Assembly: GCA_004346725.1 (NCBI GenBank)
Contig: SMDE01000001.1
Coordinates: forward strand, 124,001 to 188,000
From: Phytobacter diazotrophicus
Lineage (GTDB): Bacteria > Pseudomonadota > Gammaproteobacteria > Enterobacterales > Enterobacteriaceae
Length of the DNA: 64,000 nt
Reading direction: 5' to 3'
The position numbers and the translations under genes were made by a program. Below the pieces are notes generated by a model that was given only the letters and a program-made list of their open reading frames with translations, did no database searches and was not told where the DNA came from. Shown piece after piece: positions 1-64,000 of this stretch (positions are counted from its first letter, which is position 1; the number at the start of each line of letters is the position of its first letter).

Positions 1-129
1 CTCCAGGATGCGGTTGAACTCGGTATTGCCAGTGATGAGGAGGTGGCAACCCTGACGGCGCTGAAAAAGTACCGTGTACTGGTAAACCGCGTTGACCCTG
101 CCGCGCCGGTCTGGCCGGAACACCCCTGA
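1..129 (+). CDS. Tail fibre assembly protein, C-terminal end only
   Basis: An open frame enters from the left edge and ends in TGA at 127-129. The last residues include [10 protein letters not shown] followed by a short Trp-Pro-containing tail, the usual C-terminus of Tfa (Caudo_TAP family) proteins of P2- and Mu-like phages. Tfa chaperones folding or trimerisation of the tail fibre tip. It sits directly upstream of the FI operon, as in P2-like phages where H and G precede FI. Only 42 codons are visible, so the family rests on this short tail and the position. Confidence 0.75.
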
Positions 130-132
130 AAA

Positions 133-162
133 AAGCGGGCGCTGCCCGCGTTATTGTTTCTT
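133..162 (+). terminator. Terminator after the tail fibre genes
   Basis: GCGGGC (135-140) and GCCCGC (144-149) form a 6-bp stem with a 3-base loop, preceded by an A-run and followed by a T-rich stretch. It lies between the tfa stop and the FI operon and could work in both directions. Confidence 0.6.
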
Positions 163-255
163 CTGTTGTGTCATTCCTGAGCCAGTCCGAATCTGTGGCT
201 GCACAACACATCCCCCCGGACAATAGCACTCACCCTAAACCCAGGAGTTAAACGG

Positions 256-1446
256 ATGAGTGACTTTCACCATGGCGTGCAGGTCGTCGAGATTAACGAC
301 GGCACACGCGTCATTTCCACCGTCTCTACGGCCATTATCGGTATGGTCTGCACCGCCAGTGATGCCGATGCGGCGACCTTTCCCCTTAACGAGCCGGTAC
401 TGATTACCAATGTCCAGAGCGCCATCGCAAAAGCCGGTAAAAAAGGCACGCTGGCGGCCTCCTTACAGGCCATCGCTGACCAGTCAAAACCGGTGATTGT
501 CGTTGTGCGTGTGGCTGAGGGCACCGGCACCGATGAAGACGCGGCCCTCGCGCAGACCCTTTCCAACATCATCGGCACCACGGATGAGAACGGTAAATAC
601 ACCGGCCTCAAGGCACTGCTGACCGCTGAAGCGGTTACCGGCGTTAAACCGCGCATTCTCGGTGTGCCGGGTTTTGATACGCTGGACGTGGCGACGGCGC
701 TTGCCCCTGTCTGTCAGAAGCTGCGCGCCTTTGGTTATGTCAGTGCGTGGGGCTGTAAGACGGTATCTGACGCCATCAAATATCGCGACAATTTCAGCCA
801 GCGTGAGCTGATGGTTATCTGGCCAGATTTTCTCGCCTGGGACACCGTGAGCAATGCGACCGCCACGGCTTACGCCACCGCCCGCGCGCTCGGTCTTCGC
901 GCGTACATTGACCAGTCTGTCGGCTGGCACAAAACCCTCTCTAACGTTGGTGTGCAGGGCGTGACCGGCATCAGTGCCTCGGTCTTCTGGGATTTGCAGG
1001 AGCCTGGCACCGATGCGGATTTACTCAACGAGGCGGGCGTGACCACGCTGATCCGCAAGGATGGTTTCCGCTTCTGGGGTAACCGCACCTGCTCCGATGA
1101 CCCACTTTTCCTGTTTGAGAACTACACCCGCACGGCACAGGTTATCGCTGACACGATGGCGCAGGCGCACATGTGGGCGGTCGACAAGCCCGTTACCGCA
1201 ACGCTCATCCGCGACATCGTGGACGGTATCAATGCCAAATTCCGCGAACTCAAAACCAGTGGTTATATCGTGGATGCGACCTGCTGGTTTGACGAAGAGG
1301 CTAACGACAAAGACACCCTCAAGGCCGGAAAACTGGTTATCGATTATGACTATACGCCGGTTCCCCCGCTGGAAAACCTGACCTTACGTCAGCGTATCAC
1401 TGACAAATACCTCGCCACTCTGGTGACAGCGGTCAACAGCAACTAA
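256..1446 (+). CDS. FI: Contractile tail sheath protein FI
   Basis: This is the major tail sheath protein of the contractile myovirus tail. It polymerises around the tube and contracts on infection. The product has 396 aa, the same as P2 gpFI, and starts MSDFHHGVQVVEI, the sheath N-terminus of this family. The C-terminal third carries the conserved sheath fold with a GFRFWGNRT stretch. An AGGAG ribosome site sits just upstream at 242-246. FII follows after 12 bp, so the two are co-transcribed from a late promoter expected upstream of FI. Confidence 0.95.
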   Translation: MSDFHHGVQVVEINDGTRVISTVSTAIIGMVCTASDADAATFPLNEPVLITNVQSAIAKAGKKGTLAASLQAIADQSKPVIVVVRVAEGTGTDEDAALAQTLSNIIGTTDENGKYTGLKALLTAEAVTGVKPRILGVPGFDTLDVATALAPVCQKLRAFGYVSAWGCKTVSDAIKYRDNFSQRELMVIWPDFLAWDTVSNATATAYATARALGLRAYIDQSVGWHKTLSNVGVQGVTGISASVFWDLQEPGTDADLLNEAGVTTLIRKDGFRFWGNRTCSDDPLFLFENYTRTAQVIADTMAQAHMWAVDKPVTATLIRDIVDGINAKFRELKTSGYIVDATCWFDEEANDKDTLKAGKLVIDYDYTPVPPLENLTLRQRITDKYLATLVTAVNSN

Positions 1447-1458
1447 GGAGCCTGACAA

Positions 1459-1977
1459 ATGGCAATGCCGCGCAAACTCAAATACATGAATGTTTTTCTG
1501 GACGGTTACAGCTATCAGGGGGTGGCCGATTCCGTCACGTTGCCAAAGCTGACCCGCAAGCTCGAAAACTGGCGCGGGGCGGGGATGAACGGTGTCGCGT
1601 CGGTGGATTTCGGTCTCGACGATGACGCCCTGTCGATGGAATGGTCGCTCGGCGGCTTCCCGGATGAGGTTATCTGGACACTGTACGGTGCGACGGGGGT
1701 CGATGCTGTGCCGATCCGTTTCGCCGGCTCCTACCAGCGCGACGATACCGGCGCAATTGTGGCGGTCGAGGTGCTCATGCGTGGCCGCCAGAAAGAAATC
1801 GACACCGGAGACGCGAAACAGGGTGAAGACACCACGTCGAAAATCTCTGTTGTCTGTACCTATTACAGACTCACGGTTGACGGTAAGGAGCTGGTCGAGA
1901 TCGACACCATCAACATGATTGAGAAAGTGAACGGTGTCGACCGGCTGGAGCAGCACCGCCGTAATATCGGCCTGTAA
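1459..1977 (+). CDS. FII: Tail tube protein FII
   Basis: This is the inner tail tube subunit, which stacks inside the FI sheath and conducts DNA. It has 172 aa, the P2 gpFII length, with the N-terminus MAMPRKLKYMNVFLDG typical of the phage major tail tube family. It is translated 12 bp after FI with an AAGGAG ribosome site. E follows 60 bp later. Nothing unusual is seen. Confidence 0.95.
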   Translation: MAMPRKLKYMNVFLDGYSYQGVADSVTLPKLTRKLENWRGAGMNGVASVDFGLDDDALSMEWSLGGFPDEVIWTLYGATGVDAVPIRFAGSYQRDDTGAIVAVEVLMRGRQKEIDTGDAKQGEDTTSKISVVCTYYRLTVDGKELVEIDTINMIEKVNGVDRLEQHRRNIGL

Positions 1978-2037
1978 CTGATGACCGGCCCGCACAGTCA
2001 GGCCGGTTAATTCCTGACTTCTGAATGAGAAAATCAC

Positions 2038-2313
2038 ATGAACAAAGAGAATGTAGTGACCCTGGATAAACCGGTTGTACGCGGTGAACAAATCATTGAT
2101 CAGGTCACGCTGATGAAACCCACTGCCGGTACGCTGCGCGGTGTCAGTCTGGCGGCGGTGGCTAACGCCGAGGTCGACGCGCTGATTAAAGTGCTGCCGC
2201 GTATGACGGCACCGATGCTGACTGAGCAGGAGTTAGCCGCGCTGGAGCTGCCCGACCTTGTGGCGCTGGCCGGTAAGGTGGTCGGTTTTTTGTCACCGAG
2301 TTCGGCACATTAA
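2038..2313 (+). CDS. E: Tail protein E (tape-measure chaperone, unshifted product)
   Basis: This 91-aa product matches the P2 gpE length. In long-tailed phages the pair of overlapping frames between the tube and tape-measure genes encodes tail assembly chaperones that coat the tape measure protein. E is the normal zero-frame product. A slippery heptamer close to its end (2286-2292) diverts some ribosomes into the -1 frame to make the longer E+E' product. The gene lies in the FI-to-D late operon, directly before T. Confidence 0.92.
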   Translation: MNKENVVTLDKPVVRGEQIIDQVTLMKPTAGTLRGVSLAAVANAEVDALIKVLPRMTAPMLTEQELAALELPDLVALAGKVVGFLSPSSAH

Positions 2314-2465
2314 CCTTTCCCAAAAATCTCTCGGTCGATGACCTGATGGCGGATATTGCAGTGATCTTTCACTGGCCGCCATCTGAATTAAATCCCCTGA
2401 GCCTGACTGAAATCGTTATCTGGCGTGAAAAAGCGCTCCAGCGAAGCGGACATAAATATGAGTGA
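2038..2465 (+). CDS. E': Tail protein E+E' made by -1 ribosomal frameshift
   Basis: Reading E to the slippery sequence T-TTT-TTG at 2286-2292 and then stepping back one base opens a frame that continues to TGA at 2463-2465. The fusion is 142 aa, the length of P2 gpE+E'. The extension contains the motifs FHWPPSE and WREKAL, which are characteristic of the E' half. E' has no good start of its own, which supports frameshift expression. Its stop overlaps the T start (ATG at 2458), so E' and T are probably translationally coupled. The slip site is read directly from the sequence; the frameshift itself is inferred from P2. Confidence 0.9.
2286..2292 (+). other. -1 frameshift slippery heptamer T_TTT_TTG
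   Basis: In the E frame the codons are GGT TTT TTG, so the tRNAs on TTT and TTG can re-pair with TTT TTT after slipping back one base. P2-related phages use the same heptamer in the same place. I did not identify the downstream stimulatory structure with certainty. Confidence 0.88.
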
Positions 2466-4965
2466 CAGTCTTAAGTTACAAGTATTGCTCAAAGCAGTAG
2501 ACCAGGCATCGCGGCCTTTCAATGCCGTACAAACGGCCAGCCGTAGCCTGTCAGGTGAAATCCGGGGAACACAAAGCGAACTGAAAGACCTCAATGCTCG
2601 CGCGCGCCAGATTGAGGGCTTCCGTAAGGCAAGCGCACAGCTTGCGGTCACCGGTCATGCGCTGAACGACGCGAAAGCACAGGCCGCTGCGCTGGCGCTC
2701 CAGATGCGCAACACGGCAAACCCGACCGCCGCACAGGTCAGGGCGCTGGAGAGTGCGCGGCAAAGCGCGTCGGCGTTGCAGACCACCTATGACAGCCTGC
2801 GCCTGTCGGTGCAGCGTCAGCGCGACGGGCTGCAACAGGCGGGTATCAATACGCGTCAGCTTTCTGCCGCTGAGCGCCAGCTACGCAGCAATATTGCACA
2901 GACCACTGACACCCTGACACGTCAGCGTGCCGCCCTTGCGCGGGTGGGGCAGCAACAGGAGCGACTCAACGCGGTACGGGCGCGTTACGAGCGGGGACGG
3001 GATGTGGTCGCCGGGGCGCGCAATACCAGCGCTGCCGCGCTCGGTCTGGGTACAGCGGGCCTGTTTGCCGGAAGCCGTTTGATGGCCCCGGTGGTGGAGT
3101 CGAAAAAAAGCGGGGCGCTGATTGCAGCCCGTCAGGGAGAGAGCAGTGCCAGCGGTGCACAGTACACCAGGGCGATTCAGAATATCAGCACGTCGGGCAT
3201 CAGCGGTGATATTGAGCTGATAACCGACGCGGTGTCAGCGGTGCGCAGTACGCTGGGCACGCTGGGCAATGTCGGTGAGGCAGAGCTGACGCGCATCACC
3301 CGCAAGGCGCTGGACATGCAGACTGCCTTTGGCACCGACACAACGGAGAGTATCCAGATTGCGGCCATCATGATGAAAAACGGGCTGGCCGCGAGCAGTG
3401 ACCAGGCGATGGATTTGATTGTGTCAGGAATGCAGCGGGTTTCCACAGAAATGCGCGGCGAGCTGCCGGAGATTCTTCATGAATATTCGACACATTTTCG
3501 CAATATGGGGTTCACCGGTGCAGAGGCCATGTCCCTGCTGGTCGATATGTCGAAACAGGGGAAATTTGCGCTGGATAAAACCGGCGATGCCATCAAGGAA
3601 TTTTCCATCCGTGGCTCGGATATGTCGAAAAACAGCGTCGCGGCGTACAAGCAGATAGGCCTTGATGCCAAAAAAATGTCGACAGATATCGCCAGCGGGG
3701 GCGCAAAGGCCCGTGTGGCCATGCAGAAAACCGCAACCGGCCTGCTCAAAATTAAGAACCCGGCGGAGCGGGCAAACGCGGCTATCGCGCTGTTTGGTAC
3801 GCCGGTTGAGGATTTATCCGTTGACCAGATACCGAAATTTCTGGCGGCGCTGGCCGGGACAAAAAATCAGCTCGGTGATGTCAGCGGGGCGGCGGACGCG
3901 ATGGGTAATACGCTGCGCGATAACCTGTCCGGTGACGTGGATAAATTACAGGGGGCATTATCCGGACTGCGGCTGGGCGTGTTCAGCGGCATGGATGACA
4001 GCCTGCGCGGACTGACGCAGACGGCGGCACAGTGGGTTAATCAGCTTACGGTGTGGGTGAAAGCACACCCGGCGCTGGTCTCCAACATCGTCATGGTGGC
4101 CGGTGCGGTAACGGGGCTGGTTGCCGTGCTCGGTGGCGTCGGGCTGGTACTGTGGCCGGTGATGGCCGGGATTAACGCCCTGATTGCCGGGGCGGGTCTG
4201 CTGGCAACCGGATTCAGTATCGCCGGTGGCACAATAGCGGCCTCCGTCGGTGCGATTGCCTGGCCGGTGGTGGCGGTCGTGGCGGCCATCGTCGCCGGTG
4301 CGTTGCTCATCCGTAAATACTGGGAACCCATCAGCGCCTTTTTTGGTGGCGTGGTGGAGGGGCTGCGCGCCGCATTCGGGCCGGTGGCAGATATTTTTGC
4401 TCCGCTGGCTCCGGTGTTTGACGTTCTCAGCGGCTGGCTGCAAAAGGTCTGGCAGTGGTTTAAAGACCTGATTGCCCCGGTACAGGCGACACAGGAGACG
4501 CTCAACAGTTGCCGTGATGTGGGGGTGATGTTCGGCCAGGCACTGGCGGAGGCGCTGATGCTGCCACTGACCGCGTTTAACAAACTGCGCAGCGGCATTG
4601 ACTGGGTACTCGAAAAGCTCGGCGTGATTAACAAGGATGCCGCCACGCTTGACCAGACCGCCGCGAAAGCCGGTGCGGTAGCGGCACGGAGCGGGGGCGG
4701 TGCACTGGTCGCTGGGGCTGCGGCGGGTAACCCGTCGTATCAGCCCGTCACCAGCGCATATCCGGGGTATCAGTCGTATCAGCCCGTCACCGCCCCGGCG
4801 GGGCGCTCTTACGTCGACCAGAGCAAAAGTGAATACAACATCACGTTGCAGGGCGGCGGTGCGCCGGGGGGTAATATTTCCGGCCAGCTACGCGAGGAAC
4901 TGGAGCGCCACGAACGTGAGAAGCGCGCCCGTGCGCGCGCCAGCATGATGCACGACGGAGAATAA
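2458..4965 (+). CDS. T: Tail tape measure protein T
   Basis: This is the tail length tape measure, about 835 aa from the ATG at 2458 (P2 gpT is about 815 aa). The N-terminal 150 residues are helical and coiled-coil-like with many Gln, Ala and Arg. A phage tail tape-measure core domain follows at about 180-420. Hydrophobic segments lie at about 540-620, where related proteins are proposed to insert into the host inner membrane. The C-terminus is basic. An upstream in-frame GTG at 2425 would add 11 residues, but ATG 2458 gives the conserved MSDSLKLQV start and overlaps the E' stop. Confidence 0.93.
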   Translation: MSDSLKLQVLLKAVDQASRPFNAVQTASRSLSGEIRGTQSELKDLNARARQIEGFRKASAQLAVTGHALNDAKAQAAALALQMRNTANPTAAQVRALESARQSASALQTTYDSLRLSVQRQRDGLQQAGINTRQLSAAERQLRSNIAQTTDTLTRQRAALARVGQQQERLNAVRARYERGRDVVAGARNTSAAALGLGTAGLFAGSRLMAPVVESKKSGALIAARQGESSASGAQYTRAIQNISTSGISGDIELITDAVSAVRSTLGTLGNVGEAELTRITRKALDMQTAFGTDTTESIQIAAIMMKNGLAASSDQAMDLIVSGMQRVSTEMRGELPEILHEYSTHFRNMGFTGAEAMSLLVDMSKQGKFALDKTGDAIKEFSIRGSDMSKNSVAAYKQIGLDAKKMSTDIASGGAKARVAMQKTATGLLKIKNPAERANAAIALFGTPVEDLSVDQIPKFLAALAGTKNQLGDVSGAADAMGNTLRDNLSGDVDKLQGALSGLRLGVFSGMDDSLRGLTQTAAQWVNQLTVWVKAHPALVSNIVMVAGAVTGLVAVLGGVGLVLWPVMAGINALIAGAGLLATGFSIAGGTIAASVGAIAWPVVAVVAAIVAGALLIRKYWEPISAFFGGVVEGLRAAFGPVADIFAPLAPVFDVLSGWLQKVWQWFKDLIAPVQATQETLNSCRDVGVMFGQALAEALMLPLTAFNKLRSGIDWVLEKLGVINKDAATLDQTAAKAGAVAARSGGGALVAGAAAGNPSYQPVTSAYPGYQSYQPVTAPAGRSYVDQSKSEYNITLQGGGAPGGNISGQLREELERHEREKRARARASMMHDGE

Positions 4966-4969
4966 AACG

Positions 4970-5449
4970 ATGATGCTCGCACTTGGAATGTTTGTGTTTA
5001 TGCGCCAGACGTTGCCCTATCAGACCCTGCAACGCGATACGGAATACCGCTGGCCCTCAAACGCCCGTATTGGTAAGCGGGATGCCTTTCAGTTTCTCGG
5101 CCCCGGTGACGAAAGTATCAGCCTTGCCGGGGTGCTTTACCCGGAACTGACCGGCGGGAGGCTGACCCTCACCACGCTGCGCCTGATGGCGGAAGAGGGG
5201 CGCGCCTGGCCGTTGCTGGACGGTAACGGCCTTATCTATGGCATGTATGTCATCAACAGCGTGAGCGACACGGGCAGCGTGTTTTTCAGTGACGGTACGC
5301 CGCGAAAAATCGACTTTACGTTAAAGCTGACCCGCGTTGATGAATCACTGGCCGCGCTGTATGGCGACATCGGCAAACAGACCGAATCCCTTATGGGGCA
5401 GGCGGGCGATATGGCACGGAAATACACGGCAATGGTGGGGATGGGCTGA
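4970..5449 (+). CDS. U: Tail completion protein U
   Basis: This is a tail terminator/assembly protein of 159 aa, the same length as P2 gpU, with the near-invariant N-terminus MMLALGMFVFMRQTLP and the internal stretch AEEGRAWPLLDG. It is needed for tail assembly between the tape measure and gpD. It begins 4 bp after T and its TGA overlaps the ATG of D (TGATG at 5447-5451), which indicates translational coupling. Confidence 0.95.
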   Translation: MMLALGMFVFMRQTLPYQTLQRDTEYRWPSNARIGKRDAFQFLGPGDESISLAGVLYPELTGGRLTLTTLRLMAEEGRAWPLLDGNGLIYGMYVINSVSDTGSVFFSDGTPRKIDFTLKLTRVDESLAALYGDIGKQTESLMGQAGDMARKYTAMVGMG

Positions 5450-6594
5450 TGCTGACGATGCTGACCGGCAATGCGGGTGGCACGCGCACGCCTGCCTATA
5501 TGCTGAAAATTGAGAGTAAGGATATTACCGGCAACATCAGCGACCGGCTGATGAGCATGACCCTCACCGATAACCGGGGCTTTGAGGCTGACCAGCTTGA
5601 TATCGAACTGAACGATGCCGACGGCCTGGTCGAACTGCCGTTACGGGGGGCGGTGCTGACGCTGTTTATCGGCTGGAAAGGCGAGGCACTCACGGGTAAG
5701 GGCAGTTTTACCGTTGACGAGATTGAGCACCGGGGCGCGCCCGATGTGGTGACTGTCCGGGCACGTAGCGCGGATTTTCGCGGGTCACTTAATTCACGGC
5801 GTGAAGAGTCCTGGCATGACACCACGCTCGGTAAACTGGTGGAAACCATCGCCGCGCGCAACAAACTGGAGGCCGGTGTTTCGCCGGAGCTGGCCGGAAT
5901 AAAAATTCCGCACATCGACCAGTCGCAGGAATCTGACATTAAATTCCTGACGCGGCTGGCTGAACGTAACGGCGGCGAGGTATCGGTAAAAATGGGGCGG
6001 CTGCTGTTTCTCAGGGCCGGTAAAGGCGTGACGGCCAGCGGCAAACCGCTCCCGCAGGTCACTATCACCCGCAGTGAGGGCGACCGGCACCAGTTTACGA
6101 TTGCTGACCGTGGGGCGTACACGGGCGTCACGGCAAAATGGCTGCATACCAAAGACCCGAAGCCGCAAAAGCAGAAGGTCAAACTCAAACGCAAGCCGAA
6201 GCCCGCGAAACCCGGTGATCCACAGCACCCGAAAGCGAAACCGAAAGAGCCGGAAGCGCGCCAGGGGGAATACATGAGCGGTGCCGCCGATAATGTGTTT
6301 GCGCTGACGACAGTCTTTGCCACCAAAGCCCAGGCGATGCGGGCGGCTCAGGCCAAATGGGACAAACTGCAACGCGGGGTGGCGGAATTTTCGGTGAGTC
6401 TGGCTTATGGTCGTGCCGACCTTTGCCCGGAAATGCCTGTGCGAGTGTCGGGCTTCAAGCGCGTTATTGATGAGCAGGCGTGGGTCATTACGAAGGTGAC
6501 ACATTCACTGAATAACAGTGGCTATATCACGGCGCTGGAACTGGAAGTGAAAATTTCGGATGTTGAATATGATGGAAGTGAAGGTGATGACTAA
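5449..6594 (+). CDS. D: Tail protein D (baseplate hub, late control protein)
   Basis: The 381-aa product belongs to the gpD/gp27-like baseplate hub family (P2 gpD is about 387 aa). The N-terminal half has the hub fold with ADQLDIELND. A Lys/Pro-rich linker near residues 235-275 (QKQKVKLKRKPKP and similar) precedes the C-terminal domain. It is the last gene of the FI-D tail operon and overlaps U by one base. The basic linker varies between P2-like phages and is not a sign of damage. Confidence 0.92.
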   Translation: MLTMLTGNAGGTRTPAYMLKIESKDITGNISDRLMSMTLTDNRGFEADQLDIELNDADGLVELPLRGAVLTLFIGWKGEALTGKGSFTVDEIEHRGAPDVVTVRARSADFRGSLNSRREESWHDTTLGKLVETIAARNKLEAGVSPELAGIKIPHIDQSQESDIKFLTRLAERNGGEVSVKMGRLLFLRAGKGVTASGKPLPQVTITRSEGDRHQFTIADRGAYTGVTAKWLHTKDPKPQKQKVKLKRKPKPAKPGDPQHPKAKPKEPEARQGEYMSGAADNVFALTTVFATKAQAMRAAQAKWDKLQRGVAEFSVSLAYGRADLCPEMPVRVSGFKRVIDEQAWVITKVTHSLNNSGYITALELEVKISDVEYDGSEGDD

Positions 6595-6660
6595 AAAATT
6601 TCTCAATGGCGGTTGTTTTGAGTATCATTGATTCACTAAATATGAATTAAAGGGGGTTGC

Positions 6661-6879
6661 ATGTTCCATTGTCCGAAATGTCAGCACGCGGCACATGCTC
6701 GCACCAGTCGTTATCTTAGTGAAAATACTAAAGAGCGTTACCATCAGTGCACCAATATTAATTGCAGTTGCACTTTTGTAACGATGGAATCGGTGGAACG
6801 CTTTATCGTCACGCCGGGCACTATAGTCCCTGCGCCGCCACATCCAACCGCAAGCGGCCAACGCCCGTTATGGTTGTGA
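6661..6879 (+). CDS. ogr: Ogr/Delta-type zinc-finger activator of late transcription
   Basis: The 72-aa product equals the length of P2 Ogr and has its Cys pattern: C4-x2-C7 and C30-x4-C35, plus an extra C37. In P2 these Cys residues bind zinc, and the protein recruits RNA polymerase alpha subunit to the phage late promoters. The motifs HAAHARTSRY and TKERYHQC are diagnostic. A GGGGG-type ribosome site precedes the ATG. As in P2 the gene lies after D and next to the attachment site, and a strong terminator follows. Confidence 0.95.
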   Translation: MFHCPKCQHAAHARTSRYLSENTKERYHQCTNINCSCTFVTMESVERFIVTPGTIVPAPPHPTASGQRPLWL

Positions 6880-6885
6880 GAAATG

Positions 6886-6907
6886 CCCGCATTATGCGGG
6901 TTTTTTT
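6886..6907 (+). terminator. Terminator of ogr
   Basis: CCCGCA (6886-6891) and TGCGGG (6895-6900) form a hairpin followed by seven T residues, a canonical intrinsic terminator 6 bp after the ogr stop. Confidence 0.85.
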
Positions 6908-7025
6908 ATACCAAAAAGAAAAATGGCTGCGAAAAATTCACCGCCATTTCATCGCCACTTAAAATTCACTTAATAAAAATCCACTATGAGAAGTGGCTTA
7001 AGTTAATGATTTTAAATCTAAAATT

Positions 7026-7101
7026 TGGTGGCCCCTGCTGGGTTTGAACCAGCGACCAAGCGATTATGAGTCGCCTGCTCTAACCACTGAGCTAAGGGGC
7101 C
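7026..7101 (-). tRNA. ileX: tRNA-Ile2 (anticodon CAT, lysidine-modified in the cell)
   Basis: On the minus strand a 76-nt tRNA starts GGCCCCTTAGCTCAGTGG and ends with an encoded CCA. All four stems fold: the acceptor GGCCCC pairs with GGGGCC, and the T arm is GCTGG/CCAGC. The anticodon loop reads CTCATAA, so the anticodon is CAT. The body matches E. coli ileX rather than tRNA-Met. TilS converts the C to lysidine so that the tRNA reads AUA. The P2-type prophage abuts its 3' end. The T loop (TTCAAAC) differs from the E. coli form I remember (TTCAAGT), which could mark phage-derived sequence at the 3' end. Confidence 0.95.
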
Positions 7102-7111
7102 GTGGCGGGCA

Positions 7112-7140
7112 ATTATAAAGTAACTTCTCCAGGCGATCCA
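7112..7140 (-). promoter_or_regulatory. Probable ileX promoter
   Basis: On the minus strand a perfect TATAAT (plus-strand 7112-7117) lies 17 bp from a weak -35, TGGATC (7135-7140). It is followed by a GC-rich discriminator directly before the tRNA, typical of stable RNA promoters under stringent control. Confidence 0.6.
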
Positions 7141-8203
7141 GCATCAACATTCCATCTGGCTGTTTTATAAACAACGCATTATCAATCCTTTATACTTAAG
7201 TTCCGCATCCAACATCGGGGAAATACATAGCCTCGATATTCTTGTGCCAGGGTTGCGCGTTGCTTTCTACAGAATGAATGCCGGCAACCCCCACGGAACA
7301 CATACAACGAGCGGTGGAAGATCAACAGATCCTGTGTGGCTTAGGTTCGGCTTTAAAAGCCGATGGCAGTGGGTAGTATGAGCGACGTTCAAACGGGTGA
7401 AGTCTGCTTAAACATAATGATGACTCTTAACTCTCGGTACTCATTGCTCCGTACTCTGGAAATTTTGAAGAGAATGCCGCGCAGGTAGACTCCCGAAGAC
7501 GACAACATTTTGCTATCGATGCGACTCAAATTTGGGAGCTTCGAAAGCTCAGCAGCCTAAACAGAACAACATACAAGATTTATCATAAACCACCCGCCAC
7601 GTGATTGGAGAGGCGCTATAAAACTAATTTTTGCACTAAAGCATCACTACAACTAATGAATGAAATCTATTTTAAATAACCATCAACTTGTCGTTTTTCA
7701 AGTTAGTTGACTAATGAGGTTCTTAATTATTCTTTATCGTAATACGTTAGCTCAATGCATATTCAATGTTAAATGCAATATGTTTTGGTTGTAAAAATGT
7801 ATAAGTTTGGCAGGCGGAATAAACATCATGAAATATTTTTCATATCAATATTATTCATGAAATGATGAAATATTTCCAAGTTATTCGCTTTGTGAATTTT
7901 AAATATTTTTAACTAACTGATATTAAAAGATTTTATTAATTTTTCGAACGAGATTCTATAGTTATAGAACTTATTAATTAATATCGTTATATTAATAGTT
8001 TATAACTTATAGGATCTATCCGGATACCTCGCTACATTTATAGCTGATTTGGAAGTTCAGTAAGTTTGTATCAGGAAGATACCCGCAATTTTTATCCTTT
8101 TGTCTTTACCTTCCTGTCAGGAATTTCATTCCCAAAATGCGAAAATTCGCCAGGTTAAAAAATTAGCAAGATAAATTTTTAGTTTTATTTATACGCATCC
8201 CCC
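7141..8203. other. Intergenic leader of the capsule operon with a possible decayed mobile-element remnant
   Basis: No convincing gene is seen. From about 7200 to 7570 the base composition is moderate. A minus-strand frame there reads as an interrupted protein: a 39-codon piece at 7389-7508, then stops, then a Cys/Arg-rich stretch containing GYVFPRCWM. This may be a remnant of a P4-like satellite, a guess from memory. From about 7600 the DNA is very A+T-rich. In E. coli group 2 capsule loci the kpsM promoter PR3 lies about 740 bp before kpsM, so this stretch probably carries the promoter and long 5' leader of kpsM. No mug gene is present. Confidence 0.5.
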
Positions 8204-8240
8204 GAGCATGCTGGTAGCTAAAGCCAGGGGCGGTAGCGTG
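8204..8240 (+). promoter_or_regulatory. JUMPstart with ops element (RfaH recruitment site)
   Basis: The stretch closely follows the 39-bp JUMPstart consensus, with CTGGTAGCTAAAGCCAGG before the ops core. The core GGCGGTAGCGT is at 8229-8239. RNA polymerase pauses at ops, RfaH binds the exposed strand, and elongation through long surface-polysaccharide operons becomes resistant to termination. It lies 28 bp before the kpsM start, inside the expected untranslated leader, which also rules out the upstream ATG at 8208 as the kpsM start. Confidence 0.93.
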
Positions 8241-8267
8241 TCTCATGACATGAAGGTTGCATCACCA

Positions 8268-9044
8268 ATGGTCAGAAGTGGGTTAGAAGTTCAGCAAGCG
8301 GCTGTGAAAGCGCTGTTCCTGCGCGAGATTAAAACGCGATTTGGTAAGTACAGACTCGGTTACTTTTGGGCAGTTTTAGAACCAGCAGCACATTTGCTTG
8401 TCCTCATGGTTATTTTTGGTTTCATAATGCACAGAACGATGCCAGATATATCATTTCCCGTATTTCTATTAAATGGCATTATTCCCTATTTTATTTTTAC
8501 CAATATAACTAATCGCTCGATTGGTGCTATCGAGGCGAATCTGGGATTATTTAACTATCGTCCAGTAAAGCCAATTGATACAATCATTGCCAGAGCATCT
8601 CTGGAAACCTTAATATATGCCGCTGTATATTTAATGCTTATGGCGATAGTGTGGGTTTTGGGGGAGGAGTATTCAGTAACTAATATTCTTATATTAGTAT
8701 TTAGTTGGTTTTTATTAATTATATTCTCATGTGGACTGGGTTTGGTTTTCATGGTCCTTGGTAAAACCTTTCCAGAACTTGCAAAATTTTTGCCTATAGT
8801 GTTGAAACCTCTATATTTTATTTCATGCATTATGTTTCCAATCCACTCAGTTCCTAAAGGATATTGGCATTATCTTTTATGGAATCCAATTGTTCATGCT
8901 ATTGAGCTCAGCCGAGAATCTGTTGTCGCCGGATATTTGACCGATGGCGTTAGTTTGGGATATTTAGCTTTGAGCGCAATAATAATGCTTTTCATTGGGT
9001 TAGCGTTGTACAGGACACGTGAAGAGGCGATGTTAACATCATGA
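8268..9044 (+). CDS. kpsM: Capsule polymer ABC exporter, membrane subunit KpsM
   Basis: This is the inner membrane permease of the group 2 capsule exporter (ABC-2 family). It forms the channel with KpsT and passes lipid-linked capsule polymer to KpsE/KpsD. From the ATG at 8268 it has 258 aa, the usual KpsM length. It carries the conserved ALFLREIKTRFG near the N-terminus, about six membrane segments, and the C-terminus LYRTREEAMLTS. The longer frame from 8208 would translate the ops element and is rejected. The stop overlaps the kpsT start. It is first in an operon running into region 2 and should depend on RfaH. Confidence 0.95.
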   Translation: MVRSGLEVQQAAVKALFLREIKTRFGKYRLGYFWAVLEPAAHLLVLMVIFGFIMHRTMPDISFPVFLLNGIIPYFIFTNITNRSIGAIEANLGLFNYRPVKPIDTIIARASLETLIYAAVYLMLMAIVWVLGEEYSVTNILILVFSWFLLIIFSCGLGLVFMVLGKTFPELAKFLPIVLKPLYFISCIMFPIHSVPKGYWHYLLWNPIVHAIELSRESVVAGYLTDGVSLGYLALSAIIMLFIGLALYRTREEAMLTS

Positions 9045-9706
9045 TAAGAATTGAAAATCTCACGAAATCCTACCGCACTCCCCAGGGGCGCCATTATGTC
9101 TTTAAAGATTTGAATGTTGAGTTGCCTGGCGGTAAAAGCGTTGCACTGCTTGGACGAAATGGAGCAGGAAAATCAACACTTCTTCGCGTTATAGGAGGCA
9201 TAGATAGGCCTGATAGTGGCAGTATATATACGAATAAAACAATATCCTGGCCTGTGGGGCTATCTGGTGGTTTTCAGGGCAGCTTAACAGGGCGGGAAAA
9301 CGTTAAATTTGTTGCACGCTTATATTCTGAGAAATCAGAATTAAAAAATAAAGTTGATTTCGTTGAAGAATTTGCAGAATTAGGTAAATACTTTGATATG
9401 CCAATCAAGTCTTATTCCTCAGGGATGAAATCCCGGTTGGGTTTTGGTTTAAGTATGGCTTTTAAATTTGATTACTATCTCGTCGACGAAGTTACAGCAG
9501 TAGGTGATGCCAGATTTAAGCAGAAATGCTCAGATCTTTTTAAATCCCGCCATTCTGAATCCAGTTTCTTAATGGTGTCACATAGCTTAAATTCTTTGAA
9601 AGAATATTGTGATGTTGCTCTCTTCTTAGGTCGAGATAATGTTGTTCATTATTTCGATAATGTCGAAAATGCAATTAAAAAATATTTGGAAGAAGAAAAG
9701 CTTTAG
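9041..9706 (+). CDS. kpsT: Capsule polymer ABC exporter, ATPase KpsT
   Basis: This is the 221-aa ATPase that powers export through KpsM. Walker A is GRNGAGKS (38-45), the ABC signature SSGMKSRLG is near 126, and Walker B YYLVDE is at 145-150. A switch His lies in MVSHSLNS. The gene overlaps kpsM by four bases (ATGA), so the two subunits are co-translated. The first region 2 gene follows after 23 bp in the same direction, as in E. coli group 2 loci. Confidence 0.95.
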   Translation: MIRIENLTKSYRTPQGRHYVFKDLNVELPGGKSVALLGRNGAGKSTLLRVIGGIDRPDSGSIYTNKTISWPVGLSGGFQGSLTGRENVKFVARLYSEKSELKNKVDFVEEFAELGKYFDMPIKSYSSGMKSRLGFGLSMAFKFDYYLVDEVTAVGDARFKQKCSDLFKSRHSESSFLMVSHSLNSLKEYCDVALFLGRDNVVHYFDNVENAIKKYLEEEKL

Positions 9707-9729
9707 AAGTAAAAAACGGCCATAGTTAA

Positions 9730-10722
9730 ATGCTTACTGCAATAATTCCAATCGATCTAAAACGTAGGTCGAAAGATCTCATCGAAAAAGCGCTAGTGTT
9801 AGCCGAGGTTGCTCAGCAATCTAACGTTAAGATAATATTTGGACATAATAACCGTGGAACTCGCTATGATTTTGAATTAATTTCTCGGTTACAGAGATAT
9901 CCATATGTGCAGATGAATTCTAAAAAAAATGTGTCTGAATATATTAATTCATCTTTGTTACGAAATTTAGCATTTGAACTGGTTGACACGGACTATATAA
10001 TTTTACTTGATGTTGACATTTATCCAGATTTTGATCTTTTTATAAAGTACAAAGATAAAATTGAAAGATCGATAAGACCATTTTACGTATTACCATGTCT
10101 TTATCTTACTGAATATGGGACCACGCTTTTAAGGAAAAAAAAGGTTTCCGTTGAGGGAATGAAGAAAAAATTTTTTGATTTCTCCCGTAAAGAATTTTTG
10201 CATCTGGCTAGCCCATCATCAATTACAATTTTGAAATCCGACGATTATAGGATGATAAAAGGGTTTGATGAAAGATTTCGGGGGCATGGATATGAAGATT
10301 TTGATTTCCTCATACGATTATATGAATTACATGGCATGTTAAAAAAATTTAATGATTTCACGCTTGATAAAACGGAGAGATCGCCCCTGTTTGCGGTTGG
10401 CTTTAGAAGATATCTAGGAGAAGCTTGTCTTGAAGTTCTGCTTGAAAAAGATATGGCTTTTCATCTCTATCATGAAAAAGACGGCCATGAAGACTATTAT
10501 TTAGCGCGTCAGGAAAATTATAAAAAACTTATCGAGGCACATTCACATAATGTTAGCGATCAGGAAGAAATAAATTCGACACTACTCGTACCTTTCGTTT
10601 CTCTTTGCGTTAATCAGGGCAAGAGTATTCATGATTATGCGATTTTCTTTGATAATAAACCTGGACATATAGATCGATTTGATACATTTAAAAGACGAAT
10701 CAATTTTCTATTGAATAAGTGA
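9730..10722 (+). CDS. Capsule glycosyltransferase, GT-A fold with galactosyltransferase-type C-terminal motif
   Basis: The 330-aa product is a family 2-like glycosyltransferase. A DVD metal/nucleotide-sugar motif is at 94-96 (within ILLDVDIYP). A C-terminal GFDERFRGHGYED motif (178-190) resembles the catalytic-domain signature of beta-galactosyl and chondroitin-type transferases. No membrane segment is seen, so it is probably cytoplasmic and membrane-associated. It probably adds the hexose of the repeat unit, with galactose as a guess by analogy to E. coli K2/K62-type loci. It lies between kpsT and the TagF-like polymerase. The DNA is A+T-rich compared with the backbone. Confidence 0.75.
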   Translation: MLTAIIPIDLKRRSKDLIEKALVLAEVAQQSNVKIIFGHNNRGTRYDFELISRLQRYPYVQMNSKKNVSEYINSSLLRNLAFELVDTDYIILLDVDIYPDFDLFIKYKDKIERSIRPFYVLPCLYLTEYGTTLLRKKKVSVEGMKKKFFDFSRKEFLHLASPSSITILKSDDYRMIKGFDERFRGHGYEDFDFLIRLYELHGMLKKFNDFTLDKTERSPLFAVGFRRYLGEACLEVLLEKDMAFHLYHEKDGHEDYYLARQENYKKLIEAHSHNVSDQEEINSTLLVPFVSLCVNQGKSIHDYAIFFDNKPGHIDRFDTFKRRINFLLNK

Positions 10723-10763
10723 AATTTTAATAGTGTTATCAGTTATAACATTAGGATGTTAAA

Positions 10764-13700
10764 GTGATTATAAAGAAATTAAGAAAAATGGTCAGGGAAC
10801 CCAAGAAATTTATAGCTGACTCTAAATTTATAAAAAAGATAAAACCATGCGGATTCTATTTAAATAATAATCCATCAATTGGGTTTATCATCATTGCAAA
10901 TAATGAACAAGAAATTAACGATTCCGTTGAAAGCGTGGTTCTGGCAAATAAAACGTCAGGGTTAAATAGCCCATACGTGATAATTAATAGCAGCGAAGTT
11001 ATAAATATCACTGATGAGATTCACTCAGCTGCAAGTAAAGTAAATACCTTTTATGTGAAAATCCTCGAGCAAGGTGAATTATTACATAAAAATTTCCTTA
11101 AAAATTATCATCTGTATAATTTCAGTTCTCAGTCAGCAGAAATAGTTTTACACGGATATACAAATGATACTTCTGTTACACAACTCGATCCATTAATTGC
11201 CAATTTAAAAACGAGCGCAAATGTCGAAAACCTAACATCAAAGGATTACTTTTTTCCGTCATTGGCTGTGATTTTTTTTAAAACTAAATATCTTTATGAA
11301 ATAAAAAAATTCATCAAACCAGATGCCATAGCAAGTAAGGTTATTAATGCTCTTAAAATTTCTGCTTTAAGTGTGTTAGATTCTGATATCCATTTTATTC
11401 CAAATGCTTTTTCGTGTAGTAGTTCTGGCTCTAGTCTCGAATCTGAACTCCAGGAAATTGTAAAAGAAGGAAATTCGCTAAAAATATTATTATTTGAAGT
11501 TAAAGATATTCTCAAAGTTAAACAATTTTCGAAACAGGAAAGTAAATATTTATTTTGCCTCATTCATAACATTATACTTCTCTTACTTAAGAATAAAAAA
11601 GCTGACGAATTAATAAATCAAGACTTACAGGATGAAATAAAAACTTGCCTTGTTACACTTGTTAATTTACTTGGGGTCGATGTTTTAAAAGGCTATTCGG
11701 CAAAAAACTATAATCATGTGCATAAAATAGGGTATTTAAAACTCTTAGGTTTAGATGCTGAAAGAGATCTGTGCTACATCGAAGACGTCAACCTTTCAAA
11801 CATGAGTGTTAAATTTAAAATTGCCTCACATCATGACACTCTTCCGCGATTGTTTTTAAATGGCAAAGAGACGATACCCTTGTCCGCAAAAGTAAGGGAA
11901 TTAACCATATTCGATCTCTCCTTTTCCTTTGAAATCTATTTTTGGGTCTCCTACAATTCAACGACTCAGGAACTATCTTTGCAGAATGATTTTATCACCG
12001 GTATCATTGTAAATGGCAAGCGCTTATCAAAAGTCGCAATAGTGAGTATTATTAATAGCCACGTTCGTAAAAATGTACAGTCTTATGCAATAACGAGAAA
12101 AGCAAAAATATTGCGTTCTATAGCTACATCTTCAATTATAAAAAATAAGTATTCTAATTCTTGGTTGTTTATTGATAATGAATTGCGTGCAGATGATAAT
12201 GCAGAACATTTTTATCGTTATGTTTCAAAATATCATCCTGGGGAAAAATGCTATTTTTTGATTAGTGAGCAATCTCCCGATTGGCAACGTCTTAAGAATG
12301 ATGGTTTCAATTTGGTAAAGTTTGGTAGTTTAGCACATAGATTAGCGCTATTGAATGCAAAGTATCTCCTTTCATCTCATGCAAATCCCGCAATTGTTAA
12401 TTATCTGCCGCGCAAATATTATGCAGATATAATGAAATATAAATTTGTTTTTCTTCAGCATGGCATCACAAAAGACGACCAATCTGAATGGTTGAATAGT
12501 AGGAAAATTGATTATCTTGTTACTGCTGCACGACATGAATTTAGCGATATCTCTGGTCGTGGAAGGTATCGTTATACTTCTCAAGAGACAATTCTGACTG
12601 GCTTTCCTCGTTATGATAACCTCAGAAAGCGTGATGAAAGTAAAAAACAAATCCTTATAATGCCAACATGGCGTAAAAGCTTAGCTGGAGAATTAATAAG
12701 AAAATCCAGTAAGCGTGTTAAAAACCCTGAATTTATTAATTCATTATTTTGTGAAATGTGGGGAGGCTTTCTCCGTTCAGAGCAGCTTCGCAAAACAACA
12801 GAGGATTATGGATATAGCATAATATTCTTACCTCATCCAAATCTAACTGATTATTTGTCTGAGTTGGCGATACCAGACTATATCCAGGTTGGAGATCTAA
12901 CCAGTTGTAGTATTCAGGAAATATTTAAAGATGCAGATCTACTGATCACTGATTATTCTTCCGTTGCATTTGATGTTGCATATATGAAGAAGCCAATAAT
13001 CTATTTCCAGTTTGATAGTACAACTTTCTTCTCTGAACATTCATACTCTAAAGGTTATTATGACTATGAGGAGCTTGGTTTTGGACCAGTAGTTGGTGAT
13101 ATTGATACATTAAATGCTGAACTTAAAAACACGCTTGCAAATAAATCTATATTGACCCCTTTTTATGATAAAAGAATTAAATCCTTCTTTCCTTATGATG
13201 ATCATAACAACTCTTCGCGTCTCTTCAACCGATTAAAGAATGAAGGTGTTAAAGTTTATGACTGCGAAACTATTCTTGAATATCTTGAAAGATATACAAG
13301 TAATTTAGAGTTTAAATCTATAGACACATTTTTGAGTAGCTTCGAAACTAATTTAATAAAAATGCCTCTTTATCTCCATGACAGGCTAATAGAAGTATTT
13401 GAAGATATAGTTTTTATTTGTAAGCTTGATAATAATGATAATATTTTGTCAAAAATAGAAGTAATACAGAATAATATAACTTTTAATACGCCAACAGATT
13501 TTTCATTTGCAGATAGCTTTCAAGTTATACCTGATGCAATGCAAGTTCTCAAATATACTGAAAACTATTTGTTAAAGCTAAAATCGCGTAAAGTATTTGA
13601 AAAAGGGTCTAATTTAAATTTATATAATTATTGCTGTTCGCTAATTTCATTCGTGGATTTTTATAATAAGCAGGATTACCAGGGAGCTTTAACGGTATAC

Positions 13701-14540
13701 ACTAGTAAATTAGAACGCAATGCTGAACAAAATCCAAGGAATGTAATGCTTTTAAATTGCTTGACATTAATCAAGAATGGGGAAGCAGCGAAGGCAATAA
13801 ACTCATTCTCTAGCTTAACGATGACTTCCGAAGAAAAAGAATACCTCCTTTCTGAAATCTATAAGCATCATCAGCCTGAGGATAGAATGAATCTTCAATT
13901 AAGCCAACTATTGCCGCTCAACGAAAACAGCATTATGGCTATAGAAACATTCCTACTTTTGAGCAAGAACACCCCGATAGATTTGCTGTGCCATTATAAC
14001 GAAAAGAATGTGATGCCAGACTCTATTCTTATTCATTATCTTGATCGTTTGTTCAGAGAGAAAAATTTCGCAAGCATGAGTGCTATTCTTAATGATGAGA
14101 TCAAGAAGAAATGCTATCTTATTTCAGATAATAATCGAGCAAAATATCTCTTCACGGTGTTTATATCTGAAGGAATCGAGAAATTCTTATCCGAACTCTT
14201 CATACTAACCGGAAATGGCAATCTAGTGTATGTTTTGGAAAGCATGTTTATTAATAATGACGATATCGATTTAGACGTTATTTTTAAAATTATTGAAAGT
14301 GTTGTTGCTAAAGATCTTTATCCATTCTCATGTGCAGAAATATATCAATATGCTTTATTGTTTTTTAAAAAATCACGGCCTGACCTGGCTAAGGAACTTA
14401 CTATCCTGTCAATTATAAAAAAACATGAGGAATTCTACAGCGATATTAAAAATTGGAAAGGGGCTGATGATTACAGAACTCTATTATCAGCAGTGTCTGA
14501 GTTGAATGATGCACTTGCTGGTTTAAATCGTATGCAATAG
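10764..14540 (+). CDS. Large TagF-like (CDP-polyol) phosphotransferase, predicted capsule polymerase
   Basis: This 1258-aa protein starts at GTG 10764 with an AGGA ribosome site. Residues about 30-230 look like a degenerate GT-A domain (GFIIIANNEQE). About 450-830 is a CDP-glycerol glycerophosphotransferase domain with LQHG near 563, TGFPRYD, MPTWR near 633, LPHP at 689-692 and ITDYSSVAFD near 730; the His and Asp in these motifs are the catalytic type of TagF. About 850-1258 is helical and TPR-like. Such multidomain polymerases make teichoic-acid-like capsules in Neisseria meningitidis H/Z, Actinobacillus pleuropneumoniae and E. coli K2-type strains. The substrate (glycerol-phosphate or another polyol-phosphate) is inferred. 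DNA is strongly A+T-rich. Confidence 0.85.
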   Translation: MIIKKLRKMVREPKKFIADSKFIKKIKPCGFYLNNNPSIGFIIIANNEQEINDSVESVVLANKTSGLNSPYVIINSSEVINITDEIHSAASKVNTFYVKILEQGELLHKNFLKNYHLYNFSSQSAEIVLHGYTNDTSVTQLDPLIANLKTSANVENLTSKDYFFPSLAVIFFKTKYLYEIKKFIKPDAIASKVINALKISALSVLDSDIHFIPNAFSCSSSGSSLESELQEIVKEGNSLKILLFEVKDILKVKQFSKQESKYLFCLIHNIILLLLKNKKADELINQDLQDEIKTCLVTLVNLLGVDVLKGYSAKNYNHVHKIGYLKLLGLDAERDLCYIEDVNLSNMSVKFKIASHHDTLPRLFLNGKETIPLSAKVRELTIFDLSFSFEIYFWVSYNSTTQELSLQNDFITGIIVNGKRLSKVAIVSIINSHVRKNVQSYAITRKAKILRSIATSSIIKNKYSNSWLFIDNELRADDNAEHFYRYVSKYHPGEKCYFLISEQSPDWQRLKNDGFNLVKFGSLAHRLALLNAKYLLSSHANPAIVNYLPRKYYADIMKYKFVFLQHGITKDDQSEWLNSRKIDYLVTAARHEFSDISGRGRYRYTSQETILTGFPRYDNLRKRDESKKQILIMPTWRKSLAGELIRKSSKRVKNPEFINSLFCEMWGGFLRSEQLRKTTEDYGYSIIFLPHPNLTDYLSELAIPDYIQVGDLTSCSIQEIFKDADLLITDYSSVAFDVAYMKKPIIYFQFDSTTFFSEHSYSKGYYDYEELGFGPVVGDIDTLNAELKNTLANKSILTPFYDKRIKSFFPYDDHNNSSRLFNRLKNEGVKVYDCETILEYLERYTSNLEFKSIDTFLSSFETNLIKMPLYLHDRLIEVFEDIVFICKLDNNDNILSKIEVIQNNITFNTPTDFSFADSFQVIPDAMQVLKYTENYLLKLKSRKVFEKGSNLNLYNYCCSLISFVDFYNKQDYQGALTVYTSKLERNAEQNPRNVMLLNCLTLIKNGEAAKAINSFSSLTMTSEEKEYLLSEIYKHHQPEDRMNLQLSQLLPLNENSIMAIETFLLLSKNTPIDLLCHYNEKNVMPDSILIHYLDRLFREKNFASMSAILNDEIKKKCYLISDNNRAKYLFTVFISEGIEKFLSELFILTGNGNLVYVLESMFINNDDIDLDVIFKIIESVVAKDLYPFSCAEIYQYALLFFKKSRPDLAKELTILSIIKKHEEFYSDIKNWKGADDYRTLLSAVSELNDALAGLNRMQ

Positions 14541-14570
14541 GGAAAATTAAATTTTCGGAAATTTAAAGAA

Positions 14571-15473
14571 ATGAGATGGTTTACTCGCGATATTGTTATT
14601 GCATCTATGTTGTTATTCTGTATAACAAATGTATTGGCTTCGCAAAAGGAGCCAATTATTATTGATACGCGCAACAACATACAAGGAATGGTGATTAACC
14701 TGGATGGAGGTGTTTATACGTTAGAACACCAAAGTAATAATCCTATACCTTTAGTCTATTTGAATCAAGATGGGGAGCGTAATATAATACTAACTGATAG
14801 TTCCATCGGTCATCAAGGCATAGGTGTATACGAAGATCGCACGCGTGGAATGAATTTGATTTTTACCAGCAAAAAAAATTCACCATTTAGCGGGCTTGCT
14901 TTCCTGATCAAAAATGATGATCTTGTAATGAAGCGTGAGATCGTTTTTTTTGATGATTCTTTTTTCAAAAAAAATGAAGTAATACCCACGATTTCCAGTG
15001 ATGGTAAGTTTCTAATAGTTCGCGGGCGATTCGCTTCAAGGAACATGATAATCAGAGTTTTTGATTTGGAATATATCGTTGGCAAGATTATAAATTCAAA
15101 TAAAGATATTATCTTTGTAACTTCGGGTTATAAATATCAATGGTCTTTACCTAATAATATATTTACATATAAATCCGGCGAGTTAAGACCATTACAGGCA
15201 ATTGCATCCAATGGAAAAATAGTAAGTATTGTTTTGGGCAATGCAAGAGTAAATCCTAAGGCTATTTATAGTTTTACAATGGATGGAAATTTACTGGGCT
15301 CTAATACGAACGTTACTGTGGGTATGGACAGGGTTAAATCTTATGGTGAGGAAGGTTTTTTTGAACCAGAAGGCTTGAGTATAGACGATAATGGAATCTT
15401 ATCAATACTAATGTTGATTGGTAGAAAAAATAGCATTAGTAACTATATATATAAATATTCCGAAGCTGATTAA
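14571..15473 (+). CDS. Secreted protein of unknown function, last gene of capsule region 2
   Basis: I do not recognise this 300-aa protein with certainty. Residues 1-23 form a signal peptide (Arg near the start, hydrophobic ASMLLFCIT, then a VLAS cleavage-type site), so it should be periplasmic or secreted. The rest is rich in beta-strand-like segments, with repeated short blocks containing NLDGG, LNQDG, SSDGK, TMDGN and IDDNG, which suggests a beta-propeller. GFFEPEGLSID near the C-terminus recalls TagC/phage receptor-binding propellers, but this is a weak impression. It follows the polymerase by 30 bp in the same direction and shares its A+T-rich composition. A role in trimming, binding or releasing the polymer is possible. 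Confidence 0.6.
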   Translation: MRWFTRDIVIASMLLFCITNVLASQKEPIIIDTRNNIQGMVINLDGGVYTLEHQSNNPIPLVYLNQDGERNIILTDSSIGHQGIGVYEDRTRGMNLIFTSKKNSPFSGLAFLIKNDDLVMKREIVFFDDSFFKKNEVIPTISSDGKFLIVRGRFASRNMIIRVFDLEYIVGKIINSNKDIIFVTSGYKYQWSLPNNIFTYKSGELRPLQAIASNGKIVSIVLGNARVNPKAIYSFTMDGNLLGSNTNVTVGMDRVKSYGEEGFFEPEGLSIDDNGILSILMLIGRKNSISNYIYKYSEAD

Positions 15474-15698
15474 AGATGATTTTATATGATGTTGCGGAAT
15501 TTACCATTCTGAATTTCAGGGGAAATATCGAAGAATGCATTGTCAATGTTATTTGCTGTGTTAAATAACATTATATTGATAATAGATTTTACAATATCTC
15601 ATTCTGGATCACCAAAGATAAAATATGACAAGAATTATCAAATCCATTTTTACGGTATTGTCCTTAAAACTAGCTGATGGCGAGTGATTTACATCAAG
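15474..15698. other. Convergent intergenic region between capsule regions 2 and 1, with inverted repeat
   Basis: An A+T-rich 225-bp gap separates converging operons. A perfect 9-bp inverted repeat, ATGTTATTT (15546-15554) with AAATAACAT (15563-15571), could form a weak hairpin. No strong intrinsic terminator with a T-run is visible, so read-through and antisense transcription into the opposite operon are possible. Confidence 0.45.
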
Positions 15699-16964
15699 TC
15701 ACTTCACCATGTTTTGACTTTGTAATTCATTGCTAAGATGATTGACTTTTTTAATTACGAATCGCTTTATGCATTCAACATCCGTTTTTTCCCCATAATA
15801 CACCGCATTTATCTGCGTATTCTCCAGCAAATACTCACGAAATTTCTTAAACAACTTCATGTCCGGCTTGAAATTTGCCGTCCAGAACTGGTGCAAGTGT
15901 CCCTGATATGTCATCCCTTTGATGTCATACAGGGCGTTGCCCATCACCTTCAACGGTTTGTTATGCACTAACGCTGAAATTCCCGCCGTACTGTTAATCG
16001 TCACCACGGCTTTGGCATGCGTCAGTAATTCCGGCATCGGTAAATCGTGGACATAAATTATGCGATTGGTCACGCCATACTTTTTACTCAGCCGCTTAAT
16101 CAACGGGCCATACAGACGATGCCCGCGATCCATAGGGTGGTGCTTAATGATCAGCACATCGTCTTTCGGCGCTTTGCGTGCAAACGAGAAGATCACATCG
16201 TTAATATAATCCCGGACATCAGCGTATGGGCTATGGTTGCGGATCTGACTATCGTTATAGACCTGCAAAATCGCAAGGTAATAGCGTTGATCGAATGTCG
16301 TCTGCAGCGTCTCCATTACGCCACGTTGTTTCCAGCCATACCATTGCTTACGCCACCACGCGCGCACCCAGCATTTTGCCTCGTACCATGGTGAAAAAGA
16401 TTTGTGATGGCGATAATGCATGAACTCGTGTCTATAACGCCAGCCGACAAGATAATACCATGTCGCGTGGATGTAACGGCGGCCTGAGGACGGTTTCAGT
16501 GGCTGGGGTTCTGAGGGCGGGAAATCTGGCAAGCTCCGGTAAAAATCAGGATCACGGGGCAGGGGGGAGAAAGCATTCACTCCGCCTTCTTCAAGTGTAA
16601 TAAAATGAGGCCGCAGATAGCCCTCTTCGAAAGCCAGGAAACGAATACCTTTCGCTTTCGCCCAGGCATGCGCCGCCCTATGCAATGGACGGCAGTCACC
16701 GAAGCACAAGATGGTGTCGAATGGATAAACCTTCCAGGTCTCTTTCAGCCAGGTCGGGAATTCCTTCGGCGTTTGTGTATAAGTAAGGTGCTGACGATGT
16801 CGACAATAAAAACGATCGCCACCATTAAATACAACATTTACCGCTTCGCGTTCCAGCGTCTCCAGCCAGTTGGCGACATCATTGAAGAAAGGCCCCATTG
16901 GTCCTTGCAACAGCAGATATTTTTTCCCAGCGAGTAATGTCTTAACGGTATTATTTTGCATCAT
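15699..16964 (-). CDS. kpsS: Kdo-linker transferase KpsS (capsule lipid anchor synthesis)
   Basis: KpsS adds the first beta-Kdo to lyso-phosphatidylglycerol, starting the poly-Kdo linker that KpsC extends. The 421-aa product has KYLLLQGPMGPFF near the N-terminus and FNGGDRFYC, CFGDCRP, FEEGYLRP and IKHHPMDRGHR, all hallmarks of the KpsS (capsule polysaccharide biosynthesis) family. Its C-terminus is somewhat longer than the E. coli form I recall. It is the last gene of region 1, 23 bp after kpsC, and converges with region 2. GC content is close to the chromosomal backbone and higher than in region 2. Confidence 0.93.
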   Translation of the reverse strand: MMQNNTVKTLLAGKKYLLLQGPMGPFFNDVANWLETLEREAVNVVFNGGDRFYCRHRQHLTYTQTPKEFPTWLKETWKVYPFDTILCFGDCRPLHRAAHAWAKAKGIRFLAFEEGYLRPHFITLEEGGVNAFSPLPRDPDFYRSLPDFPPSEPQPLKPSSGRRYIHATWYYLVGWRYRHEFMHYRHHKSFSPWYEAKCWVRAWWRKQWYGWKQRGVMETLQTTFDQRYYLAILQVYNDSQIRNHSPYADVRDYINDVIFSFARKAPKDDVLIIKHHPMDRGHRLYGPLIKRLSKKYGVTNRIIYVHDLPMPELLTHAKAVVTINSTAGISALVHNKPLKVMGNALYDIKGMTYQGHLHQFWTANFKPDMKLFKKFREYLLENTQINAVYYGEKTDVECIKRFVIKKVNHLSNELQSQNMVK

Positions 16965-16987
16965 CGTCCATGAGTCTCAAATTAACA

Positions 16988-19030
16988 CTAACCAAAACGA
17001 ACTTTGTAAAACATCAATAACTTGCGGTACTGTCTGGCTAATCGACCAATATTTTTTTTCGTGATTTTCATTTCACCGCGTGGAGCGGTGCTCAGCCATA
17101 TTACGGCCTCTTCTGCCTGCATTGGCTCCAGTCGCTGTGGATGGATATAAGTTGGATACGCGATAAGCGTTTGCCACACTAAATCCGTAAGACTGAGCTG
17201 TCGGGCGCGCCGGGGAATATTGTGCTCATCCTGAGTGAGTCCCCAGCCGGCATAAAAAGGCAGGCCATAGCAAAATACTCGCTTACCGTGCATTAAGGCT
17301 TCGAAGCCGGAAAGAGAGGTCATGGTGTGTAACTCATCAGCGAGTTGAATGCACTGAATGATATCGGCATCCAGCGCCTGGCAGTCGGCCCAACGGGCGA
17401 TATCTTCCGCCACGACTTGCCCTTTACGGTTGCCAACCAACACATCCGGGTGCGGTTTAAAGACAACAAACGCGTCAGGATTGCGCTCGCGTACCGTACG
17501 CAATAAATCCCGGTTGGTGTTAACAGACCTCGCCCCTGTCAGAATCGAGGCGTCATCCTCCACCTGACCGGGTACCAGAATAATTTTTTTACCGGTAGCC
17601 TCGGGCGGTAAGTGCCACTCCTGTCCAAGGTTGTATTTACTGACTTTGTTGCGCACAAGTTGTTGCAGAAGGGCTTGCGCACGCTCCCGCTGATGTTCGC
17701 TCAGGCTGCTGGCGTTCAGCAGGTTTTCCAGATCGCTTGGACGGGATGCGTCGTAATAGATACCGGTTTTATCCAGCACTAAAGACAGGGGGGCGAGCAA
17801 ATCGGAACCCAGGCCGGAGGAGCGGATAAACCCGTCTTCCATCCGCCACAGTGGAATGCGCTGTGCATCTGCCTGCGCCTGCCATTTTTTCTCTCCCCTT
17901 GTACCCCAGGCAATAAGCGCGCTGGCTTGTCGACACTGCTTCGCAAAGCGTACCCGGTTCTCCGCTGTTTTCAGAAACGGCCTCAGTATTGCTGTTTTCC
18001 ACAGGCTTAATCCCGGCGCCCATAGCGTGCCACGGCGTGACTGGTTGTGGTTACGCTGTAAGACCAGCCAGTCGACAACGCAGGCCAGCGTTGCAGGTTT
18101 TCCGCTTATCGGGTGTCGGTAACGGCAGTAGCGCAAATAGGCGGCGGTAAACAGATTGCTCAGTGTGGTCGGTTGTCGGCGTGCGGCAAGCTCACGGGCC
18201 TTTGGGTGACGGTCATCTGTTAGTCCCCAGCCCGCATACCATGGCTGCCCAAAGCAGACGACGGGTTTGCCTGCCAGCAACGCTTCAAAACCATACTGCG
18301 AGGTGACCACATACACCTTTTGCATGTGCCGCAGTAGCGATTGCGGGCTGATATCTTCGGCAAATACGCGCACACGGTCGTCGGATTTCAGGTTCGCAAA
18401 GTACCCCGCCTTTTTGCCGCATAGCACATCCGGATGCACCTTCACCCAAACCTCTGCGCTCGGATTTTCCTGCTTTGCTGTCTCAAGCATCTGCTGGAAG
18501 CTTTCCGGGCCGGCGTTACCTTTGGTGACAGACATATCGCCAAACGTCTGGTCAATGACCAGCACGGCCTCTGGCATAATATCCGGTGCGACAAACGGCG
18601 GCGCCTGGTTGTATTTCGACAAATCATTGTCAACGATGGCGCGCATCATCGCCTGCGCTTCAGCCGCGAGCGGCTTATTGCCGTCATTATCTTTTACCAG
18701 GCATTCAAGCGAGCTCGGAACCGAAGCGTCGTAATAGATGCCTAAATGATCAACGACGATGGAGAGAGGCGGGCAACCCTGAACGCCTAACCCGAGAGAA
18801 CGAATAAAGCCATCTTCCAGGCGAATAACCGGGAGACCAACGGATTGTGCCAGGGCAACAGGCTTTTGCGCGCTGGGGCGGTGGCCCCAGACGGCGATAG
18901 CATTCACCTGCTCGGGAATGGTTTTATAAGGCGAAAGCCGCACTGGTTCTCCAGGCAGAAAACTGGCCAGATGCGGAATGCGCCAGATCCCCCCGGAATA
19001 AATACCCAGTATGTTTCTCGTTCGTTCCAT
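16988..19030 (-). CDS. kpsC: Dual-domain poly-Kdo linker synthase KpsC
   Basis: KpsC has two related Kdo-transferase modules that alternately add beta-2,4 and beta-2,7 Kdo to the KpsS product. The two repeats show in paired motifs: [13 protein letters not shown] with [10 protein letters not shown] in the N-half, and [13 protein letters not shown] with [10 protein letters not shown] in the C-half. I chose the ATG at 19030 (680 aa), which places [12 protein letters not shown] at the N-terminus as in E. coli KpsC (675 aa). An ATG at 19096 would add 22 residues of poor match. The gene follows kpsD directly; kpsU, which lies between them in E. coli, is missing. Confidence 0.93.
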
Positions 19031-19125
19031 CAATATCAATCCGTTGATTAAAGAAGAAAACGTTTTTACCGCTGCTTGTTTCGCTTTCCCCGGCATGCCG
19101 GGAAAAGCATCTGCGACAGAGCTGA

Positions 19126-20802
19126 TTAGATTGTCAGCACAACCCTGGCGGCAACGGCAAGCTGATAAAGAATGGTCGAAATACCACGCGTAACTTCAAT
19201 GTTTTTCGATTCGTATTTCGGCAGAACCATGATTTCGTCACCGGGTTGCAGTTTTCCTGCGTCGTCAGCATCAACCGACTCGCCGTTCTGGTGAATCACA
19301 ATGATTTTTGAATTGCCGGATTTCTGCGTCAGCCCACCGCATTTTTTGATGTAATCGTCCACATCCATTCCGTCCTGCCAGGAGACGGCGTTCGGGAACA
19401 GCACTTCCCCGTGCACCATAACCAGCGACGTTTTTTCCGGAATCATGATGACGTCACCATCTTCCAGCAGCACCGAGTCGATGTTGCTTTCGCTAAGCAC
19501 GACTTGCCCTTTCGGGACGACAGCTCGCGCTTTATTGACGAACCGGCTAACCAGTTGTGCTTCCTGCATGCGCAAACGGGCCTCTTCCTGCGTTGAGGAT
19601 TGTGCTGAAAGAGAGGCCTCTTCCAGTTTCTGCAACGACAGGTTCAGCATCTCTTTCTGACGCTCCGCAACAGATGTTCTGTACAACTGGATGGCCTTCA
19701 TCTGCGACATGCTATTCGGGCGGATCTGCGATAGCACCTGACGCATGGTCGAACCGTATGGCAGAACTATCGCATGTTCGCCGGAATGGGCGCCGTCAAC
19801 ACGTACCTGAATGGTGCCTGCATAGCGGTCTGAACTCACGATAAGACGGTCGCCATCCTGCAGAGAGCGGCCCGCTGCGGAGCCGAGAGGATAGTATTCG
19901 CTACGTTTTACGGTACCTTGCTGACGGATAATGGTCATGTGGGTGGCGCCGGGTTTCGGACGCGCCCAACTGAGTGCCTCTGTGACCGGAATCGTACTGT
20001 TGGCGAATTCAAAGTCGTAACTGTTAAACACATCGCCTTCTACGCTGAATGTATGCTGACGTGGACCAACGACGATGGTATCGCCATCGACAAACTGCGA
20101 CAGGCCCAGCTTACCGTTCAGCAGAAAATCGTACAGGTTCACGCGTGAGATAACCGATTTGCCACGTTTGACGATGATATTAACGTAGCTGCCGCGCTCA
20201 CTGTCGACGCCGCCAGCTTTGCTCAGATAAGAGAGCAGGGAGTCAGATGCCACGCCACCATATAAGCCTGGGCTTTGCACATAGCCGGTCACGAAAACTT
20301 TCACCGGCTGAGCCTGCAGCAGGGAGGCATAGACGTTAACGTTCGACGTATAAACTTCTTTGATCTTACTGGTGACGGTATTGTTCAACTGCGCATTGGT
20401 CATACCCGAGACTTTCAGCGGGCCAATATTAGGCAGGAAAATATTGCCTTTCGGGTCAACGGTGAGCGCCCCGTCATACTGGAATGCGCCCCACAGTCGA
20501 ATCTGGATGGTATCACCGAGACCAATCACATAGCCTGGGTTGAACCCCAGACCTGCGCCTGAAGCTGCGCTGATAGAGGTAAACAACTGTGCGCCGAACA
20601 TGCGGCTGGGCAGTGCGGCAGCCACGGGGGGCGGTGTGTTGTCAAACCCGGTTGCGTTCTGAGTTTCTTCTGTCTTGCCGGAGATAATCGACGGCAACGG
20701 CGCCGCCCCTGTCAGATTTGGATCGGCTGTAATACCTGTCGGACCTGCCGCCCAGGCCGCATGGCAGACCAGAAGGAGCAGTGCCGATTTTAATAATTTC
20801 AT
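19126..20802 (-). CDS. kpsD: Capsule export outer membrane/periplasmic protein KpsD
   Basis: KpsD is the Wza-type polysaccharide export component that carries group 2 capsule across the periplasm and outer membrane with KpsE. From the ATG at 20802 it has 558 aa, matching E. coli KpsD, and begins with a signal peptide ([18 protein letters not shown]). The polysaccharide export domain is at about 80-160 ([12 protein letters not shown]), followed by SLBB-type repeats and a helical segment with [10 protein letters not shown]. An in-frame ATG at 20856 would add 18 residues before the signal peptide and is rejected. It lies 34 bp after kpsE. Confidence 0.95.
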
Positions 20803-20836
20803 GTTCAACTCTGTAAAATTCACTGTGCGTCCAAAA

Positions 20837-21988
20837 TTAGTCTTTGTGATCTTCAATCACGGCCAGCAGCAATTTGATGGTGCCGAAGAGTAGGCAGCAG
20901 ACTAACAACCAGCTTGCCAGCAGGTAGCCGCTATTGGGGAAACTGGACTCTTCCGGTTGTTGCGGTGAACTGATGACCGACAACACTTTGAGTTTACGTG
21001 CCGCTTCCAGGCGTGTTTTTTCAATGGCTTTGATCGCCATCGTGTAGATTTCGGTATCGAAGGTGACGCGTGCTTTAATCTCGTCAAAGTCAGCCGCCAT
21101 GCTGTTGAGTTTCTTATCGCCTGGCGCGGTGATTTTGCTCTGCTCTGCGTCGATCTGTGCCTGCAGGGCTTTTATTGAATTACGAAGGCTAATGACCTGG
21201 GGCGCATCTTCACGCAAGTAACTCAATAAATTACGCAGCTCGGCTTCCAGCTCAACTTTTTTACCTTGTAAGGTCATCACCAGAGAGGTGGCAGCAGTGG
21301 CGGAGGCTTCGGGATCGAGGATATTGTTCTGATTTTGGTAAGCCAGTAATTCTGCTTTACTTTTATCAAGGCGAATACGGGCCTGCTGTAGTTCTTCCTG
21401 GGCGAAGTTCAACTGCTCTCGCGCGATTTTATGGGAGAGCTCGTTAATAAAACGCTCTGACTCTTTCAGGACTGCTTTATTGAACTGCTGTGAGAATTCC
21501 GGCGTAAAACCCTGGGTCTGAATCGTCAAAAGACCGGTTTTGTCATCAAAGACCACAGAGATTCGGTCGCGGTAGTAATTGAGGAACCGTTCTGCCGTTG
21601 TATCTTTAGAGAGATGATGAATGAAGTCCAGCCCGCTATGGCTCCATGCATCGTGAAAATCGAGCTGTTTATCGAGTACTTTCAGCATATCTGCTGAGTT
21701 GATGTACTCCTTGAGATACAACGCGTCTTCGGTGGAACTGGGGCTGGATGCACCCAGCAGCAAGCCGACATTCAGGCTGGCGCCTTCAATATCACTGGGA
21801 CGTTTTACCGCGACCTTTGATTCGCTCATATATCGCGGCTGGCTGAAAATCACCAAATAGATGACGAGCAGCGCCATCGGGGCGGCAATAACAATCCAGG
21901 CAAGATGCTGCTGGATCCAGGCAAGATTAAATTTGGCCGTACGTGCGCGTAACGAGGACGCCAGCAACTTTACTTTATGTGTAGACAT
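20837..21988 (-). CDS. kpsE: Capsule export inner membrane co-polymerase-type protein KpsE
   Basis: KpsE is the polysaccharide co-polymerase family 3 protein that bridges KpsMT in the inner membrane to KpsD. The 383-aa product has the standard length. A membrane segment is at about 29-50 (WIVIAAPMALLVIYLVIF), a long periplasmic coiled-coil lies between about 190 and 330, and a second membrane segment is near 350-372. RYMSESKVAVKRP follows the first membrane span, as in E. coli. It is the first recognised gene of region 1, preceded only by a 67-codon ORF. E. coli has kpsF at this position. Confidence 0.95.
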   Translation of the reverse strand: MSTHKVKLLASSLRARTAKFNLAWIQQHLAWIVIAAPMALLVIYLVIFSQPRYMSESKVAVKRPSDIEGASLNVGLLLGASSPSSTEDALYLKEYINSADMLKVLDKQLDFHDAWSHSGLDFIHHLSKDTTAERFLNYYRDRISVVFDDKTGLLTIQTQGFTPEFSQQFNKAVLKESERFINELSHKIAREQLNFAQEELQQARIRLDKSKAELLAYQNQNNILDPEASATAATSLVMTLQGKKVELEAELRNLLSYLREDAPQVISLRNSIKALQAQIDAEQSKITAPGDKKLNSMAADFDEIKARVTFDTEIYTMAIKAIEKTRLEAARKLKVLSVISSPQQPEESSFPNSGYLLASWLLVCCLLFGTIKLLLAVIEDHKD

Positions 21989-22066
21989 GTCACTTTCAAC
22001 GTTATTCTTCCTGGCAAAAATTTGCTGAGGGGAAGACTTTTTATGTCGGTATAAACAGGTGAGGTG

Positions 22067-22270
22067 TCAGTCGAAAATCCTGACTGAACCAATCACATCC
22101 TGTGAATTATCGGTGATGAGTAGGGTGGAGATGCGGTGTTTAGTCATCTTCTCTTCCGCATTGATGACTTCTGCCAGATGGCGGAGTGCATCACCTTGCT
22201 CCGTCAATGTGCTGCGTACGCTGTTAATCAGCGCTTGCTCTTCTGTTTCCGTGTTCACGTTAAAATCCAT
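22067..22270 (-). CDS. Small hypothetical protein upstream of kpsE
   Basis: This 67-aa frame has a strong ribosome site (CAGGAAAC before the ATG). It reads as a soluble acidic helical protein (NVNTETEEQALINSVRST), ending in a short strand-like IGSVRIFD. I do not recognise a family. It is co-directional with kpsE, 78 bp upstream, and occupies the position of kpsF in E. coli. It may be co-transcribed with region 1. It could be a small regulator or an accessory factor; alternatively it is unused sequence in the 5' leader. The good start signal favours a real gene. Confidence 0.5.
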   Translation of the reverse strand: MDFNVNTETEEQALINSVRSTLTEQGDALRHLAEVINAEEKMTKHRISTLLITDNSQDVIGSVRIFD

Positions 22271-22790
22271 TTTGTTTCCTGTTGGTAATCTCTACGTGAC
22301 GGTTGGTGTCCAGGCCATAGTTAACAGGCGCACCGTCACAGCAACCGATTTAGGACATACCACTCAGTTATCATCCTGTTCCTTGAAATGCAAAAAAATA
22401 CCCAGTCGCCATGGTGGTGACGTTTACCAGGTACATTTGAAACTTGCGAGTTCGGGGACTATCTTTTATTTTCCCGTTTTTTAGCACAAGCAGCTCTTAT
22501 ATACAACTGCAACGAATTTAGTAATGCTGAGCATAATAGCTTTTACTATTGTTATTTTAAGATTAACTGTTTGTAATTTTGGGGTTTTTTGTTGTCTTTA
22601 ATGTGGTTTGCAATTCTTTTTATTGCCTGTTTATAAATTTTAAAAGCGTAATAAATTAATGCTGCCTCGCAGGGTTATATTTATTTTATCAAGCAATTTT
22701 TCCAAAGTATTCATATTGGAAATATATTTAAAATAATGTGAAATAGTCTGGCATTGATATCTGGATTTATTTTTCCATTAATACGGATAA
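22271..22790. other. Upstream region of capsule region 1
   Basis: About 520 bp without a supported gene separate the region 1 genes from the rpoD terminator. The left part has ordinary composition and the part from about 22490 is strongly A+T-rich. It should hold the minus-strand promoter of region 1 (PR1 in E. coli lies about 225 bp before kpsF). A+T-rich DNA of this type is commonly silenced by H-NS, which is known for E. coli group 2 promoters. I could not assign a single best promoter. Confidence 0.4.
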
Positions 22791-22817
22791 AAAAACGCCA
22801 CCCCGAAGGATGGCGTC
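22791..22817 (-). terminator. Terminator of rpoD
   Basis: On the minus strand ACGCCATCC, a short TTCG loop, and GGGTGGCGT form a stable hairpin followed by a T-run (the A-run at 22789-22795 on the plus strand), 26 bp after the rpoD stop. It ends the macromolecular synthesis operon and marks the edge of the conserved backbone. Confidence 0.85.
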
Positions 22818-22842
22818 TGATAAGGCAGAAAATGCGGACGAA

Positions 22843-24690
22843 TTAATCGTCGAGGAAGCTACGCAGAACCTCAGAGCGGCTTGGGTGGCGCAGTTTACGC
22901 AGCGCCTTCGCTTCGATCTGACGGATACGTTCGCGGGTAACGTCGAACTGTTTACCCACTTCTTCCAGCGTGTGGTCGGTATTCATATCGATACCGAAAC
23001 GCATACGCAGCACTTTTGCTTCACGGGCGGTCAGGCCAGCCAGAACGTCGTGCGTAGCGGCACGCAGGCTCTCGGTGGTCGCAGAGTCCAGCGGCAGCTC
23101 GAGGGTGGTGTCCTCGATGAAATCACCCAGATGCGAATCTTCATCGTCGCCAATCGGCGTTTCCATGGAGATCGGTTCTTTGGCAATCTTCAGCACTTTA
23201 CGGATCTTGTCTTCCGGCATCAGCATACGCTCGGCCAGCTCTTCCGGCGTCGGCTCGCGGCCCATCTCTTGCAGCATCTGGCGGGAGATACGGTTGAGCT
23301 TGTTGATAGTCTCAATCATATGCACCGGAATACGGATGGTGCGCGCCTGATCCGCGATAGAACGGGTGATCGCCTGACGGATCCACCAGGTTGCATAGGT
23401 GGAGAACTTGTAACCGCGGCGGTATTCAAACTTATCTACCGCTTTCATCAGGCCGATGTTGCCTTCCTGAATCAGATCGAGGAACTGCAGACCACGGTTG
23501 GTGTATTTCTTGGCGATAGAGATAACCAGACGCAAGTTCGCTTCAACCATCTCTTTTTTCGCACGGCGCGCTTTCGCTTCACCGATGGACATACGACGGT
23601 TAATGTCTTTCACCTGCTCGATGGTCAGGCCGGTCTCTTCTTCAATCTGCTGCAGTTTCTGCAGGCCGCGCTGAACGTCCTCAGACACTTCATGCAGTTT
23701 TTCAGACCACGGCTTGTTCATCGCCAGGGCTGCATTGAACCAGGTCTCGTTGGTTTCGTTGCCAGTAAACAGCGTAATGAAGTTTTTCTTCGGCATTTTG
23801 CACTGTTCAACGCACAGCTTCATGATAATGCGTTCCTGGGTACGCACGCGATCCATCATGGTGCGCATGCTGTTTACCAGGTAATCGAACTGTTTCGGTA
23901 CCAGACGGAACTGTTTGAAGACTTCGGACAACTGCAGGATTTCGGCTGCGGCATCCGCGTGGCTACGGCCTTTCGCTTTGATGGTGTCACGGGTTTTTTC
24001 GTACTGTGTACGCAGCTCGGCAAATTTTTCGCGCGCCAGCTCAGGATCGATGCTGTTGTCATCGTCGCTGCTGTCATCGCCATCTTCGTCTTCATCTTCG
24101 TCTTCATCGTCGTCCAGCTCTTCCTGAGAGAGCTCAGAACCGACGTGAGTCGCCGTAGGTGCCAGATCTTCTTCCGCGTTCGGATCGACGAAGCCAGTGA
24201 TCAAATCAGACAGGCGAGCCTGCTCCGCTTCAACACGGTCATATTGTTCCAGCAGATAGGTAATGGCTTCCGGGTACTCGGCAACGGAGCACTGAACCTG
24301 GTTGATCCCGTCTTCTATACGCTTAGCGATGTCAATTTCGCCTTCGCGGGTCAACAGTTCAACGGTACCCATTTCGCGCATGTACATGCGCACCGGATCG
24401 GTTGTACGACCGATTTCAGATTCAACACTGGAAAGAACCTGTGCAGCCGCTTCTTCTGCATCTTCATCAGTGTTGTTGGCGGTTTCGGCAAGCAGTAGAT
24501 CATCGGCATCCGGTGCTTCTTCCATCACCTGAATGCCCATGTCGTTGATCATTTGGATGATGTCTTCGATCTGATCGGAGTCGACGATATCTTCCGGCAG
24601 ATGGTCATTGACCTCGGCATAGGTCAGATAGCCTTGCTCCTTACCACGTTGGACAAGAAGTTTCAGCTGTGACTGCGGGTTTTGCTCCAT
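22843..24690 (-). CDS. rpoD: RNA polymerase primary sigma factor sigma-70
   Basis: The housekeeping sigma factor, 615 aa (613 in E. coli). Region 1.1 spans about 1-80. Region 1.2 contains [17 protein letters not shown] non-conserved domain holds a long Asp/Glu tract near 191-213. Regions 2 ([26 protein letters not shown]), 3 and 4 ([32 protein letters not shown]) are intact. It is the last gene of rpsU-dnaG-rpoD, 158 bp after dnaG. In E. coli a heat-shock promoter inside dnaG also drives it. The acidic tract is where orthologues differ most. Confidence 0.98.
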
Positions 24691-24848
24691 AAGACGGTAT
24701 CCACACTTAATTCAAGAGGGTTGGTGTCGGTCAGCGAAATAAAACCGCCAACTTGGTGTAACGAGGGCTTACTTATATTTTTGCCGCTGCCTCTCAATGC
24801 GGCTGTCGGGCGCTTCCCGAACGATTATCGGCACTTAAGCCGTTGAAT

Positions 24849-26594
24849 TTACTTTTTCGCCAGTTCCTGGTTTAGTTGCCAGAGCTCCCGGCGTTCTTCG
24901 CTGCTTAAACCATGTGTGCGGTCACGAGCTATCAACTCTTCTTGCCGCTGTACAAGCATCGAATCAAACATATGATTGAGCGCGTCGTTGAACGTTTTTT
25001 CTGCAATGTCTTTATCTGCTATATCGTCCCACATCGCCAGTTTTTCAAGGGTTGCGGCTTCTTTTGTTCCGCGATACTGTTCAAGAAGCTGCCCTGTGGT
25101 TAATCCAGGCTGTGACAAACAAGTGTTGACCAGTTCTGTAAATAAGCCAAGTCCAGCCATTCTGGATTTATCCAGCCCCTCCAGCGGAGGCACTAACGGC
25201 GCGAGTTCCGGGCTCTGGACCAGCAATCCTATCAGTATACGCATGGTTGTGCGTTTTAGCTGAGGCGCCGGGCGGGCCGTGGCATTTTCCGCCTGTTTTG
25301 GCATTAAACGATCAAGCTGCGCGTCGTCAAAGATGCCAATTTTGTTACCCAGTAACTGCCTGAGCTGGATACGTAGCGTTTCACCCGGAACCTGAGAAAT
25401 CAACGGCAGCGCCAGCGCGGCAAGTTGCGTTGTCCCGTCCGGCGTGGTTAAGTCCGCCTGCGGCAGTAAGCTGTTAAACAAAAACGTGGAGAGCGGCATC
25501 GCCTGCTCCATCCGCGCTTCAAATGCTGCTTTACCTTCCTTACGTACCAGCGTATCCGGGTCTTCACCGTCCGGCAGGAACATAAAGCGTAGCTGACGTC
25601 CGTCGCTCATGTACGGCAATGCGGTTTCCAGCGCACGCCATGCGGCATCGCGGCCTGCACGGTCGCCGTCATAACAGCAAATGACGTTTTTCGTTACCCG
25701 AAACAACAGTTGAATATGGTCTGCTGTGGTCGAAGTTCCGAGTGACGCAACGGCGTAGTTAATGCCATATTGCGCCAGCGCAACCACATCCATGTAACCT
25801 TCCACGACTAAAAGCCGCTGCGGTTCATCATTGTCCTGCTGCGCTTCATAAAGTCCGTATAACTGGCGGCCTTTATGGAAAATATCGGTCTCTGGTGAGT
25901 TGAGATATTTGGGGGTATCGTTACCCAGCACTCGGCCACCAAATCCCATTACCCGACCACGCTTGTCGCGGATGGGGAACATCACCCGTTCGCGAAAACG
26001 ATCGTAACTGCGTCCCTGATCGTTAGTGACTAGCATGCCCGCATCAATCAAAGATTGACGATTTTCCTGATTTGCACCAAAACGCTTTAAAACGTTGTCC
26101 CAGCCGGGAGGGGCGTAACCAATCGCAAAACGGGCGATGACATCGCTGCTTAAACCGCGCCTTTCCAGATACTGGCGCGCCGGTTCAGCGGCAGGTTGCA
26201 TCAGGGATTGCTGATAAAACGCATTCAGGCCATCCATCAACTGATAGAGACTTTGCCGCTGGTGGCGCTCTATCTGACTTGGCCCGTTGCCTGCTTCATA
26301 GGGCACTTCCAGGTTATGCATGGCGGCCAGCTCTTCGACGGTTTCCACAAACTCGAGCTTGTCGTAGTTCATGAGAAAGTCGATCGCGTTGCCGTGCGCC
26401 CCACAGCCGAAGCAGTGATAAAACTGTTTTTCACCGTTTACGGTGAAGGAAGGACTTTTTTCGTTATGGAATGGACAGCATGCGTGCCAGTTCTTGCCCT
26501 GCTTTTTCAGTTTCACACGCGCATCGATCAGATCGATGATGTCGGTGCGAGCCAGCAGGTCATTGATGAAAACGCGTGGAATTCGTCCAGCCAT
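24849..26594 (-). CDS. dnaG: DNA primase
   Basis: DnaG makes RNA primers for replication with DnaB helicase. The product is 581 aa from the ATG at 26594, the E. coli length; an in-frame start three codons upstream is less likely. The N-terminal zinc-binding domain has C40, H43, C61 and C64 (HACCPFHNEKS, HCFGCGAHGN). The TOPRIM core carries VVEGYMDV and YDGDRAGRDAA, and the C-terminal about 130 residues form the DnaB-interacting helicase-binding domain. It lies between rpsU and rpoD, preceded by a terminator that limits its expression. Confidence 0.98.
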   Translation of the reverse strand: MAGRIPRVFINDLLARTDIIDLIDARVKLKKQGKNWHACCPFHNEKSPSFTVNGEKQFYHCFGCGAHGNAIDFLMNYDKLEFVETVEELAAMHNLEVPYEAGNGPSQIERHQRQSLYQLMDGLNAFYQQSLMQPAAEPARQYLERRGLSSDVIARFAIGYAPPGWDNVLKRFGANQENRQSLIDAGMLVTNDQGRSYDRFRERVMFPIRDKRGRVMGFGGRVLGNDTPKYLNSPETDIFHKGRQLYGLYEAQQDNDEPQRLLVVEGYMDVVALAQYGINYAVASLGTSTTADHIQLLFRVTKNVICCYDGDRAGRDAAWRALETALPYMSDGRQLRFMFLPDGEDPDTLVRKEGKAAFEARMEQAMPLSTFLFNSLLPQADLTTPDGTTQLAALALPLISQVPGETLRIQLRQLLGNKIGIFDDAQLDRLMPKQAENATARPAPQLKRTTMRILIGLLVQSPELAPLVPPLEGLDKSRMAGLGLFTELVNTCLSQPGLTTGQLLEQYRGTKEAATLEKLAMWDDIADKDIAEKTFNDALNHMFDSMLVQRQEELIARDRTHGLSSEERRELWQLNQELAKK

Positions 26595-26756
26595 ATGCCC
26601 CATAATTACACTTTGTCAGTCGAACTGCCTCTGCGTTGGCTACGATCGTTCACTCCTGTCACTGACTGACTACAGTAAGCTCAGGGAATTCACGCTCTTG
26701 CCGCCTTGATGCATCCTGAATGATTTTGTGTACTTGCTAATGCATAAACGAAAATA

Positions 26757-26787
26757 AGCCGCGCATTCCTTTCGGAAGCACGGCCTT
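26757..26787 (-). terminator. Attenuating terminator between rpsU and dnaG
   Basis: On the minus strand the 5' arm GGCCGTGCTTCC, a GAAA loop and the 3' arm GGAATGCGCGGC form an imperfect hairpin, followed by TTATTTT. In E. coli the same place holds terminator T1, which reduces dnaG and rpoD expression relative to rpsU by partial termination. Confidence 0.75.
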
Positions 26788-26833
26788 ACAACTACAACTC
26801 GGTCTGAAACTGAGAGCTAAACTCTCAGAAGAC

Positions 26834-27088
<255 letters not shown>

Positions 27089-27286
27089 TCAACGCCAGCT
27101 TATTTCAAAATGGTGCGGAATTTTACTTCAACAGTTGCTGCTTTGTAAAGCACCGCTGCCTTTTTTGAAAGGGACTTTTGTAAGGGTGGGGAGTATACAC
27201 GAAGTCCTTCAAGGGGGTGAGTAAAGTTTACAACAAGGGGCATTGATCCTACACTGCGCGGCATTGAAGCGAGGTAAAAAACAGCC

Positions 27287-28300
27287 ATGCGTGTACTGGG
27301 AATTGAAACATCCTGCGATGAAACCGGCATCGCTATTTATGACGACAAGAACGGCCTTTTAGCCAACCAATTGTATAGTCAGGTAAAACTGCATGCCGAC
27401 TACGGCGGCGTTGTGCCTGAACTGGCCTCCCGCGATCATGTACGTAAAACCGTACCGTTGATTCAGGCGGCGCTCAAAGAGGCAGGGCTGGCGGCAAAAG
27501 ATATCGATGCGGTTGCCTATACCGCAGGTCCGGGTCTTGTCGGCGCGTTGCTGGTCGGCGCAACGGTCGGCCGGGCGCTGGCATTTGCATGGGATGTTCC
27601 GGCCATTCCGGTTCACCATATGGAAGGCCACCTGCTGGCGCCCATGCTGGAAGATAATCCACCACAATACCCGTTTGTGGCGCTGCTGGTCTCCGGCGGA
27701 CACACGCAACTGATTAGCGTGACGGGGATTGGCGAGTACCAGTTGCTTGGCGAATCCATTGATGATGCCGCCGGTGAGGCGTTTGACAAAACGGCCAAAT
27801 TGCTCGGTCTTGATTACCCTGGTGGGCCCATGTTATCGAAACTGGCGTCGCAGGGGACGGAAGGGCGCTTTGTCTTCCCGCGTCCTATGACGGACAGGCC
27901 CGGTCTTGATTTCAGTTTCTCTGGCCTGAAAACCTTCGCGGCGAATACCATTCGTGAAAATGAACCGGATGAGCAAACGCGTGCCGATATCGCCCGTGCA
28001 TTTGAAGACGCGGTGGTCGATACGCTGATGATCAAATGTAAACGTGCGCTGGACCAAACAGGTTTTACCCGTCTGGTTATGGCGGGTGGCGTTAGCGCAA
28101 ACCGTACGCTTCGCGCAAAACTGGCTGAGATGATGAAAAAACGCCGTGGTGAGGTGTTCTATGCTCGCCCGGAATTTTGTACCGATAACGGCGCAATGAT
28201 TGCCTATGCCGGAATGGTGCGTCTGAAAGCCGGTGGCGTTGCCGGACTTGGCGTAACTGTGCGCCCGCGCTGGCCGCTGGCGGAATTACCCGCTGCGTAA
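27287..28300 (+). CDS. tsaD: tRNA N6-adenosine threonylcarbamoyltransferase TsaD
   Basis: TsaD transfers the threonylcarbamoyl group to A37 of ANN-decoding tRNAs, working with TsaB, TsaC and TsaE. The 337-aa product shows the Kae1/ASKHA fold. IETSCDET is at the N-terminus, the metal-binding HHMEGH motif is near 111-115, and [33 protein letters not shown] and [10 protein letters not shown] follow. The gene is divergent from rpsU as in all Enterobacteriaceae. An imperfect hairpin (CCCCGGT near 28307, ACCGGGG near 28325) after the stop may terminate it. Confidence 0.98.
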
Positions 28301-28500
28301 TCTCTTCCCCCGGTGGCTACGCTTACCGGGGTTATCGTTTGGTTTCCCTCTTTTTATCTTCCCATTTCCTTGCCGCTATCGTCCGCATCTCCACAGATCA
28401 CTGACTATACTTTCCCCTTTGCGAGTCAAAATCGGCTGCCATAGCCGGCAGGGATGTTCAGTTATGACGCCTCTTCTACATCACCGAAAGAGGAGACATT

Positions 28501-29727
28501 ATGAAAGCTCTCGTCTGGCACGCTACTGGCGATATTCGTCTTGATGACGTCGCCGAACCACAGATTGAACAACCCACTGATGCGGTTATTCGTCTTACAG
28601 CCTCGGCCATTTGCGGTACCGATCTGCACTTTATCCGTGGCACCTTTAGCGATATGAAAGCGGGCACCATCCTCGGCCATGAAGGCGTCGGCATTATTGA
28701 GCAACTGGGCGACCAGGTGCGTAATTTTGATGTCGGCGATCGGGTGGTGGTTTGCTCGACGCTCTCTTGTGGCTACTGCCCTCCCTGTCGCAGCGGTAAC
28801 ACCGCGCAGTGTGATAATGCCAATCCGAACGGCCCACAGGCCGGTACCTGTTTCTTTGGCGGCCCGCAAGCGACCGGTCCTGTCAACGGCTTACAGGCAG
28901 AAAAGGCGCGTATACCCTTTGCCTCTAATACGCTGGTAAAAGTCCCGCAGGAGGTCAGTGATGAACAGGCGATTCTTGTCAGCGATATCTTTCCGACGGG
29001 CTGGTTTGGCGCGGAGATAGCAGACATTACGCGCGGCGACACGGTGGCGGTGTTTGGCTGCGGGCCTGTTGGTCAGTTTACGATTGCCAGCGCACTGTTG
29101 ATGGGCGCCGGACGCGTCATTGCCGTCGATTCACATGATGACAGACTGGCGATGGCGCGCCGACAGGGGGCCTTTACCGTCAATTTCGATAAAGAAGATC
29201 CGCTGGAAGCCATTGCATTACTCACCGGTGGGCTGGGTGTTGATATTGCTATTGACGCCGTTGGTGTTGATAGTGAGCACGCTCACCATGGCCCGGCGGC
29301 TCAGCAAGCCGAGCAGAAAGCAGAGCAATACCGTCAGGAAGTGCAACAGGTGGCGCCGGACAATGCGGAGCATCAGCATGTCCAGGACGGAAACTGGGTT
29401 CCGGGCGATGCGCCGAGCCAGGCGCTGGAATGGGCGATTCAGGGGTTGAAAAAAGCGGGGACACTGAGCATTATCGGCGTTTACCCTCCCGCCGCGCAGA
29501 CCTTTCCCATTGGGATGGCGATGAATAAGAATCTGACCATGAAAATGGGTAACTGTAATCACCACGCGATTATTCCGCACCTGCTGGAACTGGTGCGCGT
29601 GGGGGCTATCGACCCCACCCAGGTGCTGACTCAGGTGGAGCCATTGTCAGATGTGGTATCCGCTTATCAACATTTTGATAAGCGTGAGACCGGGTGGATT
29701 AAAACGGAATTGCTGCCTTCGCACTAA
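28501..29727 (+). CDS. Zinc-dependent alcohol/formaldehyde-type dehydrogenase
   Basis: This 408-aa medium-chain dehydrogenase resembles glutathione-independent formaldehyde dehydrogenases. Catalytic zinc ligands are likely C38 and H60-E61 (ICGTD, GHEG), with D162 as a possible fourth. The structural zinc is held by C90, C93, C96 and C104. The NAD-binding Rossmann motif GCGPVG is at 186-191. An insertion at about 245-285 rich in Gln, Glu and His is typical of the formaldehyde dehydrogenase subgroup. An AAAGAGGAG ribosome site precedes the ATG. It converges on the TPP enzyme gene with a shared terminator. The true substrate is unknown. Confidence 0.85.
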   Translation: MKALVWHATGDIRLDDVAEPQIEQPTDAVIRLTASAICGTDLHFIRGTFSDMKAGTILGHEGVGIIEQLGDQVRNFDVGDRVVVCSTLSCGYCPPCRSGNTAQCDNANPNGPQAGTCFFGGPQATGPVNGLQAEKARIPFASNTLVKVPQEVSDEQAILVSDIFPTGWFGAEIADITRGDTVAVFGCGPVGQFTIASALLMGAGRVIAVDSHDDRLAMARRQGAFTVNFDKEDPLEAIALLTGGLGVDIAIDAVGVDSEHAHHGPAAQQAEQKAEQYRQEVQQVAPDNAEHQHVQDGNWVPGDAPSQALEWAIQGLKKAGTLSIIGVYPPAAQTFPIGMAMNKNLTMKMGNCNHHAIIPHLLELVRVGAIDPTQVLTQVEPLSDVVSAYQHFDKRETGWIKTELLPSH

Positions 29728-29735
29728 CTCCCCGG

Positions 29736-29771
29736 CAGGCCGGGCTTCTGACACGCCCGGCCTGTTTTTTT
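29736..29771. terminator. Terminator between the convergent dehydrogenase and TPP-enzyme genes
   Basis: A perfect 10-bp stem, CAGGCCGGGC (29736-29745) with GCCCGGCCTG (29755-29764), is followed by seven T on the plus strand. It ends the dehydrogenase transcript and lies 4 bp from the converging gene's stop. Confidence 0.88.
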
Positions 29772-29775
29772 GTCG

Positions 29776-31572
29776 CTACGATTTTTTGCCCGGCAAAATT
29801 TCACTCATCAACTGGTTTGCCGTGTCGGCGAAAATCTTCCCGGCAGAGCGATCCCCTTTGGCCATTGAGGCCATAAAGGCTTTTGCCTGTTTCAGGGTGA
29901 TATGCGGCGGTAGCGGCGCCACTTCCGGATCGGTTTTCACTTCCAGTACAACGGGGCGCGCTGCTGACAAGGCTTGCTGCCAGGCAATCGGTAGCTGTTG
30001 TGGATCATTCACGAAAATCCCTTTGAGGCCCAGCGACTGGGCGAAGCGGGCATAACCCACATCGGGAATGTCCTGGGTTGCCTCAAATCGCGGATTGCCC
30101 TCCATTACGCGCTGCTCCCAGGTCACCTGGTTAAGATCCTGATTATTGAAGACACAAATGATCAGGCGCGGATCGCTCCAGCTTTGCCAGTATTTCTGAA
30201 TGGTGATCAGTTCTGCCATGTTGTTCATTTGCATGGCACCATCCCCGACCAGCGCGACCACCACTTTCTGCGGGTAGGCAAATTTTGCGGCGATGGCGTA
30301 AGGTACAGCGGCACCCATACAGGCAAGGCCGCCAGACAGTGAGGCACGTTGGCCCTGCTTCACTTTATAATCGCGTGCAAACCAGTTGGCACACGAGCCG
30401 GAATCGGACGTGACGATGGCATCGTCCGGCAGCAGCGGTGACATTTCCCAGACGACGCGTTGCGGGTTAACCGGTTTGGCGTCGGCCATCGCCCGTTCCT
30501 CAAGGGTCTCCCACCATGATTTCACCCCTCTGGCAATTTCCTCTTGCCAGCTACGGTCAGTTTTATGCGTCAGCAGCGGCAGCAGTGCGCGCAGGGTTTC
30601 CGCTGCATCGCCATGAAGATTAACTTCGACCGGGTAGCGTAGCCCCAGCATTGCCGGATCGATATCGACCTGCACCGCACGGGCCTGCCCCTCTTTCGGC
30701 AGGAATTCCGTCCATGGAAAACCAGTACCAATCATCAGCAGCGTGTCGCAATTCATCATCATGTCGTAAGACGGTTTCGTACCCAGCAAACCGATCGCGC
30801 CGGTGACAAAAGGCGCGTCATCCGGTAGTACATCTTTGCCGAGCAGCGCTTTTGCCACGCCAGCACCAAGCAGATTGGCCAGTTGCACCACTTCCAGTGC
30901 CGCGCCACGGGCACCCGCCCCAACCAGTATCGCCACTTTCTTTCCGCTATTAAGAATATCCGCGGCACGTTGCAGATCGGCCTCATAAGGCACGATTTTC
31001 GGACGTTGATAGCCCGCTCCGGAGTGGGTGAAACCATGGGTATGCGGCGGCGCCTGCCAGGGTTCGTCCTGAATATCCTTCGGCAATATCAGGACCGTTA
31101 CGCCGTTTTGTGCCACTGCGATACGGACGCCGCGATCGACAAGATGGCGTACCTGGCTGGGGGAGGCGGCTTCTTGTACAAAGTTCGCCACGTCGGCGAA
31201 AACACGATCGAGGTTTAATTCTTGCTGATAGCTGGCGCCGCGTGCGGTGGCCTCTGCCTGACCGGCGATGGCCAGCACCGGAGCATGGTCCATTTTCGCG
31301 TCATACAGGCCGGTCAGCAGATGGGTGGCGCCAGGGCCTCCGGTCGAGAGACACACGCCCAACTCGCCGGTGAATTTGGCATGTCCTGCTGCCATAAACG
31401 CCGCCATTTCTTCATGGCGTACCTGGATAAACTCAATGCCATTGCCCGCTTTGTTCGCGCGTTGCAGCGCACCGAGCACACCGTTGATGCCATCACCGGG
31501 GTAGCCATAAATTCGGCTGACACCCCAGGCTTTCAGGCTCTCAATGAAAAAATCACTGGTCATTTTTGTCAC
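29776..31572 (-). CDS. Thiamine pyrophosphate enzyme, pyruvate oxidase/acetolactate synthase-like
   Basis: The 598-aa product has the three-domain TPP enzyme layout. The N-terminal PYR domain carries the activating Glu in VRHEEMAAF (about 54). A central domain at about 200-330 has VGAGARGAALEV. The C-terminal PP domain has the GDG...NN motif from GDGAMQMNNMAEL to CVFNN. It resembles PoxB more than acetohydroxyacid synthase and has no small subunit nearby. PoxB oxidises pyruvate to acetate and CO2, but the lipid-binding PoxB C-terminus is not evident, so the substrate is uncertain. It converges with the dehydrogenase gene. Neither gene is at this place in E. coli K-12. Confidence 0.85.
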   Translation of the reverse strand: MTKMTSDFFIESLKAWGVSRIYGYPGDGINGVLGALQRANKAGNGIEFIQVRHEEMAAFMAAGHAKFTGELGVCLSTGGPGATHLLTGLYDAKMDHAPVLAIAGQAEATARGASYQQELNLDRVFADVANFVQEAASPSQVRHLVDRGVRIAVAQNGVTVLILPKDIQDEPWQAPPHTHGFTHSGAGYQRPKIVPYEADLQRAADILNSGKKVAILVGAGARGAALEVVQLANLLGAGVAKALLGKDVLPDDAPFVTGAIGLLGTKPSYDMMMNCDTLLMIGTGFPWTEFLPKEGQARAVQVDIDPAMLGLRYPVEVNLHGDAAETLRALLPLLTHKTDRSWQEEIARGVKSWWETLEERAMADAKPVNPQRVVWEMSPLLPDDAIVTSDSGSCANWFARDYKVKQGQRASLSGGLACMGAAVPYAIAAKFAYPQKVVVALVGDGAMQMNNMAELITIQKYWQSWSDPRLIICVFNNQDLNQVTWEQRVMEGNPRFEATQDIPDVGYARFAQSLGLKGIFVNDPQQLPIAWQQALSAARPVVLEVKTDPEVAPLPPHITLKQAKAFMASMAKGDRSAGKIFADTANQLMSEILPGKKS

Positions 31573-31665
31573 TGTGTTGCCCCCTGGCTCAAAAAGTTAA
31601 TCGAGCGTTAAGGATAGACGACATCATCAGGATATGGGGGAGGGGCGCAGGACGTGGCTTAGCGC

Positions 31666-31699
31666 GCCGTTACGCCTGATGCGATACAGGCGTAACGGC
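31666..31699. repeat. REP-like perfect inverted repeat
   Basis: GCCGTTACGCCTG (31666-31678) and CAGGCGTAACGGC (31687-31699) form a perfect 13-bp stem with an 8-base loop. The GCCTGATGCG portion resembles enterobacterial REP elements. It lies between the TPP-enzyme gene's upstream side and the plsY stop, so it may also terminate plsY. Confidence 0.7.
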
Positions 31700-31782
31700 A
31701 GAATTCAGTCCATTCAGGCAATGAAAGGGATGAACAGGGCATTTTCCCGGATATGATACTTTTTATCCGGGAGGGGATCCGT

Positions 31783-32385
31783 CTACTTTTTTTTCTTCAG
31801 TTTGTGCCAGATTTTTGTCTCCTGACGACGCCATAACCGCTGAATGTTGTCGTGGTGACGTATCAGGATCAGGCAGGAGAGCATGGCAACCGGAAAGGTA
31901 AACTGGGGTTTAAACCACCAGACATAGAAGGGCGCAATCAGCGCGCTGACAATCGCACCTAACGAAGAGTAACCGCTAAGCAGGACGGTCAGCAGCCAGG
32001 TTCCCGCCATCACGCCCGTTAAGTCCCAGCCAATGGGCGCAATCGCACCAAAGGCAGTAGCTACGCCCTTTCCGCCCTGAAAATGGAAAAAAACAGGCCA
32101 GATATGCCCAAGGCAGGCGGCGATAGCAATAAGGCCAAGCCAGAAGGGAGTGATGCCAAGCGCATAGGCTCCCCATACCGGCAGCATGCCTTTTAGCACG
32201 TCAAAAATCAGTACCGTTACGGCTGCTCCTTTGCCGCCAATTCGTAATACGTTGGTCGCCCCTGGGTTGCCAGAGCCACTCTCACGTGGGTCAGGCAGAC
32301 CTGCGATGCGGCAGACCAGAATGGCGCTGGATATTGAGCCGCAAAGATACGCGAGGATGATCATTCCAGGCGCGATTGCACTCAT
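31783..32385 (-). CDS. plsY: Glycerol-3-phosphate acyltransferase PlsY
   Basis: PlsY transfers acyl groups from acyl-phosphate to glycerol-3-phosphate at the inner membrane. From the ATG at 32385 it has 200 aa and about five membrane segments. Conserved motifs are [28 protein letters not shown] and GYSSLGAI. The frame is open for 30 more codons upstream, but MSAIAPGM is the conserved N-terminus. It is divergent from folB with about 107 bp between them. The C-terminus is a few residues shorter than the E. coli protein. Confidence 0.95.
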
Positions 32386-32492
32386 AACGCTGTTCCATTG
32401 TGAAAATGTCGTTTTATTATCTGCATCAGTGGATAATACGCATAAATTATGGAAAGTGGTATCCAGGTTAGCCAAAAAGCAGGTGGGGCGTG

Positions 32493-32861
32493 ATGGACAT
32501 TGTATTTATAGAGCAACTTTCGGTAATCACCACTATCGGTGTGTATGACTGGGAGCAGACGATTGAGCAAAAGCTGGTGTTCGATATCGAAATGGCATGG
32601 GATAACCGCCAGGCGGCAAAGAGCGACGATGTTAATGATTGTCTGAGCTATGCAGACATAGCCGAAACCGTCATTGCGCATGTCGAAGGAAGCCGTTTTG
32701 CGCTGGTGGAACGGGTTGCCGAAGAGGTCGCTGATTTACTGCTGAGCCGTTTTAACTCTCCATGGGTGCGCATCAAATTGAGCAAGCCAGGGGCTGTCGC
32801 CCGGGCCGCCAACGTTGGCGTCATCATTGAGCGTGGCAATAATCTGAAAAAAATTATTTAA
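32493..32861 (+). CDS. folB: Dihydroneopterin aldolase/epimerase FolB
   Basis: FolB cleaves dihydroneopterin to 6-hydroxymethyl-dihydropterin and glycolaldehyde in folate synthesis. From the ATG at 32493 the product has 122 aa, equal to E. coli FolB. It begins [21 protein letters not shown], has the pterin-binding Glu in the LVERVAEE region and the catalytic Lys in [13 protein letters not shown] one codon upstream is a less likely start. Confidence 0.97.
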
Positions 32862-32916
32862 ATTCATAATTATTAAACCAAGCGCTAGTCTTCTGGTCAT
32901 ACATCATGGCCATACG

Positions 32917-32944
32917 CGGCTTCCCTTGTGGTAAGCCGTTTTTT
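32917..32944 (+). terminator. Terminator after folB
   Basis: CGGCTT (32917-32922) pairs with AAGCCG (32933-32938) and is followed by a run of six T, 55 bp after the folB stop and just before uppP. Confidence 0.75.
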
Positions 32945-32967
32945 ATGTCTGTTTAGGGGTTTATTTG

Positions 32968-33786
32968 ATGAGCGATATGCACTCGCTGCTGGTGGCAGCA
33001 ATTTTGGGTGTTGTCGAAGGATTGACGGAGTTTTTACCGGTTTCCAGTACGGGCCACATGATTCTTGTGGGGCATTTACTGGGTTTTGAGGGAGATACCG
33101 CAAAAACGTTTGAAGTTGTGATTCAGTTAGGGTCGATTTTGGCTGTGGTGGTGATGTTCTGGCGTCGCCTGTTTGGATTGATTGGTATTCACTTTGGTCG
33201 TACCCCCCATGAAGGCACAGGCACAGGTCGCCTGACGCTCATTCATATCCTGCTGGGCATGGTTCCCGCCGTTGTTCTCGGCCTTGTTTTCCACGATGCC
33301 ATTAAATCTCTCTTTAACCCCATTAACGTGATGTATGCGCTGGTGGTGGGTGGGGTACTGCTGATTGCGGCGGAATGCCTCAAACCAAAAGTGCCGCGCG
33401 CCGAAGGGGTGGACGATATCACCTTGCGCCAGGCATTTATGATTGGCTGCTTCCAGTGTCTGGCGCTATGGCCGGGGTTCTCCCGTTCTGGGGCAACAAT
33501 TTCAGGTGGTATGCTCATGGGCGTGAGCCGTTATGCGGCTTCGGAGTTCTCGTTCCTGTTGGCGGTGCCAATGATGATGGGCGCCACCGTACTGGATTTG
33601 TATAAGAGTCTTAAGTTCTTAACCGTGGGTGACATTCCGATGTTTGCCGTCGGCTTCGTGACGGCGTTTATCGTCGCTCTCATTGCGATCAAAACCTTCC
33701 TGGAGTTGATCAAACGTATCTCGTTTATCCCGTTTGCGATCTATCGCTTTATTGTCGCTGCCGCGGTCTACTTCATCTTTATCTAA
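32968..33786 (+). CDS. uppP: Undecaprenyl-diphosphatase UppP (BacA)
   Basis: UppP dephosphorylates undecaprenyl pyrophosphate on the periplasmic side, recycling the lipid carrier for peptidoglycan and O antigen, and gives bacitracin tolerance when overproduced. The 272-aa product starts at ATG 32968 and has about eight membrane segments. The catalytic [13 protein letters not shown] motif is near residues 18-30 and the second conserved motif [11 protein letters not shown] near 170. A TTG codon directly upstream is not needed. The gene converges with cca, 11 bp away. Confidence 0.97.
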
Positions 33787-33797
33787 ATAACATGCCC

Positions 33798-35039
33798 TCA
33801 GTCTTTTGGCTGAGGGCAACGTTGTTCTTTCCAGTCGGCCACGGCCTGAATGCGACGGCGCGTTAACTCTTCACGCACTTCAATGCCTTTGAAACCGGCC
33901 TCAACAACCGCTTTGCTGGAGACCGCTTTTGCGACATCCCAGGCCTCACGCAGCAAACGTCCCTGCGGGTAGTCGCACGCCTCAAACCCCGCACGTCCGC
34001 GCACGTCGGCCTCGCTGGTCAGGGCGATTTGCTCAACCCGCTGCGGCTTGCGCCAGGCGTCAATCGAATCGAACAATTTAACGATGGTCTTTGGCTGCAG
34101 GATCGGGAAGGTATGGATCAGATCATGGAATTCCGCCACCAGTTTGGCCAGATCGCGGATATCGTTCGGTACGCGCAATCGCTGGCAGACGCCCTCGACA
34201 AGTTTGACGCCCGCCGGGCCATGCCCGTGATGGCGTGGCCAAAGTTCCGGTGGGGTTAACCCTTTTCCCAGGTCGTGGCAGAGAGTGGCAAAACGCACAT
34301 CGACCTCAGGGCAGAGCATCGCAGCCATGCTCACGGTCATCAGGGTATGAAGACCGGTATCGATTTCAGGATGCCATTTTGCCGGCGCGGGTACGCCAAA
34401 CAGCGCGTCCACTTCCGGGAACAGCACTTTTAGCGCCCCGCAGTCACGCAACACCTGGAAAAAGACCTGTGGATTACGGGTCTTGAGGGCGTTCTCCGTC
34501 TCTTTCCAGACGCGTTCAGGAGTCAGATGCGCCAACTCACCTGCGGTGGTCATATCGCGCATGAGCGTCATGGTTTCGTCAGCAATGCGAAAACTTAAAT
34601 GCGCATAGCGGGCGGCAAAACGCGCCACACGCAGAACACGCAAGGGATCTTCGGCAAACGCGGGGGAAACATGGCGCAGCAGGCGGCGGTGCAAATCGTT
34701 CTGACCGCCATAGGGATCGATTATGTTGCCGTTATCATCCTGCGCAAGTGCATTGACGGTTAAGTCGCGGCGTAACAGATCTTGCTCAAGCGTTACATCC
34801 GGCGCGGCATAGCAGGAAAAACCGGTATAACCGAAGCCTGATTTTCGTTCAGTACGGGCAAGAGCGTACTCTTCGTGACTTTGTGGATGGAGAAACACGG
34901 GAAAATCGCGGCCTACCTGCTGGTAGCCCGCGTCGAGCATCTCTGCTGGCGTGGCGCCAACCACCACCCAATCTTTGTCTTTGACCGACAGGCCCAGTAA
35001 CGCATCGCGAACTGCGCCACCGACCAGATAACTCTTCAC
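33798..35039 (-). CDS. cca: CCA-adding tRNA nucleotidyltransferase, multifunctional
   Basis: Cca repairs or adds the CCA end of tRNAs. I chose the GTG start at 35039 (413 aa), because it gives the conserved N-terminus [15 protein letters not shown] and has a GAGGAG ribosome site just upstream. The frame stays open 11 codons more to an ATG at 35072 but without family support. The nucleotidyltransferase domain has the metal-binding DKDW motif, the RRD motif is in [11 protein letters not shown], and the C-terminal HD domain (CHDLGKG) gives the phosphohydrolase activity of the gamma-proteobacterial enzyme. Confidence 0.96.
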
Positions 35040-35155
35040 GCCGCCTGACTCCTCACATCTGTGACTTTTCATTAACCTGCCTTATCGGAAATTGAGACAG
35101 GTTCTTATTTTTGCCGACAGATAATACGTAAGTGTAGAGAAGATGGCTAATCAGC

Positions 35156-35776
35156 TTAGTTCATCCAGCGATCTTTGCGTTTACGGCGCGGGATTAAATG
35201 CGGCAGCACAAGGCCCAGGAAGAGACCCGCACCCAATACGCCGCCGCCATACATAAACCACTGCATGATAATGGTACGTTGTTTGTCGTCGAGTTGCAGG
35301 TTAGCGGCGTTCACTTTCTTCTGTGCGACAATAAGCTCGTTCTTAAGCTTCTGATTTTCTTCTTTCAGGCTGTTAATGACCCCATCGCTACCGGCTACTT
35401 TTTGCTGCATATCCGCCGTGCGCTGGTTCCAGGTATTGTCGATATTGTTGAGCTTATCGGTCAGGGTTTTCACCTGGTTTTCCAGTTCCGGCACGCGTGT
35501 GCGCAGGCTGGGCTGAGTATTGAGTTCTTTAAGAGGGATCCAGGCCGTACGGCCACTGCTGTCGCGTACCTGTGCGTAGTTAGACGCTTCATTGGTTTGC
35601 AACAGCACCACTTCCTCGCCGGCGTTTACCGTGCCCACAAGGCGGTAGTTATCTCCCGGGCCACTGCGAACCCAGGTGTTCAATTCATCAGAGACGTAAC
35701 GTTTTTCTTCGGCATGGGCCAATGTGGAAACGCTAAGCGCAAATAAGGTCATTCCAATCAGGCGTAATTTAAGCAT
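35156..35776 (-). CDS. ygiM: YgiM, SH3-domain protein anchored in the inner membrane
   Basis: The 206-aa product starts with a signal peptide (about 1-22), followed by a bacterial SH3 domain (about 26-90, NTWVRSGPGDNYRLVG), a coiled coil (about 97-165), a membrane segment (MYGGGVLGAGLFLGLVLP) and a basic cytoplasmic tail. This layout matches the YgiM/TIGR04211 family, whose function is not firmly known; the SH3 domain suggests binding in the periplasm, perhaps to cell wall. It lies upstream of cca and divergent from ygiF, as in E. coli. Confidence 0.93.
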   Translation of the reverse strand: MLKLRLIGMTLFALSVSTLAHAEEKRYVSDELNTWVRSGPGDNYRLVGTVNAGEEVVLLQTNEASNYAQVRDSSGRTAWIPLKELNTQPSLRTRVPELENQVKTLTDKLNNIDNTWNQRTADMQQKVAGSDGVINSLKEENQKLKNELIVAQKKVNAANLQLDDKQRTIIMQWFMYGGGVLGAGLFLGLVLPHLIPRRKRKDRWMN

Positions 35777-36013
35777 CAGGCGTCGTTATTATCTTTAAGC
35801 GTGAATAAAAACAGTGCCAACAGTCTGACGATAGCTGGCAGGCGGCATCAATCGGAATCATCCGGGTCAAACAAAGCGCATAAGTGAACTTTTACACCCA
35901 TGATATCGCGCATTGCATGGCAATCTGACACAAAATACTATCTACTGACAAACATCGGGCGCGTTAGTTCGCCGAAATTTTGACTGATGTGACATAACCA
36001 TAAGTGCAAAGCC

Positions 36014-37315
36014 ATGGCTCAGGAAATCGAATTAAAATTTTACGTACATCCCGACAGCGTTGAAACGCTTCGTAACCATCTTCATTCGCTCACCGACGAT
36101 CGCGTAGCGCCCACCCAGTTACTCAACATCTATTACGAAACGGCAGATAACTGGCTGCGTCGTCATGATATGGGGCTGCGTATCCGCGGCTTCGACGGTC
36201 AGTACGAAATGACGATGAAAATCGCCGGACGCGTTGTCGGCGGGTTACATCAACGTCCTGAATATAATATCGCGCTGGATAAACCGGAGCTGGATCTGGC
36301 TCGCTTTCCGCAGGAAGTCTGGCCGGATGGCGCGCTGCCAGAAGATCTCCAGGCGCAGACACAGCCGCTCTTTAGCACCGATTTCTACCGGGAGAAATGG
36401 CTGGTTAACGTCGGTGAAAGCCGTATTGAGATTGGGCTGGACCAGGGTGAAGTTAAAGCCGGCGAGCTGGCTGAGCCTATCTGTGAGCTTGAGCTTGAAC
36501 TGCTAAGCGGCGATCCGGCGGATATCCTCAAACTGGCCCGTCAGCTCGTGACCCAGTCAGGGCTGCGTCAGGGAAGCCTGAGTAAGGCCGCACGCGGCTA
36601 TCATCTGGCGCAGGGTAATGCCGAACGTCATCGCCGCCCGACGCCCATACTCAAAGTTCAACCGAAAGCCACAACGGAGCAGGCTTTTACCGCCGCGCTG
36701 GAGCTGGGACTTTCGCAGTGGCAGTACCATGAAGAACTGTGGGTTCGCGGCGATACCCGGGCCAAAGCGGACGTACAGTCTGCGATTACGTTCATTCGCC
36801 ATACTCTTATGTTGTTCGGCGGCATTGTGCCGCGTAAAGCGAGCGCACGCCTGCGCGATTTGCTGACTCAGGCGGAAGCAACGTTGACGTCAGATGTCTC
36901 CGCAGCGACGGCCGCATGGAGCGCAGAGGCGGCAACAGCGAAACTGTTGCTGACAGAGTGGCTAGTTTCCCAGGGCTGGCGCACCTTCCTCGATGACAAA
37001 GCGCAGGCGAAATTTGCCGACTCCTTCAAGCGTTTTGCCGATACCCATTTGTCCCGCTGCGCCGCTGAACTCAAAAGTACGTTCGCGCATCCTTTGGGAG
37101 ACAGTTATCGCGACCAGTTGCCACGTCTGGCACGAGAAATAGACAATGTGCTGTTGCTTGCTGGCTATTACGATGCGGCGCAGGCAAATGCCTGGCTGGA
37201 AAACTGGCAAGGCTTGCTCCACGCCATTGAGACACGCCAGCGTATTGAAATCGAACATTTCCGTAACGAAGCAATCTGTCAGCAGCCCTTCTGGCTGCAC
37301 AGTGGACAACGCTAA
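36014..37315 (+). CDS. ygiF: Inorganic triphosphatase YgiF (CYTH-CHAD)
   Basis: YgiF hydrolyses inorganic tripolyphosphate to pyrophosphate and phosphate. The 433-aa product, the E. coli length, has the CYTH signature ExExK at residues 4-8 (EIELK) with other tunnel residues in GLRIRG and EMTMKIAG, then a CHAD domain from about 220 with helical His/Arg-rich repeats. The gene lies 20 bp before glnE and is probably co-transcribed with it. Confidence 0.95.
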
Positions 37316-37335
37316 CCCGGTCAAGGAACCCCCCG

Positions 37336-40188
37336 ATGATGCCGCACTCTCCACAGCTACAGCAGCACTGGCAAACTGTACTGGCCCGCTTGCCTGAGTC
37401 ATTCAGTGAAACACCGCTTAGTGAACAAGCGCAGTTAGTGCTTACTTTCAGTGATTTTGTGCAGGATAGCCTTGCCGCGCATCCTGACTGGCTGGCTGAG
37501 CTGGAAAGCGCACCGCCACAGGCGGACGAGTGGAAGCAGTATGCGCAAACCCTTCGCGAATCGCTGGAAGGTGTGGGAGATGAGGCATCATTAATGCGTG
37601 CGCTGCGCCTGTTCCGTCGCCATATGATGGTGCGCATTGCCTGGGCGCAGTCGCTGGCGCTGGTGGCAGAAGAGGAGACGTTGCAGCAGTTGAGCGTACT
37701 GGCGGAGACCCTGATCGTCGCTGCACGCGACTGGCTTTATGATGCCTGCTGTCGCGAGTGGGGAACGCCGTGCAATCAGCAGGGGGAACCGCAGCCGTTG
37801 CTGATCCTTGGCATGGGCAAGCTGGGTGGCGGGGAGCTTAACTTTTCGTCCGATATCGATCTGATTTTTGCCTGGCCGGAAAACGGTTCAACGCGCGGTG
37901 GGCGACGCGAACTTGATAACGCCCAGTTTTTTACTCGCTTGGGACAGCGCCTGATCAAAGTGCTCGACCAGCCGACGCAGGATGGCTTTGTCTATCGCGT
38001 GGATATGCGGCTGCGCCCGTTTGGCGACAGCGGTCCGCTGGTGCTGAGTTTTGCCGCGCTGGAAGATTATTATCAGGAGCAGGGGCGCGACTGGGAACGT
38101 TATGCGATGGTGAAAGCCCGCATTATGGGCGATAAGGACGATGTTTACGCTGGCGAATTACGGGCCATGCTGCGGCCGTTCGTCTTCCGTCGCTATATCG
38201 ATTTCAGCGTTATTCAGTCTCTGCGTAACATGAAAGGGATGATTGCCCGCGAAGTGCGCCGCCGTGGTCTGAAAGATAACATTAAGCTGGGCGCGGGCGG
38301 CATCCGTGAGATTGAGTTTATCGTTCAGGTGTTCCAGTTGATACGCGGTGGGCGCGAGCCGTCGTTGCAGTCCCGTTCACTGTTACCGACGCTGGACGCT
38401 ATCGATAAGCTGGGTTTGCTGCCGCCTGGTGATGCACCGGCGTTACGCCAGGCCTATTTGTATCTGCGCCGTCTGGAAAACCTGCTGCAAAGCATTAACG
38501 ACGAACAAACGCAGACGCTGCCGACAGATGAACTCAATCGCGCGCGTCTGGCCTGGGGGATGCGGGTTGCTGACTGGGAAACCCTGACCGCTGAGCTTGA
38601 AAAGCAGATGTCTGCCGTACGAGGGATATTCAATACCCTGATTGGCGATGACGAAGCCGAAGAGCAGGGGGATGCGCTCTGCGGGCAATGGAGTGAGTTG
38701 TGGCAGGATGCGTTTCAGGAAGATGACAGCACGCCTGTGCTGGCGCACCTTTCTGACGATGATCGCCGCCGCGTGGTCGCGATGATTGCTGATTTTCGCA
38801 AAGAGCTGGATAAGCGCACCATTGGCCCACGCGGCCGCCAGGTGCTCGACCATCTGATGCCGCATCTGTTGAGTGATGTCTGCTCCCGTGAGGATGCCCC
38901 TGTACCGTTGTCTCGCGTGACGCCGCTGTTAACGGGAATTGTCACGCGTACGACGTATCTTGAGCTGCTCAGCGAGTTTCCTGGTGCGCGTAAGCATCTG
39001 ATTTCACTCTGTGCCGCCTCGCCGATGGTGGCCAGTAAGCTGGCGCGCTATCCGTTATTGCTGGATGAGTTGCTCGATCCGAATACCCTTTATCAGCCCA
39101 CGGCGATGAATGCCTACCGGGATGAGCTACGTCAGTATCTGCTGCGTGTGCCGGATGACGATGAAGAGCAGCAACTGGAGGCGTTACGCCAGTTTAAACA
39201 GGCTCAATTGTTGCGTGTGGCGGCAGCAGATCTGGCAGGCACACTCCCCGTGATGAAAGTGAGCGATCACTTAACATGGCTTGCCGAAGCCATCATTGAA
39301 GCCGTGGTACAACAGGCGTGGAGCCTGATGGTATCGCGTTATGGGCAGCCGAAACACTTACGCGACCGTGAAGGCCGTGGGTTTGCAGTGGTCGGTTACG
39401 GCAAACTGGGCGGTTGGGAGCTGGGCTATAGTTCCGATCTGGATTTGATTTTCCTTCATGACTGTCCGGTGGACGTGATGACTGACGGCGAGCGGGAAAT
39501 CGATGGCCGCCAATTTTATCTGCGCCTTGCCCAGCGCGTGATGCACCTGTTCAGTACGCGCACCTCATCCGGGATCCTGTATGAAGTGGACGCGCGCTTG
39601 CGCCCGTCCGGTGCGGCGGGAATGCTGGTGACCTCAACCGAATCCTTTGCCGACTACCAGCGCACCGAAGCCTGGACCTGGGAACATCAGGCGCTGGTTC
39701 GCGCCCGCGTTGTCTATGGCGATCCACAATTGAACGCGCAATTTGATGCCATCCGCCGCGATATCACCATGACCGTGCGTGATGGTGCAACGTTACAAAC
39801 CGAGGTGCGCGAGATGCGCGAAAAAATGCGCGCCCACTTGAGCAATAAGCACAAGGATCGCTTTGATATTAAAGCCGATGAGGGTGGAATTACCGATATC
39901 GAATTTATCACCCAGTATCTGGTGCTGCGTTATGCCCATGCAAAACCGAAACTGACGCGCTGGTCGGACAATGTCCGCATTCTGGAAGGGCTGGCGCAAA
40001 ACGGCATTATGGAAGAGCAGGAAGCGCAGGCACTTACCACCGCCTATACAACGTTGCGTGATGAGCTGCATCACCTGGCGCTACAGGAGCTGCCAGGGCA
40101 TGTTCCGGAGGCATGTTTTGTCGCTGAACGCGCGATGGTGCGAGCCTGCTGGAACAAGTGGTTGGTGGAGCCGTGCGAGGACGCGTAA
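37336..40188 (+). CDS. glnE: Glutamine synthetase adenylyltransferase/deadenylase GlnE
   Basis: GlnE is the bifunctional enzyme that adenylylates and deadenylylates glutamine synthetase in response to PII and glutamine. The 950-aa product (946 in E. coli) has two nucleotidyltransferase domains with matching motifs: [20 protein letters not shown] near 158 (deadenylylase half) and [20 protein letters not shown] near 687 (adenylylase half). A regulatory linker joins them. Two adjacent ATGs (37336, 37339) are possible starts. It follows ygiF by 20 bp and precedes hldE by 46 bp. The N-terminal 25 residues are diverged from E. coli. Confidence 0.97.
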
Positions 40189-40234
40189 GTGTGCTATTAT
40201 CGCGCGCAAATTTTGTATCTCTCAGGAGACAGGA

Positions 40235-41668
40235 ATGAAAGTAACGCTGCCAGAGTTTAATCAAGCGGGAGTGCTGGTCGTAGGCGATGTGATGCTGGAT
40301 CGCTACTGGTACGGTCCAACCAGCCGTATTTCACCGGAAGCGCCGGTGCCAGTGGTGAAGGTCGAAACCATTGAAGAGCGTCCGGGTGGTGCGGCGAACG
40401 TAGCAATGAACATCGCTTCTCTGGGCGCGGGCGCGCGTCTGGTTGGGTTGACCGGTATTGACGATGCGGCGCGTGCACTGAGCAAAGCGCTGGCGGACGT
40501 CAACGTAAAATGCGACTTCGTTTCTGTTCCAACTCACCCCACCATCACTAAGCTGCGCGTACTGTCGCGTAATCAGCAACTGATTCGTCTCGATTTCGAA
40601 GAGGGCTTTGATGGTGTGGATCCTGAACCACTGCATGAACGGATTAATCAGGCGCTGAGCAGCATCGGCGCGCTGGTGCTCTCCGATTACGCCAAAGGGG
40701 CGCTGACGAGTATTCAGCAGATGATCACGCTGGCGCGCGGTGCAGGTGTGCCTGTACTGATCGACCCGAAAGGGACCGACTTTGAACGCTACCGTGGTGC
40801 CACCCTGTTGACGCCGAATCTCTCCGAATTTGAAGCCGTGGTCGGCAAATGCAAAGACGAAGACGATATTGTTGAACGTGGCATGAAGCTGATTGCCGAT
40901 TTCGACCTGACTGCGCTGCTGGTCACCCGTTCTGAACAGGGAATGACGCTGCTACAGCCGGGCAAAGCACCACTGCATCTGCCGACGCAGGCGCAGGAAG
41001 TGTATGACGTGACCGGTGCGGGTGACACAGTGATTGGTGTGTTGGCTGCTACGCTTGCCGCGGGTAATTCGCTGGAAGAAGCCTGCTTCTTCGCGAACGC
41101 TGCTGCTGGCGTTGTGGTGGGTAAACTCGGGACTTCAACGGTTTCGCCTGTCGAGCTGGAAAACGCGGTGCGCGGGCGTTCGGAGACGGGTTTTGGTGTG
41201 ATGACCGAAGAAGAACTGCGCGACGCCGTGGCGGCAGCACGCAAACGTGGCGAAAAAGTGGTCATGACCAACGGCGTGTTCGACATCCTGCACGCGGGCC
41301 ATGTGTCATATCTGGCGAATGCCCGTAAGCTCGGCGATCGTCTGATCGTTGCGGTGAACAGCGATGCTTCCACTAAACGGCTGAAAGGGGATTCGCGCCC
41401 GGTTAACCCGCTTGAGCAACGTATGATAGTTCTCAGCGCGCTGGAAGCCGTGGACTGGGTGGTCCCGTTTGAAGAAGATACGCCGCAGCGTCTGATTGCC
41501 TCCGTTCTGCCGGATAAGCTGGTGAAAGGGGGGGACTACAAGCCGGAGGAGATCGCCGGGAGCGAAGAAGTGTGGGCCAACGGCGGTGAAGTGCTGGTGC
41601 TCAACTTTGAAGATGGCTGTTCGACCACCAACATCATCAGGAAAATCCAGAAAGACAGCGAGAAGTAA
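40235..41668 (+). CDS. hldE: Bifunctional heptose 7-phosphate kinase/heptose 1-phosphate adenylyltransferase
   Basis: HldE makes ADP-heptose for the LPS inner core. From the ATG at 40235 it has 477 aa, the E. coli length, with CAGGAGACAGGA upstream as ribosome site. Residues about 1-318 form a ribokinase-family kinase ([25 protein letters not shown]). Residues about 344-477 form the cytidylyltransferase-like domain with [15 protein letters not shown]. The frame is open further upstream inside glnE, but those codons overlap glnE and have no family support. Confidence 0.98.
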
Positions 41669-41717
41669 GCAATGCGGGAGATGCATCGAACATCTCGTAA
41701 TGTCGCTCTCCTCGTTG

Positions 41718-41746
41718 TTGACGGTGCTGCTTTTTCGACCTAAATT
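41718..41746 (+). promoter_or_regulatory. Promoter of the sib antisense RNA
   Basis: A -35 hexamer TTGACG (41718-41723) and a -10 hexamer TAAATT (41741-41746) are separated by exactly 17 bp. Transcription would start near 41753, which places the RNA end-to-end with the hairpin terminator at 41871-41893. Confidence 0.75.
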
Positions 41747-41752
41747 AAAGGA

Positions 41753-41893
41753 ACAAGGGTGAGAGGGGATTTCTCCCCCCTCTGATTGACTGTTAGTAAG
41801 CGTGGAAACTTATCGTTAACAGAACAATCAGTATGATGATGTGCTTCATCATAACCCTTTCCTTATTAAAGCCCCTTCCTCGGGAGGGGCTTT
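41753..41893 (+). ncRNA. sib: Sib antisense RNA (antitoxin of a type I toxin-antitoxin pair)
   Basis: An RNA of about 141 nt is predicted from the promoter before it to a strong terminator, GCCCCT (41871-41876) with AGGGGC (41885-41890) and a T-run. It is fully complementary to the ibs toxin message on the other strand. The length, terminator sequence and placement after hldE match the E. coli sibD/sibE (QUAD) loci. Sib RNAs pair with ibs mRNA to block translation of the toxic peptide. E. coli K-12 has two tandem copies here as I recall; only one is seen in this window. Confidence 0.88.
41793..41852 (-). CDS. ibs: Ibs-type toxic membrane peptide
   Basis: A 19-codon ORF encodes MMKHIIILIVLLTISFHAY, the Ibs consensus: a Lys near the start, a hydrophobic run of Ile/Leu/Val, then ISF and AY. 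E. coli Ibs peptides have the same length. A strong AGGAAAGGG ribosome site precedes the ATG. Such peptides insert in the inner membrane and collapse the potential when overproduced. The ORF lies inside the complementary Sib RNA. The His at positions 4 and 17 differ from the E. coli forms I remember. It is too short for standard annotation. Confidence 0.88.
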   Translation of the reverse strand: MMKHIIILIVLLTISFHAY

Positions 41894-42042
41894 CCCGTTT
41901 CAGCCCCTTGCTGACCCAGCGATTGTTGGTGAGTGCTTCTACAGGGACAAGAGCTTTTCCCCTCGGATGTTTTATTACTGGATCGTTCACGCAAAATGGC
42001 CCCCGTTCCGAACGTTACACACTGAAAAGGCACGTTCAGAAT

Positions 42043-42074
42043 AAAAAAATCCCCGGCTTTATGGGCCAGGGATG
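42043..42074 (-). terminator. Terminator of yqiK
   Basis: On the minus strand ATCCCTGGCCC and GCCGGGGAT form a hairpin followed by a seven-T run (plus strand AAAAAAA at 42043-42049), about 25 bp after the yqiK stop. The 42075-42097 remainder and 41894-42042 show no gene. Confidence 0.75.
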
Positions 42075-42097
42075 GGGTTACATAAGGTGGGAAGAAA

Positions 42098-43801
42098 CTA
42101 TTCCTCTTTTACCGTTTCTTCTTTTACCGCTGTGACCGCGATTTCTTCATTTGGCCCGACCGCAGGCGATGAATTTAACGGCGTTGCCATGGCTGCCAGC
42201 GAGCCGCCGGAAATCCCAATTTCATTAAGCAGCGAATCAATCAGCGGCGCCTGGGTTCGGTAGGCGAGGGCGGCAGAGAGTGCCTGCTCCGCCAGATTGC
42301 CACCGTTAACCGTACCTGTGGTCACTTCGCCTGCCGCTCCGCCGCGGTTCAGCCCATCTACCTGAATGATTTTGATACCTTCGATGGACTTCATTGGCTC
42401 AACGGATTTCTCGATAACCGCAGGCAGAGACTGCAGAAGTGCCAGTTTGAATTTGAGGCTGGTTTGTTCGTTGGAAAGCACGTTGATCGCATCGTTCAAT
42501 GCGCGCTGCGCTTCGGCTTCCGCCAGCCCTTTTTTCCGCGTTGCTTCCGCCAGTTCGACGATGGCTGCAGCCTGCAATTCTGCCGCTTCTTTCTCGGCTT
42601 TGGCGCGTACTGTCAGCTCAACCGCTTTGGTTTCCGCATCCTGAGCTGCGGCAATCAGCGCAACCTGTTTTGCACGATCGGCTTCTGCGGTCTGGCGCGT
42701 GGTTTCTACGTTTTGCTGGGCACGAACGGCTTCCGCCAGCGCGTCGTTGGCTTTTGCTTCCGCCTGTGACTGTTGCTCTGACTTCGCCGCGATGGCGATG
42801 GATTTCGTCTGGTTGGCAATCTCCGTCACCTGCTGTTGCTCGATCTCTTTAATGCGAACTTCACGCTCAGCCTCAACTTTTCTGGAACGTACTGCCTGTT
42901 CACGTTCGATTTCACTTTCCTGAATTTGCCGTTCCGCCAGGATACGTGTTTGCTCGGCTTCACGATGGCGCTCTGCTTCGAAGGCGGCGATTTTGGCATT
43001 CTGCTCGGCGGTGCGGGTTTTCACCTGCTGCTCCTGCTCAAGCGTCATAAATGCCTCTTGCTGTTCAATCTCAAGTTTGCGCGCCAGGGCATCGCGGTTC
43101 TTCTCACGGACTGCGACTTCAACGTCCTGCTCGACTTCGTTACGTTCACGGCGACGGCGCTCAGTTTCCTGAGTCAGTTTGGTGAGACCTTCGGCATCAA
43201 AGGCGTTGTTCGGGTTGAAATGCACTTTTTCCGTCTGGTTGAAGTTGGTTAACGAGACGCTTTCCAGCTCCAGACCGTTCTTCGACAGATCTTCCGCAAC
43301 GGTGTTTTGCACACCCTGAACGAAGTTCTCGCGAGTGTCCTGTAACTCATGCATGGTCATCTGGGAGGCCGTAGCACGCAGGGCATCAACGAATTTATCT
43401 TCAATCAGCACGCGGAGATCTTCTGGTGACAATGTACGCTGCCCCAATGTCTGTGCGGCAGTGGCAATCCCCTCAATCGACGGTTTTACGCGTACGAAAA
43501 AGGCAACAACGACATCAACGCGCATACGATCTTTAGTGATCAGGCTGTCAACCGTAGAACGGCTCACCTCGAGTTTAAGGGTGTTCATGTTAATCGGAAT
43601 AATTTCGTGGAAGATAGGCATCACAATCGCGCCGCCACTCATTACCACTTTCTGCCCACCTAAACCTGTTCGTACAAACGCCTGCTCAGCCGAGGCCCGA
43701 CGGTATAACCGGGCAAAAATAATCCCGATGACCAACAGGACAAAAACGGCTATCAGGGCATAACTCATCCATGAGGGAAATAGATTCAAGAGATTTTCCA
43801 T
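42098..43801 (-). CDS. yqiK: Flotillin-like inner membrane protein YqiK
   Basis: The 567-aa product (553 in E. coli) has an N-terminal membrane segment (about 11-31), an SPFH/band-7 domain (about 50-230, RTGLGGQKVVMSGGAIV) and a long Ala/Glu-rich coiled coil (about 230-460) typical of flotillins. The C-terminus ends in Glu- and Val-rich residues. E. coli YqiK forms punctate membrane foci and is linked to membrane organisation and motility. It lies 17 bp after yqiJ and is in one operon with it. Confidence 0.95.
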   Translation of the reverse strand: MENLLNLFPSWMSYALIAVFVLLVIGIIFARLYRRASAEQAFVRTGLGGQKVVMSGGAIVMPIFHEIIPINMNTLKLEVSRSTVDSLITKDRMRVDVVVAFFVRVKPSIEGIATAAQTLGQRTLSPEDLRVLIEDKFVDALRATASQMTMHELQDTRENFVQGVQNTVAEDLSKNGLELESVSLTNFNQTEKVHFNPNNAFDAEGLTKLTQETERRRRERNEVEQDVEVAVREKNRDALARKLEIEQQEAFMTLEQEQQVKTRTAEQNAKIAAFEAERHREAEQTRILAERQIQESEIEREQAVRSRKVEAEREVRIKEIEQQQVTEIANQTKSIAIAAKSEQQSQAEAKANDALAEAVRAQQNVETTRQTAEADRAKQVALIAAAQDAETKAVELTVRAKAEKEAAELQAAAIVELAEATRKKGLAEAEAQRALNDAINVLSNEQTSLKFKLALLQSLPAVIEKSVEPMKSIEGIKIIQVDGLNRGGAAGEVTTGTVNGGNLAEQALSAALAYRTQAPLIDSLLNEIGISGGSLAAMATPLNSSPAVGPNEEIAVTAVKEETVKEE

Positions 43802-43818
43802 AATACTTCCTTTTGTTT

Positions 43819-44448
43819 TTACAATTCATTCGGCCAGGGGTTCAGTTCCGCCAAATAACGGCTGGCGGACAACCGACAAATAATGAGGACCTTATCGCCT
43901 CGTTTAAACGTCTTTCCTTCTTCGGGTTCCAGAAGTAAATAATGTACCTGCCCAAACTTATCTTTAAATTTTCCTTCGCAAGGGCGTTGAGGCTCCGCAC
44001 TGTGACCCGTGATAATGGCCATAGCGCCAATAAAATCATCTTCTGTGATCGCACTGGTTTCATCTCCCGGTAGCCAGCGCCCTAAAAGTTTACCGGTATA
44101 GTGTGTGCAAATACCTGAAAATATAAGGCAGAAAGGGGTCAGGACTATATTGGGAAGCGGGGTTTGCAGCAGTGTCACGCTCATGTGCTGTAAAAAAATG
44201 CCAGACAAGCCGAAGCAACCGGCGATAAGGCAAAGGACAACCAGTGCGGGAACGCGACCAAAATTAAGGTAATGGAAAAACTGGTTCAAATGGCCTGAGG
44301 CGACGCCGTCATAATCACCCAGATGTGAATCAATAACACCAGAAATAACATTCCCAAAGAACAGTGAGACAATTTCCACAATACCTATAAGCGCCACAAA
44401 TGCGAGGGCGAAAAAGTAGGGCGAGTAGTATTCAGGAAAAATATCCAT
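43819..44448 (-). CDS. yqiJ: Inner membrane protein YqiJ (NfeD-like partner of YqiK)
   Basis: The 209-aa product has about four membrane segments in its first 125 residues and a C-terminal soluble OB-like domain (GHSAEPQRPCEGKFKDKFGQVHYLLLEPEEG), a layout shared with E. coli YqiJ. NfeD-type proteins are typically paired with flotillins, and the gene directly precedes yqiK. The N-terminal half is fairly diverged from E. coli. About 180 bp upstream is A+T-rich and probably carries the promoter. Confidence 0.93.
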   Translation of the reverse strand: MDIFPEYYSPYFFALAFVALIGIVEIVSLFFGNVISGVIDSHLGDYDGVASGHLNQFFHYLNFGRVPALVVLCLIAGCFGLSGIFLQHMSVTLLQTPLPNIVLTPFCLIFSGICTHYTGKLLGRWLPGDETSAITEDDFIGAMAIITGHSAEPQRPCEGKFKDKFGQVHYLLLEPEEGKTFKRGDKVLIICRLSASRYLAELNPWPNEL

Positions 44449-44630
44449 ATATTCTCCTTGGGTTATTTTTTAAATCAGACGCATATTTTCGTTAGTATTG
44501 AAGATGATATTATCATAAATGGGGAAGTAACAAAAAGACAGATGGACTCCCGGAATATCGTAGGGTAATCGATGAAAACCTTATCGATTACCCCTTTGCG
44601 GTTGGCTATGCGGGGGATGTCAGAATTGGC

Positions 44631-44936
44631 TTAAACGCCTGTATCTGGCGAATCAACCGGAGGAATTGCCGGAGCCGGTTTCACCTCTGCTGACGCATTG
44701 CGATTTTCCAGTTCGTTCAGACGTTGCTCGAGCAGCGCTAGTTTTTCACGTGTACGGAGCAGTACCTGTGTCTGTACGTCAAACTCCTCGCGGCTGACGA
44801 GGTCAAGGCGAGTCAGTTGCGCCTGCAGAGACTGGCGGATTTTTTTCTCAACATCTTCCCCGAACTCGCGAATCCCTTTTGGCATCGATTCGTGGACCTG
44901 ACGCGCAATCTGTTCAATTTTTTTCGGGTCAATCAT
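44631..44936 (-). CDS. ubiK: Ubiquinone biosynthesis accessory factor UbiK
   Basis: UbiK (YqiC) forms a coiled-coil heterotrimer with UbiJ and supports aerobic ubiquinone synthesis; in Salmonella it also affects virulence. The 101-aa product starts at ATG 44936 ([19 protein letters not shown]), preceded by an AGGGAAC ribosome site. The frame is open 11 codons further upstream without support. The N-terminus is helical and the C-terminus is a coiled coil ([16 protein letters not shown]) with a Pro/Ala tail. It is divergent from the ribB leader. Confidence 0.95.
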
Positions 44937-45066
44937 TTGTATGTTCCCTGTTCGGATAGGTTCTGACAATTATTGTAGTGTGATATGCCATAACGATAAA
45001 CCAGATTTGTTTGAAGGTTACGCGTTGCCGAAGGTAATCAATAGCGTTATAGTTATCCCGCTTATT

Positions 45067-45329
45067 CTCAGGGCGGGGCGAAATTCCCCACCGGCGGTAA
45101 ATCAGCGATGTCCAATAGATTTCGCGTAGCGGCAAGGCGGCAACTGAGCGAACTCCAGGAACATAGTCAACTATGTAACTGGGATGAGTGAAGGAAGCCA
45201 ACGCAGCAGCGGCGTGAAAGATGAAGGACAGGTTGAAAGCCCGCGAGCGCTTTCGATGCAAATCGAAAGGTCAGCAGATCCGGTGTAATTCCGGGGCCGA
45301 CGGTTAAAGTCCGGATGGGAGAGAGTAAC
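45067..45329 (+). promoter_or_regulatory. FMN riboswitch (RFN element) in the ribB leader
   Basis: The conserved RFN blocks are present in order: CAGGGCGGGGCGAAATTCCCC with ACCGGCGGTAA at the 5' side, a long variable arm, then GCAGATCCGGTGTAATTCC, GGGGCCGACGGTTAAAGTCC and GGATGGGAGAGAGTAACG. FMN binding lowers ribB expression. In E. coli the same leader yields the small RNA SroG. The aptamer ends about 97 nt before the ribB start, leaving room for the expression platform. Confidence 0.96.
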
Positions 45330-45425
45330 GATTCAGTTGGGCCTGGAGGCCTGCTCGCGTTATTTTTTTATACTCCTAAGACTGCCCTGATTCTGGTAAC
45401 CATAACTTTATTGAGGTCTTTTACC

Positions 45426-46079
45426 ATGAATCAGACGCTGCTTTCTTCTTTTGGCACGCCATTCGAACGTATTGAAAATGCTTTAACTGCACTGCGCGAA
45501 GGTCGCGGTGTAATGGTTCTCGACGATGAAGATCGCGAGAATGAAGGCGACATGATCTTTGCCGCTGAAACCATGACCGTTGAGCAGATGGCGCTGACCA
45601 TCCGTCACGGTAGCGGCATTGTTTGCCTGTGCATCACCGAAGATCGTCGTAAACAACTTGATCTGCCGATGATGGTTGAAAACAACACCAGCGCTTACGG
45701 TACCGGCTTTACCGTTACCATCGAAGCGGCTACGGGGGTTACTACCGGTGTTTCGGCTGCCGATCGTGTTACTACCGTGCGTGCTGCCATTGCCGATGGC
45801 GCTAAACCTTCTGACCTGAATCGTCCGGGCCACGTGTTCCCGCTGCGTGCGCAGCAGGGCGGTGTATTGACGCGCGGTGGTCATACCGAAGCGACGATTG
45901 ACCTGGTGACCCTGGCAGGGTTCAAACCGGCCGGTGTGCTGTGTGAACTGACGAACGATGATGGTTCCATGGCGCGCGCGCCGGAGTGTATCCAGTTCGC
46001 TCGCGAGCACAACATGGCTGTTGTCACCATCGAAGATCTGGTGGCTTATCGTCTGGAGCATGAGCGTAAAGCCAGCTAA
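45426..46079 (+). CDS. ribB: 3,4-dihydroxy-2-butanone 4-phosphate synthase
   Basis: RibB converts ribulose 5-phosphate to 3,4-dihydroxy-2-butanone 4-phosphate plus formate for riboflavin. From the ATG at 45426 it is 217 aa, equal to E. coli. The acidic metal-binding loop [10 protein letters not shown] is near residues 32-41, and [10 protein letters not shown] and [11 protein letters not shown] carry other active-site residues. The frame stays open upstream into the riboswitch leader, which is not translated. It is a stand-alone gene under FMN control. Confidence 0.97.
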
Positions 46080-46101
46080 GTGATAGCCATGCAATGAAAA
46101 A

Positions 46102-46136
46102 AATCCGAAGCCGGGCACCGACTTCGGATTTTTTTA
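46102..46136 (+). terminator. Terminator of ribB
   Basis: AATCCGAAG (46102-46110) pairs perfectly with CTTCGGATT (46122-46130), followed by a T-run, 22 bp after the ribB stop. Confidence 0.85.
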
Positions 46137-46281
46137 TTTCCCCGTGAGTACCTTGCTGAAAATACCTCATTTATCCGCTTTGTTGATCTCGCTAATGGCG
46201 ACAACGGCTTGCTACTTATAAAGTGGTACCCATGACGTAATCGCTCGCGCAACCACATGTGGAGCGTGATAAGGAAGGGGT

Positions 46282-46494
46282 ATGCTGATTTATTGGTGCG
46301 GTTTTTTTGTCGTTGTGCTCGTGATGTTCGCGCATATCATGTGCCTGCGCCGGAATTGCAGGGCATTTCGCCAGGATCGTGATGCACAACAGGAAGGCTA
46401 TCAGCGCGCGTTAAAGATCATCCAGTCCATGCAAGCAAATGAGCAAGGGCAGGCGAAACCCGAAGCGGCTTCTGAAAGCGGCGTTGCTCAATAG
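46282..46494 (+). CDS. Small membrane protein of unknown function
   Basis: The 70-aa product has one N-terminal membrane segment (about 2-22, WCGFFVVVLVMFAHIM), then a basic Arg/Cys stretch (CLRRNCRAFRQ) and a hydrophilic helical tail. A good AAGGAAGGGG ribosome site precedes the ATG. The topology suggests a short bitopic protein with the tail in the cytoplasm. I do not recognise a named family with certainty. It lies between ribB and zupT, converging with zupT. Confidence 0.7.
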   Translation: MLIYWCGFFVVVLVMFAHIMCLRRNCRAFRQDRDAQQEGYQRALKIIQSMQANEQGQAKPEAASESGVAQ

Positions 46495-46516
46495 GCGCGA
46501 GCAACGCCTGATTGTA

Positions 46517-47296
46517 TTAACCAAATCCCATCGTTTGCAGCGCAACCAGGCTAAGGCCCATTACTGACATCCCGCAAAGCACGCCATAGCTTGGGTTGTT
46601 GTTGGGGTCTATCTCTTTAGCCAGCGGCATCAGTTCATCAACAGAGAGCGCGACCATAATGCCGGCAACCGCTGCCATGACCGCCGCCATCACCATCGGG
46701 GAGACCAGGCTTCCCAGAATCAGCCAGGCAAGAACCCCACCGAGAATCTCGGCAAAGCCGGATATCCCCGCCCAAAAAATTGCCGTTCGTTTTGAACCCG
46801 TTGCCGCATAAACCGGTCCGGCAACCGCAAGACCTTCTGGAATATTGTGCAAGGCTACCGCCAGGGCAATACCGAAACCGAGTTCAAGGTCGTTACTGGC
46901 CGTCACAAAGGTGGCGATCCCCTCCGGAAAGTTATGCAGGCTGATGCCCAGTGTCAATAAGATCGCCGTACGTTGGATCTTGCGGGGGACCGGGTGCTGC
47001 GAGCACGAACCCTGCATTAAATCCTGCGGGTGTGCATGGGGGAGCATACGGTCAAGGGCAAAGTAGCCCAACAGGCCGATGACGAACATGCCATAGCCCA
47101 GCATGGGTGACATGCCTTCGGTAGCCAGTGCGGCTGGCAGCATCTCCATAAGGGAGATAAGCAGCATAATGCCGGCGGCAAATCCCAGCGAAAATGCCAG
47201 TACACGGTTTGACGGCTTCTGGCCAAGAACCCCCAGAAAGGCGCCGATAAAGGTAGCAGCGCCAGCAAGTAACGTCAGAATCAGTGGGGCTGACAT
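46517..47296 (-). CDS. zupT: ZIP-family metal importer ZupT
   Basis: ZupT imports Zn, Fe, Co and Mn. The 259-aa product (257 in E. coli) has eight predicted membrane segments. The metal-binding HNFPEG motif in membrane segment 4 ([12 protein letters not shown]) and HNIPEG in segment 5 ([11 protein letters not shown]) are intact, and a Cys/His-containing loop (GSCSQHP) lies between segments 3 and 4. It is divergent from ygiD with about 197 bp between them, including a Fur-box-like site. Confidence 0.97.
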
Positions 47297-47309
47297 GTAT
47301 CACTCCTTA

Positions 47310-47329
47310 TGATAATGCTTCTCATTAAT
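47310..47329 (-). promoter_or_regulatory. Putative Fur box upstream of zupT
   Basis: GATAATGCTTCTCATTAAT (47311-47329) agrees with the 19-bp Fur consensus at 14 positions by my count. It lies about 14 bp before the zupT start and could repress this iron- and zinc-importing gene. Regulation of zupT here is inferred, not known to me. Confidence 0.5.
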
Positions 47330-47493
47330 GTTAAATATTAATGGGTTCCAAAGCGAGGCCGCCGCATCACCTTTACGCAATTCTTACATTCAAAAATTCT
47401 GAATATCTTCATCATGCTTATCTGAGTTCATCACCCGATGAATAAGCGTAATGTGTGTTCATTAAATATGACACACTCAGTAAGGATATCATC

Positions 47494-48282
47494 ATGTCTG
47501 CACCTCGCATGCCAGCACTGTTTTTGGGCCACGGCAGCCCGATGAATGTTCTGGAAGATAACGTTTATACCCGCGCCTGGGCTCAGCTTGGCGAAACACT
47601 GCCGCGTCCTAAAGCTATTGTGGTTGTCTCAGCGCACTGGTTTACGCGTGGTACCGGGGTAACCGCGATGGAAGCGCCGCAGACAATCCATGACTTTGGG
47701 GGATTTCCTCAGGCATTGTACGACACCCATTACCCGGCACCGGGCTCGCCTGCGCTGGCCCAGCATCTGGTTGAACTGCTGTCGCCCGTGCCGGTTACTT
47801 TGGATAAAGAAGCCTGGGGTTTTGACCACGGCTCCTGGGGCGTGTTGATCAAAATGTATCCGAATGCCGATATCCCGATGGTGCAATTGAGTATCGACAG
47901 TACCAAACCGGCGGCATGGCATATGGAAGTAGGGCGTAAGCTGGCGGCACTGCGCGATGAAGGCATAATGCTGGTGGCGAGCGGTAACGTGGTGCATAAC
48001 CTGCGTACGGCACGCTGGCATGGCGATAGCTCGCCTTATCCGTGGGCGACCGCTTTCAACGAATTTGTGAAGAATAACCTGACATGGAAAGGGCCGACCG
48101 AACAACATCCGCTGGTCAATTATATGGAGCATGAAGGTGGTTCGCTTTCTAACCCTACACCGGACCATTTCCTGCCGCTGCTCTATGTTCTGGGGGCGTG
48201 GGATGGGGTGGAGAATATCTCGATTCCGGTAGATGGTCTGGAAATGGGCAGCCTGAGTATGCTGTCGGTGCAGGTAGGCTAA
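47494..48282 (+). CDS. ygiD: 4,5-DOPA-extradiol-dioxygenase-like protein YgiD
   Basis: The 262-aa product belongs to the class III extradiol dioxygenase family of plant and bacterial DOPA dioxygenases. Likely iron ligands are the His in FLGHGSPMN and in VVVSAHWFTRGTG, and the HDFGGFP and GFDHGSWG motifs are intact. In E. coli YgiD shows DOPA 4,5-dioxygenase activity in vitro; the natural substrate is unclear. ATG 47494 (MSAPRMPALF) follows TAAGGAT and is preferred over upstream starts. It converges with ygiC. Confidence 0.93.
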   Translation: MSAPRMPALFLGHGSPMNVLEDNVYTRAWAQLGETLPRPKAIVVVSAHWFTRGTGVTAMEAPQTIHDFGGFPQALYDTHYPAPGSPALAQHLVELLSPVPVTLDKEAWGFDHGSWGVLIKMYPNADIPMVQLSIDSTKPAAWHMEVGRKLAALRDEGIMLVASGNVVHNLRTARWHGDSSPYPWATAFNEFVKNNLTWKGPTEQHPLVNYMEHEGGSLSNPTPDHFLPLLYVLGAWDGVENISIPVDGLEMGSLSMLSVQVG

Positions 48283-48333
48283 GGCTTTGTAGCCCCGGGA
48301 AGCGTATGCGCACCCAGGGCTCCTTGTCGCACG

Positions 48334-49494
48334 TTACTCAACAAAAATATGCGGATAGAAACGTGACAGATCCTGGGTGATCAACGCCCGGTCTTCACGA
48401 ATACCAATACCCGCAGGTTGATCGTTGATAAGCCAACTGCCAATCAGCGTGTAGCTGTCGCCAAACCTGGGTAACTGACAGAACTGCTGGACGATCATCC
48501 CTTCTTCGCCGTATGGGCCTTCGACTTCTTCGATCGTTTTGCCATTTTCGATAATGGACACATTTGCCCCTTCGCGAGAGAAGATAGGCTTAATGACGTA
48601 TTTTTCCATTTCCGGGTGAGCATCTTCGGCAAACCAGGCGGGTAACAGGTTCGGATGGTTGGGGAACATCTCCCACAGCATTGGCAGGAGCGCTTTGTTC
48701 GAAATAATGCTCTTCCATGCCGGTTCCAGCCAGCGAACGCCTGCATCTTCCAGCTTGGTCGAGAAGTCTTCGCGCAGCATATACTCCCAGGGGTACAGCT
48801 TAAACAGATTACTGATCACCTGATCCTGCAGATCGGTAAACTGCCCTTTTTCCCCCAGGCCAATATCTTCAATATAGAGAAACTCGCTGGCCACATCCGC
48901 TTCTGCGGCGCAGTCTTGCAGATATTGCACGGTACCTCGATCTTCAACGGTATCGCGACAGCAAGCGAAATGCAGCAGGTTAAAGCCATGCTGTTCGCGT
49001 AGCTCTGCAAAACGCTCAATAAGTTTTTCCTGCAGGCTGTTGAATTGATCGCAGCCTTCCGGCAGCTTGCCGGCGGTTATCTGATCTTCCAGCCAAATCC
49101 ATTGAAAAAATGCTGCTTCATACAATGAGGTTGGTGTATCGGCATTATTTTCCAGCAGCTTCGGTTCGCCGGTACCATCCCACGCCAGGTCAAGGCGTGA
49201 ATAAAGCGACGGCTGCCCGGTTTTCCAGGACTGACGTACAAAGCCCCAGGTGTGCTTTGGAATGCGGAATTTCGCCAGCAGTTCATCACTGGCGATAACC
49301 TTGTCCACAACCTGCAGACACATCTGATGGAGCTCGGCGGTGACCTCTTCCAGTTTCTCCACCTGGGCGAGCGTCAGCTTGTAGTAGGCATCTTCACACC
49401 AGTATGGCTCGCCATACATGGTGTGAAAGTTGAAACCATACTCGGTGGCTTTCTCGCGCCAGTCGGGACGTTCGACAATGTTGATTCTTTCCAT
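48334..49494 (-). CDS. ygiC: ATP-grasp protein YgiC, glutathionylspermidine-synthase-like
   Basis: The 386-aa product equals the E. coli YgiC length and belongs to the glutathionylspermidine synthase pre-ATP-grasp family. Motifs include [18 protein letters not shown] and, near the C-terminus, [12 protein letters not shown] and [11 protein letters not shown], the ATP-binding part. It lacks an amidase domain, so it is a lone ligase-like protein whose peptide or amine substrate is unknown. ATG at 49494 is chosen over one two codons upstream. It follows ygiB closely and belongs to the tolC-ygiBC group. Confidence 0.92.
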
Positions 49495-49499
49495 GGTCA

Positions 49500-50174
49500 T
49501 CAGCCGCCCATTGAACGGGTTGAGGTGCCGCTGGCGCTACGCTGCATAGAGGCGGCTTGTTTGGCCACGGACTGACCAAAACCGCCACGCGTGATGGTGG
49601 AGGTCGTTGCAGGTTTTGGTGCCATCGCGGTTTTCGAAACCGTTGCGCTACGGCCAGGCTGGGCTGCACCATAGCTTTTGCCGCTGGCATCGGTGTACTG
49701 ACCATAGGCCGGGCTGGCCGGGTTTTTGGAGCTGAACAGCGGCTGCTGGGCATAACCCGCGCCGCCGCCCATCAGGCGACCCATCATGTAACCCGCCATC
49801 AGCGGCATCCAGAAACTGCCACCAGACTGTTGTGCCTGCGCCTGGTTTTCCGTCGCCATACCTGCCTGAGCAGGAGCTTGCTGACACTGACCTTCGCCAA
49901 ACTCAGCGACGCAATCCTCACGCGATGCATATTTCGGCGCGGTACGCGCTGCTTCTTTCAGCGCATTGTCATAGGTGGTTTTACATTCGGCGCTTTTGTC
50001 CGGGTTCGCCGAAGCACAGTCATCGGCATTTTGATACATTTTTACTGTTTCATCGTTTTGTTCGCACCCTGCCAACATAAAGACGGCAGTCACGGCCAGC
50101 GCTACGGGCGTCAGGTGACGCGCGCCCCAGCTTTTGCGAAACATCGCATGATTAATATTTTTTGTCCGTTTCAT
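49500..50174 (-). CDS. ygiB: YgiB, DUF1190 lipoprotein-like protein
   Basis: The 224-aa product (223 in E. coli) begins with a basic N-region and a hydrophobic segment ending in FMLAGCEQ, a possible lipobox, so it is probably membrane-anchored and exported. The middle has [18 protein letters not shown]. The C-terminal half is Gly/Ser/Gln-rich, with [19 protein letters not shown]. Function is unknown; it lies downstream of tolC and just before ygiC, as in E. coli. Confidence 0.93.
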
Positions 50175-50285
50175 ATTTGTCTTCCGAGACCCACAGGTAT
50201 TAATAAAAGGTCAGGATAGTGGATGAGTGTCTGAAAATGAAGCAGGAGGCGGGTCAGCAGGGGGGATCTTTACGTTGCCTTACGT

Positions 50286-50310
50286 AAAAACGGGGGCTGT
50301 ATGCCCCCGT
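50286..50310 (-). terminator. Terminator of tolC
   Basis: On the minus strand CGGGGGC, a five-base loop and GCCCCCG form a strong hairpin followed by TTTTTAC, 24 bp after the tolC stop. ygiB starts about 110 bp further, so some read-through into ygiBC is possible. Confidence 0.85.
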
Positions 50311-50333
50311 ACAATAATAATGGGAAAAAAGAA

Positions 50334-51779
50334 TTAATGCGTTGTTTTGCGCACGCTGGCCGGCTGTGTCTGAGGAGCCTGTCCGTTTGCCATCTTCTCA
50401 ACGCGAGCTTCTTGCTCTGGGTTTTCCGGTGCCACATTTTCTGGCGAGGTAGAGATAGGTTTACCCAGTGTATTGTTCAGCGCCAGGAGATCCTGTTCAT
50501 TCAGGGTGCCGAGAGCAGATTTAATATTCAACTGGTTAATCAGATAGTTATAACGCGCGCTGGAAAGTTGCTGCTTCGCGTTATACAGCGTGGTGGTTGC
50601 GTCCAGTACGTCCACAATGGTACGTGTACCCACGGAGTAACCTGCTTCCATCGCATCCAGAGAACTTTGCGCAGAAACAACGGCTTGTTTATACGCATTG
50701 ATGCTGCTGATGGAGGCATTCACGTTGTTGAAAGAGGAACGAACGGTTTGCACAACGCTGCGGTGTGCGCTTTCCAGTTGCTCGCTTGCGCCAACAAAGT
50801 TGTACTGTGCCTGTTTCACCTGCGAATTCACCATCCCGCCCTGATACAGCGGCAGGGAGAAGCTCAGGCCCACTTTATTCTGACCAATTTTGCTGTCGTC
50901 ATACTGGGCGCTGTTGGTACGGGAGCCGCTGTAAGAAGTATTCGATACCGCAGTAGACGCGGTCAAATCGAGCGTCGGCAGGTGACCATCTTGCGCCTGG
51001 CGAATCTGCTCACGCGCCAGATCCTGGCTCAGACGTGCCTGCAGCAACGTCAGGTTGCGGCTTTCTGCGTCCTTCAGCAGTGCGTTCACCGCCTGAGGTT
51101 TGTCTGTTTTGAAGCCATCAACGTTCAGTGATGCCAACTGCGGATAGTAATTACCGGTGACCTGACGCAGTGACTCGACGGCATTGTCGAGATTGTTACG
51201 GGCGGTCACTTCGTTAGCCAGTACGGTGTCATACTGTGAACGGGCGTTCTGTACGTCGGTAATCGCAACCAGACCCACATTAAAACGCTGGGTAGTTTGG
51301 TCTAACTGACGGTAGATAGCCTGTTTCTGCGCTTCGGTATAAGAGAGCGAGTCAATCGCGCTTAATACGTTAAAATAAGCGGTGGCAGTATTCAAAATGA
51401 GCGTTTGCTGATCGGTCTGGTACGTCACATCCTGGATGCCTGCGGATTTTTCCTGTAACGTCAACGCACGCCATTTGGACATATCAAACAAGGTTTGCGT
51501 AAGCTGCAGGGAGCCGCTGGTGGCGTTGGAGTTCACACCATTGCTGTCGCGATAGCCATTGCTGTAGGTGTAATCCGCACCCAAACCCAGCTGTGGCAGT
51601 AACGGGCTGCGCGCTTCGTTAATTTTCTCGAAAGCTGCATCACGATCGGCGGCGGATTTACGCAGATCGGGGTTGCTTAAACGCGCCTGCTGATAAACCT
51701 GCAACAGGTTTTCTGCCTGGCTCATAGCACTGAAACCTGTCAGGCTCAGGCCGATAAGAATGGGGAGCAATTTCTTCAT
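50334..51779 (-). CDS. tolC: Outer membrane efflux channel TolC
   Basis: TolC is the trimeric outer membrane channel for AcrAB, MacAB, EmrAB and type I secretion. From ATG 51779 it has 481 aa with a signal peptide (about 1-22, ending SQAEN). The two structural repeats are clear (NLLQVYQQARLSNPDLRKS; DGHLPTLDLTAS), and YDTVLANEVTARNNLDNA is in the coiled-coil barrel. The C-terminus is shorter than in E. coli (493 aa) and ends KTTH; this lies in the dispensable tail after the last barrel helix. It is divergent from nudF, and a marbox lies upstream. Confidence 0.97.
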   Translation of the reverse strand: MKKLLPILIGLSLTGFSAMSQAENLLQVYQQARLSNPDLRKSAADRDAAFEKINEARSPLLPQLGLGADYTYSNGYRDSNGVNSNATSGSLQLTQTLFDMSKWRALTLQEKSAGIQDVTYQTDQQTLILNTATAYFNVLSAIDSLSYTEAQKQAIYRQLDQTTQRFNVGLVAITDVQNARSQYDTVLANEVTARNNLDNAVESLRQVTGNYYPQLASLNVDGFKTDKPQAVNALLKDAESRNLTLLQARLSQDLAREQIRQAQDGHLPTLDLTASTAVSNTSYSGSRTNSAQYDDSKIGQNKVGLSFSLPLYQGGMVNSQVKQAQYNFVGASEQLESAHRSVVQTVRSSFNNVNASISSINAYKQAVVSAQSSLDAMEAGYSVGTRTIVDVLDATTTLYNAKQQLSSARYNYLINQLNIKSALGTLNEQDLLALNNTLGKPISTSPENVAPENPEQEARVEKMANGQAPQTQPASVRKTTH

Positions 51780-51864
51780 TTGCATTCCTTGTTGTGAAGC
51801 ATGAATAGCGCTGATCTAAATTCAGAAATATTCGCCGATTCTAACAGAGAGCGCCACCGCTGAA

Positions 51865-51883
51865 GGTTGGCGTAAAGTGCCAT
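51865..51883 (-). promoter_or_regulatory. MarA/SoxS/Rob box upstream of tolC
   Basis: On the minus strand ATGGCACTTTACGCCAACC fits the marbox consensus AYNGCACNNWNNRYYAAAY with one mismatch. A -10-like TAGAAT lies at plus-strand 51838-51843. E. coli tolC is activated by MarA, SoxS and Rob, so this site is expected. Confidence 0.75.
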
Positions 51884-51984
51884 CCGACGTAAATTTGCCC
51901 CAATCTATCACATGGCGCTTTAAACGGCAGTCAAACAGGCTTGAAAACCACAAAATCAACATTAATTAATAACAGGATATCCGC

Positions 51985-52617
51985 ATGAGTAAGCCAGAAA
52001 CCTCTGCTGTGACTTTCACAAAAAACGATGTAGAAATTATTGCACGGGAAACGCTCTATAGCGGTTTTTTTTCGCTCGAACTCTACCGTTTTCGTCATCG
52101 TTTGTTCAATGGTGAGATGAGCGGTGAGGTACGGCGCGAAATTTTTGAACGCGGCCACGCTGCAGTCTTGCTACCCTTTGACCCAGTAAGGGATGAAGTG
52201 GTGTTAGTCGAACAGATTCGCATTGCTGCGTTTGATACCAGCGAAAGCCCATGGTTGCTGGAGATGGTGGCCGGCATGATCGAAGAGGGCGAGTCTGTTG
52301 AAGATGTCGTTCGACGTGAGGCGGTAGAGGAAGCCGGGCTGACCGTGGGGCGGGTAAAAAAGATGTTGAGCTATCTGGCAAGCCCTGGGGGCACCAGCGA
52401 GCGCTTATCCATATTGGTTGGCGAAGTGGACGCCACGCAGGCCGAAGGTATTCACGGTCTGGTGGATGAAAACGAAGATATTCGTGTTCATGTGGTGAGC
52501 CGGGAACAGGCTTACCAGTTGGTAGAAGAGGGGAAAATCGACAACGCAGCGTCTGTCATCGCCCTGCAATGGCTGCAACTGCATTATGAGAGCTTACGAA
52601 ACGAGTGGAAAAAATGA
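51985..52617 (+). CDS. nudF: ADP-ribose pyrophosphatase NudF
   Basis: NudF hydrolyses ADP-ribose to AMP and ribose 5-phosphate. The 210-aa product (209 in E. coli) carries the Nudix box in [23 protein letters not shown] (about 95-117), with the metal-binding REAVEE core, and ends in a helix ([15 protein letters not shown]). It is the first gene of the nudF-yqiB-cpdA-yqiA-parE run and overlaps yqiB by four bases. Confidence 0.97.
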
Positions 52618-53036
52618 AGCGTTATACACCTGACTTCCCTGAAATGATGCGCCTGTGCGAGACCAATTTCGCGCAGCTCCGCCGCCTGTTGCCGCGTAAC
52701 GACGAGGCAGGCGAAACAGTGAGCTATCAGGTGGCGAATGCGCAATACCGGTTAACGATTGTCGAGTCCACCCGCTACACTACGCTTGTGGAAATCGAAC
52801 AGACCCTGCCCGCAGTCAGCTACTGGAGCCTGCCATCAATGACAGTGCGCCTGTATCACGACGCGATGGTAGCCGAAGTGTGTTCGAGTCAGCAGATCTT
52901 TCGTTTTAAAGCGCGTTATGATTATCCGAATAAAAAGTTGCATCAACGCGACGAAAAGCATCAAATTAATCAGTTTCTGGCCGACTGGCTACGTTACTGT
53001 TTAGCACATGGAGCAATGGCGATTCCGGTTTGTTAG
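52614..53036 (+). CDS. yqiB: YqiB, DUF1249 protein
   Basis: The 140-aa product matches E. coli YqiB nearly throughout ([38 protein letters not shown]). Its function is unknown; it is a small soluble protein. The start is ATG 52614, overlapping the nudF stop; three upstream in-frame codons belong to the nudF end. Its conserved place between nudF and cpdA suggests translational coupling. Confidence 0.95.
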
Positions 53037-53060
53037 CGTAGTGAAACCTAAGGACACCAT

Positions 53061-53887
53061 TTGGAAAGCCTGTTAAACCTTCCTCTGGCTGGTGGGGCCA
53101 GAGTCAGGATATTACAAATTACAGACACTCACCTGTTTGCCGAAAAACATGAAACGTTGTTAGGTGTGAATACCTGGGAAAGCTATCAGGCCGTACTGGA
53201 TGCCATTCAGGCCCAGCAGCGTGAGTGTGATTTGATTGTCGCCACGGGCGACCTGGCGCAGGATCAGACCGCTGCGGCTTATCAGCATTTTGCTGAGGGC
53301 ATCGCAAGATTTGGCGCGCCTTGTGTCTGGCTGCCAGGCAATCATGACTTTCAACCGGCGATGTATACCGCACTGCAGGAAGCAGGAATATCCTCATCCA
53401 AACGGGTAATCACTGGCGATAACTGGCAAATTCTCCTGCTTGATAGCCAGGTATTTGGCGTTCCGCACGGTGAGTTGAGTGAATTCCAGCTCGACTGGCT
53501 GGAAAAAAAACTGAGTGCCAGTCCTGAACGTCATACGCTGCTATTGTTACATCATCATCCGTTGCCTTCGGGATGTAGCTGGTTGGATCAACACAGCCTG
53601 CGCAATGCCGCAGAGCTGGATAACGTGCTGGCGCGTTTCCCACATGTTCGCTACCTGTTATGCGGGCATATTCACCAGGAGTTGGACCTCAACTGGAATG
53701 GCCGCCGCCTGTTAGCGACGCCATCGACCTGCGTGCAGTTTAAACCGCATTGTGCCAATTTCACTCTCGACACAATCGCGCCGGGCTGGCGCTGGTTGGA
53801 TCTGTACCCGGACGGAAGCCTGCAAACTGAGGTCTGTCGTTTGCAATGCACGCGGTTCAACCCGGATACCGCGTCAGAAGGATACTG

Positions 53888-53888
<1 letters not shown>
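53061..53888 (+). CDS. cpdA: 3',5'-cyclic AMP phosphodiesterase CpdA
   Basis: CpdA degrades cAMP and so lowers CRP activity. The 275-aa product equals the E. coli length. It starts with TTG at 53061 after an AAGGA site, as E. coli cpdA is also reported to use a non-ATG start. Metallophosphatase motifs are intact: [25 protein letters not shown] and CGHIHQE. Its stop overlaps the yqiA start (TGATG). Confidence 0.96.
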
Positions 53889-56397
<2,509 letters not shown>

Positions 56398-56406
56398 GCC
56401 ACTGAG

Positions 56407-56434
56407 ACTCTTCAGGCCTGGTGGCCTGAAGAGT
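56407..56434. terminator. Hairpin between parE and the hexuronate transporter gene
   Basis: A perfect 12-bp stem, ACTCTTCAGGCC (56407-56418) with GGCCTGAAGAGT (56423-56434), has a 4-base loop. It lies 10 bp after the parE stop and 12 bp before the converging gene's stop. There is no long T-run, so it may act as a bidirectional terminator or mRNA stabiliser. Confidence 0.7.
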
Positions 56435-56445
56435 GCTTGCCTCAG

Positions 56446-57978
56446 TTAGTCCATTATCGCTTTCTGTTTCGGCGAGAGGGGCTGTGTTTCAGGGGCAATT
56501 TCCGGCCAGAGTTTTTCATATTTTACCCCAGTCAGATCTTCCACAATGCTGCGTGTTTCAGGTGTTACTGCGGCACGTGAACCATTCTTTTTCAGTCTAT
56601 CTACTTCATCAACAAACACTTTGTGGGTCTGTTTATTCAAATGGAAGGTCAGAGCCTGCCATAAGGCGAGAACCAGCAAACCTGCGGTACCGATAAACAG
56701 TGTCATGGCAATGGTATGCACTGCTTGTTCTGGCTGGACCTGGCTGCCTTTTACAAAACCGCCCTCCTGCAAAATAAAACCGACAACAAAGGTCGCAATA
56801 GCGACGGTAGTTTTGCGAGAGAAGGTCATCACCGCTGCAAACAGACCTTCACGGCGCTGACGCGTAATCATCTCATCAATATCCGGAATAAACGGGAAGA
56901 CATTCCACGGGGTAAATTCCAGAACACAGCGACCGACCTGGTACAAACCGGCCAGGATAATCAGCAACAGGGCTTTTTGCTCCGTCGGGAAGAGATAAAT
57001 CAGCAGAATACCACCAAGGCAAAGCATCATCGTACTGTAGGCAAAAACATAAAGTTTTGATGGGCCAAATTTGATGATAGCGAAACCGGCCACCAGCGTA
57101 ACGGGCAGACCGATGATACTCATCGACAGCAGGCTTCCCGCAAACGCGGAGGAAACTTGCAGGCAATAGACGCAGAAAAAGACGAAAACGGTATTGTAAA
57201 TGTCTTTGGCGGTAAACGAGAGCAGATAGATGGCCAGATGTTTACGGAAGGCTCTCACTTTCAGCGTTGACAAGTAGTCCTTAAAAAGGCCCAGAATATT
57301 GACCCGTGAAGCTGAGCGATCGCTTTCCAGTTCGGCAAGCATTTCCGGCGTTAATTCGCGCTCCCAGGTCACTTTCCACGAGATAAATACGCATACCATA
57401 AAAGCCACGGCAAATACGATGCCGTTTATCAGATAGGCTTCCGCACTCTTTTCGCCGAGGTAGCCAATCAGCAGCCCCGGAATAAATGTGGCGAGAAAGG
57501 TTCCCGTTGCAGAAAGAAACATACGCCCGGTGGATAGTTTTGTCCTGGCGTTGAAATCTTTGGTCATTTCAGAGGGCAGCGTTTCCCACGGGATAAGCAC
57601 CATGGCAGCGATAATTTCAAAGGCAAGATATACGCTGAGATAGAACCAGTAGTTCATGCCATTAAGCCAAAGAAGAGCATAAACCAGCATTAACGGTGAA
57701 CCAATCAGCAGGAAAAATCGGCGACGGCCAAATTTCTTACCCAGCCTATTTTTATAAAAATGGTCTGTGAATGTTCCCATGAACAAACTGATAATAGCAT
57801 CGACAATACGCGCTATAGCTACGATGGAAGCAGCTTCTAATGGCGAGAGGCCCACAAACGTTGTGTAATAAAATAATAGCCATGCGCCAATGACGGTAAA
57901 AGCACCACCACCCATAATATCGGTAAGGCCATAACCGATACTGACAGGTATGGTAATTTTTCTTTCTGAGTTCTTCAT
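56446..57978 (-). CDS. GPH-family sugar/hexuronide cation symporter
   Basis: The 510-aa product is a glycoside-pentoside-hexuronide (GPH/MelB-like) transporter with about 12 membrane segments. The N-terminal GYGLTDIMGGGAFTVIG and the FTDHFYKNRLGKKFGRRRFFLL loop are typical. A C-terminal hydrophilic extension of about 60 residues is long for the family. Downstream of uxaC (20 bp), it is likely to import a hexuronate or hexuronide (glucuronate or glucuronide) that UxaC isomerises. The specificity is inferred from the neighbours only. Confidence 0.85.
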   Translation of the reverse strand: MKNSERKITIPVSIGYGLTDIMGGGAFTVIGAWLLFYYTTFVGLSPLEAASIVAIARIVDAIISLFMGTFTDHFYKNRLGKKFGRRRFFLLIGSPLMLVYALLWLNGMNYWFYLSVYLAFEIIAAMVLIPWETLPSEMTKDFNARTKLSTGRMFLSATGTFLATFIPGLLIGYLGEKSAEAYLINGIVFAVAFMVCVFISWKVTWERELTPEMLAELESDRSASRVNILGLFKDYLSTLKVRAFRKHLAIYLLSFTAKDIYNTVFVFFCVYCLQVSSAFAGSLLSMSIIGLPVTLVAGFAIIKFGPSKLYVFAYSTMMLCLGGILLIYLFPTEQKALLLIILAGLYQVGRCVLEFTPWNVFPFIPDIDEMITRQRREGLFAAVMTFSRKTTVAIATFVVGFILQEGGFVKGSQVQPEQAVHTIAMTLFIGTAGLLVLALWQALTFHLNKQTHKVFVDEVDRLKKNGSRAAVTPETRSIVEDLTGVKYEKLWPEIAPETQPLSPKQKAIMD

Positions 57979-57998
57979 GTTTTATCTCGATTATAAAA

Positions 57999-59405
57999 TC
58001 AGAAATTGAAATAAGAACGGGCGTTGTCAGCGCAAATCCCTTTGATCATACTGGATAAAATATCCATATCTTCTGGTACTTCGCCCCGATCCACCCAACC
58101 GCCTATAAGGTTGCAAAGAATACGTCTGAAATAATCATGGCGGGTATAAGACACAAAACTACGGGAATCCGTAAGCATGCCAATAAAATTGGCAAGTAAT
58201 CCCTGGTCGGCCAGAGTCATTAATTGATTGTTCATGCCGCGTTGGGTATCGTTAAACCACCATCCAGAACCGAACTGCATGGGTGATTTAATCCCTTCTT
58301 CGCCACTCTGAAAATTAGCCAATGCCGAGGCTACAATATCGTTATAACCAGCGTTTAAATTATAGAGAATGGTTTTAGGCAGACCATTATTTTCCGCCAT
58401 TGCGTTAAGCAGGGCATTTAAATTCGCAGCCAGGTTCTGTTGGTCGGCAATTGAATCAAAACCACTATTAATACCAATAGCGTGATATTGCGGTATATTA
58501 TTATTTCGGATAGCACCGAAATGAATCTGCATTGCCCACTCTTTTTGCTTATAGAGAGCAGCGAGTTTCACAAAGATAATGCTGTTCCATGCCTGCATCC
58601 CTTCGGCGGAAAGTGTTTGTTGCGCCATTCTGGCCGCAAAAAGCGCCTCTGCTTGTTCATCGCTGACGCGCTGATAGCTCACTTCTACCGGGCCATGATC
58701 GGAAATACGACAGCCAACCTCATGGAAGAAATCGATACGCGCGGCAATCGCAGCAATGAATGATGAAAAATGCGTAATATTGACTGAGCTTATTTCAGCG
58801 AGTTGAGTGACAAATTGGCTAAACCGGATAGGATCCGTTTCGAATAATTCATCGGGGCGAAATGTCGGTAATACGCGCGTAGCGAACCCTTTCTCATTTT
58901 TAAGAAGCTGGTGGTATTTCAAATCATCCAGGGGCTTATCCGTCGTGCAAATAATTTCAACATTTGACCGCGAAATAAGTGCGCGAGGTGAAAAAACACT
59001 ATTTTTTAGTTTATTGTTACATTCATTCATCACTTCACGCCAGTTGTTACGGTTTAGCGGGGTGTGAATATCAAAATAGGTGGCGAGTTCAAGATGTGTC
59101 CAGTGATATAACGGATTGCCAAAGCTGGATTCAATCGTTTTAGCCCAGGCTTCAAACTTCTCCTCAGCAGAAGCATTGCCTGTAATATATTTTTCCTGAA
59201 TGCCATTGGCGCGCATAGCTCGCCATTTGTAGTGATCACCTTCAAGCCAGAGCTGGGTGATATCGCGAAAAGGTTTGTTTTCGAAAATGTCCCGGGCTTC
59301 AAGATGACAATGATAATCCAGTATCGGCTGTTTCTTCGCATAGCGCGTATATAGTATTTTTCCTGCTTTACTGTTAATCATAAAATCGTCGTTAATCAAC
59401 GTCAT
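57999..59405 (-). CDS. uxaC: Uronate isomerase UxaC
   Basis: UxaC converts D-glucuronate to D-fructuronate and D-galacturonate to D-tagaturonate. The 468-aa product (470 in E. coli) shows the amidohydrolase-family N-terminus with YHCHLEARDI metal-binding His, and conserved KTILYNLNAGYND, FGSGWWFNDT and TDSRSFVSYTRHDYFRRIL. It is co-directional with the transporter and divergent from uxuA. uxuB (mannonate oxidoreductase), needed between UxaC and UxuA products, is not in this cluster. Confidence 0.95.
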   Translation of the reverse strand: MTLINDDFMINSKAGKILYTRYAKKQPILDYHCHLEARDIFENKPFRDITQLWLEGDHYKWRAMRANGIQEKYITGNASAEEKFEAWAKTIESSFGNPLYHWTHLELATYFDIHTPLNRNNWREVMNECNNKLKNSVFSPRALISRSNVEIICTTDKPLDDLKYHQLLKNEKGFATRVLPTFRPDELFETDPIRFSQFVTQLAEISSVNITHFSSFIAAIAARIDFFHEVGCRISDHGPVEVSYQRVSDEQAEALFAARMAQQTLSAEGMQAWNSIIFVKLAALYKQKEWAMQIHFGAIRNNNIPQYHAIGINSGFDSIADQQNLAANLNALLNAMAENNGLPKTILYNLNAGYNDIVASALANFQSGEEGIKSPMQFGSGWWFNDTQRGMNNQLMTLADQGLLANFIGMLTDSRSFVSYTRHDYFRRILCNLIGGWVDRGEVPEDMDILSSMIKGICADNARSYFNF

Positions 59406-59730
59406 GATCGACTTGCTCCTGAAATTTTTACCTAAGGTTTTTTTATAAATGCAATAACTGAGCTGTATTTACGGTATACCTAAAAACCGCACAGTCTACT
59501 ACCATACCAGATAAGTTTTTAATTATGTGAGGGGGGTCAAATTTTGAAATAGTGTTTTAACTGTGCTTGTAGTTAGATTGTTAACGGGCGCTTAACATAT
59601 TGTTCAATATATTTAACCTCGTTTATTGATTCAGAAAATCTATTGATTATTAAAGCCCATCGTTTTACTGTACTGCTTATCAGCTACTAGTATGGTAGAT
59701 ATTTTTGCTCATTCGGGTTGAGGTTGTTCT
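59406..59730. promoter_or_regulatory. Divergent uxaC/uxuA control region with operator-like sites
   Basis: Three related elements lie here: a GGTATACC palindrome (59473-59480) like the core of the UxuR/ExuR operator TTGGTATACCAA; CTACCATACCAG (59499-59510); and CTAGTATGGTAG (59687-59698), near-inverse in orientation. All contain the GGTATNCC or CCATAC core. The rest is A+T-rich with no gene. A GntR-family (UxuR/ExuR-like) repressor acting on both operons, with possible looping, is inferred from this spacing. Confidence 0.55.
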
Positions 59731-60801
59731 ATGCAGATGACAATGCGGTGGTTTGGGTCAACAGAGGACAAAGTTTCTCTGGAATATATTCGTCAGGTTC
59801 CGGGCGTAGAAGGGGTTGTCGGTGCGTTGTACGACATCCCGGTGGGGGAAATATGGCCCGAAGATAAGATTGAAGCGCTGGTCGGCCAGGCCACTGCCGC
59901 CGGCCTGAAAATGGAAGTCATCGAGAGCGTTAATATTCATGATGACATCAAAATTGGCCTACCGAGCCGCGACCGTTACATTGAAAATTACAAGCAAACC
60001 ATTCGCAATCTGGCGCGGTTTGGTGTGAAGGTCATTTGCTACAACTTCATGCCTGTTTTTGACTGGATGAAGACTGACATGAACTATGTTCTGCCAGACG
60101 GCTCCCTGACCATGGCCTTTGAGAAAAAGGATATTGATAAAAGCCTGGAAGAGGTGGTGAGTGAGGTGCTCAGTAATTCAAACGGCTTTGCACTGCCTGG
60201 GTGGGAACCAGAACGTCTGGCACAGGTACAGAAATTATTCGCCAGTTATAAAGGTGTCGACGACGAAAAATTACGGGAAAATTTAGTTTATTTTCTCAAG
60301 GCAGTCATTCCGGTTTGTGAAGACGTTGGTGTCAAAATGGCAATCCATCCGGACGATCCGCCGTACTCTATTTTCGGCCTGCCGCGCGTTGTCAAAAATC
60401 GTCAGGATCTGGATTGGCTCTGTAACGCCGTCGATTCAGAAGCCAATGGTATCACCCTGTGTACGGGCTCAATTGCCGAAGACCCTGAAAATAATGTCTA
60501 CGAGATTCTGGCTGAATTTACCCGTCGCAAGCGTATTCATTTTGCCCATGTGCGTAATATTAAACTTATTAAGGATAAAGACTTTTATGAGTGCGCACAT
60601 CCGTCACAGTACGGCTCTCTGGATATGTACAAAGTGATGCAAGCGCTGCACGACAATGGTTTCGAGGGTTATATTCGCCCGGATCATGGCCGTTTTATCT
60701 GGGGGGAAACCGGTCGCCCGGGCTACGGATTATACGATCGCGCGCTGGGTGCCACTTATCTGGTGGGCCTGTGGGAAGCGTTGCAAAAACAGTCGGCGTA
60801 A
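59731..60801 (+). CDS. uxuA: Mannonate dehydratase UxuA, short form
   Basis: UxuA dehydrates D-mannonate to 2-keto-3-deoxygluconate. The 356-aa product begins MTMRWFGS and contains ICYNFMPVFDW, AIHPDDPP (metal-binding His), LCTGSIAE, HFAHVRN and RPDHGR motifs. It is shorter than E. coli K-12 UxuA (394 aa) and resembles the form common in other bacteria. ATG 59731 or the ATG two codons later may be used. It is divergent from uxaC. Confidence 0.95.
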   Translation: MQMTMRWFGSTEDKVSLEYIRQVPGVEGVVGALYDIPVGEIWPEDKIEALVGQATAAGLKMEVIESVNIHDDIKIGLPSRDRYIENYKQTIRNLARFGVKVICYNFMPVFDWMKTDMNYVLPDGSLTMAFEKKDIDKSLEEVVSEVLSNSNGFALPGWEPERLAQVQKLFASYKGVDDEKLRENLVYFLKAVIPVCEDVGVKMAIHPDDPPYSIFGLPRVVKNRQDLDWLCNAVDSEANGITLCTGSIAEDPENNVYEILAEFTRRKRIHFAHVRNIKLIKDKDFYECAHPSQYGSLDMYKVMQALHDNGFEGYIRPDHGRFIWGETGRPGYGLYDRALGATYLVGLWEALQKQSA

Positions 60802-60858
60802 TGTCCTGAAACTGGCGGTATTGCCTCGCCAGATCCCTGCGGTTCTGAAATCAGGCAC

Positions 60859-60889
60859 GCCTGAATAAGGCGTCTTACGGCGCAACCGG
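60859..60889. repeat. REP-like element after uxuA
   Basis: The reverse complement of 60859-60889 (CCGGTTGCGCCGTAAGACGC followed by CTTATTCAGGC) resembles the enterobacterial REP consensus with an imperfect stem. It lies 57 bp after the uxuA stop. A second, better REP is at 61859-61890. Confidence 0.6.
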
Positions 60890-60997
60890 ATGTCCCGGCT
60901 GCGCTTTTTCATAACCGTTATCTCTCTTCTTCCCGGTCTACTCCCCCTCTACTCCTCATGGCGTACAACGCCGCTTCAATGCTTTTATTCTCACTTT

Positions 60998-61017
60998 AAA
61001 GGTGTATTTTATTTGCA
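60998..61017. promoter_or_regulatory. Possible NsrR-type half-site before the yeaR-like gene
   Basis: AAAGGTGTATTTTATTTGCA resembles an NsrR half-site (AAGATGCATTT-type) and lies about 42 bp before the yeaR-like start. E. coli yeaR-yoaG is repressed by NsrR and induced by nitrate through NarL. The match here is only partial and is offered as a hypothesis. Confidence 0.3.
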
Positions 61018-61059
61018 ATATATCGTTTCAACCGACGCATATTTTATTAAGGATGAAAC

Positions 61060-61392
61060 ATGCAACGCATTGTTATACCAACACATTATGTGCACGTGCG
61101 CTCAACACCGTTATGGACTAAAGAGACTGCCCCCGCCTCTATCTGGCAGCGGCATCTGGATGCCGGTACGCGCCAGGGGGTAAATCCACGCTTGTGCGTT
61201 ATGCAGGGGGCGATTCGCTATTACGGCTATGCCGATGAAACCAGCCCGCAACCGCTGGAAACAATGACCATCGAAGCCGGACAGTTTGGCGTATTTCCGG
61301 CAGAAAAGTGGCACCGCATTGAAGCGCTATCAGACGATACGGTATTCAACGTCGATTTTTGGGTCGATCCCAAAGTACTGATTGAAGGTTGA
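61060..61392 (+). CDS. YeaR-like protein (DUF1971, TehB/YeaR fold)
   Basis: The 110-aa product is a small cupin-type protein of the DUF1971 family. MQRIVIPTHYVHVRSTPLW, RHLDAGTRQGVNPRL, GYADE and FGVFPAEKWHRIEAL line up with E. coli YeaR throughout. In E. coli yeaR is nitrate/nitric-oxide induced and the gene lies with yoaG. Here the next gene (10 bp on) is a YoaG-like protein, so the pair is conserved at a different chromosomal place, between uxuA and ygiN. A second copy at the usual locus cannot be excluded. Confidence 0.85.
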   Translation: MQRIVIPTHYVHVRSTPLWTKETAPASIWQRHLDAGTRQGVNPRLCVMQGAIRYYGYADETSPQPLETMTIEAGQFGVFPAEKWHRIEALSDDTVFNVDFWVDPKVLIEG

Positions 61393-61402
61393 GGGGGATG
61401 TC

Positions 61403-61741
61403 ATGACAACGGAAAACAAAGGCTATTCGCTGGCCGTCACAAACCGTGGCAGCAAAACAACGGCAGAAAAAGTGTATCTGAAACCGATGGCGCTCTATGT
61501 GCCGGATATCGCCGTCGCGGCGGTGGCTGAGCTGGTTGAAAAATTGGCGGATAAGAGCGCAAGCGAGAAGGGTTTTATTCTGACGGTGACCAATAACAAC
61601 AACGGCGTGTCAGTGGATAAAGATTTCTCTGCGCTGGCAGAGCTGCACGATGCTACTGTGGCGGCGGATGCGGTCAAAGATCTGATCAACATCGTGCGTG
61701 GCTATGAGTCTGATGAAGAGACCAACGTCTGCGGATGGTGA
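61403..61741 (+). CDS. Tandem-duplicated YoaG-like protein
   Basis: The 112-aa product is twice the size of E. coli YoaG (60 aa). The two halves both show the YoaG pattern: GYSLAVTN at 7-14 and GFILTVTN at 57-64, a spacing of 50 residues. The N-half keeps the PMALYVPDIA stretch of YoaG, and the C-half keeps NNNNGVSVD, KDLINIVRGYES and the VCGW C-terminus. It seems to be an internal fusion of two YoaG domains. E. coli YoaG is known as a small dimeric protein, so a fused dimer is plausible. ATG 61403 has a GAGGGGG site upstream. It follows the YeaR-like gene by 10 bp. Confidence 0.8.
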   Translation: MTTENKGYSLAVTNRGSKTTAEKVYLKPMALYVPDIAVAAVAELVEKLADKSASEKGFILTVTNNNNGVSVDKDFSALAELHDATVAADAVKDLINIVRGYESDEETNVCGW

Positions 61742-61785
61742 ATCGCTTTTGATGTCGCATGAAGGATGCTGTCATCGTGATTTAC

Positions 61786-61824
61786 CCCTGTGAGATGAAA
61801 ATTTAAAGCCTTTATCTCACAGGG
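61786..61824. terminator. Perfect inverted repeat after the YoaG-like gene
   Basis: CCCTGTGAGAT (61786-61796) pairs perfectly with ATCTCACAGGG (61814-61824), an 11-bp stem with a 17-base loop, about 45 bp after the stop. There is no T-run, so it may act as a structural terminator or RNA stabiliser rather than a standard intrinsic terminator. Confidence 0.5.
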
Positions 61825-61858
61825 TTAATGGCAACGCGTATCGCCGATCCTTTGTATA

Positions 61859-61890
61859 GCCCGGACAAGACGCTTACGCCGCATCCGGGA
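61859..61890. repeat. REP element
   Basis: GCCCGGACAAGACGCTTACG followed by CCGCATCCGGGA is a typical REP palindrome (its reverse complement starts TCCCGGATGCGGCGTAAGCG). It lies between the converging YoaG-like and ygiN genes, the usual extragenic place for REPs. Confidence 0.9.
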
Positions 61891-61924
61891 AACCCTGAGA
61901 CAAGATCGGGGGACAACGAGGGGA

Positions 61925-62239
61925 TTAGACCCCTTGTTCCAGAATGCGGATATGCGTTTCCAGCACATCGCCTTTCACGGCTTCGCTCCAGGCTTTCATA
62001 TGTGGCGTTTGCAGATGCGCTTCTAAATGCGCCACGCTCTCCCAGTTTTCCACCATGATAATGGAGTCTGGTGCGCTCGTCTGGAAACTGACGCCTGCGG
62101 CATGGTCAACCCACGGCGCATAGCCATGGCAACCCTCTTCCTGCAACACAGTCGGGATAATTTTTGCGAATTGATCAAGGACCGCCTGGCGATGGTGCTG
62201 GCCAGGACGGGTACGAATTTCAGCAATCACTGTCAACAT
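61925..62239 (-). CDS. ygiN: Quinol monooxygenase YgiN
   Basis: The 104-aa product is an ABM-domain (dimeric ferredoxin-like) monooxygenase. E. coli YgiN oxidises menadiol to menadione and may form a quinone redox cycle with MdaB. MLTVIAEIRTRPGQHHRQAVL, EEGCHGYAPWVD and HLEAHLQTPHMKAWSEAV match closely. It is 30 bp after mdaB and in one operon with it. Confidence 0.96.
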   Translation of the reverse strand: MLTVIAEIRTRPGQHHRQAVLDQFAKIIPTVLQEEGCHGYAPWVDHAAGVSFQTSAPDSIIMVENWESVAHLEAHLQTPHMKAWSEAVKGDVLETHIRILEQGV

Positions 62240-62269
62240 GGTTAACTCCTTCTAAGTCCAGCTTCACAG

Positions 62270-62851
62270 TTAAGCAAAAATCTCCGCAAGATGCTTGCGA
62301 TATTCCTCAATATAACGCGGCACATCTGGCATTTTGATCACGTCATTCGCGATAAAGCTCGGCAGAGCTTCCATCCCAAGGAACTGATTCGCTTTGTGGA
62401 ACGGCAGATAAACACCGTCAACGCCGACGCCATGGAAGAACTGCTCTTCATCGGTAAAGGCATCAAGTGGTGCGTTCCAGGTCAGAGAAAGCATGTATTT
62501 TTTCCCCTGAATCAGACCACCGGAACCGTACTTTTTCGCGCCGTCAGAACGGGTTCGCCCATCGCTGGCATACAGCGAGCCGTGGCCTTCGGTAAACACA
62601 TCGTCCATGTATTTTTTTACGGTCCAGGGAGCACCCATCCACCAGCCTGGCATCTGCCAGATAACCACATCGGCCCAGAGAAAATTCTGCACTTCTTCTT
62701 TAACATCATAATCTCCGTCGGTACGTACGCTTTTTACTGCGTGTCCGTTATCGCGCAGAAAACTTTCGGCGACAGAGGTGAGGGTGTCATTGAGTTGACC
62801 ATTAGAGTGGGCGAATTTTTTTGCGCCGTTGATAATCAGGATATTGCTCAT
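62270..62851 (-). CDS. mdaB: NADPH:quinone reductase MdaB
   Basis: The 193-aa flavodoxin-fold quinone reductase equals the E. coli length. ILIINGAKKFAHSNGQLN at the N-terminus and IWQMPGWWMGAPWTVKKYMD, the FAD-binding/dimer part, are intact. It reduces quinones by two electrons and so avoids semiquinones. It is first in the mdaB-ygiN operon, divergent from the AraC-type regulator with about 200 bp between them. Confidence 0.96.
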   Translation of the reverse strand: MSNILIINGAKKFAHSNGQLNDTLTSVAESFLRDNGHAVKSVRTDGDYDVKEEVQNFLWADVVIWQMPGWWMGAPWTVKKYMDDVFTEGHGSLYASDGRTRSDGAKKYGSGGLIQGKKYMLSLTWNAPLDAFTDEEQFFHGVGVDGVYLPFHKANQFLGMEALPSFIANDVIKMPDVPRYIEEYRKHLAEIFA

Positions 62852-63051
62852 TTTTTGTCCTTAGCGAAACGTTAATGCCGGTAATTTTATCCCGCATGCG
62901 TCAATGACAAAACTGGCAAAGCGTGCAAAGACTTTTGCATTTAAAGCAATAATCGCTTTCGGAATGGGACTGAAACGACTGCGCGTATTGCGCAAGATCG
63001 GTCAGGATTAACCTTCGTCGAACCGCCAAAGTAGCGCCTCAGGAGGATGCG

Positions 63052-63918
63052 ATGAACGACACGCGTAAGGCGGTTTATTCAGCACGTTTCAGAATGGTTT
63101 GTCACTACATTGAACGTCATCTGGATGAGCCCTTATTACTGGAGGCATTGAGTGCGATTGCGCACTGCTCGCCTTTTCACTTTCACCGGATGTTTACAGC
63201 CTGGAGCGGAATGCCGCTTTATCGCTATATCCAGTGGCTGCGGCTGCGTCACGCCTCATGGCGGCTGGCGTTTAATCCGCACGATAAAATTATCGATATC
63301 GCCCTGGATGCGGGTTTTCAAAATCCGGAGTCGTTCAGTCGCGCCTTCAAAACGGCGTTAGGCGCCAGTCCCCGTCAGTTTCGTCGTGAACCGGACTGGG
63401 TGAACTGGCACCGACGCGTACCGAAAAACGTTTCTCAGGAGCGAACGATGAAAGAGATCAACATAGTCCTGTTTCCGACCACACCAGTGGCGATGCTAAA
63501 ACACCGGGGCGACCCGGCGCAGGTGAATGCCAGCGCCGCGACATTTATTGAGTGGCGGCGAAGTAGCGGACTTTCGCCGGTTGAGCGTTATCCGACATAC
63601 GGTATTGCATGGGACGATCCCGAGTCAGTGCCTGCCGACGCGTTCCGCTTTGATATTTGTGCGGCCGTGGAGCAGGCAGTACCGGCAAATACGTTTGGCG
63701 TCGAAAATGGCGAAATCCCCGGCGGGCGCTGCGCGGTCATCCGTCATCATGGCTCGCTCGACTCCGTGGGAGAGAGCGTGTATCACCTCTTTCGGCACTG
63801 GCTGCCGGAGAGTGGTGAAACCGTGCGCGATTTCCCGGTCTTTTTCCACTATCTGAATTTTGTGCATCAGGTGCCTGAGCACGAACTCAAGACCGATATT
63901 TACCTTCCCCTCGTGTAA
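63052..63918 (+). CDS. AraC-family regulator with GyrI-like effector domain
   Basis: The 288-aa product has an N-terminal AraC/XylS DNA-binding domain (about 8-107) with two helix-turn-helix units (LLEALSAIAHCSPFHFHRMF; IDIALDAGFQNPESFSRAFK), and a C-terminal GyrI-like small-molecule binding domain (about 135-288). This resembles Rob/SbmC-type regulators. An AGGAGG site precedes the ATG. It is divergent from mdaB-ygiN and may regulate it. It is not in this place in E. coli K-12, where qseBC and ygiW are near. The effector is unknown. Confidence 0.88.
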   Translation: MNDTRKAVYSARFRMVCHYIERHLDEPLLLEALSAIAHCSPFHFHRMFTAWSGMPLYRYIQWLRLRHASWRLAFNPHDKIIDIALDAGFQNPESFSRAFKTALGASPRQFRREPDWVNWHRRVPKNVSQERTMKEINIVLFPTTPVAMLKHRGDPAQVNASAATFIEWRRSSGLSPVERYPTYGIAWDDPESVPADAFRFDICAAVEQAVPANTFGVENGEIPGGRCAVIRHHGSLDSVGESVYHLFRHWLPESGETVRDFPVFFHYLNFVHQVPEHELKTDIYLPLV

Positions 63919-63929
63919 GCCTGACGCGG

Positions 63930-64000
63930 TCACCAGCCTTCGGTGGCCGCCAGATGCCTGAACAGGCGAAAGTCCCCCGGCGCGATAGGTTTTGTACGCG
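63930..64000 (-). CDS. C-terminal end of an unidentified gene running off the right edge
   Basis: On the minus strand a frame open from the right edge ends in TGA (TCA at 63930-63932) and reads ...PIAPGDFRLFRHLAATEGW. Only 22 codons are visible, and another frame is also open there, so the reading frame is not certain. A near-perfect inverted repeat (GCGGTCACC at 63926, GGTGGCCGC at 63942) overlaps its end and could terminate the converging AraC-type gene. I do not recognise the product. Confidence 0.35.
   Translation of the reverse strand, partial: RTKPIAPGDFRLFRHLAATEGW

Follow-up and report, generated by a model that had tools for sequence, protein, structure and literature searches.

A group 2 type capsule locus next to a mug relic in the ileX-rpoD interval of Phytobacter

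Results

Gene content of the capsule locus

The window analysed here is a stretch of 64,000 nucleotides (G000:C1:124001-188000) from the 5.54-Mb genome G000 of the genus Phytobacter, which is represented in our set by three genomes (G000, G001 and G002, the last being Phytobacter ursingii ATCC 27989T). Between the tRNA gene ileX and rpoD, the window carries kpsM, kpsT, two transferase genes, one 300-aa frame without a family, kpsS, kpsC, kpsD and kpsE, in that order. The forward strand encodes KpsM (8268..9044; 258 aa if translation starts, as is likely, at 8268; the longest frame begins at 8208), the ABC transporter ATPase KpsT (9041..9706; ABC_tran, 79% identical to the G002 copy), a glycosyltransferase of family 2 type (GT2; 9730..10722; PF10111), a TagF-like capsule polymerase candidate of 1258 aa (10764..14540) and orf5 (14571..15473), the 300-aa protein without an assigned function. 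The reverse strand encodes the Kdo transferases KpsS (15699..16964; family profile matches) and KpsC (16988..19096; family profile match, 90% identical in G002), the outer-membrane export protein KpsD (19126..20856; family profile match) and the periplasmic adaptor KpsE (20837..21988; TIGR01010), followed by a kpsF remnant (22067..22270). The right edge of the module falls within 22551..22788, where the conserved stretch upstream of kpsF gives way to the surroundings of the rpoD terminator, and rpoD itself occupies 22843..24690 on the reverse strand.

The group 2 (ABC-transporter) gene set KpsM, KpsT, KpsE, KpsD, KpsC and KpsS is thus encoded in the window, with several NCBIfam scores under the curated cut-offs (KpsM 193.7 of 300 bits, KpsS 386.1 of 600 and KpsE 421.3 of 437.5). 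By strands, region 1 converges on kpsMT and the serotype cassette, and the same layout is found in E. coli strain 144, where KpsE, KpsD and KpsT are 70%, 77% and 80% identical to those of the window and where kpsFED(U)CS, kpsMT and the cassette are likewise convergent. In contrast to the window, where kpsU is lacking and kpsF deleted, loci of this pheV type differ in address, that of strain 144 adjoining yghD/gspL; in sections of PMC7387560 and PMC10272209, E. coli group 2 loci of K1 and K15 types are placed at pheV. As a group 2 type locus, that of the window is of a known kind, and its address is uncommon. The original prediction that group 2 type genes lie here, away from pheV, is borne out by the gene content and by the position between ileX and rpoD; its description as complete holds for KpsMTEDCS, all of which are encoded, but not for kpsU or for kpsF.

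Only 67 codons of 322 are left of kpsF, after an in-frame deletion that runs between short similar stretches, whereas the gene is full-length in G002, in P. massiliensis JC163 (G121) and in two E. coli loci described below (ECONIH5 and 2273-PO3). Two KpsF paralogues, 44% and 43% identical, are encoded elsewhere in the G000 genome and are presumably KdsD and GutQ. KpsU had no match in window positions 1-26000. E. coli group 2A loci have both kpsF and kpsU, and the window locus, with kpsU absent and kpsF internally deleted, falls outside that group. The absence of kpsU is a feature of E. coli group 2B, which sections of PMC13171606 define by distinct KpsDE clades together with that absence; the window shares the latter, a likeness by gene content. 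The same sections describe kpsF and kpsU as redundant, and neither ECONIH5 nor 2273-PO3 occurs in the main text of that paper.

Base composition separates the centre of the locus from its flanks, as had been predicted: the GC content is 33.4% for the GT2 gene, 32.4% for the TagF-like gene and 33.8% for orf5, against 47.6-54.1% for kpsS, C, D and E and 52.7% for window positions 22843-64000. On the left, similarity of the module to P. massiliensis begins at about 7977; the locus had been placed exactly between the ileX promoter and the rpoD terminator, and although it does lie between ileX and rpoD, the module does not reach the ileX promoter. Upstream of kpsM, at 8211..8240 on the forward strand, lies an element that we take to be of the JUMPstart/ops type (one match, and none in 100 shuffles), and a similar element stands 5' of kpsM in G002 and P. 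massiliensis.

The central cassette and the predicted polymer

The 1258-aa protein contains a PF04464 domain (at 462-824, E 8e-42) and, in the PDB, matches TarL and TagF weakly. In being a large PF04464 protein of a group 2 type locus it resembles the TagF-like capsule polymerases treated in parts of PMC5974469 and PMC11666461. In contrast to TagF-like systems, no CDP-glycerol synthase scored above the TIGR01518 cut-off in the G000 genome. As a dedicated CDP-glycerol synthase, the sole TIGR01518 match (51 bits; cut-off 165.4) was rejected; it falls at window 41261-41641 in a 570-aa frame that is presumably hldE. Judged from its genes, the cassette likely directs a polymer that contains phosphate.

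The kps locus of another genome (G264) has the same three cassette genes in the same order, with identities of 55% for GT2, 40% for the TagF-like protein and 37% for orf5. Because they recur together in this order, the three look like an exchangeable set. Homologues of orf5 occur in the kps loci of G264 and G402. Its hydrophobic N-terminus, judged by eye, would be an export signal; a sequence search of the PDB with this protein, up to E 10, matched nothing, and AlphaFold run without an alignment gave a mean pLDDT of 33.2.

Parts of PMC13171606 and PMC11666461 assign synthesis of an oligo-Kdo primer to KpsS and KpsC, and export of the chain to KpsMTED. As a working model, KpsS and KpsC of the window would build such a primer on phosphatidylglycerol, GT2 and the TagF-like enzyme would extend it into a probably phosphate-containing polymer, and KpsMT, KpsE and KpsD would export the product, with the locus putatively expressed under RfaH.

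A mug relic between ileX and kpsM

In E. coli the gene order is rpoD-mug-ileX, and mug had been predicted to be missing from the window. A DNA profile built from 10 intact mug genes was run with nhmmer over both strands of 102 kb, comprising the window and the loci of G001 and G002. The top three matches were window 7234-7287 (profile 9-62, E 1e-5), window 7501-7570 (profile 374-443, E 1.2e-4) and the corresponding place in G002 (E 1.3e-4), and the next, inside rpoD, had E 0.14. The two window matches are colinear on the forward strand and project to a pseudogene relic at 7226..7631, ends that are projected from the profile. The projected start lies 124 bp from ileX; intact mug starts 124 bp from ileX in E. 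coli and 125 bp in P. massiliensis. When the spacer was shuffled 1000 times with dinucleotides preserved, no shuffle reached 15.2 bits, the best giving 6.1 bits against 18.7, and stops are present in all three frames. Pairwise identities of 71-73% were given no weight, as they come from gap-tolerant scoring, which inflates them. In G001 the profile gave 4.3 bits (E 0.24), and the relic call there leans on alignment to the window and G002; between ileX and 7287, the DNA of G001 and that of the window are 84% identical.

The search of the rest of the genome that had been proposed found no intact copy: PF03167 gave one match in G000, a 235-aa frame fitting Ung, and E. coli Mug as a query gave none at 1e-15. 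PF03167 likewise has one match each in G001 and G002 and two in P. massiliensis, which served as a positive control. With a single PF03167 match and no Mug match at 1e-15, a move of mug to another place in the genome is ruled out. Absence of mug is common in the family, as only 197 of 392 sampled genomes have a match (1e-15). The gene is missing as an intact gene, as predicted, but a relic with stops remains between ileX and kpsM. It shows decay of mug in place, and the relatives described below point to a decay separate from the entry of kps.

ileX and the P2-like prophage

The ileX gene (7026..7101, reverse strand) has a CAT anticodon; ARAGORN prints it as Met-CAT, and its E. coli counterpart is annotated tRNA-Ile. 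A 50-bp exact direct repeat (7022..7071) covers the 3' half of ileX and marks one end of a prophage, whose other repeat copy lies about 34.5 kb away at C1:96555-96604. The prophage is P2-like by its sheath, tail and GPD-type genes and lies on the side of ileX opposite to kps, in agreement with the predicted P2-type prophage at the other side of the same tRNA.

The 3'-end repeat that flanks the insert of a tRNA island is present for the prophage and for the island of E. coli 2273-PO3; the kps side of the window yielded no piece of ileX exceeding 15 bp. Because the locus stands on the 5' side of ileX, beyond mug and without such a repeat, tRNA integration probably did not place the Phytobacter kps genes. 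The proposal that ileX is an integration hotspot therefore applies to its 3' side, with the prophage here and kps in two E. coli strains, and not to the Phytobacter kps on the 5' side.

The same interval in relatives

The rpoD flank was compared in 28 of 59 other genomes. There, kps adjoined rpoD in one (G002); mug lay between rpoD and ileX in 17 (with ileX off the contig in one of them) and was lacking there in 11. Across the family, KpsE at 1e-60 gave 36 matches in 35 of 392 genomes, and for four of the 36 the contig also carried rpoD no more than 30 kb away, namely those of G000, G002 and G121 and that of a second, divergent locus in G225; this count may miss kps in G336 and G400, where rpoD is at a contig end.

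P. massiliensis has the order ileX, intact mug, kpsM to kpsF, rpoD. Its locus occupies the same gap in the same orientation as that of the window, with KpsE and KpsD both 91% identical, but mug is intact, kpsF is full-length, the central cassette is different and kpsS is split into two overlapping frames. In G002 kps is at the same site with one long frame of 756 aa in its cassette. G001 has neither mug nor kps: its ileX-rpoD spacer of 847 bp aligns to the window from ileX to 7287, resumes only at the rpoD terminator and has no counterpart of the conserved stretch upstream of kpsM. The original prediction held that the same locus at this place in all close relatives would make it ancestral; comparison of the interval found it in G002 and P. 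massiliensis but not in G001.

With one genome sampled per species, a tree of rpoD-dnaG-tsaD joined G001 with G002 and the window with that pair (support 100), placed P. massiliensis next (100) and left the other genera as the outgroup. Since G001 is nested between kps-bearing species, its lack of kps is most simply explained by loss. At fourfold-degenerate sites, the window and P. massiliensis are 42-55% identical in kps genes and 62.8% in rpoD-dnaG-tsaD; the values for the window and G002 are 68-79% and 81.4%. A KpsE-KpsD tree, which includes one very long branch (G225), supported the split for Phytobacter at 77 and that for Phytobacter with P. massiliensis and E. coli at 76.

E. coli counterparts

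The kpsED genes closest to those of the window among 1689 matching E. coli genomes are those of ECONIH5 and O15:H12 2273-PO3, at 82% DNA identity, the remaining 1687 being at 60-80%. These two loci share with the window the neighbourhood and the direction relative to rpoD, but they lie on the 3' side of ileX, behind it and with their full-length kpsF towards rpoD, and mug is intact. In at least one strain, 2273-PO3, the locus sits in an ileX-integrated island, whose end adjoining nfeF carries an integrase and 47 bp of repeated ileX sequence; in ECONIH5, kpsS is broken by an IS element.

Over 7.6 kb, kpsFEDCS of P. massiliensis is 98.5-98.6% identical to that of ECONIH5 and 2273-PO3 (two of 5426 E. 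coli genomes), whereas the rpoD regions of P. massiliensis and ECONIH5 are 87.4% identical. The module is therefore mobile and may have arrived at the site on more than one occasion. A more distant kps relative is carried by a conjugative IncX5 Citrobacter plasmid.

Discussion

We consider it probable that the arrangement in the window goes back to a single event in which kps was inserted into the gap separating mug from rpoD; the simplest assumption places this event in an ancestor shared by Phytobacter and P. massiliensis. Thereafter, the mug gene of Phytobacter would have degenerated where it stood, the central cassette would have been swapped between species, kpsF would have been deleted in frame in the lineage of the window, and kps would have been lost again in G001.

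The mobility of the module invites another explanation, that P. massiliensis and Phytobacter each received a related kps module in the mug-rpoD gap independently, or that G001 never had kps. The near identity of the P. massiliensis module to those of two E. coli strains, the related genes on a conjugative plasmid and a divergence of kps that exceeds that of the backbone all fit such repeated imports. We nevertheless regard them as rather unlikely, as the loci share the gap, the orientation and similar kpsM and kpsF upstream regions, and as G001 is nested between two kps-bearing species. Much less probable is that an ileX-integrated island brought kps, as in E. coli, and that a later rearrangement moved mug and ileX to the far side: the closest E. 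coli loci do lie behind ileX with kpsF towards rpoD, and 2273-PO3 has the repeat and the integrase by nfeF, but the kps genes of Phytobacter and P. massiliensis stand on the 5' side, past mug, and the window has no ileX fragment longer than 15 bp there. The originally predicted acquisition of kps by recombination that replaced mug would account for kps in the ileX-rpoD gap and for three Phytobacter genomes without intact mug, but is scarcely tenable given the relic still in place, the loss of mug in G001 without kps and the presence of both in P. massiliensis.

The system type itself is already known, and the interest of the locus lies in its address and in the history of its neighbourhood. 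It illustrates how an apparent gene replacement can be an in-place pseudogene plus a separate insertion. Among the matches listed, no paper had the Phytobacter capsule as its subject by title or abstract start, those listed for ileX with capsule dealt with plants named ilex or with other unrelated subjects, and a single paper touching on a tRNA-Ile island with rpoD and mug was unrelated by its title; we found no literature joining kps or capsule with rpoD, mug and ileX, and the main text of PMC10991690, on Kluyvera and Phytobacter genomes, contains neither 'capsul' nor 'kps'.

The capsule loci of two E. coli strains share a chromosomal neighbourhood with those of Phytobacter, a genus now emerging as an opportunist. 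Tentatively, and with somewhat less than even confidence, we suggest that ABC-transporter capsule loci of Enterobacteriaceae have repeatedly used the rpoD-mug-ileX interval as a second address, with an old mug-rpoD seat in the Phytobacter lineage, E. coli insertions behind ileX whose region 1 would come from that lineage, and a third, divergent cluster behind ileX in G225. If so, the Phytobacter lineage would be a reservoir feeding capsule modules into E. coli. With the P. massiliensis and E. coli modules 98.5-98.6% identical, more genomes would allow a test of the direction in which the genera exchange capsule genes. The divergent kps-like cluster of G225 begins about 0.75 kb behind ileX. A tRNA gene stood beside kps in two of 18 loci scanned (tRNA-Gly in L070 and ileX in L039), and the scan added no placement for the remaining loci. 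Repeats of 46-47 bp similar to that of the prophage lie near ileX in L017 and L041.

Results

In Escherichia coli ECONIH5 and 2273-PO3, the strains whose kps loci are closest among E. coli to that of the window, kps is situated behind ileX (loci L059, L060 and L079), and in ECONIH5 kpsS is split by an IS element. The island of 2273-PO3 also contains genes of a BREX system, namely brxL and a frameshifted pglZ. Immediately behind ileX in another family genome, G225, lies a divergent kps-like cluster (L039:4376-18990; KpsM, 36%; KpsC, 38%), which further includes a DAHP-synthase-family gene, a cytidylyltransferase gene and a 1178-aa gene; the contig ends shortly beyond it.

In genome G011, approximately 7 kb of other DNA separates an intact mug from rpoD (L044:1483-8633), indicating that this gap accepts inserts besides kps. 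In Phytobacter massiliensis, kpsS is read in two overlapping frames (L038:9279-10519), reflecting either a frameshift or an error in the draft. The conjugative IncX5 plasmid pRHBSTW-00985_4 of Citrobacter freundii (L061) bears kpsE, kpsD, kpsC and kpsS together with kpsT and kpsM, and its KpsE is 80% identical to that of the window.

The 300-aa protein encoded at window 14571-15473 has no match in Pfam or PDB. At a threshold of 1e-5 it occurs in three of 392 genomes of the family: that of the window and two more, in both of which its gene sits in a kps locus.

Across ileX from the window's kps locus, the genes of the P2-like prophage include one of 813 aa (L030:3660-6101, corresponding to C1:107660-110101 on the same contig, left of the window) with a SIR2-like match and a STAND NTPase match below the cut-off; this gene is a candidate for anti-phage defence cargo.
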